From: Celeribacter ethanolicus
GTDB taxonomy: Bacteria > Pseudomonadota > Alphaproteobacteria > Rhodobacterales > Rhodobacteraceae
Reading direction: 5' to 3'
Assembly (NCBI RefSeq): GCF_001550095.1
Contig: NZ_LRUC01000040.1
Location: 1 to 64,000 of the forward strand
Length of the DNA: 64,000 bases
The number at the start of each line of letters is the position of its first letter. Positions within the stretch are counted from its first letter, which is position 1. The notes beneath the pieces were generated by a model. That model did no database searches, had not been told where the DNA came from, and saw only the letters and a program-made list of their open reading frames with translations. Shown one piece after another: positions 1 to 64,000 of this stretch. The position numbers and the translations under genes were made by a program.

Positions 1-249
1 TTTGTGGTTCCAGCCAAAACCTTTGACGTTCCGCAGATGCAAAAAGCACAGACCAAACCCCCAACTCCTCTTGGCCGTTGTCAGCGCGACAAGCCAATCG
101 GCGATCAGCTCGTTCTCAGCTCTGAGCGTCGGCTGATATCGATAGCACGTCTCACTGATGCTGAATGCTCGGCAGGCCAAAGCAATGCTGACGGACCGGT
201 GCCGAACCGCCCACTCGGCCATCTCTCTGCGTTGAGACGGCCTTACCAC
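1..249 (-). CDS. IS3-family transposase OrfB, N-terminal part (truncated by window edge)
   Basis: The minus-strand frame from 249 to the window edge is open and encodes the start of an IS3 OrfB (HTH_21-like region: R-P-S-Q-R-R-E-M, then a C-Y-R-Y-Q-P segment and L-I-A-D-W-L). It is entered from orfA by a -1 frameshift at the A-AAA-AAG heptamer at 255-249. The DDE integrase core lies beyond the left edge, so it cannot be judged whether the transposase is intact. OrfAB would cut and join the element ends. Confidence 0.8.
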   Translation of the reverse strand, partial: MVRPSQRREMAEWAVRHRSVSIALACRAFSISETCYRYQPTLRAENELIADWLVALTTAKRSWGFGLCFLHLRNVKGFGWNHK

Positions 250-509
250 TTTTTTCCAAGCGCTTCCTTCAACAGGTCGTTTTGCATGCTCTTCTCGGCA
301 TACATGCGCTTGAGGCGCTTGTTTTCCTCGTCGAGCTCTTTCATCCGCGCCATCAGGCTCGCATCCATGCCGCCATACTTCGAGCGCCATTTGTAAAAGC
401 TCGCCGAACTCATCCCATGCTCACGGCACAGATCCGCAACCGGCACACCGCCTTCGGCCTGTTTCAAAATACTCATGATCTGAGCGTCGCTGTATTTCGA
501 TTTCTTCAT
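243..509 (-). CDS. IS3-family transposase OrfA
   Basis: An 88-residue protein beginning MKKSKYSDAQI. It carries the HTH_8/transposase_8 helix-turn-helix (G-V-P-V-A-D-L-C-R-E-H-G-M-S at about 20-33, followed by S-F-Y-K-W-R) and a C-terminal leucine-zipper-like segment (M-K-E-L-D-E-E-N-K-R-L-K-R-M) used for multimerisation. The frame opens further upstream to 551, but the MKKSK start has an AGGAG-like sequence just before it and matches the family N-terminus. OrfA binds the terminal repeats and is also made as the OrfAB fusion by frameshifting. Length is normal for the family. Confidence 0.88.
   Translation of the reverse strand: MKKSKYSDAQIMSILKQAEGGVPVADLCREHGMSSASFYKWRSKYGGMDASLMARMKELDEENKRLKRMYAEKSMQNDLLKEALGKKW
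249..255 (-). other. Programmed -1 ribosomal frameshift site (A AAA AAG)
   Basis: On the minus strand the last codons of orfA read GGA AAA AAG TGG TAA. The heptamer A-AAA-AAG is the canonical slippery sequence of IS3 elements. Slipping back one base there continues directly into the orfB frame (next codons GTG GTA AGG CCG) and skips the orfA stop at 245-243. Confidence 0.75.
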
Positions 510-580
510 CAGAATCTCCTCTTTTATCTTTCGAGAAAATTCTACTTTCAAACGCCCCTAAATTTCGGGGGGATTACCCA

Positions 581-1312
581 ACCACATTTATTTGGCTAAC
601 TGTTGTTCCGATAGTAGCAAAAGCGACTTCACACCTCCCGGGTGAAATCCCGCTCAATGTCAGCGGGGATGTCTATCGCATACAAATCGAATTGCCGTTT
701 TCTTGGTATGCTTTTTACGGCGCTGCCATATGTTTTGGGGTTGCTCGGGTCGTATATCAACTGTTTTGCCCGTCTTTCATTCGTCAGTTTAGAACAGCGG
801 CAGATGCTTCGGATTCTGGCCTTACAATTCAAAAGCTACGCGAACAGACAATGAATTTCTTTTTGAGCAAGCGGTTTCGGTGGTTTCACAGACAGGTCCC
901 GTCGGGTCCTAGCTACGAAAGGTTGATCGAACAATGGGGAGCTTTGCATCTATCGTTTGATCTTGATTTGGCACGGCACCACCAAGATCACCTCAGCGGC
1001 TATTCCCCTTCAAAAACGCGAAACGCAAAGCCTAAACAGATTCGCGAAATTGCTCCGTACATAAATGATACGAAATTTGAATCTCTTCGAAGCGATCAGA
1101 ACAACTATGTTCAATTGAGCTTGGAAAGCCGGTCTCCAATACTAATCTCAAAAGAGCAGCTCTTTCGAACACTATTTTGGGACAACGAAAGATACCTTAA
1201 TGAAGTCTTTCCTAAAGTGAGGTGCGTAATTAGTTTGCTTGTGCTCGCTGGTTTCGCGCTAATCGGAACTGTCTTTGTACAAAGTATTTCATGGGTGATC
1301 CAAAGTTACTGA
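581..1312 (+). pseudogene. 5'-truncated membrane protein gene, interrupted by the IS3 element
   Basis: The plus-strand frame is open from the IS boundary at 581 to a stop at 1310-1312 and has no ATG, GTG or TTG before a TTG at 692, which falls at the edge of a membrane segment. Reading from 581 gives a coherent protein: a hydrophobic stretch (F-I-W-L-T-V-V-P-I-V), a short outside loop, a second membrane helix (W-Y-A-F-Y-G-A-A-I-C-F-G), a charged middle of about 120 residues rich in R/K/Q, and a C-terminal helix (I-S-L-L-V-L-A-G-F-A-L-I-G). The start of the gene should lie on the far side of the IS. Base composition is more AT-rich than neighbours. No family is recognised. Translation from TTG-692 cannot be excluded but would lose the first helix. 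Confidence 0.7.
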
Positions 1313-1349
1313 TTACCCCCCTCTAGATTTTTCGATAGACAATTTACAG

Positions 1350-1379
1350 AAAAAAAAGTCCCGCCAAAGCGGGGCTTTT

Positions 1380-1380
<1 letters not shown>
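1350..1380 (-). terminator. Rho-independent terminator of lepA (possibly bidirectional)
   Basis: A stem GTCCCGC (1358-1364) / GCGGGGC (1369-1375) with a CAAA loop has A-runs on its left and T-runs on its right. On the minus strand it directly follows the lepA stop and ends in a T-run. On the plus strand it could also stop transcripts from the truncated gene. Confidence 0.8.
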
Positions 1381-3179
<1,799 letters not shown>

Positions 3180-3341
3180 GAGAGGCCTCAGCGGATGAAG
3201 GTTTGGCTGAGTTCTATGCGGGGAAAGGGGGGGAATGGCAAGGGGATTAAGGGAAACTTGTCCTGTCGCGAAGGACGATCTAGCGTGATTTCAAATGTAC
3301 AGAGAGATGCATTACGTACGTGATAATTTTGAGGCAGAGGC

Positions 3342-4367
3342 ATGAGCCATTACACAGTTAACTTTCCTCGAACCAATACTCTCAAAACTTTGTCTAAATT
3401 CACTCTGAGCGTGGCAGAGGCTCCAGTGACAGACGAACTTCGGTTCAAAACTGGACATGTTAGTTTTTTCACGCCGACCAGTATGACGATGATTGCAAAA
3501 ACCTGTCGTTCTCGATCACGTCGTTATTCCAAAGAAAAGTTGCTTTATAGCGGCTTGGATAAGCATGGTTATGCCAACAACATGGGCTTTTCGGAGGCTT
3601 TGAACATAAAAGGAAATCCCTATCCACAAGGAGCATATGGCGGACAAAATTATTACCCGATTAGCGCAATGCGACGCGACGAGTTGGAAGGGCTTGCGGA
3701 GCAAAGAAGCATAGCAATCGGAGATGCCATTCAAATTCGTTGCGAAGAGATCGCAAAGGTCGTTTCTCAAAAGCGATCACAGGAACTGCAAACAATTATA
3801 GCGAATTCCTTTCGCGAGATATTCCGTAATACATTTGAACATTCAGGTGCGAATGGGGCACTTTTTTGTGCTCAGTATTGGCCTCAAAAAGATGAAGTGG
3901 AAATTTGCATTTCAGATAGAGGAAAAGGAATTTTTGAATCTCTAAAAGAGAACAAATATCTCACCCCCAGTTCGACCTATCAAGCACTTGCTCTGTCTCT
4001 GATGCCTGGCGTTTCATCAAAAGCATGGAGACACAAGAAAAAGCGCTCCTCACAAAAGAGCGAATGGGATAACTCTGGTTACGGACTTTTCTTTGCCCAC
4101 AAGCTGTTTGGCGAACTTGGGTGGTTCTATTTGGCCTCTGGTGACAAGGCAATTTTGATAGAAAGTGGGGAGGCAATAAAACAAATGGATTGCGCAGTTG
4201 AAGGCACAGTTGTTTCAATGCGTCTTGATCTGTCGGATGCTGACAAAATCGAAAAATGCATAAAGAATATTAAAAATGAAGCCCATCGGGTTAAACAGCG
4301 TATTGGTACAAAAAGTATCGACTTTAAAAGTGTTGAAGCCTTCCTCAGAAAAGAAAAAGTCTTCTAG
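3342..4367 (+). CDS. Orphan GHKL/HATPase-domain ATP-binding protein
   Basis: A 341-residue soluble protein with a histidine-kinase-like ATPase fold in its second half. The N-box is R-E-I-F-R-N-T-F-E-H (158-167), the G1 box is S-D-R-G-K-G-I (191-197), the G2 box is S-G-Y-G-L-F-F-A-H-K-L (245-255), and a final strand is E-G-T-V-V-S-M-R-L (287-295). No dimerisation/phosphoacceptor histidine box, receiver or sensor domain is visible, so it is not an ordinary sensor kinase. The first 150 residues match no family I recognise. It is transcribed alone and is clearly AT-richer than lepA and glyA on either side, which suggests acquisition by transfer. The usual STAS-like partner of such stand-alone ATPases is absent here. 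Function unknown; signalling or defence are possibilities only. Confidence 0.85.
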   Translation: MSHYTVNFPRTNTLKTLSKFTLSVAEAPVTDELRFKTGHVSFFTPTSMTMIAKTCRSRSRRYSKEKLLYSGLDKHGYANNMGFSEALNIKGNPYPQGAYGGQNYYPISAMRRDELEGLAEQRSIAIGDAIQIRCEEIAKVVSQKRSQELQTIIANSFREIFRNTFEHSGANGALFCAQYWPQKDEVEICISDRGKGIFESLKENKYLTPSSTYQALALSLMPGVSSKAWRHKKKRSSQKSEWDNSGYGLFFAHKLFGELGWFYLASGDKAILIESGEAIKQMDCAVEGTVVSMRLDLSDADKIEKCIKNIKNEAHRVKQRIGTKSIDFKSVEAFLRKEKVF

Positions 4368-4397
4368 TAAGACCCAAGAACATCTCTCATCCCCCAA

Positions 4398-4422
4398 CAA
4401 AAAGGGGCCCGAAGGCCCCTCT
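4398..4422 (-). terminator. Terminator of glyA
   Basis: A perfect stem AGGGGCC (4403-4409) / GGCCCCT (4414-4420) has a CGAA loop on the plus strand and TTCG on the minus strand. On the minus strand it is followed by TTTTTG, about 25 bases after the glyA stop. It may also serve the convergent ATPase gene. Confidence 0.8.
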
Positions 4423-4446
4423 AAATCTCTCACACTCGCGTAACCC

Positions 4447-5742
4447 TTACAGGTTCGGGTAAAGCGGGAATTTTTCGCACAGCGCCTCGACCTCGGCTTT
4501 CACCTTGGCTTCGACCTCTGCATTGCCCTCTTCGCCGTTGGCGGCCAGCCCATCGACCACTTCGACGATCCAGTCGGCAATCTGACGGAATTCGGCCTCA
4601 CCGAAACCACGCGTGGTGCCGGCGGGCGTGCCGAGGCGGACGCCGGAGGTGATCATCGGCGGCTGCGGGTCGAACGGGATGCCGTTCTTGTTGCAGGTGA
4701 TATGGGCGCGTTCGAGCGCCTTTTCCGTGTCCTTGCCGGTCACGTTTTTGGGGCGCAGGTCAACGAGCAACACATGGGTGTCGGTGCCGCCGGTGACGAT
4801 GTCCAGCCCACCTTTCATCAGTTGATCGGCCAGCGCCTGAGCGTTGGTGATCACCTGCTTGGCGTATTCCTTGAACTCAGGACGCAGCGCCTCGCCAAAG
4901 GCCACGGCTTTCGCGGCGATGACATGCATCAGCGGGCCGCCCTGAATGCCCGGGAAAATGGCGGAGTTGACCTTTTTGGCGATCTCGACATCGTTCGTCA
5001 GGATCATGCCGCCGCGCGGACCGCGCAGCGTCTTGTGGGTCGTGGTGGTCGCCACATCGGCATAGGGGAAGGGCGAGGGGTGCGCGCCACCGGCGACGAG
5101 ACCGGCGAAGTGGGCCATGTCGACCATCAGGAGCGCCCCGACTTCATCGGCGATCTCGCGGAATTTCGCAAAGTCGATCTGGCGCGGAATGGCGGAGCCG
5201 CCGGCGACGATCAGCTTGGGCTTGTGCTCAAGCGCCAGTTCGCGGACCTGATCGTAATCGAGGCGCTGGTCCTGTTGACGCACACCGTACTGGATGGCGT
5301 TGAACCATTTGCCGGACTGGTTGACGGAGGCGCCGTGGGTCAGGTGACCACCGGAGGCGAGGTTCATACCGAGGATGGTGTCGCCCGGTTGCAGCAGCGC
5401 GTTGTAGACGCCCTGGTTGGCTTGAGAACCGGAGTTCGGCTGGACGTTGACGTATTTGACGTCGAACAGCTCTTTCGCGCGGTCACGGGCAAGGTTCTCG
5501 GTGATGTCGACATATTCGCAGCCACCGTAATAGCGACGGCCCGGATAGCCCTCGGCGTATTTGTTGGTGAGCACCGTGCCCTGAGCCTCCATCACCGCGG
5601 CGGAGACGATGTTTTCGGAGGCAATCAGCTCGATCTCGTGGCGCTGACGGCCGAGCTCTTTGGTGATGCTGTCGAACAGCTCGGGGTCGCGGGAGGCGAG
5701 CGCCTCGGTGAAGAAACCGGAATCGCGGACATTGGCCGTCAT
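4447..5742 (-). CDS. glyA: Serine hydroxymethyltransferase
   Basis: A 431-residue PLP enzyme that interconverts serine and glycine with tetrahydrofolate and supplies one-carbon units in the cytoplasm. The PLP-lysine motif [14 protein letters not shown] is present at about 230-243. The N-terminal segment E-L-I-A-S-E-N and the [13 protein letters not shown] substrate/dimer motif are intact. The ATG at 5742 follows an AAGGAG ribosome site. It is monocistronic, and the 280-base upstream region separates it from the divergent nadK. Length is normal. Confidence 0.98.
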
Positions 5743-6021
5743 GCTATGCTCCTTGGCAGGATGGGAGTGTCGCGGGCTTCTTATCCATTCTGTGACAGTT
5801 GGAAAACCCTTTGTCGCTGCATAATCATCATGAATCCGTGCGCGATTGCGTGTCCGAGCGGAGCGGATGTTTCCGATCCGCCTCCTTTGGCACCTCTGAG
5901 CGACGGTGGATGTGCGGACAGAGCGCCGGGGGCTTGCATGCAGGACCGCAGGAATTCAGATGAAATCCCCGGCGGGCTTTGCTACTGAGGGCGCAAACAT
6001 GTGGTTTCAAGAGGACCTGTG

Positions 6022-6780
6022 ATGGTCAAGATCGCCTTTGCCGCCAGCGACGCCCAGATCGCCCAATCCGCACTGGCGGGTCTGACCGCGCGCTACCCTT
6101 CGGTGCCGGTGGAAGAGGCGGAGGTGATCGTCGCGCTGGGCGGTGACGGTTTCATGTTGCAGACGCTGCACGGGACCATGCATCTCGACACGCCGGTCTA
6201 CGGCATGAATTGCGGCACCATCGGCTTCCTGATGAACGAGTTTCGCGAGGAAGACCTTGTCGAGCGGCTGTCCGAGGCGGAGGAAGAGGTGATCAACCCG
6301 CTGTCCATGGTGGCCTGTAGCGAGGACGGCCGGGAGCAGCGGGCGCTGGCGATCAACGAGGTGTCGCTGTTGCGTGCCGGTCCGCAAGCGGCCAAGCTGC
6401 GCGTGTCGATTGATGGCAAAATCCGGATGGAAGAACTCGTCTGCGACGGGGTGCTGGTGTCGACGCCTGCGGGGTCGACGGCCTATAACTATTCCGCGCG
6501 CGGGCCGATCCTGCCCATCGGCTCCGACGTTCTGGCGCTCACCGCGATGGCGGCGTTCCGGCCCCGACGCTGGCGCGGGGCGCTCCTGCCGAGCACGGCG
6601 AAGGTGCGTTTCGATGTGCTCGAGCCGAAAAAACGCCCGGTGATGGCCGATGCCGACAGCCGACATGCGGGCAATGTGCTTTGGGTCGAGATCGCCTCCG
6701 AACCGAAGATCAAGCACCGTATCCTGTTCGATCCGGGACACGGGCTCGAAGAGCGGCTGTTGCGCGAACAATTCGTCTGA
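6022..6780 (+). CDS. nadK: NAD kinase
   Basis: A 252-residue ATP-dependent NAD kinase that makes NADP. It has the catalytic GGDG motif (40-43, with Asp42), the N-E-V-S-L-L-R motif, and the conserved T-P-A-G-S-T-A-Y-N-Y-S-A-R-G-P block. A longer frame begins with GTG at 6001, but ATG-6022 has an AGAGG ribosome site 7 bases upstream and gives the short N-terminus (M-V-K-I-A-F) typical of alphaproteobacterial NadK. Its 3' end converges on the response-regulator gene 18 bases away. Confidence 0.95.
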   Translation: MVKIAFAASDAQIAQSALAGLTARYPSVPVEEAEVIVALGGDGFMLQTLHGTMHLDTPVYGMNCGTIGFLMNEFREEDLVERLSEAEEEVINPLSMVACSEDGREQRALAINEVSLLRAGPQAAKLRVSIDGKIRMEELVCDGVLVSTPAGSTAYNYSARGPILPIGSDVLALTAMAAFRPRRWRGALLPSTAKVRFDVLEPKKRPVMADADSRHAGNVLWVEIASEPKIKHRILFDPGHGLEERLLREQFV

Positions 6781-6798
6781 GTGGCCGAGCGCACAGGC

Positions 6799-8211
6799 TC
6801 AGAAGTCGCGCTTGCTGCGCACCGGTTTGCCCCAGCCGTCGAGCTTGCGATAGAGCGTCGAGGGCGACACCCCGAGACTGCGCGCGGCGGCGGGAATCGA
6901 ACCGCCTTCTTTCTGGATCGCATGCTCGATGGCCCGGCGTTCGATTTCGGCCAGGGTCTGCCCGTCGAACGGATCGGGGCGGGCAGGGATGAAGGAGGTC
7001 GGGCGTTGCGAGCCGTCCTGCGGCGCATGCGGATTGCGCAAATAGGGCGGCAGATCGGCAATCTCGACCACCGGCCCGTCATGCAGGATCGTGATGTTCC
7101 ACAGCACGTTCATCAGCTCGCGCAGGTTGCCGGGCCAGTTGTGGTCGAGAAAGATCGCCTTGACCCCGGTCGAGAGGGTGCGGAAGGGGCGTCCTTCGCG
7201 GGCACAGAGCCGGTCCAGTTCGGTCTCGGCAATCTCCACCACATCCATGCCCCGACCGCGCAGCGGCGGCAGATGCAGATGCACCACATTCAGGCGATAG
7301 AACAGATCGGCGCGGAACCGCCCGGAGGTCACTTCGGCACGGGGATCGGTGGTGGAGGTGCAGATCAGGCGAAAGTTCACCGGCCGGGGCAACAGGCTGC
7401 CCTGCGGCGTGACCGAGCCGGTTTGCAGGATGCCCAGAAGCCGGGCCTGCATAGGCATGGAGAGGGCACAGACCTCGTCGAGCAGCAGCGTGCCGTTCTG
7501 TGCCTGTTCGGCCGCGCCGGGTTTGACGTCGCCGTCGGCGTGCCCGTCCAGCCTTCCGTCCATCTGGGCGATTTCGCCGATCAGCTCGGCCTCGATCCGG
7601 TCGGGGGCGGTGGTGGAACAGTCCAGTTTGACGAGGGTGCCGTTGCGAAACCCGGAGCGGGCGTGAATGGTCTCGGCGGCGCGGACCTTGCCGGTGCCGC
7701 TTTCGCCGGTGATGAACACCGGGGCGGCGGCGCCCGCGACGGCGTTGATCGTTTCGAACACGCCACGCATCACCTCGGAGGAGCCGATATGGCCGTCGAA
7801 GGCGGTGTCATTCTCACGCGGATCGCGCTCCTGCTGGCCGATGCTGAGCCCGCTTTCGGCATTGGCGATCGTCGCCAGCAATTGTTCGGGGTCGAGCGGT
7901 TTCACCAGAAAGTCGATCGCCCCGCTGCGCATCGCGGTGACGGCACGGTCAACGGAGGCGAAGGCGGTGACGGCAATCGGCTTGAGCCCGGGCAAATGCC
8001 CTTTGAGTTCGGCGATCAGGTCGATGCCGTTGCCATCGGGAAGGACAATGTCGATCAGCGCCAGTTCCGGTTGGTGAGCGAGGGCTTTCTCCCGGGCTTC
8101 GATCCGGTTGCGGGCGGTGATGACCTCGTAATCCGCCGCTTCGAGCGTGGCGGAGAACAGGGCCAGATGGGTCTCGACATCGTCAACGATCAGAATGGGT
8201 CTTCGCGACAT
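6799..8211 (-). CDS. NtrC/LuxO-like response regulator (REC-AAA+-Fis HTH) lacking GAFTGA
   Basis: A 470-residue regulator. The receiver domain spans 1-120 (acidic pair D10-D11, phospho-acceptor D54, then V-T-A and V-K-P). An AAA+ domain spans about 140-370, and a Fis-type helix-turn-helix lies at the end (A-A-R-S-L-G-V-S-P-S-T-L-Y-R-K-L), similar to LuxO. The Walker A is G-E-S-G-T-G-K-V and Walker B is L-L-L-D-E-V. The segment between them has no GAFTGA loop, the motif that contacts sigma-54, so it probably acts without sigma-54, as Rhodobacter NtrC does. A start at 8226 is also possible; no strong ribosome site separates the two. Its 5' end overlaps the end of the hybrid kinase gene, so the pair should be co-translated partners. 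Confidence 0.88.
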   Translation of the reverse strand: MSRRPILIVDDVETHLALFSATLEAADYEVITARNRIEAREKALAHQPELALIDIVLPDGNGIDLIAELKGHLPGLKPIAVTAFASVDRAVTAMRSGAIDFLVKPLDPEQLLATIANAESGLSIGQQERDPRENDTAFDGHIGSSEVMRGVFETINAVAGAAAPVFITGESGTGKVRAAETIHARSGFRNGTLVKLDCSTTAPDRIEAELIGEIAQMDGRLDGHADGDVKPGAAEQAQNGTLLLDEVCALSMPMQARLLGILQTGSVTPQGSLLPRPVNFRLICTSTTDPRAEVTSGRFRADLFYRLNVVHLHLPPLRGRGMDVVEIAETELDRLCAREGRPFRTLSTGVKAIFLDHNWPGNLRELMNVLWNITILHDGPVVEIADLPPYLRNPHAPQDGSQRPTSFIPARPDPFDGQTLAEIERRAIEHAIQKEGGSIPAAARSLGVSPSTLYRKLDGWGKPVRSKRDF

Positions 8212-9796
8212 GGTCGTTCGTTTCACTATCTATGATGGAATGAATTGCAGCCTGAATATTCATGGCAGTGTGGCGGAGTTGGCCGAGGACCGCAATAATT
8301 TCCGTACGTCCCGTTTCGGCAGCCCGTTCGGAGAGGGCATGGGCCATTTGCCGGGCGCCCTCGTGACCGGCTGAAGCGAACAGGCCGGACAGGGTATGGC
8401 TGCTACGCGCCAGCTCGGCCCGGCTTTGTGGTGTGGGGGGGGCTTTCGCGGCGGCAAAGGCCGCTTCGAGATACTGGTTCAGGTCCGTCGCCACTTGTCT
8501 GAGCAGCTTCAGCCGTGTGTCCCCGGACAGATGTCGCACCATCCGGCACAGGCAGGTCTTTGTGGCGTCCTGGGAGGCGGTCTCCGGCGTCATTGCCGGG
8601 GCCGGAAGGGGGGTATTGAGCGCAGGGCTCGGCGTTCGCCGCGCCGCGCGCTGGCTGCGCCGTTGGCTCAGGGCATGCAGCAGGCTGGTGACGATGTCCT
8701 TGCGTGAGGAGATGGGCTTGCAGAGCACCGCATCGGCGCCGCTGCTGCGGATGGCGAGGATATTGTCGTCGAAGACATGCGAGGTGACGGCGATCACCGG
8801 CGGCACCGGGATGTTGCGGCTGCGCAGGAGCGAGAGCACCTGCCGTCCGGACAGAAGCGGCAGTTCGATGTCGAGGAAGACGATGTCGAATTCGCTGTTG
8901 CGCGTGCTCAGAAGATCCAGGGCGGCGGCGCCATCCGGAGCCTCGATGACGCGTAGCCCGAGGGCCTGGAGATGTTGCCGCAGATGCAGACGCAGTGCCG
9001 CGCTGTCCTCGACGAGGAGTGCGGTCAGTCCCGCAGGCAACGCGGGATTCGGTTCCTTGCCGGGGTCGGGGGGCAGGGCGAGCTCTGCGAGCGGCAGGCA
9101 TAGACAGGCTTCGGCGCCACCGTCGGGCGGGTTGTGCAGGGTCAGCTTGCCGCCGAGCTGGCGTGTGGCCTCACAGGCGATGCGGAGCCCGAAGCCGGAC
9201 CCCGGTTCGCCCGAGCCGATCGGCAGAGGTTTGGGGCCGGTGCTGGCGAGCACCTCGGGGGGGAAACCGGGGCCGGCGTCACGGATGCGCACCAGCACGG
9301 CTTCGTGCGGCCCCAGACCGGAGCGGGAAATGTCGATGGAAATCGGACCGGGGCCGGCGTGATGCAGCGCGTTGGACACCAGATTGGACAGCACGCGCTC
9401 GAAGGAGAGCATGTCGAAGGCGGCGGTTTCCGGCATATGCTCTTCGCCGTGGAGCATGAGATGCGAGCCGAGCTGTTCGGTGATGCCGCGCCAGCGCTGC
9501 ACGAGACCGGCAAGGCTGCGGCGCGGGGTGCTGATCGGCGCGGGGTAGGGGCGGTCCTGGTGGTTGTGGAACAGGGCGTCGGACACCTCGTCCAGCAGCC
9601 GTCCGAGATGCGCCCCGGCATGCGACAGGCGGCTCAGTTCCTGACCGAGTCCGGGGGAGAGATGGGCGCTTTCGCCCAATGTGTTCAGCGCGGTTTGCAG
9701 TTCGGAATAGGTGGCGCGGATGTCATGAGCGAGCAGCGAAAGGCGTCCTGCGTCTTCGATGAGAAGAGAGTAGCTTTGCAGTTCGCCTTGTTTCAA
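8183..9796 (-). CDS. Soluble hybrid sensor histidine kinase (HisKA-like, HATPase, REC, HPt)
   Basis: A 537-residue kinase with no membrane segment and no recognisable sensor domain. An H-box-like L-A-H-D-I-R-A lies near the N-terminus (His24). The HATPase follows (N-box L-S-N-L-V-S-N-A-L at about 140, R-D-A-G-P-G-F-P, then G-S-G-F-G-L-R-I-A). A receiver domain has V-E-D-S at about 265, F-L-D-I-E-L-P for the phospho-Asp and C-K-P-I. A C-terminal HPt domain carries A-R-S-S-H-T-L-S-G-L. It could run a full internal His-Asp-His relay onto the adjacent regulator, whose gene it overlaps. The TTG start at 9796 is supported by AGGGG six bases before it. A CtrA-like box lies 85 bases upstream. No input signal can be inferred. 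Confidence 0.9.
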   Translation of the reverse strand: MKQGELQSYSLLIEDAGRLSLLAHDIRATYSELQTALNTLGESAHLSPGLGQELSRLSHAGAHLGRLLDEVSDALFHNHQDRPYPAPISTPRRSLAGLVQRWRGITEQLGSHLMLHGEEHMPETAAFDMLSFERVLSNLVSNALHHAGPGPISIDISRSGLGPHEAVLVRIRDAGPGFPPEVLASTGPKPLPIGSGEPGSGFGLRIACEATRQLGGKLTLHNPPDGGAEACLCLPLAELALPPDPGKEPNPALPAGLTALLVEDSAALRLHLRQHLQALGLRVIEAPDGAAALDLLSTRNSEFDIVFLDIELPLLSGRQVLSLLRSRNIPVPPVIAVTSHVFDDNILAIRSSGADAVLCKPISSRKDIVTSLLHALSQRRSQRAARRTPSPALNTPLPAPAMTPETASQDATKTCLCRMVRHLSGDTRLKLLRQVATDLNQYLEAAFAAAKAPPTPQSRAELARSSHTLSGLFASAGHEGARQMAHALSERAAETGRTEIIAVLGQLRHTAMNIQAAIHSIIDSETNDHVAKTHSDR

Positions 9797-9832
9797 TTCC
9801 GACCCCTAACAATGCACCTTTGCACAAGCGAT

Positions 9833-9860
9833 AAAAAACGCGGCCGATCAGGCCGCGTTT
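9833..9860 (-). terminator. Terminator of prpE
   Basis: The stem CGCGGCC (9839-9845) / GGCCGCG (9851-9857) with a five-base loop is followed on the minus strand by TTTTTT. It lies between the prpE stop and the start of the downstream kinase gene, so the two are separate transcription units. Confidence 0.85.
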
Positions 9861-9880
9861 CATGCCCTGTGCATCGGTTG

Positions 9881-9895
9881 TTAACAAATTCTTAA
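9881..9895. promoter_or_regulatory. CtrA-type full binding site (TTAA-N7-TTAA)
   Basis: TTAA at 9881-9884 and TTAA at 9892-9895 are separated by exactly seven bases, the consensus for the alphaproteobacterial master regulator CtrA. It sits 85-100 bases upstream of the TTG start of the hybrid kinase gene and beyond the prpE terminator, so it is placed to control the kinase-regulator operon. The match is by consensus only. Confidence 0.55.
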
Positions 9896-9934
9896 CCAAC
9901 CTTGCGCCGAGGAACAGAGCTTTTTGGTTAAAAT

Positions 9935-11827
9935 TTACTCTTTTGCATAGCCGAGTCCCTGAAGTGCCACTTTGATCTCGTCCAGAATGGTCGGATCGTC
10001 GATCGTCGCGGGCATCTTGAACGGCTGGCTGTCGGCAATTTTCACCATGGTGCCGCGCAGAATCTTGCCCGAGCGGGTCTTCGGCAGGCGGTCGACGACG
10101 CAGGCGAGCTTGAAGGCCGCGACCGGGCCGATCTCGTTGCGGACGTCGCGCACGACCTCCTTGACGATGTCTGCATGATCGCGCGTACAGCCCGCGTTCA
10201 GGCACAGGAAGCCGAGCGGCATCTGGCCCTTGAGCTCGTCGGCCACACCGATCACCGCACATTCGGCGACATCGGGGTGGTTCGACAGCACCTCTTCCAT
10301 CGCGCCGGTCGAGAGACGGTGGCCTGCAACGTTGATCACGTCATCGGTACGGGCCATGATGTAGACATAGCCGTCCTCGTCCTTGATCCCCGCATCGCCG
10401 GTTTCATAGTAGCCTGGGAAGGTCGTGAGATAGCTCTTGCGATAGCGGTCCTCGGCGTTCCACAGGGTTTGCAGCGTGCCCGGCGGCAGCGGCAGCTTGA
10501 TCGCGATGGCGCCCAGCTCTCCGGGTTCGACCGGGTGACCGGCTTCGTCGAGAATGTCGATGTCATAGCCCGGCATGGCCACGGAGGGCGAGCCGATCTT
10601 GACCGGAAGCTCCTCGATCCCCAGCGGGTTGGCGGCGATGGCCCAGCCGGTTTCGGTCTGCCACCAGTGGTCGATCACCGGCACGCCGAATTTTTCCTGC
10701 GCCCATTTGATCGTGTCCGGATCGGCACGTTCGCCCGCGAGGAAGATCGCCTGCAAATCGTGCAGCTTGTAGCGCTTGATGAACTCGCCGTTCGGGTCCT
10801 CGCGTTTGATCGCGCGGAGCGCGGTCGGGGCGGTGAAGAAGGATTTGACCCGCTGGTTCTGGATGATGCGCCAGAACACACCGGCATGCGGCGTGCCGAC
10901 GGGTTTGCCCTCGAACACGATGGTCTGCGCGCCCTTGATCAGCGGCGCGTAGCAGATGTAGCTGTGGCCCACGACCCAACCCACGTCGGAGGCGGCCCAG
11001 AACCGGTCGCCGACGTCGATGTTGTAGATGTTCTTCATCGTCCAGTTCAGCGCCACGAGATGGCCGCCGGTGGAGCGCACCACGCCTTTCGGCGCGCCGG
11101 TGGTGCCGGAGGTATAGAGGATATAGGCCGGGTGGTTGCCCTCGACCGGCACGCAGTCCGCTGGTTTCACGCCGTACTGGAAGCCGTGCCAGTTGAAATC
11201 CCGGCCCTCGATCAGTCTGGCAACCTCTTGTTCACGCTGGAAGATCACGCAGAACTCGGGCTTGTGCTCGGCCATGTCGATGGCCTGATCCAGGAGCGGT
11301 TTGTAATGCACCACGCGGTTCGGTTCGAGACCGCTCGACGCGGCGATGATGGCTTTGGGCGTGCAGTCGTCGATCCGCACGGCGAGTTCATGGGCGGCAA
11401 AGCCCCCGAACACCACGGAGTGGATCGCGCCGATCCGGGCACAGGCCAGCATGGCCTCGAGCGCCTCCGGGATCATCGGCATGTAGATGATGACGCGGTC
11501 GCCTTTTTCCACGCCGCGCATCTTGAGCGCACCGGCAAGCGAGGAGACGCGTTTTTGCAGATCCTTGTAGGTGATGCCCTTGGTTGCGTGGGTGATCGGG
11601 CTTTCGTGCATGATCGCCAGCTCGTCGCCGCGCCCGGCTTCCACATGGCGGTCCACCGCGTTGTAGCAGGTGTTGGTGAGCCCGTCCGAGAACCACTCGT
11701 AGATCGGGGCCTTGTCGTCGAAAAGCGCCTTCGAGGGTTTCTTGTACCAGTGAACCTCTTCTGCGGCCTCCATCCAGAATTTCTCCGGATCCGCTTTCCA
11801 GGCGTCGTAAACGTCTTTGTATGCCAC
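9935..11827 (-). CDS. prpE: Propionyl-CoA synthetase (propionate-CoA ligase)
   Basis: A 630-residue AMP-forming acyl-CoA ligase that activates propionate to propionyl-CoA for the methylcitrate or methylmalonyl routes. It has the adenylation P-loop Y-T-S-G-T-T-G-A-P-K-G at about 235, and the PrpE-type W-A-A-S-D-V-G-W-V-V-G-H-S-Y and F-E-G-K-P-V-G-T-P blocks that differ from acetyl-CoA synthetase. The A8 hinge (D-V-I-N-V-A-G-H-R-L-S-T-G) and the acetylatable lysine motif R-S-G-K-I-L-R-G are both intact. Length equals the usual 629-630. It is monocistronic, with a repeat-rich upstream region and a strong terminator. Confidence 0.93.
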   Translation of the reverse strand: MAYKDVYDAWKADPEKFWMEAAEEVHWYKKPSKALFDDKAPIYEWFSDGLTNTCYNAVDRHVEAGRGDELAIMHESPITHATKGITYKDLQKRVSSLAGALKMRGVEKGDRVIIYMPMIPEALEAMLACARIGAIHSVVFGGFAAHELAVRIDDCTPKAIIAASSGLEPNRVVHYKPLLDQAIDMAEHKPEFCVIFQREQEVARLIEGRDFNWHGFQYGVKPADCVPVEGNHPAYILYTSGTTGAPKGVVRSTGGHLVALNWTMKNIYNIDVGDRFWAASDVGWVVGHSYICYAPLIKGAQTIVFEGKPVGTPHAGVFWRIIQNQRVKSFFTAPTALRAIKREDPNGEFIKRYKLHDLQAIFLAGERADPDTIKWAQEKFGVPVIDHWWQTETGWAIAANPLGIEELPVKIGSPSVAMPGYDIDILDEAGHPVEPGELGAIAIKLPLPPGTLQTLWNAEDRYRKSYLTTFPGYYETGDAGIKDEDGYVYIMARTDDVINVAGHRLSTGAMEEVLSNHPDVAECAVIGVADELKGQMPLGFLCLNAGCTRDHADIVKEVVRDVRNEIGPVAAFKLACVVDRLPKTRSGKILRGTMVKIADSQPFKMPATIDDPTILDEIKVALQGLGYAKE

Positions 11828-11885
11828 TCGCTGCGTCCTCCTCGCTGGTCTGGCGTCAATGGCTTGACCCGTAACACCGCATAGG

Positions 11886-12057
11886 TTTCGGCAAATTTGC
11901 GAATTTACTTATGGGGTGACGCGGGGTCAAACGCGCGGGGGCTGGCCCGCTCGGTAGTCTTGTTATCAGACGTGGTTGTGAATGTTTATATAAATTTCGC
12001 AAACAAATTCAAAAATGTAGTTTGCAAACTTTGTTGTTTTATATAGGTGTTGCAAAC
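11886..12057. promoter_or_regulatory. prpE upstream region with four TTTGCAAA-like sites
   Basis: The region upstream of prpE holds TTTGCGAA at 11896-11903, TTTCGCAAA at 11995-12003, TTTGCAAA at 12021-12028 and GTTGCAAAC at 12049-12057, inside an AT-rich tract. TTTGCAAA pairs are the binding motif reported for the short-chain fatty acyl-CoA regulator family (ScfR, for example PccR of Rhodobacter sphaeroides), which controls propionyl-CoA genes. No scfR gene is in the window, so the link is inferred from the motif and the target gene. Confidence 0.5.
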
Positions 12058-12059
12058 GG

Positions 12060-12092
12060 AAAGGCCCTCGCAGTTTCCTGCGAGGGCCGTGA
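12060..12092 (-). terminator. Terminator of maeB
   Basis: A perfect 11-bp stem GGCCCTCGCAG (12063-12073) / CTGCGAGGGCC (12078-12088) with a TTTC loop lies 23 bases after the maeB stop. On the minus strand the following T tract is short (TTTCCGTTT), but stem stability is high. Confidence 0.75.
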
Positions 12093-12110
12093 TTTCAGAG
12101 GGTTGGCCGC

Positions 12111-14393
12111 TCAGCCGTAATGCGCCACCGGCGTGCCTGCGATGGCGGACATGTTGAGCAAACCGCGCGAGGTGATCGAGGGCGTCACGATATGCGCCCG
12201 GTTGGCCATGCCCATCAGGAGCGGGCCGACCTCGAGCCCGCCGCCTTTGGTTTTGAGAATGTTGCGCACGCCGGAGGCCGCATCTGCGATGGCGAAGACC
12301 AGCGCATTGGCCGGGCCTTCGAGGCGCGAATGCGGGAAATTGCGAGCGCGCAGATCCGGGGTCAGCGCACTGTCGATATGCATCTCGCCCTCATAGGCGA
12401 AATCGCGCGGCTCGGCGTCGAGAATCTCGAGTGCCTCCCGCATATGCCGCCCGGTCATGCAGTTCAGGTTGCCGAACTCCGAGTGCGAACACAGTGCGAT
12501 ATTCGGCTCGATGCCGAAGCGGCGCACATGGCGGGCGGTGGCGATCACGGTTTCGGCGATTTGTTTCGGTGTCGGCTCGGTATGGACATGAGTGTCGGCG
12601 ATGAACAGCGGCCCGTCCTCGAGGATCATCAGCGACAGCGCGCCGGTCGGCTGATGCTCTTTGGTGCCGAGGATCTGGGTCACGTAATTGAGGTGCCAGA
12701 GGTACTGGCCGAAAGTGCCGCAGATCATGCTGTCGGCATGGTCCTGATGCACCATGATGGCGCCGATGGCTGTGGTGTTGGTGCGCATGATCGCCTTGGC
12801 GAGGTCCGGGGTGATGCCCTTGCGCGCCATGATGTTGTAATAGGCCTGCCAGTATTGCTTGTAGCGGCTGTCGTTTTCCGGGTTCACCACCTCGAAGTCG
12901 ATGCCGGGACGGATTTTGACGCCGGCGCGCTCGGCCCGCATGGCGATGACCTCCGGGCGACCGATCAGGATCGGCTTGTCGGTGGTTTCCTCGATCATGC
13001 CTTGCGCGGCACGGAGCACGCGTTCGTCCTCGCCCTCGGCAAAAGCGATGCGGCGTTCGGCATGGGAGGCGGCGGCGAAGACCGGGCGCATGATCAGTGC
13101 GGATTTGAACACCGACCCGTCGAGCGCGTCCTTATAGGCCTTCATATCGGCGACCGGTTTGGTCGCAACCCCGCTCTCCATCGCGGCTTTGGCCACGGCG
13201 GAAGCGACGACCCCCATGAGGCGCGGGTCGAAGGGTTTCGGGATCAGGTAGTCGGGGCCGAAATCCAGCCGTTCGTCCTGATAGGCGGCGGCGGCTTCTG
13301 CGCTGGTGGTGGCGCGGGCCAGCGCTGCGATGCCTTCGATACAGCCGAGCTGCATCGCGTCGTTGATCTCGGTCGCGCCCACGTCCAGCGCGCCGCGGAA
13401 GATGAAGGGGAAACACAGCACGTTGTTGACCTGGTTCGGATAATCCGAGCGGCCTGTGGCGATGATCGCATCGGGGGCGACCTTTTTCACCTGATCCGGC
13501 ATGATCTCCGGGGTCGGGTTGGCGAGCGCGAAGACGATCGGTTGCTTGGTCATCTTCTTGACCATCTCGGGGGTGAGCACGCCCGGACCGGAGAGGCCGA
13601 GGAACATGTCCGCGCCCTCGATCACCTCGTCGAGCGTGCGCAGGTCGGTTTTCTGCGCGAAGGCGGCCTTTTGCGGCGTCATCTCTTCCTCGCGGCCCTC
13701 ATAAACGAGGCCTGCGATGTCGCAGAGCCAGACATTCTCGCGTTTGAGCCCGAGTTTCAGAAGCATGTTGAGGCAGGCGATGCCGGCTGCGCCGCCGCCG
13801 GTGGACACCACCTTGATGTCTTCGAATTTCTTGCCGCTGATCTGCATCGCGTTGGTTGCGGCGGCGCCGACGACGATGGCCGTGCCGTGCTGATCGTCGT
13901 GGAACACAGGGATGTTCATCTTCTCGCGACAGAGTTGTTCAACGATAAAGCAATCCGGCGCCTTGATGTCTTCGAGGTTGATCGCGCCGAAGGTCGGCTC
14001 CAGCGAGCAGACGATTTCGGCCAGTTTCACCGGGTCGCTTTCGTTCACCTCGATGTCGAAGCAGTCGATGTTGGCGAATTTCTTGAAGAGCACCGCCTTG
14101 CCCTCCATCACCGGTTTCGAGGCGGCGGCGCCAATGTTGCCGAGGCCCAGAACGGCGGTGCCGTTGGTCACCACGGCAACAAGATTGCCACGTGCGGTAT
14201 ACCGTGTGGCCGTGGTCGGATCGGCCTTGATTTCAAGGCAGGCTTCGGCCACGCCCGGGCTGTAGGCGCGGGCCAGATCGCGGCCGTTGGCCATCGGTTT
14301 GGTGGCGCGAATCTCAAGTTTCCCGGGTTTCGGGAATTCGTGATAATCCAGTGCGGCCTGCTTCAGGTTGGTCGTGCGGCTTTCCGTCGGCAT
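12111..14393 (-). CDS. maeB: NADP-dependent malic enzyme with phosphotransacetylase-like domain
   Basis: A 760-residue MaeB-type malic enzyme that decarboxylates malate to pyruvate and produces NADPH. The malic N-domain and NAD-binding domain occupy about 1-430 ([25 protein letters not shown]), and a PTA-like domain about 440-760 that has a regulatory role in this family. The frame is open another 118 codons upstream, but ATG-14393 follows an AGGGAGA ribosome site and gives the normal length and N-terminus. It is divergent from the cdd operon across 304 bases. Confidence 0.95.
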
Positions 14394-14697
14394 GGGGGTC
14401 TCCCTGTTGCTTGCGGGCGCATCCGGCAGGTAGTTTAGTATTGAGCTAAATCTGCGACCTGACGTCACATCCCGGTTTGCCATGGCTCTACGCCCGTGAA
14501 GGGGCGGCGCGCAAGGGGAGAATAACCGCAATCTTGCAGTAAAGGCGGGTATTCCGACAAATCTTTGCCGGTTCTGTGCACAAACGCGCCGTGCGCCCGC
14601 CGCGAGGGTGCGGATTGTCGAGATCTCGGCGCATCTTGCTTGCATCCGCTTTCGCCCCGGCGCAGTCTTGACCAAACCGTCAAAAATGAGGTGATCC
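14394..14697. other. Divergent maeB/cdd intergenic region
   Basis: This 304-base region contains the promoters of maeB and of the nucleoside operon. An inverted repeat TTTAG (14434-14438) / CTAAA (14446-14450) lies about 40 bases upstream of maeB and may be an operator. No convincing gene, RNA or terminator is seen in the rest. Confidence 0.4.
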
Positions 14698-15108
14698 ATG
14701 TCTCTACGCGCGTCTCTTCTCGAAGAAGCCGCCAAGGCACAGCCCAAGGCCTATGCCCCCTATTCGAAGTTTCGGGTGGGGGCCGCGATTCGCACCGCCT
14801 CGGGCGCGGTCTATACTGGCGTGAATGTCGAGAATGCGGCCTATCCGGAGGGCACCTGCGCCGAGGCCGGGGCGATTGCGGCCATGGTTCTGGGGGGCGA
14901 AACGGAGATTGCCGAAGTGGCGGTGATCGGCGACAGCGACGATCCCGTGCCGCCCTGTGGCGGGTGCCGCCAGAAGATCCGCGAATTTGCGGGGCCCGAC
15001 GTCAAGGTGACGATGATGTCGCGCACGGGCAAGGAATTGACCATGACGGTGGGCGAACTGTTGCCGGGGGCTTTCACCCCGGATCACATGCCGGAACACA
15101 TGGAGTGA
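14698..15108 (+). CDS. cdd: Cytidine deaminase
   Basis: A 136-residue homotetrameric-type cytidine deaminase that converts cytidine and deoxycytidine to uridine and deoxyuridine. The zinc ligands and catalytic acid are in T-C-A-E-A-G (Cys54, Glu56) and P-C-G-G-C-R-Q (Cys87, Cys90). The substrate motif G-V-N-V-E-N-A is at 41-47. The start has a GAGGTGA ribosome site. It is first in a five-gene salvage operon, with deoA starting a few bases after its stop. Confidence 0.96.
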   Translation: MSLRASLLEEAAKAQPKAYAPYSKFRVGAAIRTASGAVYTGVNVENAAYPEGTCAEAGAIAAMVLGGETEIAEVAVIGDSDDPVPPCGGCRQKIREFAGPDVKVTMMSRTGKELTMTVGELLPGAFTPDHMPEHME

Positions 15109-15112
15109 TGTG

Positions 15113-16423
15113 ATGGACGCCCGCCAGATCATCGAGAAACTGCGCGATCATCAGCCACTCAAGGAGGCGGAACTGACTCTTTTCGCGCAAGGGCTGGCCT
15201 CGGGCGCGGTGACAGATGCGCAGGCCGGGGCCTTTGCCATGGCGACGCTTTTGAACGGCATGGCGGATGCGGAGCGCGTTGCCTGGACGCTGGCGATGCG
15301 CGACAGCGGCGAGGTGATGCACTGGGACCTGCCTGCGCCCGCGATCGATAAACATTCGACCGGGGGCGTGGGCGATTGCGTGTCGCTTTTGCTGGCACCG
15401 GCTTTGGCCGCGCTGGGCGCCTATGTGCCGATGGTCTCGGGTCGTGGGCTTGGGCACACGGGCGGCACGCTCGACAAGCTCGAAGCCATTCCGGGGCTCA
15501 GAACCGAAGTCACCGACGCGCGGTTCCATGAGATTGTCGAGCAGGTCGGTTGCGCCATCGTCTCGGCCACTGGCTCCATCGCGCCCGCCGACAAGCGGCT
15601 CTACGCGATCCGCGACGTCACTGGGACGGTCGAAAGCATCGACCTGATCACCGCGTCGATCCTGTCGAAGAAACTGGCGGCGGGGCTTGAGGCCTTGGTG
15701 CTCGATGTCAAATGCGGCTCAGGCGCGTTCATGACCACGGTGCAAGACGCCCGCGCCCTGGCGCAGAGCCTTGTCACCACGGCGAACGGGGCGGGGTGCA
15801 AGACTTCCGCGCTGATTACCGACATGAACCAGCCGCTGTGCCCGTCTCTTGGGAATGCGCTCGAGGTCATGGTGGTGATGGAGGCGCTGACCAACGGCGA
15901 GGTGGACAACATCCTCTGCGATGCGACCTGTGCGCTGGGCGGCGAGCTGATGGTGCTTTGCGGGCTGTCGGACGACATAGATCAGGCGACCTGGGCGGTG
16001 CGCGACACGCTGACCGATGGCTCCGCCGCCGAACGGTTCGGGCGGATGATCACGGAATTGGGTGGGCCTGCGGATTTCGTCGATCATTGGCGTGATCGCC
16101 TGCCGTCGGCGCCCGTGGTGCGCGATGTGGTGGCCGAAGCGCCGGGTTATGTGGGTGAGATGGACGGGCATGCGCTTGGTATGGCCGTGGTGCATCTGGG
16201 CGGTGGGCGTCTCAAGGGCGGCGAGAAAGTCGACCCGGCGGTGGGGCTTTCCAATGTCTGCTTGATCGGGGAATATCTCGATGAAGACAGTCTGATCGCA
16301 ACGATCCATGCGCGGTCTGTCGAGGATGCGGATCGGGCGGAGGCCGCGATCCGGGCGGCGATCCGTCTGGGTCAGGAGGCCCCGGTGGAGCCGCCTTTGG
16401 TGTATGAAAAGGTGACAGGATAA
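15113..16423 (+). CDS. deoA: Thymidine phosphorylase
   Basis: A 436-residue pyrimidine phosphorylase that splits thymidine or deoxyuridine with phosphate into base and deoxyribose 1-phosphate. It has the phosphate/substrate motifs K-H-S-T-G-G-V-G-D (about 84-92) and S-G-R-G-L-G-H-T-G-G-T-L-D-K-L-E, and the C-terminal pyrimidine nucleoside phosphorylase domain. Start choice: GTG at 15110 and ATG at 15113 are adjacent; the ATG is preferred. It runs between cdd and deoB with 3-4 base gaps, so translation is coupled. Confidence 0.96.
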   Translation: MDARQIIEKLRDHQPLKEAELTLFAQGLASGAVTDAQAGAFAMATLLNGMADAERVAWTLAMRDSGEVMHWDLPAPAIDKHSTGGVGDCVSLLLAPALAALGAYVPMVSGRGLGHTGGTLDKLEAIPGLRTEVTDARFHEIVEQVGCAIVSATGSIAPADKRLYAIRDVTGTVESIDLITASILSKKLAAGLEALVLDVKCGSGAFMTTVQDARALAQSLVTTANGAGCKTSALITDMNQPLCPSLGNALEVMVVMEALTNGEVDNILCDATCALGGELMVLCGLSDDIDQATWAVRDTLTDGSAAERFGRMITELGGPADFVDHWRDRLPSAPVVRDVVAEAPGYVGEMDGHALGMAVVHLGGGRLKGGEKVDPAVGLSNVCLIGEYLDEDSLIATIHARSVEDADRAEAAIRAAIRLGQEAPVEPPLVYEKVTG

Positions 16424-16426
16424 GCC

Positions 16427-17638
16427 ATGGCGCGTGCATTTCTGATTGTGATGGATTCCGTGGGGCTGGGCGGTGCGCCTGACGCGGACAAGTTTTTCAA
16501 CGGCGAGCGGCCCGACACCGGTGCCAACACCATCGCGCATATTGCACAGGCCTGTGCCGAGGGGCGCGCCGAAGACGGGCGGTCCGGGCCGTTGCGCCTG
16601 CCGAACCTCGACGCTTTGGGGCTGGGCGCGGCGATGGCGCATGCCACGTCCGATCCCGCGCCGGGGCTCGAAGCGATGCCTGAGGGACTTTATGGCGTGG
16701 CCGCCGAAATCTCTCCGGGCAAGGATACGCCCTCGGGGCATTGGGAATTGGCCGGCGTGCCGGTGCCGTGGGACTGGCATTATTTTCCCGATGAACAACC
16801 GTCTTTCCCACAGGATTTGATGGATCTGGCCGCAAAGCTCTGCGGGGCAGGGGGGACGTTGGCGAATTGCCATGCCTCCGGCACCGAGGTGATCAAGGAA
16901 TTTGGGGCCAAGCATATCGAGACCGGTTGGCCGATTTGCTACACTTCCGCGGATAGCGTGTTTCAGATCGCGGCGCATGAAGAGCATTTTGGGCTGGAGC
17001 GGCTTTTGAAACTCTGCGAAGACCTCGCGCCAACGCTGCATGCGATGAAGATCGGGCGCGTGATCGCCCGACCTTTCATCGGTACGGTTGAAGAGGGCTT
17101 TACCCGCACAGGCAATCGCCACGACTATGCCATCGCGCCGCCCAGCCCGACGATTTGCGACTGGGCAAAATCTGCCGGGCGCGCGACCTATGCCATTGGC
17201 AAGATTGGCGATATTTTCTCGATGCAGGGGCTGGATGAGGTGCGCAAGGGTACGGATCATGTGCTCTTCGATCACCTTTGTGACGTGATGGAGGAAGCGC
17301 CGGACGGCTCCTTCACCTTTGCCAATTTCGTCGAATTCGACAGCCTCTATGGCCACCGTCGCGACGTCTCCGGCTATGCCCGCCATCTCGAATGGTTCGA
17401 CTCTCAGATGCCGCGGCTTTTTGAGCGGGCGCGCGCGGGCGATCTTTTGATTTTCACTGCCGACCATGGCAACGATCCGACATGGACGGGCACGGACCAC
17501 ACGCGTGAACAAGTGCCGGTTCTGGGCTATGGTCTTGGCCTCAAACCCATTGGTCCTGTGGCCTTTTCCGACGTGGCGGCCTCACTGGCCGATCACCTTG
17601 GGATCGAGGCCGAAGGCCCTGGAAGGAGTTTCCTTTGA
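16427..17638 (+). CDS. deoB: Phosphopentomutase
   Basis: A 403-residue phosphopentomutase of the alkaline-phosphatase superfamily. It moves phosphate from C1 to C5 of (deoxy)ribose, linking the phosphorylase products to deoxyribose 5-phosphate. Metal-binding motifs are visible: V-M-D-S-V-G-L-G at the N-terminus, D-T-G-A-N-T, and the C-terminal T-A-D-H-G-N-D-P-T with T-D-H-T-R-E. It is the third gene of the operon, and its stop overlaps the TTG start of add by four bases. Confidence 0.96.
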   Translation: MARAFLIVMDSVGLGGAPDADKFFNGERPDTGANTIAHIAQACAEGRAEDGRSGPLRLPNLDALGLGAAMAHATSDPAPGLEAMPEGLYGVAAEISPGKDTPSGHWELAGVPVPWDWHYFPDEQPSFPQDLMDLAAKLCGAGGTLANCHASGTEVIKEFGAKHIETGWPICYTSADSVFQIAAHEEHFGLERLLKLCEDLAPTLHAMKIGRVIARPFIGTVEEGFTRTGNRHDYAIAPPSPTICDWAKSAGRATYAIGKIGDIFSMQGLDEVRKGTDHVLFDHLCDVMEEAPDGSFTFANFVEFDSLYGHRRDVSGYARHLEWFDSQMPRLFERARAGDLLIFTADHGNDPTWTGTDHTREQVPVLGYGLGLKPIGPVAFSDVAASLADHLGIEAEGPGRSFL

Positions 17639-18627
17639 GCATCACGGATATGCCGAAAATCGAGTTGCACATGCATCTCGAAGGCGCCGCGCCGCCTGCG
17701 TTCATTCGCGGTTTGGCGGCGGAGCAAAAGACCGATCTCTCGGGCATTTTCGACGAGAAAGGTGCCTATAAATACAAAGACTTCTGGGATTTCCTCAAGG
17801 TCTACGAAGCCGCCACTTCGGTCCTGAAAACACCCAAGGATTATTATCGCCTGACCCGAGCCGTTCTGGAAGAAAGCGCGGCCTCGAATGTGGTCTATAC
17901 CGAAAGCTTTCTGGCCCCCGATTTCTGCGGGGGCGGCGATGTCGAGGCTTGGAAGGATTACCTTGCCGCGATCAAACAGGCCGCTGACGAGATGGAGCGC
18001 GAGGCGGGCGTCGTGATGCGCGCGATCCCGACCTGTGTGCGCCATTTCGGGCCGGATCAGGCCAGGAAAACCGCACTTTGTGCGCAGGAAACCAAGGGCG
18101 ATTTCGTCACCGGCTTCGGCATGGGCGGTGACGAGGCCATGGGCAAGCAGGGCGATTTCAAATACGCCTTCGACATGGCGCGCGAGGCGGGGCTGCGGCT
18201 GACGACACATGCGGGCGAATGGGGCGGGCCGGACAGCATTCGCGACGCGCTTCGCGACCTGAAGGTCGAGCGGATCGGCCATGGTGTGCGTGCCATTGAA
18301 GACCTCGCGCTGGTCGATGAGCTTGCCGAAGCCGGGATCGTGTTGGAGGTCTGTCCGGGCTCGAACATCGCGCTCGGCGTTTACCCGAAATGGTCTGATC
18401 ACCCGATTGCCGAGCTGCGCAAACGCGGCGTGAAAGTCACCGTGTCGACGGACGATCCGCCGTTCTTCCATTCCACCATGCGCTACGAATTCGACCGCCT
18501 CGCCGAGACCTTCGGCTGGGAGGAAGACGATTTCAAAGACTTGAACAAGACCGCGCTCGACGCGGCTTTTTGCGATGAAGCGACCCGTGGGGCGGTCGCC
18601 AAGAAACTGGAGCCTGCCGATGCTTGA
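17635..18627 (+). CDS. add: Adenosine deaminase
   Basis: A 330-residue adenosine deaminase that produces inosine (or deoxyinosine) plus ammonia. The zinc-binding H-M-H-L-E-G motif is at about 10-15. The catalytic region T-H-A-G-E-W, I-G-H-G-V-R and S-T-D-D-P-P are all intact. The start is TTG at 17635: GGAAGGAG lies six bases upstream and the codon overlaps the deoB stop, whereas the next ATG (17650) would be too far from that ribosome site. It overlaps upp downstream. Confidence 0.95.
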
Positions 18628-19252
18628 TCATCTGACCGTTGTGAAACACCCGCTTGTCCAACACAAGCTGACCATCATGCGAGACAAGGAGACCTCGACG
18701 GCGGGGTTCCGGCAGTTGCTGCGCGAGATTTCCCTGCTTCTGGCCTATGAGGTCACCCGCGAGCTGGATATGACTGAAAAGACCATCGAGACGCCGATGT
18801 GCACCATGCAGGCGCCGACGCTGGATGGTAAAAAACTGGCTCTGATCTCGATCCTGCGGGCCGGGAACGGGCTGCTCGACGGCATTCTCGAACTGATCCC
18901 TTCGGCGCGGGTCGGCTTTGTCGGGCTCTACCGCGACGAGGAAACGCTCGAACCGGTCGAATATTACTTCAAAGTGCCCGAGGACCTCGGCGACCGCCTC
19001 GTAATCGCCGTCGATCCGATGCTTGCGACCGGCAATTCCTCCGTCGCGGCGATTGACAAGCTGAAAGAGGCCGGTGCGAAAAACATCCGCTTCCTGTGCC
19101 TTCTGGCCGCACCCGAGGGCATCAAGCGGATGGAAGAGGCGCATCCCGATGTGCCGATCGTCACAGCGGCTGTGGACGAAAAGCTCAATGAACATGGATA
19201 TATTGTGCCCGGGCTAGGGGATGCGGGCGACCGCATGTTCGGTACAAAATAA
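18620..19252 (+). CDS. upp: Uracil phosphoribosyltransferase
   Basis: A 210-residue enzyme converting uracil and PRPP to UMP, which recycles the base released by DeoA. The family motifs are present: K-H-P-L-V-Q-H-K-L, the R-A-G-N-G-L-L-D-G loop, the PRPP-binding D-P-M-L-A-T-G-N-S and the C-terminal [12 protein letters not shown]. The frame opens upstream to 18575, but ATG-18620 gives the exact family length and overlaps the add stop by eight bases. Last gene of the operon. Confidence 0.97.
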
Positions 19253-19324
19253 GCGATTTGCCCCCTTAACAGCGAATCGGTTCTGGGTTAGGCTCATACA
19301 CAATAAGATGTGTGGGGCCACATA

Positions 19325-20890
19325 ATGCAGGCTTTGAGAACGGTATCCGTTGCGGTTCTTCTCGCGACGACGGGGGTGGCGGTCATCGGGATTCATCAAT
19401 CCGATGCGCGGTCGCTTTTCAATGCGGAGCAGCCGGCGGAATATCCGCCGCTGTCCTACAAGGGCACGCAATATGTCGACAGCCGCGGCTGCGTCTATGT
19501 GCGCGCGGGCGATGGCGCCGCGGTGCATTGGGTGCCGCGTGTGACCCGCAGCCGCGACGTGCTCTGTGGCTTCAAGCCGACTTTTGCCAATGTCGAAGAC
19601 CATCTGCCGGTGATCCCCGATCCTGTGGGGACACAGGTTGCCAGCGCGCCGGTGCAGGCCGCGCCGAAAACCTCCGCTGCGCCGATGGTGCAGGTTGGGC
19701 CCGCGACCTCGGCCGCGCCTGCGACGACGAAGCCGACCGAAGCACCGATGCCGACCGAAGCACCGATGCCGACCGTGGCCTCGGCCCTGATCGCGCCTGC
19801 CGCTCCGGTTCAGAAAACCGCCGCCAAACAACCCGCTCTGCCGCCGCTCGAAGCGCTGGCGGGCAAGACCGTGGGTGAGCGCGGCTGTGTCGCCGCCGAG
19901 CAGAACGGTCGGATGCTCTGTTCTACCGGTGAGGTGGACTACATTCTGAAACGCCTGCCTGCGGGGGTGACCGTGCGCACTGCCGATGGCGGGCGGATGA
20001 CCACGACAGAGCCGACGCTGGTGCGTGTGCCGGTGAAACGTGCGCCCGTGACCCCCGTGGCTCCGGTACAACCGCCGGTGATGCTGGCCACCGCGCCGGT
20101 GACGGTGCCGCAGGCGGCTCCGGGTACGGTGATGGCCGATGCCTGCGCCGGTCTTTTGGGCAGCGATGCGCAATATATGCAGACGAACGGGCGTTATGCC
20201 GTGCGCTGCGGGCCGCAGGCGGTGCACCCCTCGGCCTATATGCAGGCGCGAACAGGCGCCCGGCTCTCCACCTACAACAGCAATCGAACCGAGGTCGCGC
20301 GCGCGGCCGGGGTCGAGGTTTATGCGTTACCGGTGCCGGTGGCGGGCACCTTGCCGGAGGGGTATGCACGCGCCTGGACCGATGGGCGGCTCAACCCGAA
20401 CCGCGGGCCTCTGACGGCGCGGGGCGATCTGCAAATGGCGCAGGTCTGGACCGGAACGGTGCCTGCCCATGACCTCTATGCACCGCGCAAGAAGACCTTC
20501 TGGGAATGGTTGTTCGGCGCCCCGGTCAGGAAACGCACGACGGTTCAGACGGTCGCTGCGCCGGGAACGGTTCCGGTGCAGGTGTCGACCAAATCGGTCG
20601 CGCCACAACGTGTGCCGTCGGCGGTTCAGGTCGCCGATGCCCCGTCACAACACACGGCGCAGGCTCTGCGCTATGTTCAGGTGGGCACCTTCGGGGAACC
20701 CGCCAATGCCGAGCGCTCGATTGCGCGGCTCTCGGCCATGGGTTTTCCGGTTTCGTCGCAGGTCCTGCAACGCGGCGGCAAGCCCTTGAAGATTGTTCTG
20801 GCCGGTCCTTTCGACCGGCCCGAGCAAACCCTGTCCGCTTTGGCGATGGTCCGGGGGGCCGGCTACGGGGACGCATTCGCACGCAAGTAG
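19325..20890 (+). CDS. Exported SPOR-domain protein
   Basis: A 521-residue protein with an N-terminal signal peptide (V-A-V-L-L-A-T-T-G-V-A-V-I-G). A Cys-containing, possibly disulfide-bonded N-terminal region follows, then a long Pro/Ala/Thr-rich low-complexity linker (about 105-170 and 230-270, including a twice-repeated T-E-A-P-M-P) and a C-terminal SPOR domain (about 440-520: Y-V-Q-V-G-T-F to I-V-L-A-G-P-F). SPOR domains bind denuded peptidoglycan at division sites, so it is probably a periplasmic cell-wall or division factor. It is monocistronic and ends at a strong terminator shared with the convergent gene. Confidence 0.85.
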   Translation: MQALRTVSVAVLLATTGVAVIGIHQSDARSLFNAEQPAEYPPLSYKGTQYVDSRGCVYVRAGDGAAVHWVPRVTRSRDVLCGFKPTFANVEDHLPVIPDPVGTQVASAPVQAAPKTSAAPMVQVGPATSAAPATTKPTEAPMPTEAPMPTVASALIAPAAPVQKTAAKQPALPPLEALAGKTVGERGCVAAEQNGRMLCSTGEVDYILKRLPAGVTVRTADGGRMTTTEPTLVRVPVKRAPVTPVAPVQPPVMLATAPVTVPQAAPGTVMADACAGLLGSDAQYMQTNGRYAVRCGPQAVHPSAYMQARTGARLSTYNSNRTEVARAAGVEVYALPVPVAGTLPEGYARAWTDGRLNPNRGPLTARGDLQMAQVWTGTVPAHDLYAPRKKTFWEWLFGAPVRKRTTVQTVAAPGTVPVQVSTKSVAPQRVPSAVQVADAPSQHTAQALRYVQVGTFGEPANAERSIARLSAMGFPVSSQVLQRGGKPLKIVLAGPFDRPEQTLSALAMVRGAGYGDAFARK

Positions 20891-20919
20891 CGTTGAGTTA
20901 GACGAGGCAGAACAACAAA

Positions 20920-20953
20920 AAGAAACCCCCGCATCTGGCGGGGGATTTCTTTT
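20920..20953. terminator. Bidirectional terminator between the SPOR gene and the M48-like gene
   Basis: The stem CCCCCGC (20926-20932) / GCGGGGG (20938-20944) is flanked by an A-rich tract on the left and ATTTCTTTT on the right, so it can terminate both convergent genes. Confidence 0.8.
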
Positions 20954-20965
20954 GTGGGGTGCTGT

Positions 20966-20999
20966 GTCTCGGAAAGATCAGCGTCTCGGAAAGATCAGC
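20966..20999. repeat. Perfect 17-bp tandem duplication
   Basis: The unit GTCTCGGAAAGATCAGC at 20966-20982 is repeated exactly at 20983-20999. The second copy contains the stop codon of the minus-strand M48-like gene, so the first copy lies in its 3' untranslated part. It looks like a recent slippage or duplication event. Confidence 0.9.
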
Positions 21000-22020
21000 C
21001 GCCGCAGACGCCCTGAAGCGCTACCCAGTCGCCATCTGAGAGAACGGGCCGCGTGGTCTCGATCCTGACCCCGTCGGCCTCGATCAGCGACAGCACGGTT
21101 TCGCCGGTGATGTCGAGCGCATAGGCATAGGGTGCGCTGTGGACCTGAGCCTCTGCGAAGGCGGTGATCAGCTTGTCGCGGTCCGGTCCGGCCAGCGGCG
21201 CGGTCAGAAGGCTTTCGGCATGGGCGTCGAGCACTTCGGGCGGAATATGCCCGGTGGTCAGCAGCCGCAGAGAGGTCATCAGCCCGGCCTCGCGCAACAG
21301 CCTTTCGAGCGGGTCTTCCTCGCGGGCGCGCTCAATCTCGGCCAGAACATAGCCCGCGACCACATCCGGATCCTCGTGATCCTCGACCACGGCCCGGTTC
21401 AGGAGCACGATGCCGCCGGGCAGGTGCTGGGAGATCGCAACGCCGCTGGTGAGCACGACAATCTGGCCGCCGCCGCCGGGAATGAGCCGTGTTTTCAGCT
21501 TGTTGAGGGCCCGCGCCCCATGCACCGTGTCGCAGGGTGCGCCGGAGAGGCGGCGGATGCGGTCGAGCAGTTCCTGGCCGATTTCGGCGCGGGTCACGGT
21601 CGGGACGATGGTCACCGCCTGACGGATCAGCGCGCCGGGCAGCCAGAACAGGCCAAGCCCGAGAAGGGCCGCGACCGCGAGGCCGATCAACCCGCCGCGC
21701 AGCCGTCCTGGATGGGGGCGGGCACGGTCGATGGCGCGGCGGATGCGGGCGATGGCCTCGTTCATCAGCTCGTCCTCGATCTCCAACTCCTCGGCGCTGT
21801 CGGGCGCGGGGCGGTAGCGTACGGGGCTTTCGCCTTCGGGCGTGATGCGTTCGATCGCGGGCAGCGACCAATGGGTCAGGGCGCGCCCGTCGGTACGGGA
21901 TTCCGACAGCGTGAGAGTCGCCTCGCCCACGGAGACGATCACGGGGCGGCGCTGGCTTTCCCCGTCGGGAAGCCAGAGGCCGGGGGCCTCGAGACGTTCG
22001 AATTCTGTGAGCGCGATCAT
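20995..22020 (-). CDS. M48-peptidase-like membrane protein without the HExxH zinc motif
   Basis: A 341-residue protein laid out like M48 metallopeptidases. There is an N-terminal beta domain (W-L-P-D-G-E-S to W-S-L-P-A-I-E-R-I, similar to the DUF7092-type domain of M48 proteins), one membrane helix at about 120-140 (I-G-L-A-V-A-A-L-L-G-L-G-L-F-W), and a protease-like C-terminal domain (Q-I-V-V-L-T-S-G-V, then L-P-G-G-I-V-L-L-N). Where active enzymes have HExxH, this one reads Y-V-L-A-E-I-E-R-A, so it is probably catalytically dead. The ATG at 22020 is chosen because upstream sequence in the frame is not protein-like. It is divergent from the sulfotransferase gene. Confidence 0.7.
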   Translation of the reverse strand: MIALTEFERLEAPGLWLPDGESQRRPVIVSVGEATLTLSESRTDGRALTHWSLPAIERITPEGESPVRYRPAPDSAEELEIEDELMNEAIARIRRAIDRARPHPGRLRGGLIGLAVAALLGLGLFWLPGALIRQAVTIVPTVTRAEIGQELLDRIRRLSGAPCDTVHGARALNKLKTRLIPGGGGQIVVLTSGVAISQHLPGGIVLLNRAVVEDHEDPDVVAGYVLAEIERAREEDPLERLLREAGLMTSLRLLTTGHIPPEVLDAHAESLLTAPLAGPDRDKLITAFAEAQVHSAPYAYALDITGETVLSLIEADGVRIETTRPVLSDGDWVALQGVCGG

Positions 22021-22134
22021 GCGCGGGCTGCTCTTTCCATTGTTTGACGGTACTCTAGCGGGGATCATCCGGGGCGACAATCTCTCAGGACAATCCCTCT
22101 GGGCGGCGATCCCGGGTTCGGTTAGGGTCGGAAC

Positions 22135-22782
22135 ATGATCATTTCGCCCGGACGCCACTATATTTTCGTGCATATCCCCAAGACCGGGGGCACGGCTTTG
22201 ACGCAGGCGCTCGAGGCGCGGGCGATGGCGGATGACATCCTGATCGGGGATACGCCGAAAGCGGTGAAGCGGCGCGGGCGGATCAAGCAGATGGAGGCGG
22301 CGGGGCGGCTTTGGAAGCATTCCCGGCTCTCCGACATCGAGGGGCTGGTGCCGCGCGACGCGTTTGGCGGCTATTTCATCTTTACGCTGGTGCGTAATCC
22401 GTGGGACCGGATCGTGTCCTATTATCACTGGCTGCGGGCGCAGGGCTGGGATCATCCGGCGGTACGGCTGGCCAGGGCGGAGAGTTTCACCGGCTTTCTG
22501 AACGCGCCCGAAACCCTGCGCAGCCTGTCTGCGCCTTACAGCAGCTACATGTGCGACGGGGCGGGCGTGGAGCGGGCCAGCCATTATGTACGGCTTGAGG
22601 CGCTGGACGAGGATCTTGCACCGCTCTGGGATCATTTGGGGTTCGATCTGTCGCCGATTGGGCGGGTGAACGCGTCGGAGCGCAGTCGCGATGTGCGGTC
22701 TTTCTACACGGATGCGGATGCGGAGGCGGTGGCGCGCATTGCGGCCCCGGACATTGCCCGATTTGACTATCGCTTCGACTGA
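22135..22782 (+). CDS. Sulfotransferase-family protein
   Basis: A 215-residue PAPS-dependent sulfotransferase homologue. The 5'-phosphosulfate loop I-P-K-T-G-G-T-A-L lies at about 14-22, and the 3'-phosphate motif F-T-L-V-R-N-P-W-D-R-I-V-S-Y-Y-H at about 83-98. No membrane helix is apparent, so it is of the small cytoplasmic bacterial type. The acceptor (a polysaccharide, lipid or small molecule) cannot be told. It stands alone with no glycan genes nearby. Confidence 0.82.
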   Translation: MIISPGRHYIFVHIPKTGGTALTQALEARAMADDILIGDTPKAVKRRGRIKQMEAAGRLWKHSRLSDIEGLVPRDAFGGYFIFTLVRNPWDRIVSYYHWLRAQGWDHPAVRLARAESFTGFLNAPETLRSLSAPYSSYMCDGAGVERASHYVRLEALDEDLAPLWDHLGFDLSPIGRVNASERSRDVRSFYTDADAEAVARIAAPDIARFDYRFD

Positions 22783-23170
22783 GTTGACGGCGGGACTGTG
22801 TCGCGATTGCGGCAAATTGGTTAATGAAACCTGTGGGATGGGGCTTGGGCTTTGGCGGGAGGGCTCGAATCGACGCGTGATTCCAGAGGGACATCGGGAG
22901 CGGCGTGGCCGCGGGTCCTTGAAAAATTGGTTAATCCGCAGACGCGGGAAAAATTTCTTAAAAGACTGTTACCAAATTCGCGAACAATTGAATGAAATCG
23001 GTTCAATTACCGCCTGTGTCGAAATTGTGCCGTATTTCCGTCCCATTCGGGCCGAACTCTGACCGCAGCCGGGCGATTTTCTGAACCTGCAAAGAGGGCG
23101 TGTGAGGAAACGACGGGCTGCCACCCGCAAAAAACTTCGGTCACAGGCTCTCGTTCATGGGGATGAAGCG
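22783..23170. other. Gene-poor region upstream of the Hint gene, with repeated GGTTAA motifs
   Basis: About 390 bases without a convincing gene. AAATTGGTTAAT occurs twice, at 22814-22825 and 22924-22935. TTAA at 22958-22961 is followed after seven bases by TTAC, a near match to a CtrA full site. Short reading frames here are not protein-like. It is probably the promoter region of the downstream Hint-domain gene. Confidence 0.4.
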
Positions 23171-23884
23171 ATGATGAAACTGGGTCAGATGTTGCGCAGG
23201 GAACCGCTCCGCGAGGCCTCCGGTCGGACGGGGGCCTGGGATGGCGCTCTGCAGGGGATGCAGCCGGTTCTCACCAGCGGTCTCATCGCCGGAACCCAGA
23301 TCGCCACGGCCAGGGGATGGCGCGATGTGGCGGAGATCAAGGAAGGCGACAAGGTCCTGACCTTCGACGAGGGTATGCAGGCGGTCGGGACGATTTCCCG
23401 CAGCTGGGCCTATCTCGGTCACGGATCGGTGCCGATGCAGCACTGGCCGCTTGTCGTTCCGCCGGGCGCATTGGGCAATCGCGCCGAGATGCTGCTTTTG
23501 CCGGAACAGCCGGTGATGGTCGAGAGCGACACGGGCGAGGCGATGTTCGGCGATCCGTTTACCTTGATCCCGGCGCTGGCGCTTGAGGGCTACAAGGGCA
23601 TCGAACGCGCCCGTCCGCATCAGGCGGTGCTGGTCATCGTGTTGCATTTCGCGACGGAGCAGGTGGTGTTCGCCAATATCGGCGCGCTGTTTCATTGCCC
23701 GGCGGAAGAGGTGATGAGCATCGCCGATCTGATGGAGGACCGGTTTGTGCCGGGCTATGAGGTGCTGTCGCTGACCGAGGCGCGGGTGTTTGTCGATGCG
23801 CTTTTGGACGAGGATGCGCAGGACGCTCAGTGGATGCGGATGCAGCCGCAACGCCGCGAGGAGAAATCCGAGCGCGCGATCTGA
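23171..23884 (+). CDS. Hint (hedgehog/intein-like) domain protein
   Basis: A 237-residue protein whose centre is a Hint_2-type fold: S-G-L-I-A-G-T-Q-I-A-T at about 34-44, then G-W-R-D-V-A-E-I-K-E-G-D-K-V-L-T-F. Such proteins are common in Rhodobacteraceae, usually at the end of secreted proteins. Here it stands alone with no RTX repeats or signal peptide. The nucleophilic Cys/Ser of inteins is not obvious (Gly-Thr at the A-block position), so self-splicing is doubtful. The ATG at 23171 is preferred; GTG-23102 would add a basic N-terminus. Function unknown. Confidence 0.75.
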   Translation: MMKLGQMLRREPLREASGRTGAWDGALQGMQPVLTSGLIAGTQIATARGWRDVAEIKEGDKVLTFDEGMQAVGTISRSWAYLGHGSVPMQHWPLVVPPGALGNRAEMLLLPEQPVMVESDTGEAMFGDPFTLIPALALEGYKGIERARPHQAVLVIVLHFATEQVVFANIGALFHCPAEEVMSIADLMEDRFVPGYEVLSLTEARVFVDALLDEDAQDAQWMRMQPQRREEKSERAI

Positions 23885-23923
23885 AATCCGCCCGAGGGGA
23901 GCACGCGAAAGACGAGAAGTCAT

Positions 23924-23953
23924 GAAAAAGCCCTCCCCCGAAGGGAAGGGCTC
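23924..23953 (-). terminator. Terminator of the beta-oxidation operon
   Basis: The stem AGCCCTCCC (23929-23937) pairs with GGGAAGGGCT (23943-23952), with a slight bulge. On the minus strand it is followed by TTTTTCATG, about 20 bases after the fadJ-type stop. Confidence 0.75.
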
Positions 23954-23973
23954 TATCGTACTGTTGGCGCCGA

Positions 23974-26181
23974 TCAGGCGGCTTTGCTGTCCACACCCGC
24001 GCCGAAGCGGCCATAGAAGGTCTCGCCGGAGGCCGCCATCTCACGCAGGAGTTTCGGCGTCTCGAAGCGCGGCCCGTGGGTGGCGGTGAGATTGTCGCAA
24101 ATCTCGACCGCTTTACCGGCACCGATGATGTCGAGCCAGGAGAACGGCCCGCCGGACCAGGGCGCAAAGCCCCAGCCGAGGATCGCGCCGACGTCACCCT
24201 CGCGGATGTCTTCCAACACACCCTCTTCGAGCGCGCGGACGGCCTCCAGGACCTGCGCCATCATCAGACGGTGTTGCACCTCATCCAGATCGGGCTGGGC
24301 ATCGGCCACGGGGAACTCTTTGTTGAAGCCCTCCCAGAGATAGCCGCGTTTGCCTTTCTCGTCGTAGTCGTAGAAGCCCGCATTGGCTTTTTTGCCGAGA
24401 CGGCCCTGATCGTACATCCAGAACACCACCTCATCCACGGCCTCGTCCGGGTAGGCGTCGCCCATGGCGGCTTTGGTGGCTTTCGCGATCTTCACACCGA
24501 GATCAATCGAGGTCTCGTCGATGAGCTGAAGCGGCCCGAGCGGGAAGCCCAAAAGCTTGGCGGCATTCTCGATCAGCGGCAGATCCACACCCTCGGCCGC
24601 CATGCGCACACCCTCGTTGATGTAGGGAATGATGCAGCGGTTGGCGTAGAAGAAGCGCGCGTCATTCACGACGATGGGCGTCTTGCGGATCTGGCGCACA
24701 TAGTCGAGCGCTTTCGCCACGGCAACGTCGCCGGTTCCTTTGCCCTTGATGATCTCGACGAGGAGCATCTTGTCGACGGGGGAGAAGAAGTGGATGCCGA
24801 TGAACTGCTCCGGGCGCACGGAGGCTTTGGCCAGCTCGGTGATCGGCAGGGTCGAGGTGTTGGAGGCAAAGATGCAGTCCTCGCCAACGATGGCCTCGAC
24901 CTTCTTGGTCATCTCCGCCTTGACGCCGATGTCTTCGAACACGGCCTCGACGATCAGATCACATCCTTTCAGAGCGTCGAGATCGGTTGTCGCGGTGATG
25001 CGGGAGAGCACTTGCTCTTTCTTCTCCGGCGTCACTTTCTTGCGGCTGATCCCCTTGTCGAGGAGGCTCTCGGAATAGGCTTTGCCCTTGTCCGCAGCCT
25101 CTTGCTTCATGTCGATCAGCACGACCTCAATGCCCGCATTCGCCGAGACATAGGCAATGCCCGCGCCCATCATGCCCGCGCCCAGAACGCCGACTTTTTT
25201 GACGGTCTGATCGGCCACGTCGGGACGGTTCGCACCCTTTTCCAAGGCTTCCTTGTTGATGAACAAGGAGCGGATCATCGCGGAGGAAGACGGGTTCATC
25301 AGCACATGGGTGAACCAACGGGCTTCGATCTTGAGCGCGGTGTCGAACGGCACCATTGCGCCTTCGTAGACGGCGGAGAGCAAGGCTTTCGCCGCCGGAT
25401 AGACGCCCTGGGTGTTGCCGTTGACCATGGCGGAGGCGCCGACGAAGGTCATGAAACCGGCGGGGTGATAAGGCGCGCCGCCGGGCATTTTCCAGCCCTT
25501 GGCGTCCCATGGTTTGACGATGTCGGCGTCTTTCGCGCTCAAAACCCACTCTTTGGCTTTCGCCAAAAGCTCACCGGGTTCCACCACCTCGTGGATGATC
25601 CCCGCACCTTTGGCTTTCATCGGGTCGAGCATCTTGCCTTCGAGAAGGATCGGCGCCGCCGCCATCGCGCCGACCATGCGCGAGACGCGCGTGGTGCCGC
25701 CCATGCCGGGGAAAATGCCGACCTTGATCTCCGGCAGGCCAATCTTGGCCTTGGGATTGTTGGCGGCAAAGATGCGGTGACAGGACAAAGGCAATTCGAG
25801 TCCGATGCCAAGCGCCGTGCCGGGCAGGGCTGCGGCGACGGGCTTGCCACCCTTGTTGGTCTTCGGGTCCATGCCCGCGCGTTCCAGTTTGCGCAGGATC
25901 GCGTGCATGCTCATCAGCCCGTCAAAGAGACCTTTGGCCGGATCGTCGCCGGCGGCGTCCTTCATCTTGGCGATGATGTTGAGATCCATGCCGCCCGCGA
26001 ACGTGTCCTTGCCGGAGGTCACGACGATGCCTTTCACGGCGTCGTCGCCAAGCGCCTTGTCGATGCATTGATCCAGCTCGGCGATGCCCTCCATCGAGAG
26101 CACGTTCATGGACTTGTTGGGGATGTCCCAGGTGATGATCGCGACGCCGTCCGCGTCGACGGAATAATGAAAATCGGTCAT
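23974..26181 (-). CDS. fadJ: Fatty-acid oxidation multifunctional protein (enoyl-CoA hydratase / 3-hydroxyacyl-CoA dehydrogenase)
   Basis: A 735-residue FadB/FadJ-type enzyme. The crotonase domain occupies about 1-290 (P-G-T-A-L-G-I-G-L-E and I-G-L-P-E-I-K-V-G-I-F-P-G). The NAD-binding 3-hydroxyacyl-CoA dehydrogenase domain starts at about 330 (V-G-V-L-G-A-G-M-M-G-A-G-I), with catalytic G-I-H-F-F-S-P, and two C-terminal dehydrogenase domains follow. It performs the hydration and oxidation steps of beta-oxidation and pairs with the thiolase just upstream (15-base gap). The start has AGGGGAGG before it. The fadJ versus fadB name is by style only. Confidence 0.93.
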   Translation of the reverse strand: MTDFHYSVDADGVAIITWDIPNKSMNVLSMEGIAELDQCIDKALGDDAVKGIVVTSGKDTFAGGMDLNIIAKMKDAAGDDPAKGLFDGLMSMHAILRKLERAGMDPKTNKGGKPVAAALPGTALGIGLELPLSCHRIFAANNPKAKIGLPEIKVGIFPGMGGTTRVSRMVGAMAAAPILLEGKMLDPMKAKGAGIIHEVVEPGELLAKAKEWVLSAKDADIVKPWDAKGWKMPGGAPYHPAGFMTFVGASAMVNGNTQGVYPAAKALLSAVYEGAMVPFDTALKIEARWFTHVLMNPSSSAMIRSLFINKEALEKGANRPDVADQTVKKVGVLGAGMMGAGIAYVSANAGIEVVLIDMKQEAADKGKAYSESLLDKGISRKKVTPEKKEQVLSRITATTDLDALKGCDLIVEAVFEDIGVKAEMTKKVEAIVGEDCIFASNTSTLPITELAKASVRPEQFIGIHFFSPVDKMLLVEIIKGKGTGDVAVAKALDYVRQIRKTPIVVNDARFFYANRCIIPYINEGVRMAAEGVDLPLIENAAKLLGFPLGPLQLIDETSIDLGVKIAKATKAAMGDAYPDEAVDEVVFWMYDQGRLGKKANAGFYDYDEKGKRGYLWEGFNKEFPVADAQPDLDEVQHRLMMAQVLEAVRALEEGVLEDIREGDVGAILGWGFAPWSGGPFSWLDIIGAGKAVEICDNLTATHGPRFETPKLLREMAASGETFYGRFGAGVDSKAA

Positions 26182-26196
26182 ATGCTGTTCCTCCCC

Positions 26197-27408
26197 TTAC
26201 ACGCGCTCGATGATCGTGGCCGCACCCATGCCGGATGCGATGCAGAGCGTGGCGAGGCCGGTGCCTTTGCCGGTGCGTTCCAATTCGTCCAGAAGCGTGC
26301 CGATGATGATCGCGCCGGTCGCGCCCAGCGGGTGCCCCATGGCGATGGAGCCGCCATTGACGTTGACCTTGGAACTGTCGACGTTGAACGCCTGCATGAA
26401 GCGCAGCACGACGGCGGCAAAGGCCTCGTTCACCTCGAACAGGTCGATGTCATTGATCGACATGCCGCTGTCCTTGAGGATTTTCTCGGTCACGGGCACG
26501 GGGCCGGTGAGCATGATGGTCGGATCGGTGCCGATCTTGGCGGTCGCGCGGATGCGGGCGCGGGGTTTCAGCCCGTATTTCTCACCGAATTCCTTGTTGC
26601 CGATCAGCACGGCGGCGGAGCCATCGACGATGCCAGACGAGTTCCCGGCGTGGTGGATGTGGTTGATTTTCTCAAGATGCGGATATTTCATCAGCGCGAT
26701 CTTGTCGAAGCCCGGCATCACCTCGCCCATGTCCTTGAAGGAAGCTTTGAGCGCGCCGAGCGTCTCGACGGTCGTGCCCGGACGCATGTATTCGTCATGG
26801 TCGAGGATGGTCAGCCCGTTGATGTCCTTGACCGGCACAATGGATTTCGCGAAGCGGTTGTCCTTCCACGCGGCTTCGGCGCGGTTTTGGCTCTCGACAG
26901 ACAGCGCATCGGCCTCTTCGCGGGAAAACCCGTATTCGGTGGCGATGATGTCCGCCGAGATGCCCTGCGGCACGAAATAGGTTTTCATCGCCAAGGACGG
27001 GTCCACGGCAATCGCTGCCCCGTCGGAGCCCATGGCGACCCGGCCCATCATCTCGACGCCGCCGGCGATATAGGCCATGCCCGCGCCGCCCTTGACCTGA
27101 TTGGCGGCGATGTTGACGGCTTCCATGCCCGAGGCGCAGAAACGGTTGATCGCCAGACCCGGAATGCTCTGATCGAGATCGGAAGCGAGAACGGCGGTGC
27201 GCGCAAGGCAGCCACCCTGTTCGCCGACCTGGGTCACGTTGCCCCAGATCACATCCTCGACGGCATGGCCCTCAAGGCCGTTGCGCTCTTTCACGGCGTT
27301 CAGCATCTGCGCGGAAAGCGCGGCCGAGGTCACCTCGTGCAGGCTTCCGTCTTTGCGCCCCTTGCCGCGCGGGCTGCGCAGGGCGTCGTAAATATAGGCT
27401 TCAGTCAT
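26197..27408 (-). CDS. fadA: Acetyl-CoA acyltransferase (3-ketoacyl-CoA thiolase)
   Basis: A 403-residue thiolase that cleaves 3-ketoacyl-CoA to acetyl-CoA and a shortened acyl-CoA. The acylated cysteine lies in N-R-F-C-A-S-G-M-E-A (about 88-97). The C-terminal G-H-P-L-G-A-T-G-A and C-I-A-S-G-M-G-A motifs with the catalytic His and Cys are intact. It is the beta-subunit partner of the FadJ-type protein encoded directly downstream. The ATG is preceded by GAGGAGG. Annotation as fadA or fadI is equally defensible. Confidence 0.94.
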   Translation of the reverse strand: MTEAYIYDALRSPRGKGRKDGSLHEVTSAALSAQMLNAVKERNGLEGHAVEDVIWGNVTQVGEQGGCLARTAVLASDLDQSIPGLAINRFCASGMEAVNIAANQVKGGAGMAYIAGGVEMMGRVAMGSDGAAIAVDPSLAMKTYFVPQGISADIIATEYGFSREEADALSVESQNRAEAAWKDNRFAKSIVPVKDINGLTILDHDEYMRPGTTVETLGALKASFKDMGEVMPGFDKIALMKYPHLEKINHIHHAGNSSGIVDGSAAVLIGNKEFGEKYGLKPRARIRATAKIGTDPTIMLTGPVPVTEKILKDSGMSINDIDLFEVNEAFAAVVLRFMQAFNVDSSKVNVNGGSIAMGHPLGATGAIIIGTLLDELERTGKGTGLATLCIASGMGAATIIERV

Positions 27409-27450
27409 TCAGTCCTCCTCAGGGTCCGGCCTACAGGCCAGTCTCGATCG

Positions 27451-27663
27451 TCAGCGTTTGCGCCGGGCCAGTTCGGAATTGAACAGGCGCAGGCGGTGCG
27501 TCAGCTTTTCTTCATCCGTGACGGAGGAGAAATTCTCGAACAGGAAAGACAAAGCCTCTCCCTCGTCCAAGCCCGCCTCCCTCGCGAACTGCCTGAGGCG
27601 ACGATACCCGTCTTCGGTCATGGAAACAGGAAAACGCCGCGTCATTCTGAACCGCTTCGGCAT
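27451..27663 (-). CDS. Small ribbon-helix-helix-like protein in the beta-oxidation operon
   Basis: A 70-residue basic protein with R-F-P-V-S-M-T-E-D-G-Y-R-R-L-R-Q-F-A-R-E-A-G, a beta strand plus amphipathic helix arrangement typical of ribbon-helix-helix or arc-like DNA-binding proteins. A GGAG ribosome site lies upstream of ATG-27663. It lies between the acyl-CoA dehydrogenase and thiolase genes on the same strand. It could be a local regulator or antitoxin-like protein with no partner visible. Family assignment is tentative. Confidence 0.6.
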   Translation of the reverse strand: MPKRFRMTRRFPVSMTEDGYRRLRQFAREAGLDEGEALSFLFENFSSVTDEEKLTHRLRLFNSELARRKR

Positions 27664-27705
27664 GATTACGCTCCGTCATTTCGTCTTTTCGGACGCTTGA
27701 AATGG

Positions 27706-27737
27706 AAAGGCCCCCGCCGGGATGGGCGAGGGCCTCA
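27706..27737 (-). terminator. Hairpin after the acyl-CoA dehydrogenase gene
   Basis: AGGCCCCCGCC (27708-27718) pairs with GGCGAGGGCCT (27725-27735). On the minus strand it is followed by TTTCCATTTC. It lies between the dehydrogenase stop and the small RHH gene, so read-through may be partial. Confidence 0.6.
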
Positions 27738-27756
27738 GTTTCGGGTTGCGCAGAGT

Positions 27757-29529
27757 TTAGAACGCCTCGGCGGGGAGAGTCATCACCGGATCGGCACCGG
27801 ATTCGATGCGTTTCAAAAGCGTGCCGGTCATCGGCAGTTGGCGGGCCATGTAATAGCGCGCGGTGGTCAGTTTGTTCTGGTGGAACTCCGGGTCGTCCGT
27901 GCCGTTTTCCAGAGCCGCCAGCGACACTTTCGCCATCCGCGCCCACATCAGCCCGAGGCAGACATAGCCGAAGAGATGCATGAAATCATACGAGCCAGAC
28001 AGCGCCGCGTTCGGGTTTTTCATGCCGTTTTGCATGAAGAACATGCCGGCGCCCTGAAGGTCTTTCGAGGCGGCTTTCAGCGGATCGACGAATTCGGCCA
28101 TATCGCCTTCGCCATTCTCTTTGCAGAAACTCTTCACCATCTCGAAGAAGGCCATGACGTGTTTGCCGCCATCGGTCGCCAGTTTGCGGCCGACGAGATC
28201 GAGCGCCTGAACGCCGTTCGCACCTTCATAAATCATGGCGATCCGGGCGTCGCGCGTAAATTGCGACATGCCCCATTCTTCGATGTAACCATGGCCGCCG
28301 TAGACCTGCTGCGCATTGACCGTCGCCTCATAACCCTTATCGGTCAGGAAGCCTTTGAGCACCGGGGTCATCAGAGAGATGAGGCCATCGGCGTCCTTGT
28401 CCTTGGAACGATGCGCCTGGTCGATGAGCTGCGCGCCCCAGAGCATGAAGGCGCGGGCGCCCTCGATGAAGCTCTTTTGATCCATCAGGTTGCGGCGAAT
28501 GTCGGGATGCACGATCAGCGGATCGGCCGGGCCGTCCGGGTTCGCGACGCCGGTGACCGCGCGGCCTTGCAGACGGTCCTTGGCGTAGATCACGGCGTTC
28601 TGATAGGCGGCTTCGGCTTGGGCGAGGCCCTGCATGCCGACACCGAGACGGGCTTCGTTCATCATGGTGAACATGGCGCGCATGCCTTTGTGCATATCGC
28701 CCAAGAGATAGCCGGTCGCCTCGTCATAGTTCATCACACAGGTCGAGTTGCCGTGGATGCCCATTTTCTCCTCGATGGAGCCGACCGACACGCCATTTTT
28801 CGCGCCCGGATTGCCATCCTCATCGACGATGTATTTCGGCACGATGAACAGGGACACGCCCTTGATCCCCTCGGGGCCGCCGGTGATTTTCGCCAGCACG
28901 AGGTGGATGACGTTCGAGGACATGTCGTGATCGCCCGCCGAGATGAAAATCTTCTGGCCAGAGATCTTGTAGGAGCCATCCGCCTGCGGCTCGGCCTTGG
29001 TGCGCATGAGGCCCAGATCGGTGCCGCAATGCGGTTCCGTCAGGTTCATCGTGCCGGTCCATTCGCAGGAGGTCATCTTCGGCAGGTAGGTCGCCTTTTG
29101 CTGATCCGTGCCATGCACAAGGATCGCCGAGGCTGCACCATGGGTCAGGCCCTGATACATTGTAAAGGCCTGGTTGGCGGCGGAGAACATCTCGCCCACG
29201 GCGGTGCTCATCAGATAGGGAAGACCCTGACCGCCGAACTCTTCGGGCAGATCGAGCCCCGGCCAGCCACCCTCTTTCACCTGCTCGAAGGCCTCTTTGA
29301 ACCCGGTCGGCGTGGTGATCACGCCGTTCTCGAAGGTGCAGCCTTCCTTGTCGCCCACCACGTTCAGCGGTGCGATCACTTCGGAGGCGAGCTGGCCGGC
29401 GGCATCGAGAATGGCCTCGGTGAACTCGGGCTCAAGATCGGAATAGCCCGGAATGTCGGAGCCGGAAATGTTCAGCACATCGTGCAGAACATATTGAATG
29501 TCTTTCGTCGGAGCCGTGTAGCTCGGCAT
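27757..29529 (-). CDS. Acyl-CoA dehydrogenase (FadE-type, extended C-terminus)
   Basis: A 590-residue FAD-dependent acyl-CoA dehydrogenase with the long C-terminal extension (ACAD_C) found in this bacterial subgroup. It carries out the first oxidation of beta-oxidation. Visible motifs are [21 protein letters not shown] (flavin/substrate region) and [12 protein letters not shown] with Y-E-G-A-N-G holding the catalytic glutamate. ATG-29529 has GGGAGAG upstream. It is the first structural gene of the operon, 37 bases after merR, so the regulator may be co-transcribed. Confidence 0.9.
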
Positions 29530-29566
29530 GGCGTCTCTCCCTTGCATGGCGCGCGGGAGCGTTGCC

Positions 29567-29995
29567 TCACTCCGCGCGTTTCAATCCTGCGATCTGTCCT
29601 TCGACAAACGCAATTTCATCTTCCAGATCGGTCATCACCGCGATCAGCGCCTGTTTCTGCGCTTCCATCCCCGCGAGCTTCTCGTGATACGCCACAAGCG
29701 TCTCACGCATCTGCGCCTCGCCTTCGTCCTCTTCCTTGTAGAGATCGAGCAACTGCCGGATCTCCTCAAGGGAAAAGCCGAATTTCTTTCCGCGCAGGAT
29801 CAGCGTCAAACGCGCCCGGTCCCGCTTGGTGAACAGCCGTTTCTGACCCTCCCGGATCGGGAACAGCAATTCCTTGGCTTCATAAAAGCGCAGCGTGCGG
29901 GGCGTCACGTCGAACGCATCGCACATTTCGCGAATGGTCATCACCTCTTTGGTCGTCACGTCGGCCTTCTCCGGTTCTCGTCGCTTGGGTGGCAT
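29567..29995 (-). CDS. MerR-family regulator (LiuR-like), proximal to the beta-oxidation genes
   Basis: A 142-residue MerR-type regulator. The winged helix-turn-helix spans about 18-85 ([21 protein letters not shown]), followed by a long coiled-coil dimerisation helix and no cysteine-rich metal site. MerR proteins of this shape (LiuR type) control acyl-CoA catabolism in proteobacteria. It lies immediately upstream of the acyl-CoA dehydrogenase gene on the same strand, which fits control of that operon. It is a close paralogue of the next upstream MerR gene. Confidence 0.87.
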
Positions 29996-30391
29996 GTCCC
30001 GTGCTCAATTGCATGGAACGGCTCCCCGTCAGAGGCGCGAAGGTCAGCCTTCGGCCCCACCCTAATCGCATTTGCGATGCCGCTTCATTCGAAACGTGGC
30101 GTCATTTCGGATGGCTCCCAAATCCGCAGCCCGCTGAGCGTTACGCTAAAATTACGCATTCGTTATCGGCAATGCAAACGGTTTGGTATGCACTGCAAGT
30201 TTTTGCCTGTTTTCCCTTAAAAATTGCATTAAAAGCGCTTTGGATTTTTTGTAAAAATAAGCGTTTTCATCCCATGGGGTGAAAGCGAACGCCCCCTGCT
30301 CCCCGGGGCGTGTTTCCCGGCGGCGGCGAAAGAACGCCGCGTCGCGTTCAGGTCACTGTTCCGGTGCGCCGCATCAGGGCAGGTGCACGGT
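29996..30391. other. Spacer between two merR genes with AT-rich promoter tract
   Basis: About 400 bases without a gene. TTACGC occurs at 30141-30146 and again as ATTACGC about 12 bases on. An AT-rich tract at about 30195-30265 includes the palindrome AAAGCGCTTT (30232-30241). It probably holds the promoter and operator for the proximal merR and fatty-acid operon. No RNA gene is recognised. Confidence 0.4.
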
Positions 30392-30757
30392 CTACGCGTC
30401 TTTCATCGTCTCGGCGCGCAGTTCCTTCAACTCGCCGATCGCCTTTTCCAGCTCGCGTTTTTGCTCTTCGAGCGCGACAAGCTGACGGTCGGCCAGTTCG
30501 ACAAAGGCCTGCGCCTGGGCCTGTGTGCCCTTTTCTTCGTAGATCAACAGCCACTGACGGATTTCTTCAAGGGAGAACCCGTATTTTCTCCCGCGCAAAA
30601 TCAGTGTCATCCGCGCCACTTCGCGCGGGGTGTAATAGCGGGAGCGGCCCTCCTTCTCGGGGGCCAGCAATTCGATATATTCGTAATAACGTAACGTGCG
30701 CGGTGTCACATCGAACTGCGCGCACATTTCTTTGAACGTGAGACGTCGGTCAGACAT
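30392..30757 (-). CDS. MerR-family regulator (paralogue of the proximal MerR)
   Basis: A 121-residue MerR protein with the [22 protein letters not shown] at about 8-26, the wing R-S-R-Y-Y-T, the [17 protein letters not shown] segment almost identical to the proximal copy, and a C-terminal coiled coil. No effector-binding or metal-binding domain is present. An inverted repeat TGAGTT-N9-AACTCA lies 36-56 bases upstream. The tandem arrangement suggests duplication, followed by division of labour or cross-regulation. Confidence 0.87.
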   Translation of the reverse strand: MSDRRLTFKEMCAQFDVTPRTLRYYEYIELLAPEKEGRSRYYTPREVARMTLILRGRKYGFSLEEIRQWLLIYEEKGTQAQAQAFVELADRQLVALEEQKRELEKAIGELKELRAETMKDA

Positions 30758-30792
30758 GGCTTCTCTCTCTCCTCACGTTGCATCTAAACAGA

Positions 30793-30813
30793 TGAGTTCA
30801 GTTCCGCAACTCA
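30793..30813. promoter_or_regulatory. Inverted repeat upstream of the distal merR
   Basis: TGAGTT (30793-30798) and AACTCA (30808-30813) form a perfect 6-bp inverted repeat with a nine-base spacer, 36 bases upstream of the MerR ATG. It is a candidate autoregulatory operator. Confidence 0.4.
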
Positions 30814-31013
30814 ATTCGGGACGGTACGGTCAGCATAGTAAACCGCATGGCAGGGGATCAAGGCCCGTCGCGGCGGGGAGGGGCGGCGGCATGTGCGCGG
30901 GGTGCTGTTACGTCACGCGGGAATTGTCGGAAATCGGGGCAATTTGCCCTTGCGGCGCTGCGATCATCTCACATTATGGGGGCCAACTTGTCCAAAAGGT
31001 CACAATTTTCGTC

Positions 31014-31442
31014 ATGGATGACGCACGCACTCAAATGGCCCGCCAGTTCATCGAGCATCTGCCACATTGCGCAGCGCTCGGCATGTCGCTCGAACAGATC
31101 GGCGACGGGCAGGCGGAGATTCTCATGCCCTATGCGGAAAAGCTGATCGGCGATCCGGAAACCGGCGTGATCCATGGCGGGGCGATTTCGGCGTTGATGG
31201 ACACCTGTGCCGGAGCTGCCGTGATGAGCCACCCCAGGGCAGGGATCTCCACCGCGACGCTCGATTTGCGTATCGACTACATGCGGGCGGCGAAACCGGG
31301 GGCGACGATCACCGCCCATGCCATCTGTTACCATGTCACCCGTGCCGTGGCTTTTGTACGGGTTTCCGCGACCGACGGAGCCAGCGACGTGCCGGTCGCG
31401 GCGGCCACCGGCGCCTTCACCGTGGAAAGGGGCGCATCATGA
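31014..31442 (+). CDS. PaaI-family hotdog thioesterase
   Basis: A 142-residue hotdog-fold protein with the PaaI/acyl-CoA thioesterase signature: T-G-V-I-H-G-G-A-I-S-A-L-M-D-T-C-A-G at about 50-67 and T-L-D-L-R-I-D-Y-M-R. It probably hydrolyses an acyl- or aryl-CoA. The start at 31014 is the ATG giving the normal family length; the longer frame upstream is not protein-like. It overlaps the next gene (also hotdog) by ATGA, so the two may form a heteromer. The substrate is unknown. Confidence 0.85.
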   Translation: MDDARTQMARQFIEHLPHCAALGMSLEQIGDGQAEILMPYAEKLIGDPETGVIHGGAISALMDTCAGAAVMSHPRAGISTATLDLRIDYMRAAKPGATITAHAICYHVTRAVAFVRVSATDGASDVPVAAATGAFTVERGAS

Positions 31443-31942
31443 GCCGTTCGAAACCCGAGCCGATTCAGGTCGTCAAGGAACGCCGGGATGCCGCCCTCGC
31501 GGAGCTGGTGGCGCGCGTGCCCTATGTCTCCTTCATGGGGTTCGAATTCGAACGCCGCGGCGATGAGCTGACCGGGATCATGCCGTTCCGCCCCGACCTG
31601 ATCGGCAACCCGACGCTGCCCGCGCTGCATGGCGGGGCGTTGGCCGCCTTTCTCGAAGTCACCGCGCTGATTTCGCTGAGCTGGTCCATGGTCTGGCCGC
31701 GGATCGAAGCGGGGGACGCGGGTGAGATCCTGCCGAAATTTCCGAAAACCATCGACCTGACGGTGGATTACCTGCGTTCCGGCCTGCCGCGCGATGCCTA
31801 TGCCCGCGCCGAGATCACCCGCGCGGGACGGCGCTACGCCTCCGTCCGGGTCGAAGCCTGGCAGGACAACCGGGCGCGTCCGACGGTGCAGGCGATGGGA
31901 CATTTCCTGATGCCCGACACAAGACCCGACCCCGTGGCATGA
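31439..31942 (+). CDS. Second PaaI-family hotdog thioesterase
   Basis: A 167-residue hotdog-fold protein with L-P-A-L-H-G-G-A-L-A-A-F-L-E and T-V-D-Y-L-R-S-G, similar to but divergent from the gene before it. The catalytic-position acidic residue differs between the pair (D-T-C in the first, E-V-T here). It starts inside the stop of the upstream gene and its own stop overlaps the MATE start, so three proteins are translationally coupled. Confidence 0.83.
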   Translation: MSRSKPEPIQVVKERRDAALAELVARVPYVSFMGFEFERRGDELTGIMPFRPDLIGNPTLPALHGGALAAFLEVTALISLSWSMVWPRIEAGDAGEILPKFPKTIDLTVDYLRSGLPRDAYARAEITRAGRRYASVRVEAWQDNRARPTVQAMGHFLMPDTRPDPVA

Positions 31943-33255
31943 GTGCCGCTCCGCCGGACCTGAGCCACCGCCGGGTTCTTAAGATCGCCATTCCCATCGT
32001 GCTCTCGAATGCCACCGTGCCGATCCTCGGCGCGGTCGACACCGGCGTCGTGGGGCAGATGGGGGAGGCGGCCCCCATCGGCGCGGTCGGTCTCGGGGCA
32101 ATCATCCTGGCCTCGATCTATTGGATTTTCGGCTTTCTGCGCATGGGCACGACGGGGTTGGTGTCTCAGGCGCGGGGGGCTGGCCAACCGGGCGAGGTGG
32201 CGGCGCTTCTGACCCGCGCTCTGATGATCGCCTTTGCGGGCGGGCTGGCGCTGATCGTTTTTCAACTGCCGATCCTCTGGCTGTCGTTTCGGCTTTCGCC
32301 CGCGACCCCGGAGGTGGAGGCGCTCGCCCGTTCTTATATCTCGATCCGCATCTGGTCGGCGCCCTTTGCCATCGCGGTTTATGGCCTGACCGGCTGGCTC
32401 ATCGCGCAGGAGCGCACGCGCGGCGTTTTGGCGCTGCAACTCTGGATGAACGGGGTGAATATCGCGCTCGATCTCTGGTTCGTATTGGGGCTGGGCTGGG
32501 GCGTGCGCGGTGTGGCCTATGCGACCTTTGCCGCCGAGATCAGCGGCGCGCTCATGGGCCTGTGGCTGTGCCGTGACGCCTTTGCCGTGCCTGCGTGGCG
32601 CGACTGGCCACGGGTGTTCGACCGCGCGCGCCTGATCCATATGGCGAAGGTTAACACCGATATTCTGATCCGCTCCGTGCTTTTGCTGACCATCATGGTC
32701 AGCTTCACCTTCCTCTCGGCAGGCTTCGACACGGTGACGCTGGCGAGCAACAACATTCTGATGCAATTCGTCTCGATCACCGCCTATGCGCTCGACGGGT
32801 TTGCCTTTGCCGCAGAGGCCATCGTCGGGCAGGCGCTGGGCGCGCGCTCCGCCTATGCGCTGCGACGGGGGGCATTGCTGGCGTCCTTCTGGGGGCTGCT
32901 GGCGGCGGTGATGCTCAGTGCGGTGTTTGCGATTTTCGGCGGTATGATCATCGACGTGATGACCACAGCGCCCGATGTGCGCGCCGAGGCGCGGGTGTAT
33001 CTGCCGTGGATGGTGGCCGTGCCGGTGGTGGGGCTTGGCTCGTGGATGCTCGACGGGATTTTCATCGGCGCGACACGGACGCGGGACATGCGCAACATGG
33101 CGGCGCTGTCGCTGGGGATCTACCTTCTGGCGGTGGCGGCGCTGATCCCGCTGATGGGCAATCACGGGCTTTGGGCCGCGCTGATGGTCAGCTACGTGGC
33201 GCGCGGGGCGACGCTGTTCTGGAAATACCCGGCGCTGGAACGCGCGGCGCTCTGA
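31939..33255 (+). CDS. MATE-family efflux transporter (DinF branch)
   Basis: A 438-residue integral inner-membrane protein with about twelve hydrophobic segments. The N-terminal MATE signature A-I-P-I-V-L-S-N-A-T-V-P-I-L-G-A-V-D-T is followed by the repeated second half after residue 230. It would export organic molecules using a sodium or proton gradient. Coupled by ATGA overlap to two thioesterase genes, which suggests that it exports free acids or related products released by them; this link is inference. Confidence 0.9.
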   Translation: MSAAPPDLSHRRVLKIAIPIVLSNATVPILGAVDTGVVGQMGEAAPIGAVGLGAIILASIYWIFGFLRMGTTGLVSQARGAGQPGEVAALLTRALMIAFAGGLALIVFQLPILWLSFRLSPATPEVEALARSYISIRIWSAPFAIAVYGLTGWLIAQERTRGVLALQLWMNGVNIALDLWFVLGLGWGVRGVAYATFAAEISGALMGLWLCRDAFAVPAWRDWPRVFDRARLIHMAKVNTDILIRSVLLLTIMVSFTFLSAGFDTVTLASNNILMQFVSITAYALDGFAFAAEAIVGQALGARSAYALRRGALLASFWGLLAAVMLSAVFAIFGGMIIDVMTTAPDVRAEARVYLPWMVAVPVVGLGSWMLDGIFIGATRTRDMRNMAALSLGIYLLAVAALIPLMGNHGLWAALMVSYVARGATLFWKYPALERAAL

Positions 33256-33270
33256 CGCCGGACCAGAATT

Positions 33271-34344
33271 CTACAGCCAGGCGTCGCGCCCGGTGCCGAC
33301 GGCCTCCAGAACACTGTCGTAGCCGTCTTTCTCAAGCAATTCGTCCAGCCCGCGGGCGATGCGCGGGGCCAGCGACAGGCCGTGATAGACCATCGCGGAA
33401 TAGACCTGCACCAAAGAGGCTCCCGCGCGAATTTTCGTGTAGGCATCAAGTGCCGATCCGACGCCGCCCACGCCGATCAAAGGCACGTCCGTACCCATAT
33501 GACGCGAGAGCTGCGCCAGCACGCGCGTGGACTTTTCGAACAAAGGTTTCCCGGAAAGCCCGCCTGCCTCGTTCTTATGTGCAGATTTCAAACCTTCGCG
33601 CGAAAGCGTCGTATTGGTGGCGATGACCCCGTCGAGGGCCGCCTTGCGCGCTACTTCGGCGATTTCCATCAGTTCTGAATTGTCGAGATCGGGGGCGATT
33701 TTCAACAGGATCGGCACGTTGTGATCGAGCCCCTTGCGGGCATCCATCACCCCCGCCAGCAGCGCTTCGAGCGCTTCGGGGCCTTGCAGATCACGCAGGC
33801 GTTCGGTGTTGGGGCTCGACACGTTGACGGTCGCAAAGTCGATGAAATTGCCGCAACGCGCCAGAACCTTGGCGAAATCACCGGCGCGATCCTCGCTGTC
33901 CTTGTTGGCGCCGAGGTTGAGCCCGACCGGGATGTCTGTGCGGTGATGGGAGTGGCGGCAGCGGGCGAGACGGTTGGTGATCTCCTCCATGCCGTCGTTG
34001 TTGAAGCCGAAGCGGTTGATCACCGCCTGATCTTCGGTGAGGCGAAACAGGCGCGGTTTCGGATTGCCCGGCTGCGGGCGCGGCGTCACCGCACCCAGTT
34101 CGATAAAGCCGAAGCCCGCGCGGGACAATTGCGGGATCGCCTCGGCATTCTTGTCGAAGCCTGCGGCCAGACCGATCGGGTTGGGCATCTCCATTCCGGC
34201 GAATTTGGTCTTGAGACGCGGCGAGGTGACAGGACCGGGCAGGGGCGCAAGCCCCGCGCGCAGGGCCGAGAGCGCGAAGTGATGCGATTTCTCCGGATCG
34301 AGGCTGCGCAGCATGACCATGCCGAGCTGTTCGAAGAGCGACAT
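33271..34344 (-). CDS. pyrD: Dihydroorotate dehydrogenase (quinone, class 2)
   Basis: A 357-residue membrane-associated flavoenzyme of pyrimidine synthesis that passes electrons from dihydroorotate to quinone. It has the class-2 N-terminal helical extension, [13 protein letters not shown], the catalytic-loop region V-N-V-S-S-P-N-T, and the FMN phosphate site I-G-V-G-G-V-G-S. The gene starts right after the stop of a DUF952 gene on the same strand, so the two are co-transcribed. Confidence 0.96.
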
Positions 34345-34704
34345 TCAGAGGTCCTCCGGAAAGAGATGGCTGTCGGTGGCAGCCTCGGCCGCGCCTTCGG
34401 GTGCCAGCGGCAGCGGTTTGACCCAGAGGAGGTCCTCAAGGGTCAGGGCGCGATAGAGATGCGGGAACAGCGCCCCGCCGCGCGAGGGCTCCCATTTCAG
34501 ATGGGGCCCGAGCGTGTCGCTCTCGACGGCGAGAAGATGCAGGTTGTCCTCTCCCGCGAACCATTTGGCGGCGGTCTCTCTGACCTGCACGCCGGTGGAG
34601 AAATGAACGTAGCCATCGGCGAGATCGACAGGGGCGCCGAGGGTCTCGCCGTTGGTTTGCAGTATGGCCCATTCGGGGGCGCGAAAGATTTTGTAAATCA
34701 GCAT
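34345..34704 (-). CDS. DUF952-family protein
   Basis: A 119-residue protein with the DUF952 signature: Y-K-I-F-R at the start, D-G-Y-V-H-F-S-T-G-V-Q-V, L-A-V-E-S-D, and F-P-H-L-Y-R-A-L. It has no signal peptide. It belongs to a small family often next to pyrD in alphaproteobacteria, and here abuts the pyrD start. Biochemical role unknown. Confidence 0.88.
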   Translation of the reverse strand: MLIYKIFRAPEWAILQTNGETLGAPVDLADGYVHFSTGVQVRETAAKWFAGEDNLHLLAVESDTLGPHLKWEPSRGGALFPHLYRALTLEDLLWVKPLPLAPEGAAEAATDSHLFPEDL

Positions 34705-34791
34705 GGCTCTCAGATGCCAGTGCCGCGCGTCCCGGTCAATGAGACTTTGTGTCCGCGCCCGGATTGCACCGGGTTTGCGTAAATCGCGGGC

Positions 34792-35028
34792 TTACAGCCA
34801 GCGGTGGCAATGGCGGTGAATGCGCGGAATGATGACGAAAACCATGGAGAGCACGATCATCGGGACCATGACGAGGTTGCGTTGCCAGATCTGCCACTCC
34901 GAGGTGAGCGGCGCGAGGCCGTAAATCAGGGCGGTGACCAGGGGGTAGACGCCGAGGAAGACGAAAAAGCTGAACCGGATACGATTCGGGCGTTTCGGGG
35001 CGGAGGGCATGGCGGTGGACATGGACAT
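34792..35028 (-). CDS. DUF2798-family small membrane protein
   Basis: A 78-residue protein with two predicted membrane helices (F-S-F-F-V-F-L-G-V-Y-P-L-V-T-A-L-I-Y and L-V-M-V-P-M-I-V-L-S-M-V-F-V-I) joined by a W-Q-I-W-Q-R-N loop, the pattern of DUF2798. Divergent from a TetR gene with two operators between them, so it is the likely target of that repressor. Function unknown. Confidence 0.8.
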   Translation of the reverse strand: MSMSTAMPSAPKRPNRIRFSFFVFLGVYPLVTALIYGLAPLTSEWQIWQRNLVMVPMIVLSMVFVIIPRIHRHCHRWL

Positions 35029-35043
35029 GTGCTAACTCCAAAG

Positions 35044-35085
35044 AGAACGGTGCGTTTCGTTATGCTTATATGAACGATGCGTTCA
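35044..35085. promoter_or_regulatory. Double TetR operator in the DUF2798/tetR divergent promoter
   Basis: TGAACG-ATG-CGTTCA at 35071-35085 is a perfect 15-bp palindrome. AGAACG-GTG-CGTTTC at 35044-35058 is a near copy 27 bases away. Both lie between the two divergent starts (35028 and 35107). Size and placement fit TetR dimers repressing both genes. Confidence 0.65.
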
Positions 35086-35106
35086 GATGTGTAAAGGAGG
35101 AATCGG

Positions 35107-35721
35107 GTGGCCGATCAGGTGGAAGATCTCACAGGGTCATGTGCAAAGCCGCAAAGGCGCTCGATCGGGGCAAAACGCAACCCGGCGACGGAGGAGGCGA
35201 TTCTGGGCGCGGCGCAGGAGATTCTGCGCGACAAGGGCGTGAAGGGGCTGAGCATGGAGGCGGTGGCCAAACGTGCCCGCGCCGGCAAGGCGACGCTGTA
35301 CAAATGGTGGCCCTCGCGCGGTGCACTTTTGGTGGCGGTCTACGAGCGCGCCAAGGGCGAGCATGTGCATGAGGACAAGGGGACGCTGATCGCGACGATG
35401 GCTGCTTTCTACCGCTATGTCTTCGATTTCTGGCGGACCGCGGAAGGGCAGGTCTTCGCGCTGATCATCGCCGAGGCGCAATCGGATGCGGATGTGGCCG
35501 AGGCGCTGGAGCGCTACCGCAAGGAGCGTCTCGTGGCGCTGGCCGAGGTGGTCGACCGGTCTCAGGCGCGCGGCGAACTGATCGAAGGGGCACAGGCTGA
35601 GGCTTTGGCGGAGACGATCATGGCTGCGGCCTGGATGCGGCTGATCACCGGGCGCCTCGACAGCGATCCCGAGCGGCTTGCGCATGAGGTGCTGGACGGG
35701 TGGATGGTCGGAAACCGATAG
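35107..35721 (+). CDS. TetR/AcrR-family transcriptional regulator
   Basis: A 204-residue repressor. The N-terminal TetR HTH (G-V-K-G-L-S-M-E-A-V-A-K-R-A-R-A-G-K-A-T-L-Y-K-W-W) spans about 45-70, and an all-helical ligand-binding domain of the TetR_C family follows (F-A-L-I-I-A-E-A-Q-S-D). The GTG start is preceded by AAAGGAGG. It is divergent from a DUF2798 gene; two palindromes between them suggest autoregulation. Ligand unknown. Confidence 0.92.
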   Translation: MADQVEDLTGSCAKPQRRSIGAKRNPATEEAILGAAQEILRDKGVKGLSMEAVAKRARAGKATLYKWWPSRGALLVAVYERAKGEHVHEDKGTLIATMAAFYRYVFDFWRTAEGQVFALIIAEAQSDADVAEALERYRKERLVALAEVVDRSQARGELIEGAQAEALAETIMAAAWMRLITGRLDSDPERLAHEVLDGWMVGNR

Positions 35722-35783
35722 ATGTTGCGCTACAATATGTGGCCCTCGCTGAGGTCGTTCCCTTTGAGAAGCGCTGCAACATC
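35721..35783. other. Long-spaced inverted repeat after tetR
   Basis: GATGTTGC (35721-35728) and GCAACATC (35776-35783) are exact inverse complements 47 bases apart, beginning at the tetR stop. It could fold as a 3' stem. There is no T-run, so it is not a clear terminator. The remaining stretch up to 35981 shows nothing else. Confidence 0.35.
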
Positions 35784-35981
35784 AAGGGATTGGCCTGACG
35801 TTTTGACGAAGCGGGGCGCGCGGGGTGAAATCGACGAAGCCGAACCGCTTTAATCTGCCTGTCATTTCAGCGTTACCGATCCGTGATCTTGCGGATGTAG
35901 GCCTTTTTGCGATTTCGGGCTTTGACTCGATGGTCAAGACCGGTCAGGTTGGAAGTCATCTAGTTTAACAGGGGGCAAGAT

Positions 35982-37544
35982 ATGCTCAAAAAAGTTCTCA
36001 CCACCACCGCCGCGATGGCTCTTATGGCCGGTGCTGCGCATGCCGAATACACGCTGCACATCCTGCACACCAACGATCTGCACAGCCGGATCGAGCCGAT
36101 CACGAAATACGACAACACCTGCGCCGAAGAGGACAACGCGGCCGGTGAGTGCTTTGGCGGCTATGCCCGTCTGGCCACGAAAGTCGCCGAGATGCGTGCG
36201 GAACTGGACGGTGAGAATGTTCTCCTGCTCGACGCAGGCGATCAGTATCAGGGCTCGCTGATGTACACGACCTACAAGGGCGATGTCGAAGCCGAGATGA
36301 TGGACAAGATCGGCTATGACGTGATGGCGCTGGGCAACCACGAATTCGACGATGGCCCGGAAGGCACGCTCAAACTGATCGAGCATGCGAATTTCCCGGT
36401 GATCTCGGGCAACCTCGATGTGTCCCAGTCCAACCTGCTGAATGGCAAAGTGAAAAACTATGTCGTGCTGGAAGTTGGCGGCGAGAAAATCGGCATCATC
36501 TCCGCGCTGGCCGTCGATACGCCGGAAACCGCCAGCCCCGGCCCGAACGTGATCTTCCAGGATGAAGCCGACAGCCTTGCCGCCGATGTGGCTGAGCTTG
36601 AGGCCGAAGGTGTGACCAAGATCATCGCACTGACCCACGTCGGTGTGAACAAGGATCTGGAGCTTGCCGGTGAGGTCGCGGGCATCGACGCCGTGGTCGG
36701 CGGTCACTCCCACACGCTGTTCTCCAACGAGATCGAAGGCGCGATGGCCTATCCGACCATGGTCGGCGAGGTTCCGGTCGTCTCCGCCTATGCCTATTCG
36801 AAATACCTCGGTCACCTCGTGCTGACCTTCGACGACGAAGGCACGCTGATCTCCGCCACCGGCGAGCCGATCCTGCTCGACGCCTCTGTCTCCGAAGATG
36901 CCGATATCAAGGCGCGCATCTCCGAGCTGGCCGGTCCGATCAACGAGCTGAAAGCCAAGGTTGTGGCCGAGGCCGCCGCCGACATCGACGGTTCGCGCGA
37001 GACCTGCCGTGCGGTCGAATGCGCCATGGGTAACCTCGTGGCCGACGCCATGCTCGACCGTGTGAAAGACCAAGGTGTCGAGATTGCCCTCCAGAACGGC
37101 GGCGGTCTGCGCGCCTCCATTCAGGGCGGTCAGGTGACCATGGGCGATGTGCTCACGGTTCTGCCGTTCCAGAACACGCTCTCCACCTTCCAGGTGACCG
37201 GCGCGACCATCGTCGAGGCGCTTGAAAACGGTGTCTCCGAGATGGCCGATGGCGCAGGTCGTTTCCCGCAGGTGGCGGGCATGTCCTATACCGTCGATCC
37301 CTCTGCCGAGGTTGGTTCGCGCATTTCCGACGTGATGGTCGGCGGCGCGCCGATCGAGATGGACAAGGTCTATGGCGCGGTGACGAACAACTACGTCCGC
37401 AACGGCGGCGACGGCTACAAAATGTTCCTGAGCGCTGAGAACGCCTATGACTTCGGTCCCGATCTCGCCGACGTTCTGGCCGAGTACATGATCGAACATG
37501 CGCCCTACACGCCCTACACGGACGGCCGCATCACCGTGAAATAA
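35982..37544 (+). CDS. Periplasmic 5'-nucleotidase / UDP-sugar hydrolase family protein
   Basis: A 520-residue exported metallophosphoesterase. A signal peptide ends at A-H-A (about residue 21). The N-terminal calcineurin-like domain has H-T-N-D-L-H-S-R, D-A-G-D-Q-Y-Q-G, G-N-H-E-F-D and G-G-H-S-H-T metal motifs. The C-terminal 5_nucleotid_C domain (about 340-500) has Q-N-G-G-G-L-R-A-S and V-L-P-F-Q-N-T-L. It should dephosphorylate nucleotides outside the inner membrane to feed nucleoside uptake and salvage. A GGGGGCAAG ribosome site precedes the ATG. Codon use is highly biased, suggesting high expression. Confidence 0.92.
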   Translation: MLKKVLTTTAAMALMAGAAHAEYTLHILHTNDLHSRIEPITKYDNTCAEEDNAAGECFGGYARLATKVAEMRAELDGENVLLLDAGDQYQGSLMYTTYKGDVEAEMMDKIGYDVMALGNHEFDDGPEGTLKLIEHANFPVISGNLDVSQSNLLNGKVKNYVVLEVGGEKIGIISALAVDTPETASPGPNVIFQDEADSLAADVAELEAEGVTKIIALTHVGVNKDLELAGEVAGIDAVVGGHSHTLFSNEIEGAMAYPTMVGEVPVVSAYAYSKYLGHLVLTFDDEGTLISATGEPILLDASVSEDADIKARISELAGPINELKAKVVAEAAADIDGSRETCRAVECAMGNLVADAMLDRVKDQGVEIALQNGGGLRASIQGGQVTMGDVLTVLPFQNTLSTFQVTGATIVEALENGVSEMADGAGRFPQVAGMSYTVDPSAEVGSRISDVMVGGAPIEMDKVYGAVTNNYVRNGGDGYKMFLSAENAYDFGPDLADVLAEYMIEHAPYTPYTDGRITVK

Positions 37545-37566
37545 ACGGTTCGCGCTAGACAAACAG

Positions 37567-37599
37567 AAAAGCCCTCGCGATCATGCGGGGGCTTTTTCA
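37567..37599 (+). terminator. Terminator of the 5'-nucleotidase gene
   Basis: GCCCTCGC (37571-37578) pairs with GCGGGGGC (37585-37592), with one T-G wobble. It is preceded by AAAA and followed by TTTTT. Confidence 0.85.
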
Positions 37600-37626
37600 T
37601 TTGGGCTGGCAGGGGAGGAAACGGGT

Positions 37627-38088
37627 ATGCACGGGCGCTGTACATGCGGAGAGGTCGAATTTGAAATGACGGCCCGGCCGATGATCGTGCATTGCTGTCA
37701 TTGCACATGGTGTCAGCGCGAAACCGGATCGGCCTTCGCGCTCAACGCCTATGTCGAGACGGCTGAAATCCGGCTCACCAGAGGCACTCCCGAGATGATC
37801 GCCACACCCTCGAACTCCGGCCATGGCCAGAGCGTGGCGCGCTGTCCATCTTGCAAGGTCGCGCTCTGGTCGCATTACGCGGGGTCGGGGGAGGCATTCG
37901 CCTTCGTGCGTTGCGGCACGCTGGATGAGCGCGCCGAGATCGTGCCGGATGTGCATATCTTCACCTCGACGAAACTGCCGTGGGTCGTATTGCCCGAGGG
38001 CGCGCCGGTATTCGAAGCCTTCTACAAACCGAAAGAGGTCTGGTCGGAGGCCAGCCTTGCCCGGTTCAAGGCGGCAAGAGAGGCGTAG
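37627..38088 (+). CDS. GFA-family protein (glutathione-dependent formaldehyde-activating-enzyme fold)
   Basis: A 153-residue zinc-binding protein of the Mss4/GFA fold. It has G-R-C-T-C-G-E-V, H-C-C-H-C-T-W-C-Q-R and C-P-S-C-K-V, the standard cysteine ligands. Members bind glutathione adducts, but the specific reaction is rarely known. An AGGGGAGG site precedes the ATG. The next gene begins directly after its stop. Confidence 0.88.
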   Translation: MHGRCTCGEVEFEMTARPMIVHCCHCTWCQRETGSAFALNAYVETAEIRLTRGTPEMIATPSNSGHGQSVARCPSCKVALWSHYAGSGEAFAFVRCGTLDERAEIVPDVHIFTSTKLPWVVLPEGAPVFEAFYKPKEVWSEASLARFKAAREA

Positions 38089-38394
38089 ATGGATCATCCT
38101 CTGATCGACCTGATCAACCAGAAAATCGCCGAGGCCGAGCGCGACGGCGTTTTCGACAACCTTCCGGGGGCGGGCAAACCTTTGCCGCGTGAGGACGACC
38201 CGGAAAACGCGCTGTTGAACCGGTTGATCAAAGAGAACGGTGGCGTGCCGGAGTTTGTGTCGCTGTCGCGGGAGCTGGAAAAACTCCGCGAAGAGCTGCG
38301 CGAGACCTCCGACCGGACGCGGCGCAGCGAGATCATGAAGGAAATGTCGATGATGGACGCGAAGATCGGCATCGCCCGCAAGGCGCATCGCTGA
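38089..38394 (+). CDS. DUF1992 (DnaJ-C28-like) protein
   Basis: A 101-residue cytoplasmic protein with the DUF1992 motif: I-A-E-A-E-R-D-G-V-F-D-N-L-P-G-A-G-K-P-L at about 13-32. A helical charged C-terminal half follows. Starts at the base after the GFA stop, so co-translated. The family is widespread, and its cellular role is not established. Confidence 0.9.
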   Translation: MDHPLIDLINQKIAEAERDGVFDNLPGAGKPLPREDDPENALLNRLIKENGGVPEFVSLSRELEKLREELRETSDRTRRSEIMKEMSMMDAKIGIARKAHR

Positions 38395-38485
38395 GGCGCG
38401 CGGCTTGCGGGCGATGATGGCTCAAATATTCAAACCCTCCACGATCTGCTCTGGCCCTCGCCGCAGGAGCCGCTAAATTGCCCCC

Positions 38486-39163
38486 ATGTGCGGACGGTTT
38501 GCCCTTTCCATGACAAGTGACGCTTTGGCGCAGCTTTTCGAAGCCTCGCCAGCGAATGACTTGCCGCCGCTTCCGAATTACAACATCTGCCCGACAACGC
38601 AGATCCATGTGGTCTACCGCGAGAGCGATGAGGCTACGGGGCAGCGCCGCCTCGTGCCAATGCGCTGGGGCTTCATCCCGCGTTGGTATAAATCGCCCTC
38701 GGACGGGCCGCTGCTAATCAACGCCCGCGCCGAAACTCTCGCCGAGAAACCCGCCTTTCGCGAGGCCTGCCGTCAGCGCCGTTGCCTGATCCCGGCAGAC
38801 GGATTCTATGAGTGGTTCCGGCCTGAGGGCGGTGAAAAACTGCCGTGGTATATCCAACCTGCGGGGGAGGGGCCGATGGTTTTTGCCGGCATCTGGCAGG
38901 ACTGGGAACAGAATGGCGAGCGGCTGTCCACCTGCGCCATGGTGACGACGGAGGCCACGGGTCGCATGGCGGAGATTCATCACCGTATTCCGGTCATCTT
39001 GCCACCGGAGCACTGGGGCAAATGGCTGGGCGAAGAGGGGCACGGGGCGGCGCGCCTGATGCAGCCCGCACCGGACGAGACCTTGCGATTCCACCGCGTC
39101 GGTAAGGCGGTGAATTCCAACCGGGCCAGTGGTCCAGACCTGATCGAGGAGATCGACGCATGA
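38486..39163 (+). CDS. SRAP domain protein (YedK/HMCES-type abasic-site shield)
   Basis: A 225-residue SOS-response-associated peptidase family protein. After Met removal, Cys2 (M-C-G-R-F) would form the thiazolidine crosslink with abasic sites in single-stranded DNA. The other signature blocks are present: W-G-F-I-P-R-W, I-N-A-R-A-E-T, I-P-A-D-G-F-Y-E-W with the catalytic Glu, and H-H-R-I-P-V-I-L with the catalytic His. No LexA box was seen upstream. It overlaps the next thioesterase gene by four bases. Confidence 0.94.
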   Translation: MCGRFALSMTSDALAQLFEASPANDLPPLPNYNICPTTQIHVVYRESDEATGQRRLVPMRWGFIPRWYKSPSDGPLLINARAETLAEKPAFREACRQRRCLIPADGFYEWFRPEGGEKLPWYIQPAGEGPMVFAGIWQDWEQNGERLSTCAMVTTEATGRMAEIHHRIPVILPPEHWGKWLGEEGHGAARLMQPAPDETLRFHRVGKAVNSNRASGPDLIEEIDA

Positions 39164-39576
39164 GCTATGACATGGACAATCCGGCCAGTTGGGAGGCGCT
39201 GTCGCTTGCCGCGCAGCACATCGGCATGGAGATGACCCATTGGGGGCCGGATGTGGCGCGGATGGAGATCGAGCTGCAAGACATCCACAAGAACCGTCAC
39301 GGCATTCCCCATGGCGGCTATTACGCCATGATGCTCGATACGGCGATGGGCTATGCCGGGGCGTTCACAGGTGATCCGGAGGTGAAAAAGATGACCATGA
39401 CTCTCAACATGAGCATCAATTACCTGTCGCGCCCGAAAGGCACACGGCTGATCGCCTCCGGCAAGCGCATCGGCGGCGGCGCCAAGACGTTTTTCACCGA
39501 GGGCATCATCGTCGACGAGACCGGCGAAGTGATCGCCACCGGGCAGGGCACTTTTCGGGTCCGTTCGGGTGTGTGA
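39160..39576 (+). CDS. PaaI-family thioesterase
   Basis: A 138-residue hotdog protein with R-H-G-I-P-H-G-G-Y-Y-A-M-M-L-D-T-A-M-G, N-M-S-I-N-Y-L and a conserved C-terminal strand. It is a presumed acyl- or aryl-CoA thioesterase. The start is in an ATGA overlap with the SRAP gene. No substrate clue in the neighbourhood. Confidence 0.87.
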   Translation: MSYDMDNPASWEALSLAAQHIGMEMTHWGPDVARMEIELQDIHKNRHGIPHGGYYAMMLDTAMGYAGAFTGDPEVKKMTMTLNMSINYLSRPKGTRLIASGKRIGGGAKTFFTEGIIVDETGEVIATGQGTFRVRSGV

Positions 39577-39606
39577 GCCACATTCATAATCTTGAATTTA
39601 ATCGCG

Positions 39607-39632
39607 AGATTTGCTACATCTGTCGCAAATCT
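39607..39632. promoter_or_regulatory. Inverted repeat upstream of the DUF2892 gene
   Basis: AGATTTGC (39607-39614) and GCAAATCT (39625-39632) are perfect inverse arms with a ten-base spacer, 25 bases upstream of the DUF2892 ATG. An AT-rich ATTCAT...TTGAAT region precedes it. DUF2892 genes are often controlled by ArsR-type sulfur sensors; no such gene is nearby. Confidence 0.5.
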
Positions 39633-39657
39633 GACATCCCATTCACGGAGAAACCCA

Positions 39658-39864
39658 ATGTCCATCGACCGCGCTATGTTCCGCTTTGCCGGCGTCATGG
39701 TTCTGATCAGCGTCGCGCTGACCCAGTTCGTCAGCCCCTATTTCGTCTGGTTCACCGTTTTCATCGGTGCCAATCTGCTGCAATCCTCCTTCACCGGCTG
39801 GTGCCCGGCGGCCAAGATCATGGCCAAACTCGGCCTTCCGGCAGGCTGTGCCTTCGAGAAGTGA
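39658..39864 (+). CDS. DUF2892 (YgaP-type) small membrane protein
   Basis: A 68-residue protein with two membrane helices (F-A-G-V-M-V-L-I-S-V-A-L and F-T-V-F-I-G-A-N-L-L-Q-S-S) and the conserved F-T-G-W-C-P-A-A-K-I-M-A-K-L-G tail, as in the membrane part of YgaP rhodaneses. It is often linked to sulfur or sulfide metabolism. Start at 39658 follows a CGGAGAAA ribosome site. Confidence 0.88.
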   Translation: MSIDRAMFRFAGVMVLISVALTQFVSPYFVWFTVFIGANLLQSSFTGWCPAAKIMAKLGLPAGCAFEK

Positions 39865-39885
39865 TCTCGGGTGGAAAAGACCTGA

Positions 39886-39917
39886 AAAGCGGGGTCCTTC
39901 GGGGCCCCGTTTTGTTT
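39886..39917 (+). terminator. Terminator of the DUF2892 gene
   Basis: CGGGGTCC (39890-39897) pairs with GGGCCCCG (39902-39909) around a TTCG tetraloop, followed by TTTTGTTTT. Confidence 0.85.
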
Positions 39918-40001
39918 TGAGTCTTTGTGCCATCAGAAAGCCGCAGATTCGCGCAGAAAGATGCGGCATCAGGTCAAAGGCGTTTGAATATGGGGGGGAT
40001 T

Positions 40002-40075
40002 TGGAGCGGGCGGCGGGAATCGAACCCGCGTCATTAGCTTGGAAGGCTAAGGTCTTACCACTACACAACGCCCGC
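40002..40075 (-). tRNA. tRNA-Gly (anticodon TCC)
   Basis: The minus strand folds into a standard cloverleaf. The acceptor stem is GCGGGCG (40075-40069) with CGCCCGC (40012-40006). The anticodon loop C-T-T-C-C-A-A gives TCC, and the T loop is GGTTCGATTCC. Discriminator T and an encoded CCA occupy 40005-40002. Confidence 0.96.
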
Positions 40076-40263
40076 GCAGTTGAGCCCTGTGTTTAGGCGA
40101 AGGAAAATGGAGCGTCAAGTGCTCAAGACAGCCATGAAAGGGCCCGAGCCGGATGGTGTGGCGGGATCACGATTTTGGCGTGGGGCTTGACTTCGGTCAA
40201 ATTCCCGATTGAAAAGCTCGGGTAAAGCCGTTCTGACTCCTCACGCGCTTTGGAAAGCTGCCT

Positions 40264-41418
40264 ATGCCGATGACAAAAACACGCTCGCTCCAAACTCTCG
40301 CCCTGCCAATTCTCTGCGCCCTGCTGAGCTCGCCGGTTGCGGGGAAGGCCGAAGACCTCGCCACGCTCGAAGGGCTGGGCGAGGCGCTGTTCTTCGACGA
40401 GAACCTGTCACAGAACCGCACGCAATCCTGTTCGACCTGTCACGATCCGGAGCATGCCTTCGCCGATCCGCGCGGTATGGCCTCGCCGGGGGATGATGGC
40501 GTGTCTCTGGGTGATCGTAACGCCCCGACCGCCACCTATGCGCATTTTGCACCGATGTTCGAAAAGCTCGACGAGGGCGTCTATCGTGGCGGTCAGTTCC
40601 ATGACGGGCGCGCCGCGACGCTCGCCGATCAGGCCGGTGGGCCGCCGCTTAATCCGATTGAGATGGGCATGCCCGATGCGGCTTCTGTTGTGGCGCGGCT
40701 GGAAGAGAACCCGGCCTATGTCGTGGCCTTCAAGGATCTCTTCGGAGACGAGATTTTCACCGACAGCGATGCAGCCTATGCGGCGATGACCAAGGCGATT
40801 GCCGCTTTCGAGGAGACCGATCTGTTCTCGCCCTTCGACAGCAAATACGACCGCTATCTGCGGGGCGAGGCGGAGCTGACGCGCGAGGAGATGCTGGGCG
40901 AGACGCTGTTTTTCTCGCAGCAGTTCACCAATTGCAACCTCTGCCATGAGTTGCTTCCGCGCGCGGGGATGGAAGGCGAGACCTTCACCAATTACGAATA
41001 TCACAACATCGGCGTGCCGGAGAATGGCGATCTGCGCGATATGAACGGCGTCGGGCGCGGGCACCCGGACCTCGGTCTGGCGCAGAACGGCATGCTGACC
41101 GACACGACGGGGCTTGAGGGCAAGATCAAGGTGCCGACGCTGCGCAACGTGGCGGTGACCGGCCCCTATATGCACAACGGCGTGTTTCAGGACCTGCGCA
41201 CGGTCGTGCTGTTCTACAACACCTACAACACCAAATCCGAGGCGCGGATGATCAACCCGGAGACCGGCGAACGCTTTGGCCTGCCGGAGGTGCCGGAGAA
41301 TATCTCGATGGAAGAGCTGACCACCGGTCCGGCGCTTGAGGATCGGGAGATCGACGCGCTCGTGGCCTTCATGAAGACCCTGACGGATGCGCGCTACGAG
41401 CATTTGCTTGAGGAATGA
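40264..41418 (+). CDS. Di-heme cytochrome c peroxidase / MauG family protein
   Basis: A 384-residue exported protein. After a signal peptide (about 1-29) it has two c-type heme sites, C-S-T-C-H at about 56-60 and C-N-L-C-H at about 228-232, separated as in bacterial di-heme peroxidases. It also has the F-H-D-G-R and P-T-L-R-N-V motifs. It would reduce hydrogen peroxide in the periplasm with electrons from a small cytochrome c. The frameshifted cytochrome c gene just downstream, on the opposite strand, could have been its donor. A hairpin at 41424-41455 may end the transcript. Confidence 0.88.
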   Translation: MPMTKTRSLQTLALPILCALLSSPVAGKAEDLATLEGLGEALFFDENLSQNRTQSCSTCHDPEHAFADPRGMASPGDDGVSLGDRNAPTATYAHFAPMFEKLDEGVYRGGQFHDGRAATLADQAGGPPLNPIEMGMPDAASVVARLEENPAYVVAFKDLFGDEIFTDSDAAYAAMTKAIAAFEETDLFSPFDSKYDRYLRGEAELTREEMLGETLFFSQQFTNCNLCHELLPRAGMEGETFTNYEYHNIGVPENGDLRDMNGVGRGHPDLGLAQNGMLTDTTGLEGKIKVPTLRNVAVTGPYMHNGVFQDLRTVVLFYNTYNTKSEARMINPETGERFGLPEVPENISMEELTTGPALEDREIDALVAFMKTLTDARYEHLLEE

Positions 41419-41423
41419 GCCTG

Positions 41424-41455
41424 CCCGGGGCGCGACGGCATCGCCGCCCCCCGGG
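41424..41455 (+). terminator. Hairpin after the peroxidase gene
   Basis: CCCGGGGCG near 41427 pairs with CGCC...CCCCCGGG near 41440-41455. The stem is strong, but there is no T-run, so it is only a probable terminator between convergent genes. Confidence 0.45.
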
Positions 41456-41468
41456 TAAGCCACTTGCT

Positions 41469-41908
41469 TTACTGGATACCGTTGGCCCGTTGCATTTCCC
41501 GGACATAGGCGACAATCGCTTTCAGATCGCCCTCTGTCAGCCCCTCTTGCGGCGGCATGTCGCCAAAACGCCAGTGATGCGCCTGCACCCCGCGCTGGGC
41601 GGCCATGACAAAGGCCATGTCACCGTGGTGTGAGGGCTCGTAAATCACATGGACGAGCGGCGGGCCGGAGCCTTCGACCCCTGCGCATTGACACCGTGGC
41701 AGGCGGCGCAGGTGGCATCGAAGGCGCGTTTGCCGATCTGTGCATTCGTCGAAAGGCTGTCTGGCAAGATCACCGCGACGAGCGGGGCACCCGCGGCGGG
41801 GCGCGAGGACGAGGCGGAGGGGGCCGGTTCGGCGGACGGTTTGAACCCGAGATAGGCGCCCGTGGCCAGCACTGCGGCGGCGGCCACAGGCAGGATGATT
41901 TTCTTCAT
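41469..41908 (-). pseudogene. Monoheme cytochrome c with a frameshift in a G run
   Basis: The minus-strand protein starts at ATG-41908 with a signal/anchor helix (I-I-L-P-V-A-A-A-A-V-L-A), a linker, and the heme motif C-A-A-C-H followed by G-V-N-A-Q-G. In that frame it then stops near 41645. The missing rest of the protein (E-G-S-G-P-P-L-V-H-V-I-Y-E-P-S-H-H, then R-F-G-D-M-P-P and Y-V-R-E-M-Q-R-A-N-G-I) is intact in another frame down to 41469. Adding one G to the GGGG run at 41681-41678 restores a typical small cytochrome c of about 145 residues, including the Met ligand in D-M-P-P. This is either a real one-base deletion or a sequencing error. Confidence 0.8.
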
Positions 41909-41955
41909 GGATGTTTCCGTATCGGTTCTGGCGCGGTTGCGCCTTGGGAAAAGGG

Positions 41956-42303
41956 TCAGACGAAAGCGGAACCGGGACGGGGAGGGGGAAGGTCGAGTAC
42001 GGGTGCATAGGGCAGGAACCCTGCAATCGTCGGCGATGGAAAGCCTGCGGCATGGATGCTGCGAGAGAGGGAGGGCGGCTCTGTGCCGCTGATCGTGCAC
42101 AACAGGCAGGCGGCATGGGCGCAGAAGAGATGGCCCGCAGCCCCGGCGGTGTTCATTCCCGGGCAAGGGCAGCAGTCCGTGTGGTCATGCGACATGGCCG
42201 AGGCCACCGTCTGTGTCGGGGACATTGCCTGCTCGGCCTCCCTCCCCGGAACGGAGAGAAAGGTCATGGACCACAGAAGTAAAAGGATCAGAACCCGACG
42301 CAT
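41956..42303 (-). CDS. Small exported Cys/His-rich protein (DUF2946-like)
   Basis: A 115-residue protein with a signal peptide (V-L-I-L-L-L-L-W-S-M-T-F-L). It has a Cys/His cluster (S-H-D-H-T-D-C-C-P-C-P-G and F-C-A-H-A-A-C-L-L-C) and a proline-rich C-terminus with P-V-L-D-L-P-P-P-R, like DUF2946 periplasmic proteins associated with copper or heme-protein biogenesis. It lies 47 bases upstream of the cytochrome c gene on the same strand, which supports it being real. Family assignment is tentative. Confidence 0.55.
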   Translation of the reverse strand: MRRVLILLLLWSMTFLSVPGREAEQAMSPTQTVASAMSHDHTDCCPCPGMNTAGAAGHLFCAHAACLLCTISGTEPPSLSRSIHAAGFPSPTIAGFLPYAPVLDLPPPRPGSAFV

Positions 42304-42370
42304 GATGTCCCCGATGTCATGTGGGGCACTCTGAGCAAACGGGCCTTGTCGGTCAATCGGCTTTTGTGTA

Positions 42371-42392
42371 CCCGGCCCTGTCTCGGGCCGGG
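42371..42392 (-). terminator. Hairpin after the 3-hydroxybenzoate operon
   Basis: CCCGGCCC (42371-42378) pairs perfectly with GGGCCGGG (42385-42392), just beyond the last stop of the operon. A T-run is lacking on the minus strand, so termination may be factor-assisted. Confidence 0.5.
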
Positions 42393-42399
42393 GAAGGGC

Positions 42400-42951
42400 T
42401 TAGCGCAGGCGCTCGGGCATGTCCTTGAGCCGCGCGCCATTGCCGAGGTCCATTGCGCCTTGCCAGATGCCTTTCGCCCGCATCAGGGGCAGGGAGCGTG
42501 GCGTGGTTTTGCTGCCGTCGATCAGCACCATCTCCCTATCCCATTGCACCTCGGTCAGATCGCGAAAGCAGACGTTGAGATGCACTTCGGAATGCTGGAA
42601 CAGATGCCGGAGCGCACGGGCCGGAAGCGTTGCCGCCAGATCGAGCGTCGGCAATTCCTCGGGCCGTTCCAGCACCTCGCCCTTGACCAAAGCCTCCAGA
42701 GCCAGCGCCTGATACCGGGCTTCATAGCTCACCCGCACCACCACATGGGCGCGGGTCAGGCCGGAGATCGCGGCAGGCTCATAAAGCGCCTCGTCGGAAA
42801 GCTCCATCAGCTTGCGCGCGAAATAGGCCGTGCCGCGCCGGGCGAGCAACAGGTCCTCGGCGGGCGCATTGGGGGCGTCGAACCGCGCCCCCTTGCCCAG
42901 ACGCGCTTTCAAAGCCTCGCGGGCGGCCTGATCCGTCTCGGTGAGGGACAT
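42400..42951 (-). CDS. MDMPI_N/DinB-like protein at the end of the gentisate operon
   Basis: A 183-residue helical protein resembling the N-terminal domain of mycothiol-dependent maleylpyruvate isomerase: the helix-bundle start, G-L-T-R-A-H-V-V-V at about 66-74 with the first His ligand, and a final M-D-L-G motif. Where the active enzyme has Glu-x3-His zinc ligands near that motif, this protein reads G-I-W-Q-G-A, so metal binding is probably lost. Alphaproteobacteria do not make mycothiol. ATG-42951 overlaps the gentisate dioxygenase stop by one base, so it is translated with the pathway. Role unknown. Confidence 0.7.
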   Translation of the reverse strand: MSLTETDQAAREALKARLGKGARFDAPNAPAEDLLLARRGTAYFARKLMELSDEALYEPAAISGLTRAHVVVRVSYEARYQALALEALVKGEVLERPEELPTLDLAATLPARALRHLFQHSEVHLNVCFRDLTEVQWDREMVLIDGSKTTPRSLPLMRAKGIWQGAMDLGNGARLKDMPERLR

Positions 42952-44054
42952 TACTGCCCCTCGACCATCTGACGCATGAAGCCGAGGCGTTCCATGATCG
43001 GCGCGTCCGAGAAGCGGAACAGGTCGAACTGCGTCTCGGCCTGCAAGGACCACGGCACCCAGCTCGGCACCACGAACATGTCGCCTTTCTCCAGCTTGTG
43101 CGTCACGCCGTTCATCACGACCGCGCCTTTGCCTTCGAACACCTGGAAGACGGTGGAGCCGACCTCGTTGCGCGTCGCGGTTTCAACGCCCGCCCGCAGG
43201 CGATGGAATTCGCAGCGGATCGTCGGCATCACATCGCCGCCGGTGGTCGGGTTGACGTAGCGGATGGCGGCATGGCCCATCTCGACGGTGGCGGGCTGGC
43301 CCTCGTCTTCCAGCAAAAGCTGTTCGGTCAGGGCGCGGTCGGTGAATTCCCAGCGATAGGCACCGATCGGCGAAGACACGGTGTTCTGCAACTGCGACAG
43401 CGGGCGCAGGCCCGGATGGCACCAAAGACGCTCGCCACGGGAGAAATCCGGGGTGGCGTTGTCGGTCACACGGTCGGAACCGAACTCGAAGAACCCGACA
43501 TCCATCTGTTGCGAGAACGGAATGTCGAGGCCGTCGATCCACGCCATCGGCTCGTTGGCGATGTTGTGGTGGCCGTGGAAGTTCCAGCCCGGCGTCAGCA
43601 ACAGATCCCCGCGCGACATGCGCACCGGATCGCCGTTGACGACGGTCCAGACGCCTTCGCCTTCGACGACGAAGCGGAAGGCGTTTTGCGAGTGGCGGTG
43701 CTCCGGCGCGTTCTCGCCCGGGCAAAGATACTGGATCGCGGCCCAGAGCGTCGGCGAAACATAGGCATGGCCGCCGAGACCGGGGTTCGCAAGACCGATG
43801 GCGCGGCGCTCGCCGCCCCGGCCCACCGGCACCAGCTCGCCGGATTTTTCCGCCAGCGGCAGAAGATCGGCCCAACGCCAGACATGCGGCACGGCCTTGG
43901 ATTTGGGCGTCATCGGCATCAGGTCGCCGAGTTGCGTCCAGAGCGGGATCAGGCTTTCGTCCTCGAACCCTTTGTAAAGGGCGCGCAGTTCCGGGGTATC
44001 CTCCGGCTGCATGCCATGTTCGATGGTGTCGTGGCTGCGATCTTCGGTCAGCAT
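42951..44054 (-). CDS. gtdA: Gentisate 1,2-dioxygenase
   Basis: A 367-residue bicupin ring-cleavage dioxygenase that opens gentisate to maleylpyruvate. The N-terminal cupin has the iron ligands in E-H-R-H-S-Q-N-A-F-R-F and the matching His in W-N-F-H-G-H-H-N. The second cupin is at about 270-345 (S-T-V-F-Q-V-F-E-G-K-G). The frame extends upstream, but ATG-44054 has CCGGAGGA before it and gives the usual length. It lies between the isomerase gene and the MDMPI-like gene in the 3-hydroxybenzoate operon. Confidence 0.94.
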   Translation of the reverse strand: MLTEDRSHDTIEHGMQPEDTPELRALYKGFEDESLIPLWTQLGDLMPMTPKSKAVPHVWRWADLLPLAEKSGELVPVGRGGERRAIGLANPGLGGHAYVSPTLWAAIQYLCPGENAPEHRHSQNAFRFVVEGEGVWTVVNGDPVRMSRGDLLLTPGWNFHGHHNIANEPMAWIDGLDIPFSQQMDVGFFEFGSDRVTDNATPDFSRGERLWCHPGLRPLSQLQNTVSSPIGAYRWEFTDRALTEQLLLEDEGQPATVEMGHAAIRYVNPTTGGDVMPTIRCEFHRLRAGVETATRNEVGSTVFQVFEGKGAVVMNGVTHKLEKGDMFVVPSWVPWSLQAETQFDLFRFSDAPIMERLGFMRQMVEGQ

Positions 44055-44083
44055 CGTGAAATTCCTCCGGGATAGGGGCCGCC

Positions 44084-44731
44084 TCAGGCGGCGTCGGGTT
44101 GATTGGGCGGTGCGGCTTTCGTGAAGGCCGGGAGCTTGTCGAGTTCGGCGTAAATGCGCGAAATCACCGGCCAGTTTTCCAGCGGCACGCCAAAGCGTTT
44201 GTTGTTCCAGATCTGCGCATAGAGGCAGCAATCGGCCATGGTCGGCGTATCACCGTGGCAATAAAGCCCGGTGTCTTTCGAGGCGGAAAGTTCGGCCTCC
44301 AGCGCGTCGAAGGTGATGGTGACCCAATGGGTGAACCACTCCTTCTGCGCCTCTTCATCGGCACCGAACTGATCGCGCAAACGGAACAAAACGCGCAGGT
44401 TGTTGAGCGGGTGGATTTCCAGCGCGATCATGTAAGACAGCGCGCGGACACGGGCACGGCCATCGGCATCGGCGGGCAAAAGCGCGGGCTCCGGGTGAGT
44501 CTCCTCCAGCCATTCCATGATGGCGAGAGATTGCGTCAGGTAGCTGCCGTCCTCGCGCTCAAGGGTGGGGACCAGACCCTGCGGGTTCTTCGCCAGATAC
44601 TCCGGCGTCCGCGTTTCCCCGGTGCGCAGCACATAGGGAATATAGTCATAGTCCAGCCCCTTGAGGTTCAACGCGGCACGGAGCCGCGTTGAGGTGGAGG
44701 ACCGGAAGAAGTTGTGCAACTTCAAGGTCAT
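44084..44731 (-). CDS. nagL: Maleylpyruvate isomerase, zeta-GST (NagL/MaiA) type
   Basis: A 215-residue glutathione-dependent isomerase converting maleylpyruvate to fumarylpyruvate. It has the N-terminal thioredoxin-like domain with the active-site R-S-S-T-S-T-R-L-R-A-A-L-N-L-K-G-L, and N-P-Q-G-L-V-P for glutathione binding. The helical C-domain has A-L-L-P-A-D-A-D-G-R, I-H-P-L-N-N-L-R-V and G-D-T-P-T-M-A-D-C, close to Ralstonia NagL. ATG-44731 begins just after the hydrolase stop. Pathway context (gentisate dioxygenase plus FAH hydrolase) favours maleylpyruvate over maleylacetoacetate. Confidence 0.92.
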   Translation of the reverse strand: MTLKLHNFFRSSTSTRLRAALNLKGLDYDYIPYVLRTGETRTPEYLAKNPQGLVPTLEREDGSYLTQSLAIMEWLEETHPEPALLPADADGRARVRALSYMIALEIHPLNNLRVLFRLRDQFGADEEAQKEWFTHWVTITFDALEAELSASKDTGLYCHGDTPTMADCCLYAQIWNNKRFGVPLENWPVISRIYAELDKLPAFTKAAPPNQPDAA

Positions 44732-44744
44732 CGGATCAGGCCTC

Positions 44745-45443
44745 TCAGGCTTCGCGTTTGCCGATCGGGGTCTCGATTTTGCCGAGACCTTCGATTTCGA
44801 CCACGCAGGTGTCACCCTCGACGAGAGCGCCAACGCCCGCAGGCGTACCGGTCATGATCAGATCGCCCGGCTGGAGCGTCATCGAATGCGACAGGATCGA
44901 GATGATTTCCGGCACCGACCAGATGAGTTCGGCCAGATCGGCGTCCTGTTTCACTTCACCATTGACGGTGAGCTTGATGGAGCCCTTGTCCGGGTGACCG
45001 ACTTTCTCGACCGGGAACACCGGACCGATGACAGCAGAGCGGTCAAACGCCTTGCCCCAGTCCCACGGACGGCCTTGCTCGCGCGCTTTGAGCTGCAGGT
45101 CGCGACGGGTCAGGTCGTTGCCAACCGCGTAACCCCAGACGTGGGAGAGGCTGTCCTCTTCGGAGATGTTCTTGCCACCTTTTCCAATCACGGCCACGAG
45201 TTCGGCTTCGTAGTGGAAATTCTCGGTCTCCGGCGGGTAGGTGACCACTTCGCCGGTGTCCACCACGGCATCGGCCGGTTTGGTGAAGAAGAAGGGCGGA
45301 TCGCGATCCGGGTCCTTGCCCATCTCGCGGGCGTGGGCGGCGTAGTTGCGGCCGACGCAGAAGATGCGGCGGACCGGGAGACGATCATCGGTGCCATCCA
45401 CGGCCACGGTGGCCGGCTCAGAGGGGGGGAAGACATAAGCCAT
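44745..45443 (-). CDS. nagK: Fumarylpyruvate hydrolase (FAH family)
   Basis: A 232-residue FAH-fold hydrolase that splits fumarylpyruvate into fumarate and pyruvate, the last step of the gentisate route. It shows R-I-F-C-V-G-R-N-Y-A-A-H, the metal-binding E-A-E-L block (H-Y-E-A-E-L-V-A-V-I-G), and the G-T-P-A-G-V-G signature. Size and order match NagK-type enzymes. It lies between the hydroxylase and isomerase genes with 13-25 base gaps. Confidence 0.93.
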   Translation of the reverse strand: MAYVFPPSEPATVAVDGTDDRLPVRRIFCVGRNYAAHAREMGKDPDRDPPFFFTKPADAVVDTGEVVTYPPETENFHYEAELVAVIGKGGKNISEEDSLSHVWGYAVGNDLTRRDLQLKAREQGRPWDWGKAFDRSAVIGPVFPVEKVGHPDKGSIKLTVNGEVKQDADLAELIWSVPEIISILSHSMTLQPGDLIMTGTPAGVGALVEGDTCVVEIEGLGKIETPIGKREA

Positions 45444-45468
45444 AGGTTTGTCCTTTGCGTTTCTTGGA

Positions 45469-46689
45469 TTATTCAGCAGCGGTTTTCAGCGCGGCGTTGA
45501 CGGTGCTCTCGTCGAGGCCGGTGGAGCCATAGAGCCAGGAAAGTTGGTCGTACCATTCGTCCGGCGTCATGCCCGACATGACGTGGTTGCGCACGGCGGC
45601 TTTGGCGTCGTCCGGGTGGTAGATGTATTCGCCGATGAGGCGCGAGTTCATCTGGACGCGGGCGGTGCGGACCTTGCGCATTTCCTGATAGATTTGCAGC
45701 GCGCGTTCGACATTGTCGCCGTAATGCTCGATGCAATGCGACAGCGCGACCGCGTCTTCCATCGCCATACAGGCACCCTGCGCGAAGTACTGGAGCATCG
45801 GGTGGGCGGCATCGCCCAGAAGCGCCACGCGGTTGTCGACCCAGTTGGAAATCGGATCGCGGTCACAGAGCACCCAAAGTTTCCAGTCGGAGCCATGTTC
45901 GATGACCTGACGGGCTTTCGGGTGGATGTGCTCGAAGCCTGCGGCGACCTCTTCTTTCGACACCGGACGGCCTGCGATGGCCTCTTTGACGTCGCGGTGG
46001 TAGGTCACGACAAGGTTGAACACTTTCCAGCCCTTGAGCGGGTAGTGGACGATGTGACATTTCGGACCGGCCCAAAGGGTGGCCGCGTTCCAGCGCAGGT
46101 CTTCGGGCATTTGCTCGGTCGGGATGACGGAGCGGTAGGTGGTATGGCCGGAGATGCGCGGCTCGCCGTCGCCGATCATCTGGCCACGGATCGGGGAGCG
46201 CAGACCTTCGGCGCCGATCAGGAAGGAGCCTTTGATCGGATCGCGGTCTTTCACCTTGAGCGTGACGGAGGTGCCGTCCTGCTCATAGCCTTCCACAACA
46301 TGGGAGGTGCGAATGTCGACGAGCGGGCTGTCTTCGCAATATTTCAAGAGAACGCCATGCAGATCGGCGCGGTGCACCACGGCGTAGGGGTTTTTGAAGC
46401 GCTCGCGGAACGGCTCGTCCAGCGGAATAGAGGTGATGTCCTCTGCGGTTTGCGCATCCATCAGGCGCAGCTTGTCGATATAGACCGCTTTCTCGCGGGC
46501 TTCGTCGCCAATGCCCAGATAGTCGAAGCAATGGAAGGCGTTCGGGCCGATCTGGATGCCGGCGCCGATCTCGCCGAGCGCCGGGGCCTGTTCGACGACG
46601 ATGGAGCGATGGCCCTTGCGTGCGAGGCCACATGCCGCCGCCAGACCGCCGATGCCGCCGCCTGCGATGATGATGGGAAGATCAGACAT
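45469..46689 (-). CDS. nagX: 3-hydroxybenzoate 6-hydroxylase (FAD monooxygenase)
   Basis: A 406-residue class-A flavoprotein monooxygenase that converts 3-hydroxybenzoate to gentisate with NADH and oxygen. The FAD motif G-G-G-I-G-G-L-A-A-A lies at the N-terminus. The DG motif is altered to A-E-G (I-G-A-E-G-L-R-S-P), and the GD motif L-L-G-D-A-A-H-P-M is present with Q-G-A-C-M-A-M-E-D-A. Salicylate hydroxylases are related, but the gene neighbours (gentisate enzymes, TRAP transporter) and overall similarity favour the 3-hydroxybenzoate enzyme. It starts 17 bases after dctM. Confidence 0.9.
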   Translation of the reverse strand: MSDLPIIIAGGGIGGLAAACGLARKGHRSIVVEQAPALGEIGAGIQIGPNAFHCFDYLGIGDEAREKAVYIDKLRLMDAQTAEDITSIPLDEPFRERFKNPYAVVHRADLHGVLLKYCEDSPLVDIRTSHVVEGYEQDGTSVTLKVKDRDPIKGSFLIGAEGLRSPIRGQMIGDGEPRISGHTTYRSVIPTEQMPEDLRWNAATLWAGPKCHIVHYPLKGWKVFNLVVTYHRDVKEAIAGRPVSKEEVAAGFEHIHPKARQVIEHGSDWKLWVLCDRDPISNWVDNRVALLGDAAHPMLQYFAQGACMAMEDAVALSHCIEHYGDNVERALQIYQEMRKVRTARVQMNSRLIGEYIYHPDDAKAAVRNHVMSGMTPDEWYDQLSWLYGSTGLDESTVNAALKTAAE

Positions 46690-46706
46690 GAAAGTGTCTC
46701 CTTATG

Positions 46707-48098
46707 TCAGCCGCCAATGAGGCGTGGAATGGTGAGGGTGAGGGCGGGGATGAAAATGATCAGGCCCACACGGATGACCTCAGAGCCGAGGAAGGGCATG
46801 ACACCGCGGAAGACGGTGGACATGGGCGTGTCCTTGGCGAGCGAGGAGATGATGAAGACGTTGAGGCCCACGGGCGGGGTGATCAGCCCGAGCTCGACGA
46901 CAATGAGGGCGAGGATGCCGAACCAGATTTTCAGGTCTTCGTTGGTCATGCCGAAGGCGGCCATGTCGGCGGTGACATATTCGCCGCCATTCATCGCGAT
47001 CAGGGTCGGCCAGAAGAACGGCACCACCACGAGGATCATCGCGAGGCTTTCCATGAAACAGCCGAGGATCACGAAGGCCACGAGCATCAGGATCAGCACC
47101 AGCATCGGGTCCATGCCCGAGTTCGCCGCCCATTCGGACAGCGCCTGCGGCAGGCCGGAGCGGGTGAAGAAGCCCTTGAGCACTTCGGCGCCGAACAGGA
47201 TCAGGTAGATCATGCCCGACGTGATCGCGGTGGCGTGGAGCGCGCGCTTCATGCCGTCCCAGTTCAGCCCTTCGCCGGTGCGCGCCCGCAGGATAAACCC
47301 GTAGACGGCGATCAGGAACACGCCGATGGAGGCGGCGGGGGTGGGGGTGAAAAGACCGAAACCGAGGCCGAGGATGATCGCGCCGAAGATGGCGATCACC
47401 GGGACGAGGCGTTTGAGCGCGCGGTTGCGCTCTTCGCGTTCCATCGGGCGCGGTTCGGGGGCCAGAGACGGGTTCACCCGCACCAGAATGGCGATCACGC
47501 CGATGAAGGACAGCACGGCCAGAAGACCCGGCAGAACAGCGGCCTGGAACATCTTGAGGATCGAACCCTCAACGATGATCGCATAGATCACCAGCGCCAC
47601 CGATGGCGGGATCAGGATGCCGAGCGTGCCACCCGCGGCCAGCGCACCGGCGGAGAGACGGTCTTTGTAACCAAGCGCCTTGAGCTCCGGCAGGGCCACT
47701 TTGCCCATGGTCGCAGCGGTTGCGAGCGAGGAGCCGCAGACCGCGCCAAATCCGCCGCAGGCCGCAATCGCCGCCATGGCCACGCCGCCTCTGAGACGCG
47801 ACAGCAGGGCTTCGAGACCTTTGAACAGGTCCGACGAGAGCCGTGCCTCGGCGGCAATATAGCCCATGAGCACAAAGAGCGGCACGACCGAGAGGTCATA
47901 GCTTGCGACGTTCTCCCACAAGAGCGTCTTGAACTGCCGGATATAGGGCACGAACCGGACATAGGGCAGAGCGAGCGACAGCGCATAGGTGCCGCCGATG
48001 CCGACGATGATCATCGCGATGCCGACGGGCATGCGCAGGATCAGAAGGCCGAAAAGAATGACGAGGCCAACGACCCCGATGGTGATGGGATCAAGCAT
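46707..48098 (-). CDS. dctM: TRAP transporter large permease DctM (aromatic-acid locus)
   Basis: A 463-residue DctM-type permease with about twelve membrane segments. The conserved family stretches are G-S-S-L-A-T-A-A-T-M-G-K-V-A-L-P-E, A-G-G-T-L-G-I-L-I-P-P-S and L-I-T-P-P-V-G-L-N-V-F. It imports the ligand delivered by DctP in a sodium-driven manner. Overlaps dctQ by eight bases. The operon context indicates uptake of 3-hydroxybenzoate or a relative. Confidence 0.95.
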   Translation of the reverse strand: MLDPITIGVVGLVILFGLLILRMPVGIAMIIVGIGGTYALSLALPYVRFVPYIRQFKTLLWENVASYDLSVVPLFVLMGYIAAEARLSSDLFKGLEALLSRLRGGVAMAAIAACGGFGAVCGSSLATAATMGKVALPELKALGYKDRLSAGALAAGGTLGILIPPSVALVIYAIIVEGSILKMFQAAVLPGLLAVLSFIGVIAILVRVNPSLAPEPRPMEREERNRALKRLVPVIAIFGAIILGLGFGLFTPTPAASIGVFLIAVYGFILRARTGEGLNWDGMKRALHATAITSGMIYLILFGAEVLKGFFTRSGLPQALSEWAANSGMDPMLVLILMLVAFVILGCFMESLAMILVVVPFFWPTLIAMNGGEYVTADMAAFGMTNEDLKIWFGILALIVVELGLITPPVGLNVFIISSLAKDTPMSTVFRGVMPFLGSEVIRVGLIIFIPALTLTIPRLIGG

Positions 48099-48588
48099 AG
48101 CGTGCGTCTCCGAACATCTGGCTGACGGACACGATGGCCCAAAGGATCATGGAGGCGATGCCGGGGATGTAGAACGGCCAGATCGGCCAGCCCAGCACAC
48201 CGGCTTCGGCGGCGTCTGCGCGCACTTCGATCATGCCCTGCACCATCCACCAGGCGAGAAACAGCGCGACACCGGCGGTGAGCGTGAGCCACATGCGGTC
48301 CAGAAGCCATTTCACCGGCATCGGTGCATTGGCGACGAAAAGATCGACGGCCACATGGCCGCGCGAGGCCTGGGTGAAGGGAAAGAACATCAGAGCTGCG
48401 CCGGAAATGGCGAGCTGAACGAAATCTTCATAGCCGGGAAGGCCGGAGACATTGAGGCCAAACGGGCCGACGATACGATCGAGAATGAAAGCGCCTGTGT
48501 TCGTGGTGGTGACCAGAACGATGACAAAGAGGATGGCGCCTCCAAGCATGGCAAAGAAATCTGCCAGACGCGTGACAACAGCGTACAT
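48091..48588 (-). CDS. dctQ: TRAP transporter small permease DctQ (aromatic-acid locus)
   Basis: A 165-residue protein with four membrane helices and the DctQ pattern (Y-E-D-F-V-Q-L-A-I-S-G-A-A, F-T-Q-A-S-R-G-H-V-A-V-D-L). It partners with DctM; its gene overlaps dctM by eight bases. It is separated from dctP by 93 bases containing a stable stem-loop. Confidence 0.93.
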   Translation of the reverse strand: MYAVVTRLADFFAMLGGAILFVIVLVTTTNTGAFILDRIVGPFGLNVSGLPGYEDFVQLAISGAALMFFPFTQASRGHVAVDLFVANAPMPVKWLLDRMWLTLTAGVALFLAWWMVQGMIEVRADAAEAGVLGWPIWPFYIPGIASMILWAIVSVSQMFGDARYA

Positions 48589-48630
48589 AGCATGCCTCCC
48601 GGTATTGGGTGCGTGTTTCGGGGTTATGGG

Positions 48631-48657
48631 GGAGAGACGGGTGCGACCCGCCTCTCC
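48631..48657 (-). other. Intercistronic stem-loop between dctP and dctQ
   Basis: GGAGAG-A-CGGGT (48631-48642) pairs with ACCCG-C-CTCTCC (48646-48657), a 12-position stem with one mismatch and a GCG loop. There is no T-run. Such structures between binding-protein and permease genes usually protect the binding-protein mRNA and set higher DctP than DctQM levels. Confidence 0.55.
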
Positions 48658-48681
48658 GGTCCTGGACGACTCTGTCGGTCG

Positions 48682-49722
48682 TTATTCGGTATGCGCCGCA
48701 GCGATCGCGGCACGCGCGGCGTCGACAAGACCAGCGCCGTCGATGCCTTTCGCCGTGACCTCATCGACCCAGCGCGCGACAACCTGTTCACCAGCGGCGT
48801 TGAACTTTGCGGCTTCTTCGACGGAGAAGACATTGCGGGTCACACCGGCTGCGTCGAGCGCCGAGGTGCCGTCCTCTTCGAAACCTTCCCACATCGCGCC
48901 GATCCCGGCAGCGACATTCATGCCGGAATTGGCGTCGATCACCGCTTTCAGATCGTCGGGCAGGTCTTCGTAAACGTCCTTGTTCATCGCCACCATGAAA
49001 ACGGCGGTGCCGAAACGGTCGCCGTCCGGAAGCTCGGCGGTGTATTTGTCGAGTTCCTGAAGTTTCAGCGCAGGCACGATCTCATATGTGGTCATCGCGC
49101 CGTCGATCACGCCCTTGGACATGGCTTCGGGCACGGCCGGAACCGGCAGGCTCACCGGCTCTGCGCCGAGTGCTTCGATCAGCCAGGCGCCGGTTCGACC
49201 CGGTGTGCGCAGCTTCATGCCCGCGACGTCCTCGAAGGTGGTGACTTCCTTGCTGCCGGAATGGATCAGGTTGCCGTCATTGGCGTGGAGGAACAGGACG
49301 TGAATGTCTTTGAAATCCTCGGCCAGAAGATCGAGCGACGCGTTAAGCGCAATGGTCGTGTCGGTCGCGGAGCCTTTGTGCACGGTCGGCAGTTCGAACA
49401 CTTCGGTGCGCGGAAAGACACCCGGCGTATAGCCCAGAAGCGTCCAGACGATGTCGGCGGTGCCATCGCGGACCTGACCGTAAAGCTCGCCCGGTTTGCC
49501 GCCCATCGACATCGACGGGTAAATCTGAACGTCGATGCGACCATCGCTGTCGGCTTTGACCTTTTCGGCCCAGGGTTCGAGCATCACCTTATGCGCATTG
49601 GACACCGGCGGCAGGAAATGGTGCAGGATCAGCGTGACATCCTGTGCGAAAGCGGACGTTGCGGTCACGGTGGCGATGGTTGCGGCGGCGATGGTGCCGA
49701 ACAATTTGGCCTTAAGATTCAT
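48682..49722 (-). CDS. dctP: TRAP substrate-binding protein DctP (aromatic-acid locus)
   Basis: A 346-residue periplasmic DctP. The signal peptide ends at A-F-A (about 26). The family core includes L-H-H-F-L-P-P, Y-P-S-M-S-M-G-G-K-P, M-K-L-R-T-P-G-R (ligand-binding Arg region) and V-I-D-G-A-M-T-T-Y-E. ATG-49722 follows GAGGAG; the longer upstream frame overlaps the operator region. It is the first gene of an eight-gene operon for 3-hydroxybenzoate catabolism and a clear paralogue of the DctP at 52190. Confidence 0.94.
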   Translation of the reverse strand: MNLKAKLFGTIAAATIATVTATSAFAQDVTLILHHFLPPVSNAHKVMLEPWAEKVKADSDGRIDVQIYPSMSMGGKPGELYGQVRDGTADIVWTLLGYTPGVFPRTEVFELPTVHKGSATDTTIALNASLDLLAEDFKDIHVLFLHANDGNLIHSGSKEVTTFEDVAGMKLRTPGRTGAWLIEALGAEPVSLPVPAVPEAMSKGVIDGAMTTYEIVPALKLQELDKYTAELPDGDRFGTAVFMVAMNKDVYEDLPDDLKAVIDANSGMNVAAGIGAMWEGFEEDGTSALDAAGVTRNVFSVEEAAKFNAAGEQVVARWVDEVTAKGIDGAGLVDAARAAIAAAHTE

Positions 49723-49774
49723 GTGAGCTCCTCCATTTGTCTCCGGGCGCACTCCCGTTGCGCCACAATAATGT

Positions 49775-49833
49775 GTATACTTACTATTGATCTGAGTCAA
49801 TTCTGTAAGCATGCTTATTATTGACCTGTGTCA
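49775..49833. promoter_or_regulatory. MarR operator region with two direct repeats
   Basis: The divergent region between dctP and marR contains two 20-base copies that match at 17 positions, at 49780-49799 and 49814-49833 (both start CTTA and end GTCA, with a central ATTGA). Their spacing of 34 bases puts them close to three helical turns apart. The palindromes GTATAC (49775-49780) and TAAGCATGCTTA (49806-49817) overlap them. It is the likely binding region of the adjacent MarR protein. Confidence 0.55.
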
Positions 49834-49887
49834 CGGAGTTAAGGCATTGGGGAGACAATGCGCCGCAGGGGCAGGGAAAGGACACAC

Positions 49888-50358
49888 ATGGCACTTGAAA
49901 TTCACAACATGGCGGGACATCTGATTCGTCGTCTGAATCAGATTTCCATGTCCGTCTTTACCGAGCGGATGAAGGCGCAGGGGCAGACCATGACGTCAGT
50001 GCAATTCGCAGCCCTGAATGCGATCCGCGCTCATCCCGGCATTGAGCAGGCGCGTCTGGCCGAATTGATCGCCTATGACCGGGCGACCATCGGCGGTGTG
50101 CTTGATCGACTCGAGGGGAAGGGGCTGATCCTGCGGTCGGTTTGCGAAACGGACCGGCGGGCGCGGCTCGTGTCCTTGACGGAGGTGGGGCAGGCGCTGC
50201 TCGATGAGATGATCCCCGTGGTGCGCGGATTTCAGGACGAGATCCTCTCTGGCCTGACACCCGAAGAGCGCGAAGACTTCCTGCGGCTTGCGGCAAAGGC
50301 CGCGGACGGGGGCAATCACCTGTCGCGCGCACCGCTGATTCTCGAAAAGAAAGTCTGA
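49888..50358 (+). CDS. MarR-family regulator of the 3-hydroxybenzoate operon
   Basis: A 156-residue MarR protein. The winged HTH is visible (A-R-L-A-E-L-I-A-Y-D-R-A-T-I-G-G-V-L-D-R-L-E-G-K-G-L-I at about 62-88, wing D-R-R-A-R-L-V-S-L-T), and helical dimerisation ends are present. It is divergent from the eight-gene aromatic operon with repeats in the shared promoter, so it is the probable repressor, sensing an aromatic acid or its intermediate. The ATG at 49888 has AAAGGA upstream. Confidence 0.9.
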   Translation: MALEIHNMAGHLIRRLNQISMSVFTERMKAQGQTMTSVQFAALNAIRAHPGIEQARLAELIAYDRATIGGVLDRLEGKGLILRSVCETDRRARLVSLTEVGQALLDEMIPVVRGFQDEILSGLTPEEREDFLRLAAKAADGGNHLSRAPLILEKKV

Positions 50359-50395
50359 TCTCCGCTGCTGCATCGCAGCGCACCCGACCCGATCT

Positions 50396-50428
50396 GCCCG
50401 TGCCTTTTGGTGCGGGCTTTTTGTTTTT
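50396..50428 (+). terminator. Terminator of the first marR gene
   Basis: GCCCGTGCC (50396-50404) pairs with GGTGCGGGC (50409-50417) with two wobbles and a TTTT loop, followed by TTTTTGTTTTT. It separates marR from the downstream operon. Confidence 0.85.
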
Positions 50429-50481
50429 CGGGGAATTCCTGCGCGCCCGGTGTGTTGCATCTGCGAGATAGATCACCTATT

Positions 50482-50506
50482 TAATTGTTCATTGACAGAA
50501 CAATTA
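50482..50506. promoter_or_regulatory. Perfect inverted repeat upstream of the hydroxycinnamate operon
   Basis: TAATTGTTC (50482-50490) and GAACAATTA (50498-50506) form nine-base arms around a seven-base spacer. The repeat ends 37 bases before the SDR start codon, so it overlaps the likely promoter. Its form fits a MarR operator, most likely for the MarR encoded within this operon. Confidence 0.65.
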
Positions 50507-50543
50507 TCCTGCGACATGTTTCTCTCAAACGGGAGGAACATTC

Positions 50544-51308
50544 ATGAAGATCGAAGGGCTTGTCGCAGCCGTCACCGGCGCGGGCAGCGGGCTCGGTTTC
50601 GCGACGGCAAAGCGTCTGGCGGAACAGGGGGCAAAAGTTGCCGTTCTCGACCTGTCGGGCGCATCCGCAGCGCGCACCGCAGGTGAAATCGGCGGCCAAG
50701 GCTATGCCGTAGACGTCAGCGATCCGGCGGCGGTCGAGGCCACATTCGCACAGATCGAAGCAGAGATGGGCACGCCCCGCATAGTGGTGTCCTGCGCCGG
50801 GATCGGCACGGCGGCGCGTATCCTGCCGCGCGACGGCTCGCTCACCATCGACACATTCGCCAAGGCGCTGAACGTCAATCTTCTCGGCACTTACGCGGTG
50901 ATGAACATCGCAGCAAAGGCCATGGCCAAGGCCGATCCGGTGGACGAAGACGGCGCGCGCGGTGTGATCGTCAACACCTCTTCTGTGGCCTTCGAAGATG
51001 GCCAGATCGGGCAGGCGGCCTATTCCGCCTCGAAAGGCGGTGTGGCCTCGATGACCTTGCCCGCCGCGCGCGAGCTGGCGCGGTTTGGCATCCGCGTCAT
51101 GGCCATCGCGCCGGGCCTGTTCGAAACCGCGATGAGCGCGGGCCTGCCGGACGATATCCGTGCCGAGATTCTCCAGAACGTGCCCTATCCCTCGCGGATG
51201 GGCGACCCGGATGAATATGCCCGCCTTGTGCAGGCCATCGTCGAAAACCCGATGCTGAACGGGACCATCATTCGCCTCGACGCCGCCGCGCGTATGCCGA
51301 TCAAATAA
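50544..51308 (+). CDS. SDR-family 3-hydroxyacyl-CoA dehydrogenase (probable phenylhydroxypropionyl-CoA dehydrogenase)
   Basis: A 254-residue short-chain dehydrogenase resembling type II 3-hydroxyacyl-CoA dehydrogenases. The NAD motif T-G-A-G-S-G-L-G is at about 11-18. The catalytic Ser is in N-T-S-S-V-A, and the Tyr/Lys in A-Y-S-A-S-K-G. In this operon it would oxidise the beta-hydroxy group of a 4-hydroxyphenyl-3-hydroxypropionyl-CoA to the keto form. Its ATG follows GGGAGGA. First gene of the nine-gene operon, 12 bases before the crotonase gene. Confidence 0.85.
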   Translation: MKIEGLVAAVTGAGSGLGFATAKRLAEQGAKVAVLDLSGASAARTAGEIGGQGYAVDVSDPAAVEATFAQIEAEMGTPRIVVSCAGIGTAARILPRDGSLTIDTFAKALNVNLLGTYAVMNIAAKAMAKADPVDEDGARGVIVNTSSVAFEDGQIGQAAYSASKGGVASMTLPAARELARFGIRVMAIAPGLFETAMSAGLPDDIRAEILQNVPYPSRMGDPDEYARLVQAIVENPMLNGTIIRLDAAARMPIK

Positions 51309-51320
51309 GAGACCAAGACA

Positions 51321-52088
51321 ATGACCAGCGAGATCCTCAAAATCGAGATCGAAGGGCCGATTGCCACCCTGACCATGAACCGCCCCGGCAAGCGCAACGC
51401 AATGTGCGACGAGTTGCTCGACGCCATCGACGGCTTTTTCTCCGCGCCCCCGGAAGGCGTGCGCGTGGTGATCCTGACCGGGACGGAGGGGCATTATTGC
51501 TCGGGCCTCGATCTCTCCGAACATGTTGCCCGCAACGCCGAAGGCACCATGCGCCACTCGCGCAACTGGCATTCCGTGATGGAGAAAATCCAGTTCGGCG
51601 GCCTGCCGGTGATCTCCGCCATGTTCGGCGCCGTCATCGGCGGCGGGCTTGAAATGGCCTCCGCGACCCATGTGCGCATCGCCGAGCCCTCGACCATCTT
51701 CCAACTGCCCGAGGGGATGCGTGGCATCTTTGTCGGCGGCGGTGCGACCGTCCGTGTGGGGCGTATCCTTGGAGCGGACCGGATGTGCGAGATGATGCTC
51801 ACCGGGCGCAAATACAATTCCGACGAAGGACTGGCGCTTGGCCTGACGCATTATGCGGTGGGCGAGGGTGAGGCGCTGGCACTGGCGCAGAAGCTTGCCG
51901 CCAAGATCGCCAGGAACGCCACGCTGTCGAATTACATGATGATTCAGGCGATCAGCCGGATCGAAGATATGGCGAAGGCCGACGGTCTGTTCATGGAAAG
52001 CATGTGCGCCGCCGTGTCGCAAACCAGTGCCGATGCCGAAGAGGGGCTTAAGGCCTTCTTGGAAAAACGCGCGCCGGTCTTCCGTTAA
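51321..52088 (+). CDS. Enoyl-CoA hydratase (crotonase) of the hydroxycinnamate operon
   Basis: A 255-residue crotonase. The oxyanion-hole regions are G-H-Y-C-S-G-L-D-L-S and V-I-G-G-G-L-E-M-A-S; the second glutamate lies in F-Q-L-P-E-G-M. Both hydratase glutamates seem present. Hydroxycinnamoyl-CoA hydratase-lyases that cut to the aldehyde instead lack the first one. This favours simple hydration of feruloyl- or coumaroyl-CoA, followed by the SDR, over vanillin formation. No aldehyde dehydrogenase gene is in the operon. Confidence 0.85.
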   Translation: MTSEILKIEIEGPIATLTMNRPGKRNAMCDELLDAIDGFFSAPPEGVRVVILTGTEGHYCSGLDLSEHVARNAEGTMRHSRNWHSVMEKIQFGGLPVISAMFGAVIGGGLEMASATHVRIAEPSTIFQLPEGMRGIFVGGGATVRVGRILGADRMCEMMLTGRKYNSDEGLALGLTHYAVGEGEALALAQKLAAKIARNATLSNYMMIQAISRIEDMAKADGLFMESMCAAVSQTSADAEEGLKAFLEKRAPVFR

Positions 52089-52189
52089 CCGGTCTTTCGG
52101 TGACGTGCGTGGCGGTGAGGAGGCCGCCCGCACCAACAAAAAACAAGACCCGTAACACGGGCGCATGTCATGATTTGGGAGGATTACAC

Positions 52190-53233
52190 ATGACGACGAT
52201 GACACGCCGCACGGCGCTGGCCACCATGGGCGCGGCTCTCGCGACCCCGGCCTTTCTCAAAAAAGCCCACGCCGCCGAGGTGACGCTGCGCGTGGCCCAC
52301 TTCCTGCCGGGCGTTGCGCCGATGCAGACCCGGTTCTTCGATGTCTGGGCTAAGGAAATCTCCGACGCCTCGAATGGTGCGATCGAATTTCAGATGTTCC
52401 CCTCGATGCAGCTCGGCGGCAAACCGCCCCAGCTCGCCGATCAGGCGCGCCAAGGCATCGCGGACATCTCCTGGACCCTGCCGGTCTATACGCCGGATCG
52501 TTTCCCGGTGGCCGAAACCTTCGCGCTGCCCTTCATGGTGACGAATGCGGAAAAGACCTCCGTCGCGATGGATCAGCTCATGCAGGAGTTCGGCCAGAAC
52601 GAATACAAGGGGCTGAAACCCTTGGCCTTCCACACCCATGACGGTGGCAAATTCCACACCCGTGGTCAGAAGATCAACACGGTCGAGGACCTCAAGGGTC
52701 TCAAACTCCGCGCGCCCAATCAGGCGACCGGCGAGATGCTGACGCTGATGGGCGCCGAAACCGTGTTTTTCCCGGTGACCGAGATGGTCGTGGGGCTGTC
52801 GAACGGTGTGATCGACGGCTGCTGTCTGCCCTATGAGGTGGTGCCGGCTTTCAAATTGCAGGAACTGACGTCCGTGACCAACGAACCCGAAGCGGGCGGG
52901 CGCGGCGTCTATTGCAACACCTTTGCCCTCGTCATGAACGAGCGCAAATATGAGGGCCTGTCCGACGATCTGCGCAAGGTGATCGACGATCATTCCGGCC
53001 CCGATCTGTCCCGCCGTCTCGGCGCGCAGTTCGATGAGTTCGAGGCTTTTGGTCGTTCGGTCGTCGAGAAGCAGGGTAACGAGATCCACACCATCCCGGC
53101 GGCGGAAATCGAGAAATGGCGCGAGATGGCCCAGCCGATCTACGACACCTGGATCGAAAAGCTGAACAAAGCGGGTCACGACGGTGCGGCCATCGTGGCG
53201 CGCGCCAACGAACTTCTCGACGCGCAGGGCTGA
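52190..53233 (+). CDS. dctP: TRAP substrate-binding protein DctP (hydroxycinnamate operon)
   Basis: A 347-residue DctP with a Tat-like leader (M-T-R-R-T-A-L-A-T-M-G-A, cleavage after A-H-A). The family core includes A-H-F-L-P-G, F-P-S-M-Q-L-G-G-K-P, L-K-L-R-A-P-N and V-I-D-G-C-C-L-P-Y-E. ATG-52190 follows GGGAGGA; a longer frame starts at 52100 without support. Paralogue of the 3-hydroxybenzoate DctP. In this operon it is likely to bind a hydroxycinnamate or related phenylpropanoid acid. Confidence 0.93.
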   Translation: MTTMTRRTALATMGAALATPAFLKKAHAAEVTLRVAHFLPGVAPMQTRFFDVWAKEISDASNGAIEFQMFPSMQLGGKPPQLADQARQGIADISWTLPVYTPDRFPVAETFALPFMVTNAEKTSVAMDQLMQEFGQNEYKGLKPLAFHTHDGGKFHTRGQKINTVEDLKGLKLRAPNQATGEMLTLMGAETVFFPVTEMVVGLSNGVIDGCCLPYEVVPAFKLQELTSVTNEPEAGGRGVYCNTFALVMNERKYEGLSDDLRKVIDDHSGPDLSRRLGAQFDEFEAFGRSVVEKQGNEIHTIPAAEIEKWREMAQPIYDTWIEKLNKAGHDGAAIVARANELLDAQG

Positions 53234-53236
53234 GCC

Positions 53237-53776
53237 ATGGCCGAGCGGCTTCATAACGACGACGAGCAGGGGGAGCACACCCCCCTGTTTCTTCTCCTCC
53301 GCGCGGTCTGCCTGACCTCGGCGGGGATCGGCGGCGCGGTGATTTTTGCCGCTTCTCTGACCGTTACCCTCTCGGTCGTGATGCGCAACCTCGGGTTTGG
53401 CGGCATTCGCGGCGATTTCGAGCTGGTGGAACTGGCCTGCGCCGCCTGCGCCTCGCTGTTCCTGCCGCTCTGCCAATTCAACAAGGGCCATGTCATGGTC
53501 GATCTCTTCACTCTCTGGCTGAAACCCATCACCCAACGCCGCTTCGATGGCGTCTGGACCCTGATCTTTGCCGCCTGCTGGGCATTCGTCACATGGCGTC
53601 TCTCGCTGGGTATGGCGGAGATGCATGACTATGGCGACCGCACGATGCTTTTGCGCGCGCCCGTCTGGATGGTCTACCTGCCCGCGATCTTCGGCATGGG
53701 TCTCTCCGCCGTGGTTGCTTTGCTGCAATCCCTGCCGATGATGAGCGGCGCGTTTCGCGCGCTGGAGGTGCGCTGA
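53237..53776 (+). CDS. dctQ: TRAP small permease DctQ (hydroxycinnamate operon)
   Basis: A 179-residue four-helix DctQ protein with the pattern F-E-L-V-E-L-A-C-A-A-C-A and F-N-K-G-H-V-M-V-D-L-F. It starts three bases after dctP and its stop shares one base with the dctM start (TGATG), so all three transporter genes are tightly coupled. Confidence 0.92.
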   Translation: MAERLHNDDEQGEHTPLFLLLRAVCLTSAGIGGAVIFAASLTVTLSVVMRNLGFGGIRGDFELVELACAACASLFLPLCQFNKGHVMVDLFTLWLKPITQRRFDGVWTLIFAACWAFVTWRLSLGMAEMHDYGDRTMLLRAPVWMVYLPAIFGMGLSAVVALLQSLPMMSGAFRALEVR

Positions 53777-55098
53777 TGGAGCCTTTGACGATTGCCATTA
53801 TCATGGTCGTGGCCCTTCTGGCGCTGATCTTCGCGCGGATGCCGATTGCGCTGGGCATGGGGCTTGTGGGGGCGGTGGGTTATGTCACGCTGGCCTCGCC
53901 TTGGGCGTTGATGGCCTATTTCAATACGGCCTGGGTCGACAAATTCATGTCCTATGAACTGGCCATCGTGCCTTTGTTCATCCTCATGGGGCATCTTGCC
54001 ACCCGCTCCGGCATCTCGGCTGCGATCTTCGCCGCGTCGAACGCCTGGATCGGCCATTTGCGCGGCGGTCTCGCCATGGCCTCCGTGGCGGGCTGTGCGA
54101 TGTTCGGGTCCATTTCCGGCTCGTCGCTAGCAACGGCCTCCACCATGGCCCGCGTGGCGCTGCCGGAGATGCGCAAGCATGGCTATTCCGGCGCTCTGGC
54201 CTCTGGCTCTCTCGCCGCGGGTGGCACGCTCGGCATCCTGATCCCGCCCTCCGTGGTCTTGATCATCTATGCGCTTCTGACCGAACAAAACATCGTCAAA
54301 CTGTTTCTGGCGGCCACCATCCCCGGCACGCTGGCGGTCATCGGCTTTTGCATCGCCATCGCGGTTTACGTCCGCCTCTTCCCCGAAGAAGGCCCGACCC
54401 ACGAACCCGCAAGTTTTGCCCAACGGATGAAGGCGCTCAAAGACATCTGGCATGTCGTCGCGATCTTCATCGTCGTGCTGGGCGGCATCTACGGCGGGTT
54501 CTTTACACCGGCAGAAGGTGCCTCCGTCGGGGTGGTCCTGATGCTCGTGACCGGGCTTCTGACCAAGGGGCTGAACGCCCGCGCCATCCTCGATTGCCTG
54601 ATCGACACTGCGGGCTCGACCGCGATGATCTTTGCCATCGTCTTCGGCGCGGATATTTTCAACGTGGCGCTCGCTCTGTCGCAAATGCCCGCCGATGTCG
54701 CCGCCTATTTCGGGCAGGCCGATGTGGCCCCGATCGTGATCCTTCTGGGTATCATCCTGTTCTACCTGATCATGGGCTGCGTCATGGACAGCCTCTCGAT
54801 GATCCTTTTGACCGTCCCGGTGTTCTTCCCCACCATCATGGCGCTCGATTTCGGCCTGATGCCGGAACAACAGGCCATGTGGTTCGGCATCATCTCTCTG
54901 GTGGTGGTCGAGGTCGGGCTGATCACGCCGCCGGTGGGCATGAACCTCTTCGTCATCTCCTCGATGGCCAGGGACATCCCGACGGCACAGATCTTTCGCG
55001 GCACCATGCCTTTCATTGTGGCGGAGGCCTTCCGGATCGTCATTCTGGTGAGCTTCCCCGTGCTGAGCTATTGGCTTGTGGATCTGGTGGCGAACTGA
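53776..55098 (+). CDS. dctM: TRAP large permease DctM (hydroxycinnamate operon)
   Basis: A 440-residue DctM with about twelve membrane helices, and G-S-S-L-A-T-A-S-T-M-A-R-V-A-L-P-E, G-G-T-L-G-I-L-I-P-P-S and L-I-T-P-P-V-G-M-N-L-F. Close relative of the DctM at 46707. It forms the import channel for the aromatic acid with DctQ. Confidence 0.95.
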   Translation: MEPLTIAIIMVVALLALIFARMPIALGMGLVGAVGYVTLASPWALMAYFNTAWVDKFMSYELAIVPLFILMGHLATRSGISAAIFAASNAWIGHLRGGLAMASVAGCAMFGSISGSSLATASTMARVALPEMRKHGYSGALASGSLAAGGTLGILIPPSVVLIIYALLTEQNIVKLFLAATIPGTLAVIGFCIAIAVYVRLFPEEGPTHEPASFAQRMKALKDIWHVVAIFIVVLGGIYGGFFTPAEGASVGVVLMLVTGLLTKGLNARAILDCLIDTAGSTAMIFAIVFGADIFNVALALSQMPADVAAYFGQADVAPIVILLGIILFYLIMGCVMDSLSMILLTVPVFFPTIMALDFGLMPEQQAMWFGIISLVVVEVGLITPPVGMNLFVISSMARDIPTAQIFRGTMPFIVAEAFRIVILVSFPVLSYWLVDLVAN

Positions 55099-55108
55099 GG
55101 ACAGACAC

Positions 55109-55558
55109 ATGAGCAAAATCGACAAGGATACGGTGATCACGGATCAGAAGCTGCGGCAATTCGTGGGCTACACGATGAAGCGCGCCTTTCTGACCGTGCG
55201 GGAGGATCTGGCAACGGTTCTGGAGCCGCTTGGGTTGCGGATGACCTCGTTTTCCGCGCTCGCGATCATTCACGAAAACCCCGACATCTCCCAGAGCCGC
55301 CTCGCCGAGGCGCTTTATATCGAACGCTCCGGCGTGGTGGTTCTGGTGGACGAGTTGGAGAGCGCCGATCTGATCGAGCGCGGACGTGTGGAGGGCGACC
55401 GGCGGCAATATGCGCTGCGCACCACGGAGGCGGGCGAGGCGAAATGGCAGGAGGCGGAGCGCGCCGTGCAGGCGCATGAGGATGCTCTGCTCCGGGATCT
55501 GACACCGGAAGAGCGCAGCACGCTGCGCGCGCTTCTGCGACGGGTCCGGCGAAGGTAA
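55109..55558 (+). CDS. MarR-family regulator within the hydroxycinnamate operon (HcaR-like)
   Basis: A 149-residue MarR protein. The winged HTH (Q-S-R-L-A-E-A-L-Y-I-E-R-S-G-V-V-V-L-V-D-E-L-E at about 62-84, wing D-R-R-Q-Y-A-L-R-T-T) and C-terminal dimer helices are seen. Unlike the usual divergent layout, it is embedded after dctM and before the CoA ligase, so it is probably autoregulated with the pathway. MarR regulators of hydroxycinnamate genes commonly respond to the CoA-thioester. Starts 11 bases after dctM. Confidence 0.88.
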   Translation: MSKIDKDTVITDQKLRQFVGYTMKRAFLTVREDLATVLEPLGLRMTSFSALAIIHENPDISQSRLAEALYIERSGVVVLVDELESADLIERGRVEGDRRQYALRTTEAGEAKWQEAERAVQAHEDALLRDLTPEERSTLRALLRRVRRR

Positions 55559-55625
55559 CGGCCGCCCGCGCGGAGGAGCGCGGCAGGCCAGGAGACAAGG
55601 GCCGCAAAGGCCAAGGGAGGAACGC

Positions 55626-57440
55626 ATGAAAGATACGATCACGGGGCTGACCATTGCGCCCCATTCGGTTCGGATGGAGCGGCGCGCGGAGGATTTCGTC
55701 CTGACGTCCAACATCCCGCTCGATCCGGTCGTCGACCACACCGGCGTGTGGTTAGAGAAATGGGCCGTCGAGCGCCCCGATGCCGTTTTCCTCGCCGAAC
55801 GCTCCGGCGCGGGCTGGCGCGAGCTGGGCTATGCCGAGGTGCTCGCACAGATCAAAGCCATCGCTTCGTCTCTCGCCGCGCGCGGTCTAAATGAGGCGAC
55901 GCCGATCCTGATCATGTCCGGAAATTCGGTCGATCACGCGCTGATCTCCTTCGCCGCGCAATGGGCGGGCGTGCCGACCGTGCCTCTGGCCGAACAATAT
56001 TCCCTGATCGAGGAAGCGCATTTCCGTCTGCAATACGCGATCAACAAGACGAAGCCCAAAATGGCCTTCGTCGACGATGCCGCACGCTATGCCAAGGCGC
56101 TTGCCCTTCCCGATCTCGACGGGATCGAAATCGTGGCCTCTCTCCCGGAGGGCGCGCCACGCCCGGTTACCCCCCTGTCCGAGCTTCTCAAGGGGGATGC
56201 GGGCGTGGACCTGTCTGCCGTGCACGCATCGGTCGGCCCGGATACGCTGGCGAAAATCCTTTTCACCTCCGGCTCTTCGTCCGATCCGAAAGGCGTGATG
56301 ACCACCCAGCGCATGATGTGTGCCAATCAGGCGCAAATGGCCTCCGTCCTGCCCTTCACCAAAGAACGCCCGCCACGCATCGTCGACTGGCTGCCTTGGA
56401 ACCACGTGTTCGGCGGCTCGCACAACGTCAACATGATGCTCCTGCATGGCGGCTCCTTCTACATCGACAACGGCAAGCCGACGAAGGCGCTGTTCCAGCA
56501 CACGATCGACAACATCACCGACAAGCCGGGCAATTTCGCCTTCAACGTGCCGGTGGGTTTCTCGATGCTGGTGCATGAGATGGAACACAACATGGCGCTG
56601 CGTGAGGCCTATTTCAAAGACCTCGACATGCTGTTCTATGCCGGCGCGTCGCTGCCGCAAGACATTTGGACCCGGCTCGAAGAAATGGCGATGGAAGTGC
56701 GCGGGCGTCTGCCCCTGATGATCTCGTCTTGGGGCCTCACCGAGACCGCGCCCGCCAACGTCATGGTGCACGAACATATCGGCCGCTCCGGCGTCATCGG
56801 CGTGCCGATCCCCGGTGTTGAGGTGAAACTCATCCCCGATGCCGACATGCGCTGCGAGATCAGGGTCAAAGGCCCGAATGTCATGCCCGGCTATCTCAAC
56901 GACCCGGAGAAGAGCGCCGAGGCCTTTGACGACGAAGGGTTTTTCATCACCGGCGATGCGGTGAAATTCCTCGATGCCGATGATCCGGACCGGGGCCTCG
57001 TCTTCGACGGCCGCGTGTCCGAGGATTTCAAATTGCTGACCGGCACATGGGTGCAGGCGGGCAAGCTGCGTCTCGATGTGCTGGAGGCTCTGCGCGGGCT
57101 GGTGCTCGACGTCGTGGTCTGTGGTCACGACCGGGGTGAAATCGGCCTTTTCGTCTTCCCGCGCCCGGATCACGTCCATGGCGACAACTGCTCCGAGGGG
57201 GCCGTGATCGACGAACATCTTCAGGCCGAGATTCACCACGTCTTGCGCAAAATGGCCCGCGCCGCCTCCGGCTCCGCCAAGCGCATTGCCCGCGCCATCA
57301 TTCTCGCCGAGCCGCCCTCCGTCAAAGATGGAGAGATCACCGACAAAGGCTCGATCAACACCCGCAAGGTCATCACCCGCCGCGCCGATCTTCTCGAACG
57401 TCTCTACGACAACGAAGATCCGGCCCTCATCCGCGTGTAA
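55626..57440 (+). CDS. fcs: Feruloyl-CoA synthase-like acyl-CoA ligase
   Basis: A 604-residue AMP-forming ligase of the feruloyl-CoA synthase group (distinct, longer N-terminus with the substrate-activation start R-M-E-R-R-A-E-D). The adenylation loop F-T-S-G-S-S-S-D-P-K-G-V is at about 216-227, A5 is W-G-L-T-E-T-A-P, A7 is F-I-T-G-D-A-V, and the C-terminal catalytic Lys is in D-K-G-S-I-N-T-R-K. It would activate ferulate, coumarate or caffeate with ATP and CoA. GGGAGGA precedes the ATG. Exact substrate range is inferred from operon content. Confidence 0.85.
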   Translation: MKDTITGLTIAPHSVRMERRAEDFVLTSNIPLDPVVDHTGVWLEKWAVERPDAVFLAERSGAGWRELGYAEVLAQIKAIASSLAARGLNEATPILIMSGNSVDHALISFAAQWAGVPTVPLAEQYSLIEEAHFRLQYAINKTKPKMAFVDDAARYAKALALPDLDGIEIVASLPEGAPRPVTPLSELLKGDAGVDLSAVHASVGPDTLAKILFTSGSSSDPKGVMTTQRMMCANQAQMASVLPFTKERPPRIVDWLPWNHVFGGSHNVNMMLLHGGSFYIDNGKPTKALFQHTIDNITDKPGNFAFNVPVGFSMLVHEMEHNMALREAYFKDLDMLFYAGASLPQDIWTRLEEMAMEVRGRLPLMISSWGLTETAPANVMVHEHIGRSGVIGVPIPGVEVKLIPDADMRCEIRVKGPNVMPGYLNDPEKSAEAFDDEGFFITGDAVKFLDADDPDRGLVFDGRVSEDFKLLTGTWVQAGKLRLDVLEALRGLVLDVVVCGHDRGEIGLFVFPRPDHVHGDNCSEGAVIDEHLQAEIHHVLRKMARAASGSAKRIARAIILAEPPSVKDGEITDKGSINTRKVITRRADLLERLYDNEDPALIRV

Positions 57441-57451
57441 GGAATTGAAAT

Positions 57452-58327
57452 ATGGTAGATTTTTCCAAAGTCAGAGCGATTGATTTTCACACCCATGCCG
57501 AGGAGGCCTGCGGCTGTCACCACGATGACGGCTATGACGATCTGCAATCCGCGATGGCGAAATATTTCGGCGCGCCCTGGTCGCACCCGCCGACCATCGA
57601 CGAAACCGCCGCGCATTACCGCGAAAAGAACATCGCCGCCGTAATCTTCCCGGTCGATGCCGAACGCGAAACCGGCTATCGCCGCTACAACAATTATGAG
57701 GTCGCCGACGCCTGCGCCAAACATTCCGACATCCTTATTCCCTTCGCCTCCATCGACCCCGCCAAGGGCAAGCTTGGCGCCCGCGAGGCCCGCGATCTGG
57801 TCGAGAACCACGGTATTCAGGGTTTTAAATTCCACCCGACGATGCAGGGCTTCTACCCCAACGACCGTTCGGCCTATGTGCTCTACGAGGCCATCGCGGA
57901 ATCCGGCAAGCCCGCTCTGTTCCATACCGGCCAGACCGGCGTCGGATCGGGCATGAAGGGCGGCAATGGCATGCGGCTCAAATACTCGAACCCGATGTAT
58001 ATGGACGATCTCGCCGTCGATTTCCCCGACATGCCGATCATCCTCGCCCACCCGTCGTTCCCGTGGCAGGAAGAGGCCTTGTCGGTCGCGACCCACAAGC
58101 CCAATGTCTATATAGACCTCTCCGGCTGGTCGCCGAAATACTTCCCGCCGATCCTCGTGCGCTATGCCAACACGATGCTGAAGCATAAGATGCTCTTCGG
58201 CTCCGACTGGCCGATGATCGCGCCGGAGAAATGGCTGGATGCCTTCGACAAGGCCGACTTCCGCGACGAGGTCCGCCCGCTGATCCTCAAGGAAAACGCC
58301 ATGCAGCTTTTGGGGGTCTCCGAATGA
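57452..58327 (+). CDS. Amidohydrolase-family protein (candidate 4-hydroxyphenyl-beta-ketoacyl-CoA hydrolase)
   Basis: A 291-residue amidohydrolase-2 TIM-barrel protein. The metal motif D-F-H-T-H is at 11-15, followed by an unusual C-G-C-H-H-D-D insert. Further motifs are F-K-F-H-P-T, F-H-T-G-Q-T-G, L-A-H-P-S-F-P-W and F-G-S-D-W-P. In Agrobacterium fabrum a protein of this family releases the aromatic acid from the beta-ketoacyl-CoA in hydroxycinnamate breakdown, in a cluster with the same SDR, crotonase, ligase and MarR genes. That role is proposed here. Overlaps the next gene by ATGA. Confidence 0.8.
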   Translation: MVDFSKVRAIDFHTHAEEACGCHHDDGYDDLQSAMAKYFGAPWSHPPTIDETAAHYREKNIAAVIFPVDAERETGYRRYNNYEVADACAKHSDILIPFASIDPAKGKLGAREARDLVENHGIQGFKFHPTMQGFYPNDRSAYVLYEAIAESGKPALFHTGQTGVGSGMKGGNGMRLKYSNPMYMDDLAVDFPDMPIILAHPSFPWQEEALSVATHKPNVYIDLSGWSPKYFPPILVRYANTMLKHKMLFGSDWPMIAPEKWLDAFDKADFRDEVRPLILKENAMQLLGVSE

Positions 58328-59874
58328 CGCCGTTCAAAGCGCCGCTCGATGACATCCTCTTCTGCCTGCGCCATGTGGCCGGGGCGGATCGTCTGCCCGA
58401 GTGGGACGCGGAGTTGGCTGAGGGCATCCTTGGTCATTTCGCCTCCTTCGCCGAGGGAGTCATCGCGCCTCTGGACGAGCCGGGCGACGCGCAGGGGTGC
58501 ACCCTTTCCGACGGCCGTGTTACCATGCCCGACGGCTTTAAGGAGGCCTACTCCCAGCTCGCCGAGGGCGGGTGGCAAGGCCTCACAGCTCCTGAGGATT
58601 TCGACGGTATGGGGCAGAATGCCCTTTTGGCGGCGGGCGTCTCAGAAATTTTCTCCGGCGCCAACCACGCGATGCAGATGGTCTGCAACCTCGTACCGGG
58701 TGCTATTTCGACGCTGATGAAATTCGGTTCTGATGCGCAAAAACAGCATTGGATTCCACGTCTTGCGGCGGGCGAGACGCTCTCCACAATGTGCCTGACC
58801 GAACCGGGCGCGGGCTCCGATCTCTCTCGTATCCGCACCAAAGCCACGCCTTCGGGCGACAGCTGGCGGATCGAGGGGGAGAAAATTTTCATCTCCGGTG
58901 GCGATCAGGACATGTCCGAAGACGTGCTGCATCTGGTGCTTGCGCGCACGGGCGGCGATGGTGTCAAAGGCCTGTCGCTGTTCCTCTGCCCATCCGATGT
59001 TCATGGCACACGCAACGCGGTAACCGTCACCCGGATCGAGGAAAAGCTGGGCCTCCATGCCTCGCCGACCTGCCAATTGGCTTTCGATGGCGCAGAGGCC
59101 GAGTTGATCGGGGACGAGGGCGCGGGGCTGATGGCGATGTTCACCATGATGAACCACGCCCGTCTCGATGTGTCCCTGCAAGGCGTGGCGCATGCGTCGC
59201 GCGCGTATCACATCGCGGCGGACTATGCTGCCGAGCGTAAGCAAGGCCGCAAAGCCGACGGAACAGAGGCCGTTCTGGCCGATCACCCGGATGTGCAGCG
59301 CATGTTGGACGAACAGAAATCCCTCGCGCTCGGCGCCCGCGCGATGACCTATCTGACCATGGCCGAACTGACCCTCGGTCAGAATCGCGCGCTGGTCGAT
59401 TTCCTGACGCCGATCTGCAAGGTCTTCTGCACCGAGGCGGGCATTCATGCCGCCGATCTCGGCATTCAGGTGCTGGGTGGCTACGGCTATCTGACCGAAT
59501 ACCGAGTGTCTCAAACCTGGCGCGATGCGCGGATCACCTCGATCTACGAAGGCGCAAATGGCATCCATGCGGTGGCGCTTGCGACCCGTGGTTTGCGTGC
59601 GGCGGAGGGGCCAGAGGCCTTTGCGAAACTGGTCGAAGAGCTGGCCTCCGGCGATCCCGACTGCCTCTCGCTTTTGTCCGAATGGCAAGACGCGCGCGCA
59701 GGCATGGCGGAGCAGGCTGTCGAGAAAGCTCATGATTTCATGGCGTTGACCGGCGAAGTCCTGTTCCGCGCGGTCTGGTGCAAACTCGCCGCGACGGGCG
59801 CGGCGGAGATGATCCGTCTCGCCAAACGCGTGGCGCGGCGTCCTCTGCCGGTGCGTTTGCCGCTCAGCGCTTAA
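58324..59874 (+). CDS. Acyl-CoA dehydrogenase, candidate dihydrohydroxycinnamoyl-CoA dehydrogenase
   Basis: A 516-residue acyl-CoA dehydrogenase with M-C-L-T-E-P-G-A-G-S-D, I-S-G-G-D-Q-D-M and G-G-Y-G-Y-L-T-E-Y / Y-E-G-A-N-G-I-H motifs of the FadE subgroup, slightly shorter at the C-terminus than the one at 27757. Located in the hydroxycinnamate operon, it may oxidise dihydroferuloyl- or phloretyl-CoA to the cinnamoyl-CoA, as proposed for hcaD in Acinetobacter. It is coupled to the amidohydrolase gene. The 3' end overlaps the convergent AraC gene. Confidence 0.85.
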   Translation: MTPFKAPLDDILFCLRHVAGADRLPEWDAELAEGILGHFASFAEGVIAPLDEPGDAQGCTLSDGRVTMPDGFKEAYSQLAEGGWQGLTAPEDFDGMGQNALLAAGVSEIFSGANHAMQMVCNLVPGAISTLMKFGSDAQKQHWIPRLAAGETLSTMCLTEPGAGSDLSRIRTKATPSGDSWRIEGEKIFISGGDQDMSEDVLHLVLARTGGDGVKGLSLFLCPSDVHGTRNAVTVTRIEEKLGLHASPTCQLAFDGAEAELIGDEGAGLMAMFTMMNHARLDVSLQGVAHASRAYHIAADYAAERKQGRKADGTEAVLADHPDVQRMLDEQKSLALGARAMTYLTMAELTLGQNRALVDFLTPICKVFCTEAGIHAADLGIQVLGGYGYLTEYRVSQTWRDARITSIYEGANGIHAVALATRGLRAAEGPEAFAKLVEELASGDPDCLSLLSEWQDARAGMAEQAVEKAHDFMALTGEVLFRAVWCKLAATGAAEMIRLAKRVARRPLPVRLPLSA

Positions 59875-60725
59875 AGATCTCCCGCGACCCGGGCGCGATA
59901 GGCCGTGGGGGTCTCCCCCATGCGCGCCCGGAAGCGGCGGGAGAAATACGGCGGGTCCGTGTAGCCCAGCCGATAGCCCACCTCTGCCACCGGCAGGCGC
60001 GTAAAGGCGAGGTGGCGACAGGCCTCCGTCATCACCGCCGTTTCCAGATATTCGGTCAGTGTTACCCCGCTGTCGCGCCGCACGATCCGGTTCAAATGAC
60101 CGGCGGTCATATGCAGCGCGCGGGCATAATCCGTGGCACTCCAGCCCTCTGTCATGTGATCGGCGATCAAGGCGTCCAGTTGCTGCATTTGCCGCGTCTG
60201 ATCTTGGTCCGGAGTGTCGATCTGGGCGCTGTCTTCCGCCAATGTCACCAAGAGCGCATGCGACAAGGCGACAAGCCTCTGTGCGCGAAATATACCAGAT
60301 TTATCATGGAAGAGTGCAAGCTGAGACAAGAGCCCTCTGGCTGTGTCGGAGAGGGGCGTGTGATGCGTGCTGTTGAGCCACGCCGTCAGAGGTTGCGATT
60401 GCGGTCCGAGACGCTGCACCACGGGAGAGGGCAGCGACAGCACGAACCCTTCAGTGCCCTTGTCAAAGGTAAACCCATGCACAATTTTCGGTGGAACATA
60501 GAGAAACTCACCGTTTTTCAATGTGCTTTCCGATCCGTCCAGCGTGACCTGCGCAAAGCCCGTTTCGATGTGAAACACCTGCGCCATTTGGTGATGCCGA
60601 TGCGGAGAGATTTTCCAACCGTGCAGCCGCGCCCGATCAAAGATGCGCTCGCAATGGATCACGTCCGGGAAGGCGCTGGTTTCGCCAAAAAGGTTGAAGG
60701 CGGGAATGTGGCTGGTCTCACTCAT
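59871..60725 (-). CDS. pobR: AraC-family regulator (PobR-like) divergent from pobA
   Basis: A 284-residue regulator. An N-terminal cupin ligand domain (P-H-R-H-H-Q-M-A-Q-V-F-H at about 41-52, V-P-P-K-I-V-H-G-F) precedes two C-terminal AraC helix-turn-helix motifs (A-L-H-M-T-A-G-H-L-N-R-I-V-R-R and V-A-E-V-G-Y-R-L-G-Y-T-D-P-P-Y-F-S-R-R-F). AraC-type PobR proteins activate pobA in response to 4-hydroxybenzoate. The shared 88-base promoter with pobA supports this. A start at 60761 is possible. Confidence 0.85.
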   Translation of the reverse strand: MSETSHIPAFNLFGETSAFPDVIHCERIFDRARLHGWKISPHRHHQMAQVFHIETGFAQVTLDGSESTLKNGEFLYVPPKIVHGFTFDKGTEGFVLSLPSPVVQRLGPQSQPLTAWLNSTHHTPLSDTARGLLSQLALFHDKSGIFRAQRLVALSHALLVTLAEDSAQIDTPDQDQTRQMQQLDALIADHMTEGWSATDYARALHMTAGHLNRIVRRDSGVTLTEYLETAVMTEACRHLAFTRLPVAEVGYRLGYTDPPYFSRRFRARMGETPTAYRARVAGDL

Positions 60726-60813
60726 GCCGGAAAAATACCATTCATTGCCGCGCGGGTCCATTCCGATGTCGAGCCGTGCGTTTTAAAGTCTTCTCAAATT
60801 GGAGGAGACGCAT

Positions 60814-61989
60814 ATGACCACTTTGACCACCCAGGTCGCCATCATCGGCGGCGGCCCATCTGGCCTGCTTTTGTCGCAGCTTTTGAACAAAGCGGGCATC
60901 GAGACCGTCATTCTCGAACGCTCGACGCGCGATCACGTTCTGGCGCGCATCCGCGCCGGCATCCTCGAATGGGGCACTGTCGAATTGCTCCGCGAGGCCG
61001 GCGTCGGTGCGCGGATGGAGGCGGAGGGCATCCCGCATGACGGCTGTTACCTGACCGACGAGGAGTTGATGGTTCACATTGACTTCAAAGAGCTGACCGG
61101 CAAACAGGTCATGGTTTACGGCCAGACCGAGGTGACGACGGATCTGTATAACGCGCAGGATACCATAGGCACGACCGTGTTGCATGAGGTGTCCGACGTG
61201 GACATTCGCGATCTCGATCAGGCGAAATCCTATGTCGAATTTACCCATGAGGGTACGCGCAAGCGGCTTGAGTGCCTCTATGTGGCGGGCTGCGATGGTT
61301 TCCACGGCGTGTCGCGCAAGACCATTCCCGAAGAGAAGCGTCGTGAGTTCGAGCGGGTCTATCCCTTTGGTTGGCTTGGTATTTTGTCAGAAACGCCGCC
61401 GGTCAATGACGAGCTGATCTATTCAAATTCCCGCCACGGTTTCGCGCTGGCCTCGATGCGCAATGAGAATCTGGTGCGCTATTATGTGCAGGTGCCGCTC
61501 ACCGATAAGGTCGAGGATTGGTCGGATCAGCGGTTCTGGGACGAGTTCTCGCGCCGTATTCCGTCGGAGGCCGCGAGCCGTCTCGTCACCGGGCCGTCGA
61601 TTGAAAAGAGCATCGCGCCGCTCAGGTCCTTCGTCTCTGAGCCACTGCGCTGGGGCAATCTGTTCCTCGTGGGCGACAGCGCCCATATCGTGCCGCCGAC
61701 GGGCGCGAAGGGGCTCAACCTCGCCGCCTCCGACGTGTACTATCTCTACACGGCGCTGATCGACGCGGTGAAAGGTAAGACCACGGGCATCGACGAATAT
61801 TCCGCCCGTGCGCTGGCGCGGATCTGGAAGGCGATGCGGTTTAGCTGGCAAATGACCACCATGCTGCACCGGTTCGACGGCGAAGACGCCTTTGCCGAAC
61901 AGATGCGCAAGGCGACGCTGAATCATTTGGCGACCTCGGAGACCGCACGCCGGGATCTGGCCGAAAACTACATCGGTCTCCCGTTCTGA
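60814..61989 (+). CDS. pobA: 4-hydroxybenzoate 3-monooxygenase
   Basis: A 391-residue class-A FAD monooxygenase that hydroxylates 4-hydroxybenzoate to protocatechuate using NADPH. It has I-G-G-G-P-S-G-L-L at the N-terminus, the PHBH-specific R-I-R-A-G-I-L-E-W-G-T, the DG motif G-C-D-G-F-H-G-V, and G-D-S-A-H-I-V-P-P-T-G-A-K-G-L-N-L-A. The length matches PobA (about 390). ATG-60814 follows GGAGGAG. It links the 4-hydroxybenzoate made by the upstream operon to the pca genes. Confidence 0.96.
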   Translation: MTTLTTQVAIIGGGPSGLLLSQLLNKAGIETVILERSTRDHVLARIRAGILEWGTVELLREAGVGARMEAEGIPHDGCYLTDEELMVHIDFKELTGKQVMVYGQTEVTTDLYNAQDTIGTTVLHEVSDVDIRDLDQAKSYVEFTHEGTRKRLECLYVAGCDGFHGVSRKTIPEEKRREFERVYPFGWLGILSETPPVNDELIYSNSRHGFALASMRNENLVRYYVQVPLTDKVEDWSDQRFWDEFSRRIPSEAASRLVTGPSIEKSIAPLRSFVSEPLRWGNLFLVGDSAHIVPPTGAKGLNLAASDVYYLYTALIDAVKGKTTGIDEYSARALARIWKAMRFSWQMTTMLHRFDGEDAFAEQMRKATLNHLATSETARRDLAENYIGLPF

Positions 61990-62007
61990 GAAAACCGGTC
62001 CGGCGGA

Positions 62008-63063
62008 TTACGCCGGATCGCCCAATCTTTGAATGTTTTGAACGAGTTCGATGGCCATGGAGAGCGAGCGCCCCGTGGCCATCAGCATCTGCGGCAAGAC
62101 CATCCACTCAAGGCTCCACGCCGTGCCCGAACGCTCCTGTTCATGCACCACCGCATGATGCATGGCGCTGACCTGCGTGGCGTTGAACCGGGCGAGAGTG
62201 ACCAAGAGCTCGGCGGACACCGGATTTTGTTTATGCGGCATCGCGGACGATCCGCCTGCGCCGGAAATCGACACGCATTCAATGCCTTGCTGCGCCATGA
62301 GCGCAATATCTTGCCCGATTTTCCCCAAAGATCCGGTCACCAGAGACAGGAAAGAGGCATAGCCCGCAATCCCGTGCCGCATGGTTTGCCATGTTTTGTC
62401 GGTGGGGGCGAGGCTAAGTATTTTAGCCACCTCCGCGACGACACAATCCGCCTTGTCTCCAAGTGCTTTGCGGTCGCCTGACGCGCCGCCGATTTGCACT
62501 TTTTCAACATCGGTCCGTTTTTGGTCCAGCGTCTTGAGATGATCCGAAATCGGCAAGCGCCACGCCAGAACACGGTCCCGCACGGTCATCTCGGTCGCCG
62601 CCTGCATCCGGGTGCGTCCCATCAGTGGCGCATCTCCAAACCGGGCTTCAACCGCTTTCAGATGGGTTTCCAACTCCAACAACCGCCCGGCAATCAGGAA
62701 AGACGCTTCCCGCAGCGAGAGGATCATCGCCGTGTCCACCACATCTTGCGAGGTCGCCCCCTTGTGCAGGGCTTCGGCGGGGGCAATGGCTTTCAACTGT
62801 TTCACCAGACGCGGGATCGGCACGCCATCTTGGGCCATCCCGGTGGCAATATCGGCCAAGTCAATCTGCGCGGTCTCAATCGCCAGCGCGGCCTCTTCCG
62901 CCTTCGCCGCATCGAACAGCCCTGCCTTGCCACAGGCCCGCGACCATGCCGCCTCAAACGCCAGCATATGCGCCATCTGGCGCTCGGGCGCGAGGATCGC
63001 CGCCATCTCCGGATCGCCGAAAAGACCGGACAGCCAAGGGTGGTCGAAAACGGAAAGGCTCAT
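62008..63063 (-). CDS. pcaB: 3-carboxy-cis,cis-muconate cycloisomerase
   Basis: A 351-residue fumarase/aspartase-superfamily cycloisomerase forming 4-carboxymuconolactone in the protocatechuate branch. The signature G-S-S-A-M-P-H-K-Q-N-P is present at about 280-290. Other landmarks are G-A-T-S-Q-D-V-V-D-T and R-T-R-M-Q-A-A. It is shorter than gamma-proteobacterial PcaB (about 450), which is usual in alphaproteobacteria. It is last in pcaHGB, 70 bases after pcaG with a stem-loop between. Confidence 0.94.
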   Translation of the reverse strand: MSLSVFDHPWLSGLFGDPEMAAILAPERQMAHMLAFEAAWSRACGKAGLFDAAKAEEAALAIETAQIDLADIATGMAQDGVPIPRLVKQLKAIAPAEALHKGATSQDVVDTAMILSLREASFLIAGRLLELETHLKAVEARFGDAPLMGRTRMQAATEMTVRDRVLAWRLPISDHLKTLDQKRTDVEKVQIGGASGDRKALGDKADCVVAEVAKILSLAPTDKTWQTMRHGIAGYASFLSLVTGSLGKIGQDIALMAQQGIECVSISGAGGSSAMPHKQNPVSAELLVTLARFNATQVSAMHHAVVHEQERSGTAWSLEWMVLPQMLMATGRSLSMAIELVQNIQRLGDPA

Positions 63064-63087
63064 CGGATTTGTCCTTATCAATAGTCA

Positions 63088-63111
63088 AAGGGGCGGTGCC
63101 TGCCGCCCCTT
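63088..63111 (-). other. Stem-loop between pcaG and pcaB
   Basis: AAGGGGCGG (63088-63096) pairs perfectly with CCGCCCCTT (63103-63111) around a six-base loop. There is no T-run, so it is more likely an RNA-stability or processing element setting the pcaG to pcaB ratio than a full terminator. Confidence 0.55.
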
Positions 63112-63132
63112 ATAGTTGATTTTGTGCAAGTC

Positions 63133-63738
63133 TTACAGATCGAGAAACACGGTCTCGTCCTGCCCCTGAAGGCGGATGTCGAAGCGGTATTTGCCGTCTT
63201 CGATCTTCTTCGCGATCAGGGTGTTGACGCGCGGACGCTGTTCGATGCGCTTCAAAAGCGGATCGTCATCGTTGTTCTCGTCCTCGAAATAAATCCGGGT
63301 GTTGAGACCGATGTTGATGCCACGGGCCACGACCCAAAGCGAGATATGCGGTGCGCTCTCGACACCACCACGCCCCTTGTAAGAACCGGGTTTCACGGTG
63401 CGCAGCGTAAACTCGCCCGTCACCGCATCGGCGGCAAAGCGGCAATGGCCGGTAAAGGCCGGATCGGCCCCGTCCGCGCCGGGAAACACGCCCGCCGCAT
63501 CGCATTGCCAGCTCTCGATCATCGCATCGCGCAGCGCCCAGCCGGTGCCGTCGAACACGGAGCCGACGATTTCGACGATCTCGCCCTTGGCCTTGCTTTC
63601 GTCATGGAAGGGCGTCGTGCCGATCTCTTCCTCGTAATAGCCGCCATTGCCCGCATAGGTCGGCATCAAGCCGATATGGACGTAGGGGCCCGCCGTCTGG
63701 GACGCGGTTTCTTGCAAAACATCAAGTTTCTGGGTCAT
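63133..63738 (-). CDS. pcaG: Protocatechuate 3,4-dioxygenase alpha subunit
   Basis: A 201-residue intradiol dioxygenase subunit. It has the family start (Q-T-A-G-P-Y-V-H-I-G-L), G-T-G-W-A-L-R-D-A-M-I-E-S-W-Q, and the short beta-sheet C-terminus; the alpha subunit does not carry the iron. Together with PcaH it opens protocatechuate between the hydroxyls to 3-carboxymuconate. It starts right after the pcaH stop. Confidence 0.96.
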   Translation of the reverse strand: MTQKLDVLQETASQTAGPYVHIGLMPTYAGNGGYYEEEIGTTPFHDESKAKGEIVEIVGSVFDGTGWALRDAMIESWQCDAAGVFPGADGADPAFTGHCRFAADAVTGEFTLRTVKPGSYKGRGGVESAPHISLWVVARGINIGLNTRIYFEDENNDDDPLLKRIEQRPRVNTLIAKKIEDGKYRFDIRLQGQDETVFLDL

Positions 63739-63739
63739 C

Positions 63740-64000
63740 TCACATGCCCTCCAGCTTGTTCTCGAACATGGTCTGGCGGCGACCGCGCAGCACGATGTCG
63801 AATTTATAGGCGAGGAAATCGAGCGGGCGCGATTTCGAGAAATCGAGCGGCGCGACCAGACGGTCGAGCGAGCTGCGATCCTTGATCGTTGCGGCGATCG
63901 GGCAGTGATTGATCAGCGGATCGCCCTCGAAATACATCTGGGTGATCAGGCGCTGGCCAAAGCTGTGACCATAGACCGAAACGTGGATGTGCATCGGACG
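63740..64000 (-). CDS. pcaH: Protocatechuate 3,4-dioxygenase beta subunit, C-terminal part (truncated by window edge)
   Basis: The final 86 or so residues of PcaH. The R-P-M-H-I-H-V-S-V-Y-G region contains the C-terminal histidine iron ligands. T-Q-M-Y-F-E-G-D-P-L, D-F-L-A-Y-K-F-D-I-V-L-R-G-R follow, and it ends E-G-M. The start, the tyrosine ligands and any pcaC/pcaD lie beyond 64000. Adjacent to pcaG with a one-base gap. Confidence 0.95.
   Translation of the reverse strand, partial: RPMHIHVSVYGHSFGQRLITQMYFEGDPLINHCPIAATIKDRSSLDRLVAPLDFSKSRPLDFLAYKFDIVLRGRRQTMFENKLEGM

Follow-up and report, generated by a model that had tools for sequence, protein, structure and literature searches.

Architecture of the nine-gene operon

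The window (the whole 64,000-nucleotide stretch of Celeribacter ethanolicus DNA analysed here) contains a row of nine co-directional open reading frames on the forward strand, spanning 50544-59874. The row begins with a short-chain dehydrogenase/reductase (SDR) gene (50544-51308), whose product carries a TGAGSGLG motif and residues S146/S147, Y160 and K164 and is a predicted 3-hydroxy-3-arylpropionyl-CoA dehydrogenase, and a gene for a crotonase-family hydratase (51321-52088). Three TRAP importer genes follow, encoding the solute-binding protein DctP (52190-53233; arginine R174 in LKLRAP), the small permease DctQ (53237-53776) and the large permease DctM (53776-55098), all recognized by Pfam and the last also by TIGR00786 above its cut-off; this is the gene complement of a TarPQM-type system. 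Downstream lie genes for a MarR-family regulator (55109-55558), a feruloyl-CoA-synthase-like CoA ligase (55626-57440; TSGSS at 214, WGLTET at 369, DGEITDKG at 568), an amidohydrolase_2 protein (PF04909; 57452-58327), predicted to be a beta-keto-arylpropionyl-CoA C-C hydrolase, and an acyl-CoA dehydrogenase (ACAD; 58324-59874; Pfam; catalytic-type glutamate E409), predicted to oxidize saturated arylpropionyl-CoA. Families were assigned by Pfam and NCBIfam for eight of the nine genes and by a PDB search for the MarR gene. With the starts of DctP and MarR trimmed to 52190 and 55109, the gaps are 12 bp (SDR-crotonase), 101 bp (crotonase-DctP), 3 bp (DctP-DctQ), 10 bp (DctM-MarR), 67 bp (MarR-ligase) and 11 bp (ligase-amidohydrolase), and DctQ/DctM and amidohydrolase/ACAD overlap by 1 bp and 4 bp. 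All nine frames and family matches described in an earlier note on this DNA were recovered in place.

A 23-bp operator-like inverted repeat, AATTGTTC-N7-GAACAATT, lies before the SDR gene on the forward strand (50483-50505) and holds a TTGACA at 50492-50497. It is the sole such site in the window and in the 4.2-Mb genome, and it recurs in 34/165 related loci from Rhodobacterales and Hyphomicrobiales, compared with none in one shuffle of each. The scanner called no sigma-70 promoter at the repeat, where no good second hexamer was seen to accompany the TTGACA. The top PDB relative of the MarR protein is CouR (6c28, E 6.7e-16), making it a CouR-like regulator for which the repeat is the predicted operator; this offers a ready means to test the regulon. 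Between the operon and a second MarR gene upstream (49858-50358) is an intrinsic-terminator-like stem-loop with a T-rich tail (50396-50417, forward strand; nine pairs, seven of them G-C), the strongest of 13 terminator-like sites in 49700-60900, a count barely above chance (shuffle mean 8.3). Read-through of the whole operon from that MarR gene is unlikely, given this site and the separate repeat.

The operon sits between two ring-cleavage clusters. Downstream are an AraC-type regulator gene (59871-60761, reverse strand), divergent from pobA (60799-61989, forward strand), which encodes 4-hydroxybenzoate 3-monooxygenase (TIGR02360, 628 bits against a cut-off of 539), the next step for the predicted product; then, on the reverse strand, pcaB (3-carboxymuconate cycloisomerase, 62008-63081; above the NF004631 cut-off and under that of TIGR02426) and pcaG (protocatechuate 3,4-dioxygenase alpha, 63133-63738; above cut-off). 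The position upstream of pobA and pca proposed earlier is therefore borne out. On the opposite side, and as close as pobA, is a gentisate/3-hydroxybenzoate operon that runs divergently and has a TRAP importer of its own (about 42951-49722); its 3-hydroxybenzoate 6-monooxygenase scores 581 bits in NF006021 (cut-off 459). Both this operon and the second MarR gene had been left out of the earlier note.

Properties of the encoded enzymes

The crotonase exceeds the NF006013 cut-off (335 bits against 232) and retains both hydratase glutamates, E111 and E131, which are present in 73/73 aligned crotonases. By contrast, an annotated hydratase-lyase used as a control has a serine at the first of these positions, so the alignment agrees with the retention noted earlier. 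The closest PDB relatives of the crotonase are 3hin and then 4izb/4izc, and the top relatives carry general names. The SDR is an adh_short protein with the Ser/Y160/K164 catalytic residues, as predicted for an SDR-type 3-hydroxyacyl-CoA dehydrogenase, and passes no curated cut-off among the 25 NCBIfam families shown. For the ligase, the best family is NF009232 (657 bits, under the curated cut-off of 777); homologues are annotated as feruloyl-CoA synthase, and no PDB relative was found at E<=1e-30.

The amidohydrolase residues HxH (H13, H15), H158, H200 and D252 are each kept in 86/86 sequences, consistent with a PF04909 enzyme for the last step. A Rhizobium sp. Q54 homologue, 71% identical, is annotated '4-hydroxyphenyl-beta-ketoacyl-CoA hydrolase' and clusters with feruloyl-CoA synthase, hydratase, MarR, SDR, ACAD and TRAP genes. 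This signature enzyme of the vanillin-free hydroxycinnamate route is widespread, occurring in 71/248 genomes when the family to which the window belongs is sampled at one genome per genus, that of the window included. Loci of the amidohydrolase in the family often include an importer; the TRAP tallies across related loci take in every TRAP match within a fetched stretch, unrelated importers included. The top PDB relative of the ACAD, the name of which is general, is 6ijc. We take 6ijc to be DmdC, and 4izb/4izc to be DmdD, of the DMSP demethylation route. The ACAD is found in 15/18 loci with a ligase at least 68% identical to that of the window and in 40/70 loci at 50-68%, and thus looks accessory.

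Conservation of the gene neighbourhood

The complete nine-gene set is present in 12/12 same-genus loci, each viewed over 20 kb (two more congeners, G012 and G016, were viewed over just 3.9 kb and lie outside this count). Outside Celeribacter, the nine homologues occur in identical order in 11/138 deduplicated loci, or 12 when a single tannase insertion is tolerated. The grouping is therefore not due to chance. pobA adjoins the operon in 11/12 congeners, and the gentisate-side DctP and MarR genes flank it in 9/12. In the stretches viewed, G008 has the gentisate-side genes and pobA was not seen, while 3/12 congeners keep pobA and the gentisate-side genes were not seen.

Related loci were classed by identity to the window ligase (A1, A2 and B, with limits at 68% and 50%), and these classes are not clades. 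Within the fetched stretches, pobA is present in 6/18 loci with a ligase at least 68% identical, compared with 4/70 at 50-68%. It was not seen in the other 12/18, and is also absent from the 20-kb flanks of G114, G082 and G085 and from the remaining 10 kb of the G068 contig. Tannase/feruloyl-esterase-like genes occur in 3/18 loci of the closer class, the label denoting a tblastn match at E<=1e-15, with a Pfam check for L078 alone, where the gene is inside the operon. The window's ligase lineage (32 relatives, taken from the ligase tree; one type-A and one type-B counted locus had ligases too short for it) has pobA in 7/32 and a tannase-like gene in 4/32 fetched stretches. 3-Hydroxybenzoate/gentisate genes are nearby in 3/32 of these loci, compared with 30/56 in the sister lineages; an earlier count over 70 loci, before named genomes were added, gave the same trend for meta genes. 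The locus of Shimia aestuarii (L214) is one example with a MobA-like gene next to it.

Comparison with known systems

In PMC7797058, the Agrobacterium fabrum SpG8-1b region (Atu1415-Atu1422) is described as a hydroxycinnamate degradation locus. Compared by description, its feruloyl-CoA synthase, enoyl-CoA hydratase, phenylhydroxypropionyl-CoA dehydrogenase, final enzyme cleaving the beta-keto-CoA and MarR repressor have predicted counterparts in the window, in agreement with the match to the retro-aldol-free pathway drawn earlier. According to that description, SpG8-1b differs in encoding a vanillate O-demethylase, a MetF-like enzyme and a GntR regulator and in being spread over more than one transcription unit; the single gene row of the window includes TRAP and ACAD genes and no demethylase. 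The cou system of Rhodococcus jostii RHA1 (PMC4737184) likewise combines a CoA ligase, beta-oxidation and a final amidohydrolase (CouO), the arrangement predicted for the window. There, the MarR-family CouR is released by p-coumaroyl-CoA and its inverted-repeat box overlaps the -35 box, which the CouR-like regulator and the TTGACA-holding repeat of the window appear to resemble. RHA1 has four transcription units and the box cATTGA-5-TCAATg (PMC4737184), in contrast to the single gene row and the AATTGTTC-7-GAACAATT repeat of the window. According to PMC3610893, Rhodopseudomonas palustris also has a TRAP importer (TarPQM) beside coumarate genes, under CouR; its locus is a non-beta-oxidation cluster in that account and beta-oxidative in a review (PMC10458429). 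The window has all three genes of such an importer, and its DctP, if of the TarP type, would be expected to bind hydroxycinnamates with nanomolar affinity.

Plasmid clusters of Rhizobium sp. Q54, Paracoccus aestuarii, Phaeobacter sp. G2 and Sinorhizobium sojae each have the ligase, hydratase, SDR and amidohydrolase, and all but that of Phaeobacter also contain the TRAP and ACAD genes. The gene order of the S. sojae cluster is exactly that of the window; in Q54, unlike the window, the ligase, SDR and ACAD genes diverge from the hydratase gene, and in P. aestuarii the ligase is annotated as two pieces. In Phaeobacter sp. G2, no ACAD is annotated, the only nearby TRAP genes belong to a sugar-acid gene neighbourhood, and the place of pobA beside the cluster is taken by a 3-hydroxybenzoate hydroxylase-like gene. 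The same operon is also found elsewhere among marine and soil bacteria. According to PMC7797058, PMC4737184 and PMC3610893, the beta-oxidative route (A. fabrum, RHA1) and aromatic TRAP import (Rhodopseudomonas) are already known. The suggestion that the module may be undescribed is not supported, since pathway and import are published and further Alphaproteobacteria carry this gene set, TRAP and ACAD included.

Proposed pathway and alternatives

We consider it likely that the nine genes form one catabolic operon, repressed by the CouR-like MarR protein at one operator and serving the CoA-dependent, beta-oxidative deacetylation of para-hydroxycinnamates. This reading draws on gene families and order, E111/E131, the annotation of the Q54 hydrolase, the CouR-like regulator, the single operator-like site, the pobA counts and the tannase-like genes. 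Points against it are the ligase and SDR scores below curated cut-offs, the close relatives in which pobA was not seen, the equally near gentisate operon, the general names of the best solved crotonase and ACAD relatives and the lack of a called promoter at the repeat. The Celeribacter operon probably serves to import coumaric-type plant acids and to shorten their side chain along the known route. DctPQM would take up p-coumarate/caffeate-type acids, perhaps dihydro forms too, and the ligase would form the hydroxycinnamoyl-CoA, which would also relieve repression. Saturated phenylpropanoids would enter through the ACAD. The crotonase would hydrate the double bond, the SDR would oxidize the 3-hydroxyl to give the beta-keto-CoA, and the metal-dependent amidohydrolase would cleave the latter into the aromatic acid and acetyl-CoA, with 4-hydroxybenzoate passing to protocatechuate through the adjacent pobA and then to pca. 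Of the earlier beta-oxidative, retro-aldol-free reading, the chemistry is largely supported by sequence (glutamates, SDR, amidohydrolase, CouR-like MarR, no nearby aldehyde dehydrogenase found, agreement with the SpG8-1b gene set), and the novelty is not.

The flanking 3-hydroxybenzoate/gentisate operon, with its 6-monooxygenase next door, keeps one alternative alive, although we regard it as unlikely: the same chemistry acting mainly on a meta-hydroxylated substrate (3-hydroxycinnamate or 3-(3-hydroxyphenyl)propionate), with the 3-hydroxybenzoate formed passing to this divergent operon. The sister lineages, with such genes at more than half of their loci, are consistent with it, as are MobA-like genes within the window's own lineage, in G095 (49% identity, farther upstream) and L088 (nearby). 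However, gentisate-type genes are rarer in that lineage than pobA or tannase-like genes, pobA is kept in the three congeners where gentisate-side genes were not seen, and the gentisate operon owns a separate TRAP importer and MarR gene. We regard as distinctly improbable an operon whose chief substrates are saturated or non-phenolic acyl acids, such as dihydrocinnamates or a compound resembling methylmercaptopropionate, and for which hydroxycinnamates are side substrates; the proximity of the ACAD to 6ijc, and of the crotonase to 4izb/4izc after 3hin, points this way, but the ligase, amidohydrolase and regulator are of the hydroxycinnamate type and the ACAD looks accessory. A non-beta-oxidative (retro-aldol) route yielding an aromatic aldehyde is so improbable that we reject it, because of how the crotonase aligns and because no aldehyde dehydrogenase match was found nearby. 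The annotated hydratase-lyase of Acinetobacter indicus also has CoA ligase and MarR genes beside it, yet this control has serine at the first of the two glutamate positions kept by the window crotonase, the genome's top match to the hydratase-lyase is only 35% identical, and such a route would leave the SDR and amidohydrolase without a function. One query (E<=1e-20) found no aldehyde dehydrogenase in 42001-64000, in line with the operon lacking one as noted before, and such a gene is near the locus in 5/165 relatives.

Alongside the preferred para-hydroxycinnamate reading, we tentatively suggest a divergence of the module into a para and a meta branch. In the Celeribacter lineage it would lead through 4-hydroxybenzoate to pobA/pca, and alphaproteobacterial sisters would convert meta-hydroxycinnamates or 3-(3-hydroxyphenyl)propionate to 3-hydroxybenzoate and on to gentisate/MobA-type hydroxylation; the one Celeribacter operon may serve both. 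The meta branch is predicted from the contrast in gentisate-type neighbours between the sisters and the window's lineage, and we met no description of such a branch in the literature searched. The split in context yields a testable prediction, a meta-hydroxycinnamate route to gentisate, which might act as a sink for phenolics from plants and algae.

Among the hydroxycinnamates proposed earlier as substrates, p-coumarate and caffeate, predicted to lead to pobA/pca, are better supported than ferulate, which is weakly supported because the VanA_C domain of vanillate demethylase has no match in the genome (the control was detected in 4/14 genomes). The genome has eight GCV_T matches; the one traced is YgfZ, and a LigM-type enzyme may be among the remaining seven. 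Nothing ties to the nine-gene operon a set on contig C36 (a P450, a ferredoxin reductase and a ferredoxin-like stretch) that resembles the set beside the P. aestuarii cluster (64%, 55% and 43% identity); five P450 matches are listed in the genome.

Gene order and predicted chemistry of the operon

The operon consists of nine plus-strand genes (50544–59874) on contig C35 of a 4.2-Mb genome assembled in 52 contigs; NCBI taxonomy places Celeribacter in Rhodobacterales, Roseobacteraceae. Open frames, Pfam, NCBIfam and a PDB search confirm the positions and families that the earlier note gave for all nine genes, with the starts of DctP and MarR shortened from the sequence to 52190 and 55109. Most of the genes lie close together; the longer gaps are 101 bp 5′ of dctP and 67 bp 5′ of the ligase gene. 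Upstream of the operon, after the preceding MarR gene, lies a terminator-like stem-loop (50396–50417).

The proposed β-oxidative shortening of the side chain competes with a retro-aldol route, in which a hydratase-lyase would produce an aldehyde such as vanillin. The crotonase had been claimed to keep both hydratase glutamates, and it does: E111 and E131 are found in 73/73 aligned sequences (that of the window included), versus Ser and Glu in these columns of an annotated p-hydroxycinnamoyl-CoA hydratase/lyase from an Acinetobacter plasmid. The claim that no aldehyde dehydrogenase is present also holds for window 42001–64000, where none was found; among the relatives, such a gene lies within the stretch in 5/165. 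In one of these, the amidohydrolase locus L106, the aldehyde dehydrogenase (57%) is accompanied by a hydratase-lyase homologue (52%), and both routes may thus be combined there. The SDR and ligase motifs and the acyl-CoA dehydrogenase glutamate E409 are present. The amidohydrolase residues H13, H15, H158, H200 and D252, conserved in 86/86 sequences, are probably metal ligands, judging from the family, and a homologue 71% identical is annotated as a 4-hydroxyphenyl-beta-ketoacyl-CoA hydrolase. One account of A. fabrum attributes the last cleavage to a beta-keto-thiolase (PMC7797058), and one of RHA1 attributes it to the amidohydrolase CouO (PMC4737184).

The pathway, the regulator type and TRAP import are already published. 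As to the suggestion of a module undescribed in this group, no description of the operon in Celeribacter or roseobacters was met in the literature searched (titles and abstract openings, with few subscription papers covered), a silence that is weak evidence of absence. The operator-like repeat and the para/meta split are the parts worth following.

An operator-like repeat upstream of the operon

Sequence inspection revealed an inverted repeat, AATTGTTC-N7-GAACAATT, with TTGACA within it, at 50483–50505. A pattern scan of the whole genome with AATTGTTCATTGACAKAACAATT (≤3 mismatches) returned this single occurrence, and the reversed control returned 0 matches at the same threshold. With ≤4 mismatches, AATTGTTCATTGACAKAACAATT is present in 34/165 related loci and in none after one shuffle of each locus; most of the 131 loci from which it is absent at this threshold have a more distant ligase. 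In loci where an SDR start was placed, the repeat begins ~54–65 bases 5′ of that start; such loci include those of Celeribacter, Loktanella, Martelella and Sinorhizobium. The last two belong to a different order, Hyphomicrobiales, and SDR identity to the window SDR falls as low as 64–73% in loci keeping the repeat. The nearest PDB relative of the operon MarR is CouR (6c28, E 6.7e-16), and we infer that the regulator binds at this repeat.

Distribution of the module

The amidohydrolase (E ≤ 1e-60) was found in 71/248 sampled family genomes (one per genus, the window genome included) and, at ≥90% identity, in 14/19 congeners. All 12 congener operon loci, viewed over 20 kb, contain the nine genes; pobA lies nearby in 11, and the gentisate-side DctP and MarR in nine. 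A further 20 kb shows no pobA downstream in the remaining congener, G008, and no gentisate-side DctP or MarR upstream in the other three.

Outside the genus, 60 of the 76 amidohydrolase places from the family survey were fetched (five were already in the set, one is the window and ten were left out). To these were added five plasmid loci and, from at least 561 named relatives, the best 80. Removing 19 Celeribacter loci and eight duplicates from the 165 leaves 138. The nine homologues stand in the window's order in 11/138, or 12/138 allowing one inserted tannase gene, although genes undetected by the queries could sit between them. Because this order recurs, the module is not confined to the C. 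ethanolicus genome. In the G082 operon, a duplicate of the Donghicola mangrovi locus, a tannase/feruloyl esterase gene (PF07519, E 1.9e-112; L078 7628–9277, minus strand) lies between the amidohydrolase and acyl-CoA dehydrogenase genes.

Para and meta contexts on the ligase tree

In a ligase tree of 110 rows, with SH-aLRT as the only support measure, the window ligase falls in a clade of 33 (support 99); 11 of the other 32 members have the window's gene order, including a locus on a plasmid of Sinorhizobium. In the fetched stretches, these 32 show 3-hydroxybenzoate/gentisate (meta) genes in three, pobA in seven and a tannase-like gene in four, versus 30, three and none in the other 56 type-A loci (Fisher 2.8e-5, 0.033 and 0.015, uncorrected for kinship); stretches are unequal in length and some stop at contig ends, making absences weaker than presences. 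The 23 type-B loci (ligase <50% identical, of the Rhizobium sp. Q54 kind) show one, three and none. Restricting the meta set to MobA, 3-hydroxybenzoate 6-hydroxylase or gentisate dioxygenase gives 2/32 versus 21/56 (Fisher 0.001, again uncorrected for kinship). The meta label changes 17 times on the tree, versus at least 22 times in 300 shuffles, and the pobA label ten times, a number reached by 4/300 shuffles.

The labels were assigned by similarity. A 637-aa Phaeobacter monooxygenase matches the solved 3-hydroxybenzoate hydroxylase 2dkh (1.6e-232) and is placed by NCBIfam in a phenol 2-monooxygenase subfamily. The window 3-hydroxybenzoate 6-monooxygenase scores above its curated NCBIfam cut-off; for the window's gentisate dioxygenase and that of locus L103, the assignment is a best match scoring below the cut-off. 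Against the split, two members of the window clade have MobA-like genes: locus L088 nearby, and genome G095 (49%) farther upstream, outside the counted stretch.

Linkage of the window clade to pobA and tannase favours para-hydroxycinnamates and their esters as substrates, with the limit that 25/32 relatives show no pobA in the fetched stretches. A meta substrate is possible, because in Celeribacter a gentisate/3-hydroxybenzoate operon adjoins (42951–49722, minus strand), comprising a gentisate dioxygenase-like cupin, a GST-type protein, an FAA hydrolase and the 3-hydroxybenzoate 6-monooxygenase, along with a separate TRAP importer. It is divergent from the MarR gene at 49858–50358, homologues of which share a stretch with MobA-like 3-hydroxybenzoate hydroxylase genes in seven loci (L074, L088, L095, L134, L208, L214 and L224); this co-occurrence suggests that the regulator senses 3-hydroxybenzoate. 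Ferulate could be shortened to vanillate. A domain search found no VanA_C domain in the genome, and further use of that vanillate is therefore uncertain. On contig C36 (L239 6291–9107), a P450, a ferredoxin reductase and a ferredoxin-like stretch are 64%, 55% and 43% identical to a set beside the Paracoccus aestuarii cluster, and this distant set is a possible aromatic O-demethylase.

Other amidohydrolase loci

The window genome has one amidohydrolase copy. Three congeners (G005, G001 and G016) have a second one in an unrelated cluster (L032, L035 and L038, respectively), and at the DNA level it matches the operon copy within each genome with 95–98% identity. The L032 cluster combines a sugar-type ABC importer with biotin carboxylase, carboxylase/HMGL-like, acyl-CoA-synthetase-like and UPF0261 genes and two SDR genes. 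On the Rhizobium sp. Q54 plasmid (L071 13954–20873), the end of the hydroxycinnamate cluster directly adjoins type I-C CRISPR-Cas genes. Amidohydrolase homologues of about 36–40% identity occur on haloarchaeal plasmids (Haloferax, Halorubrum, Haloarcula and Natrinema).
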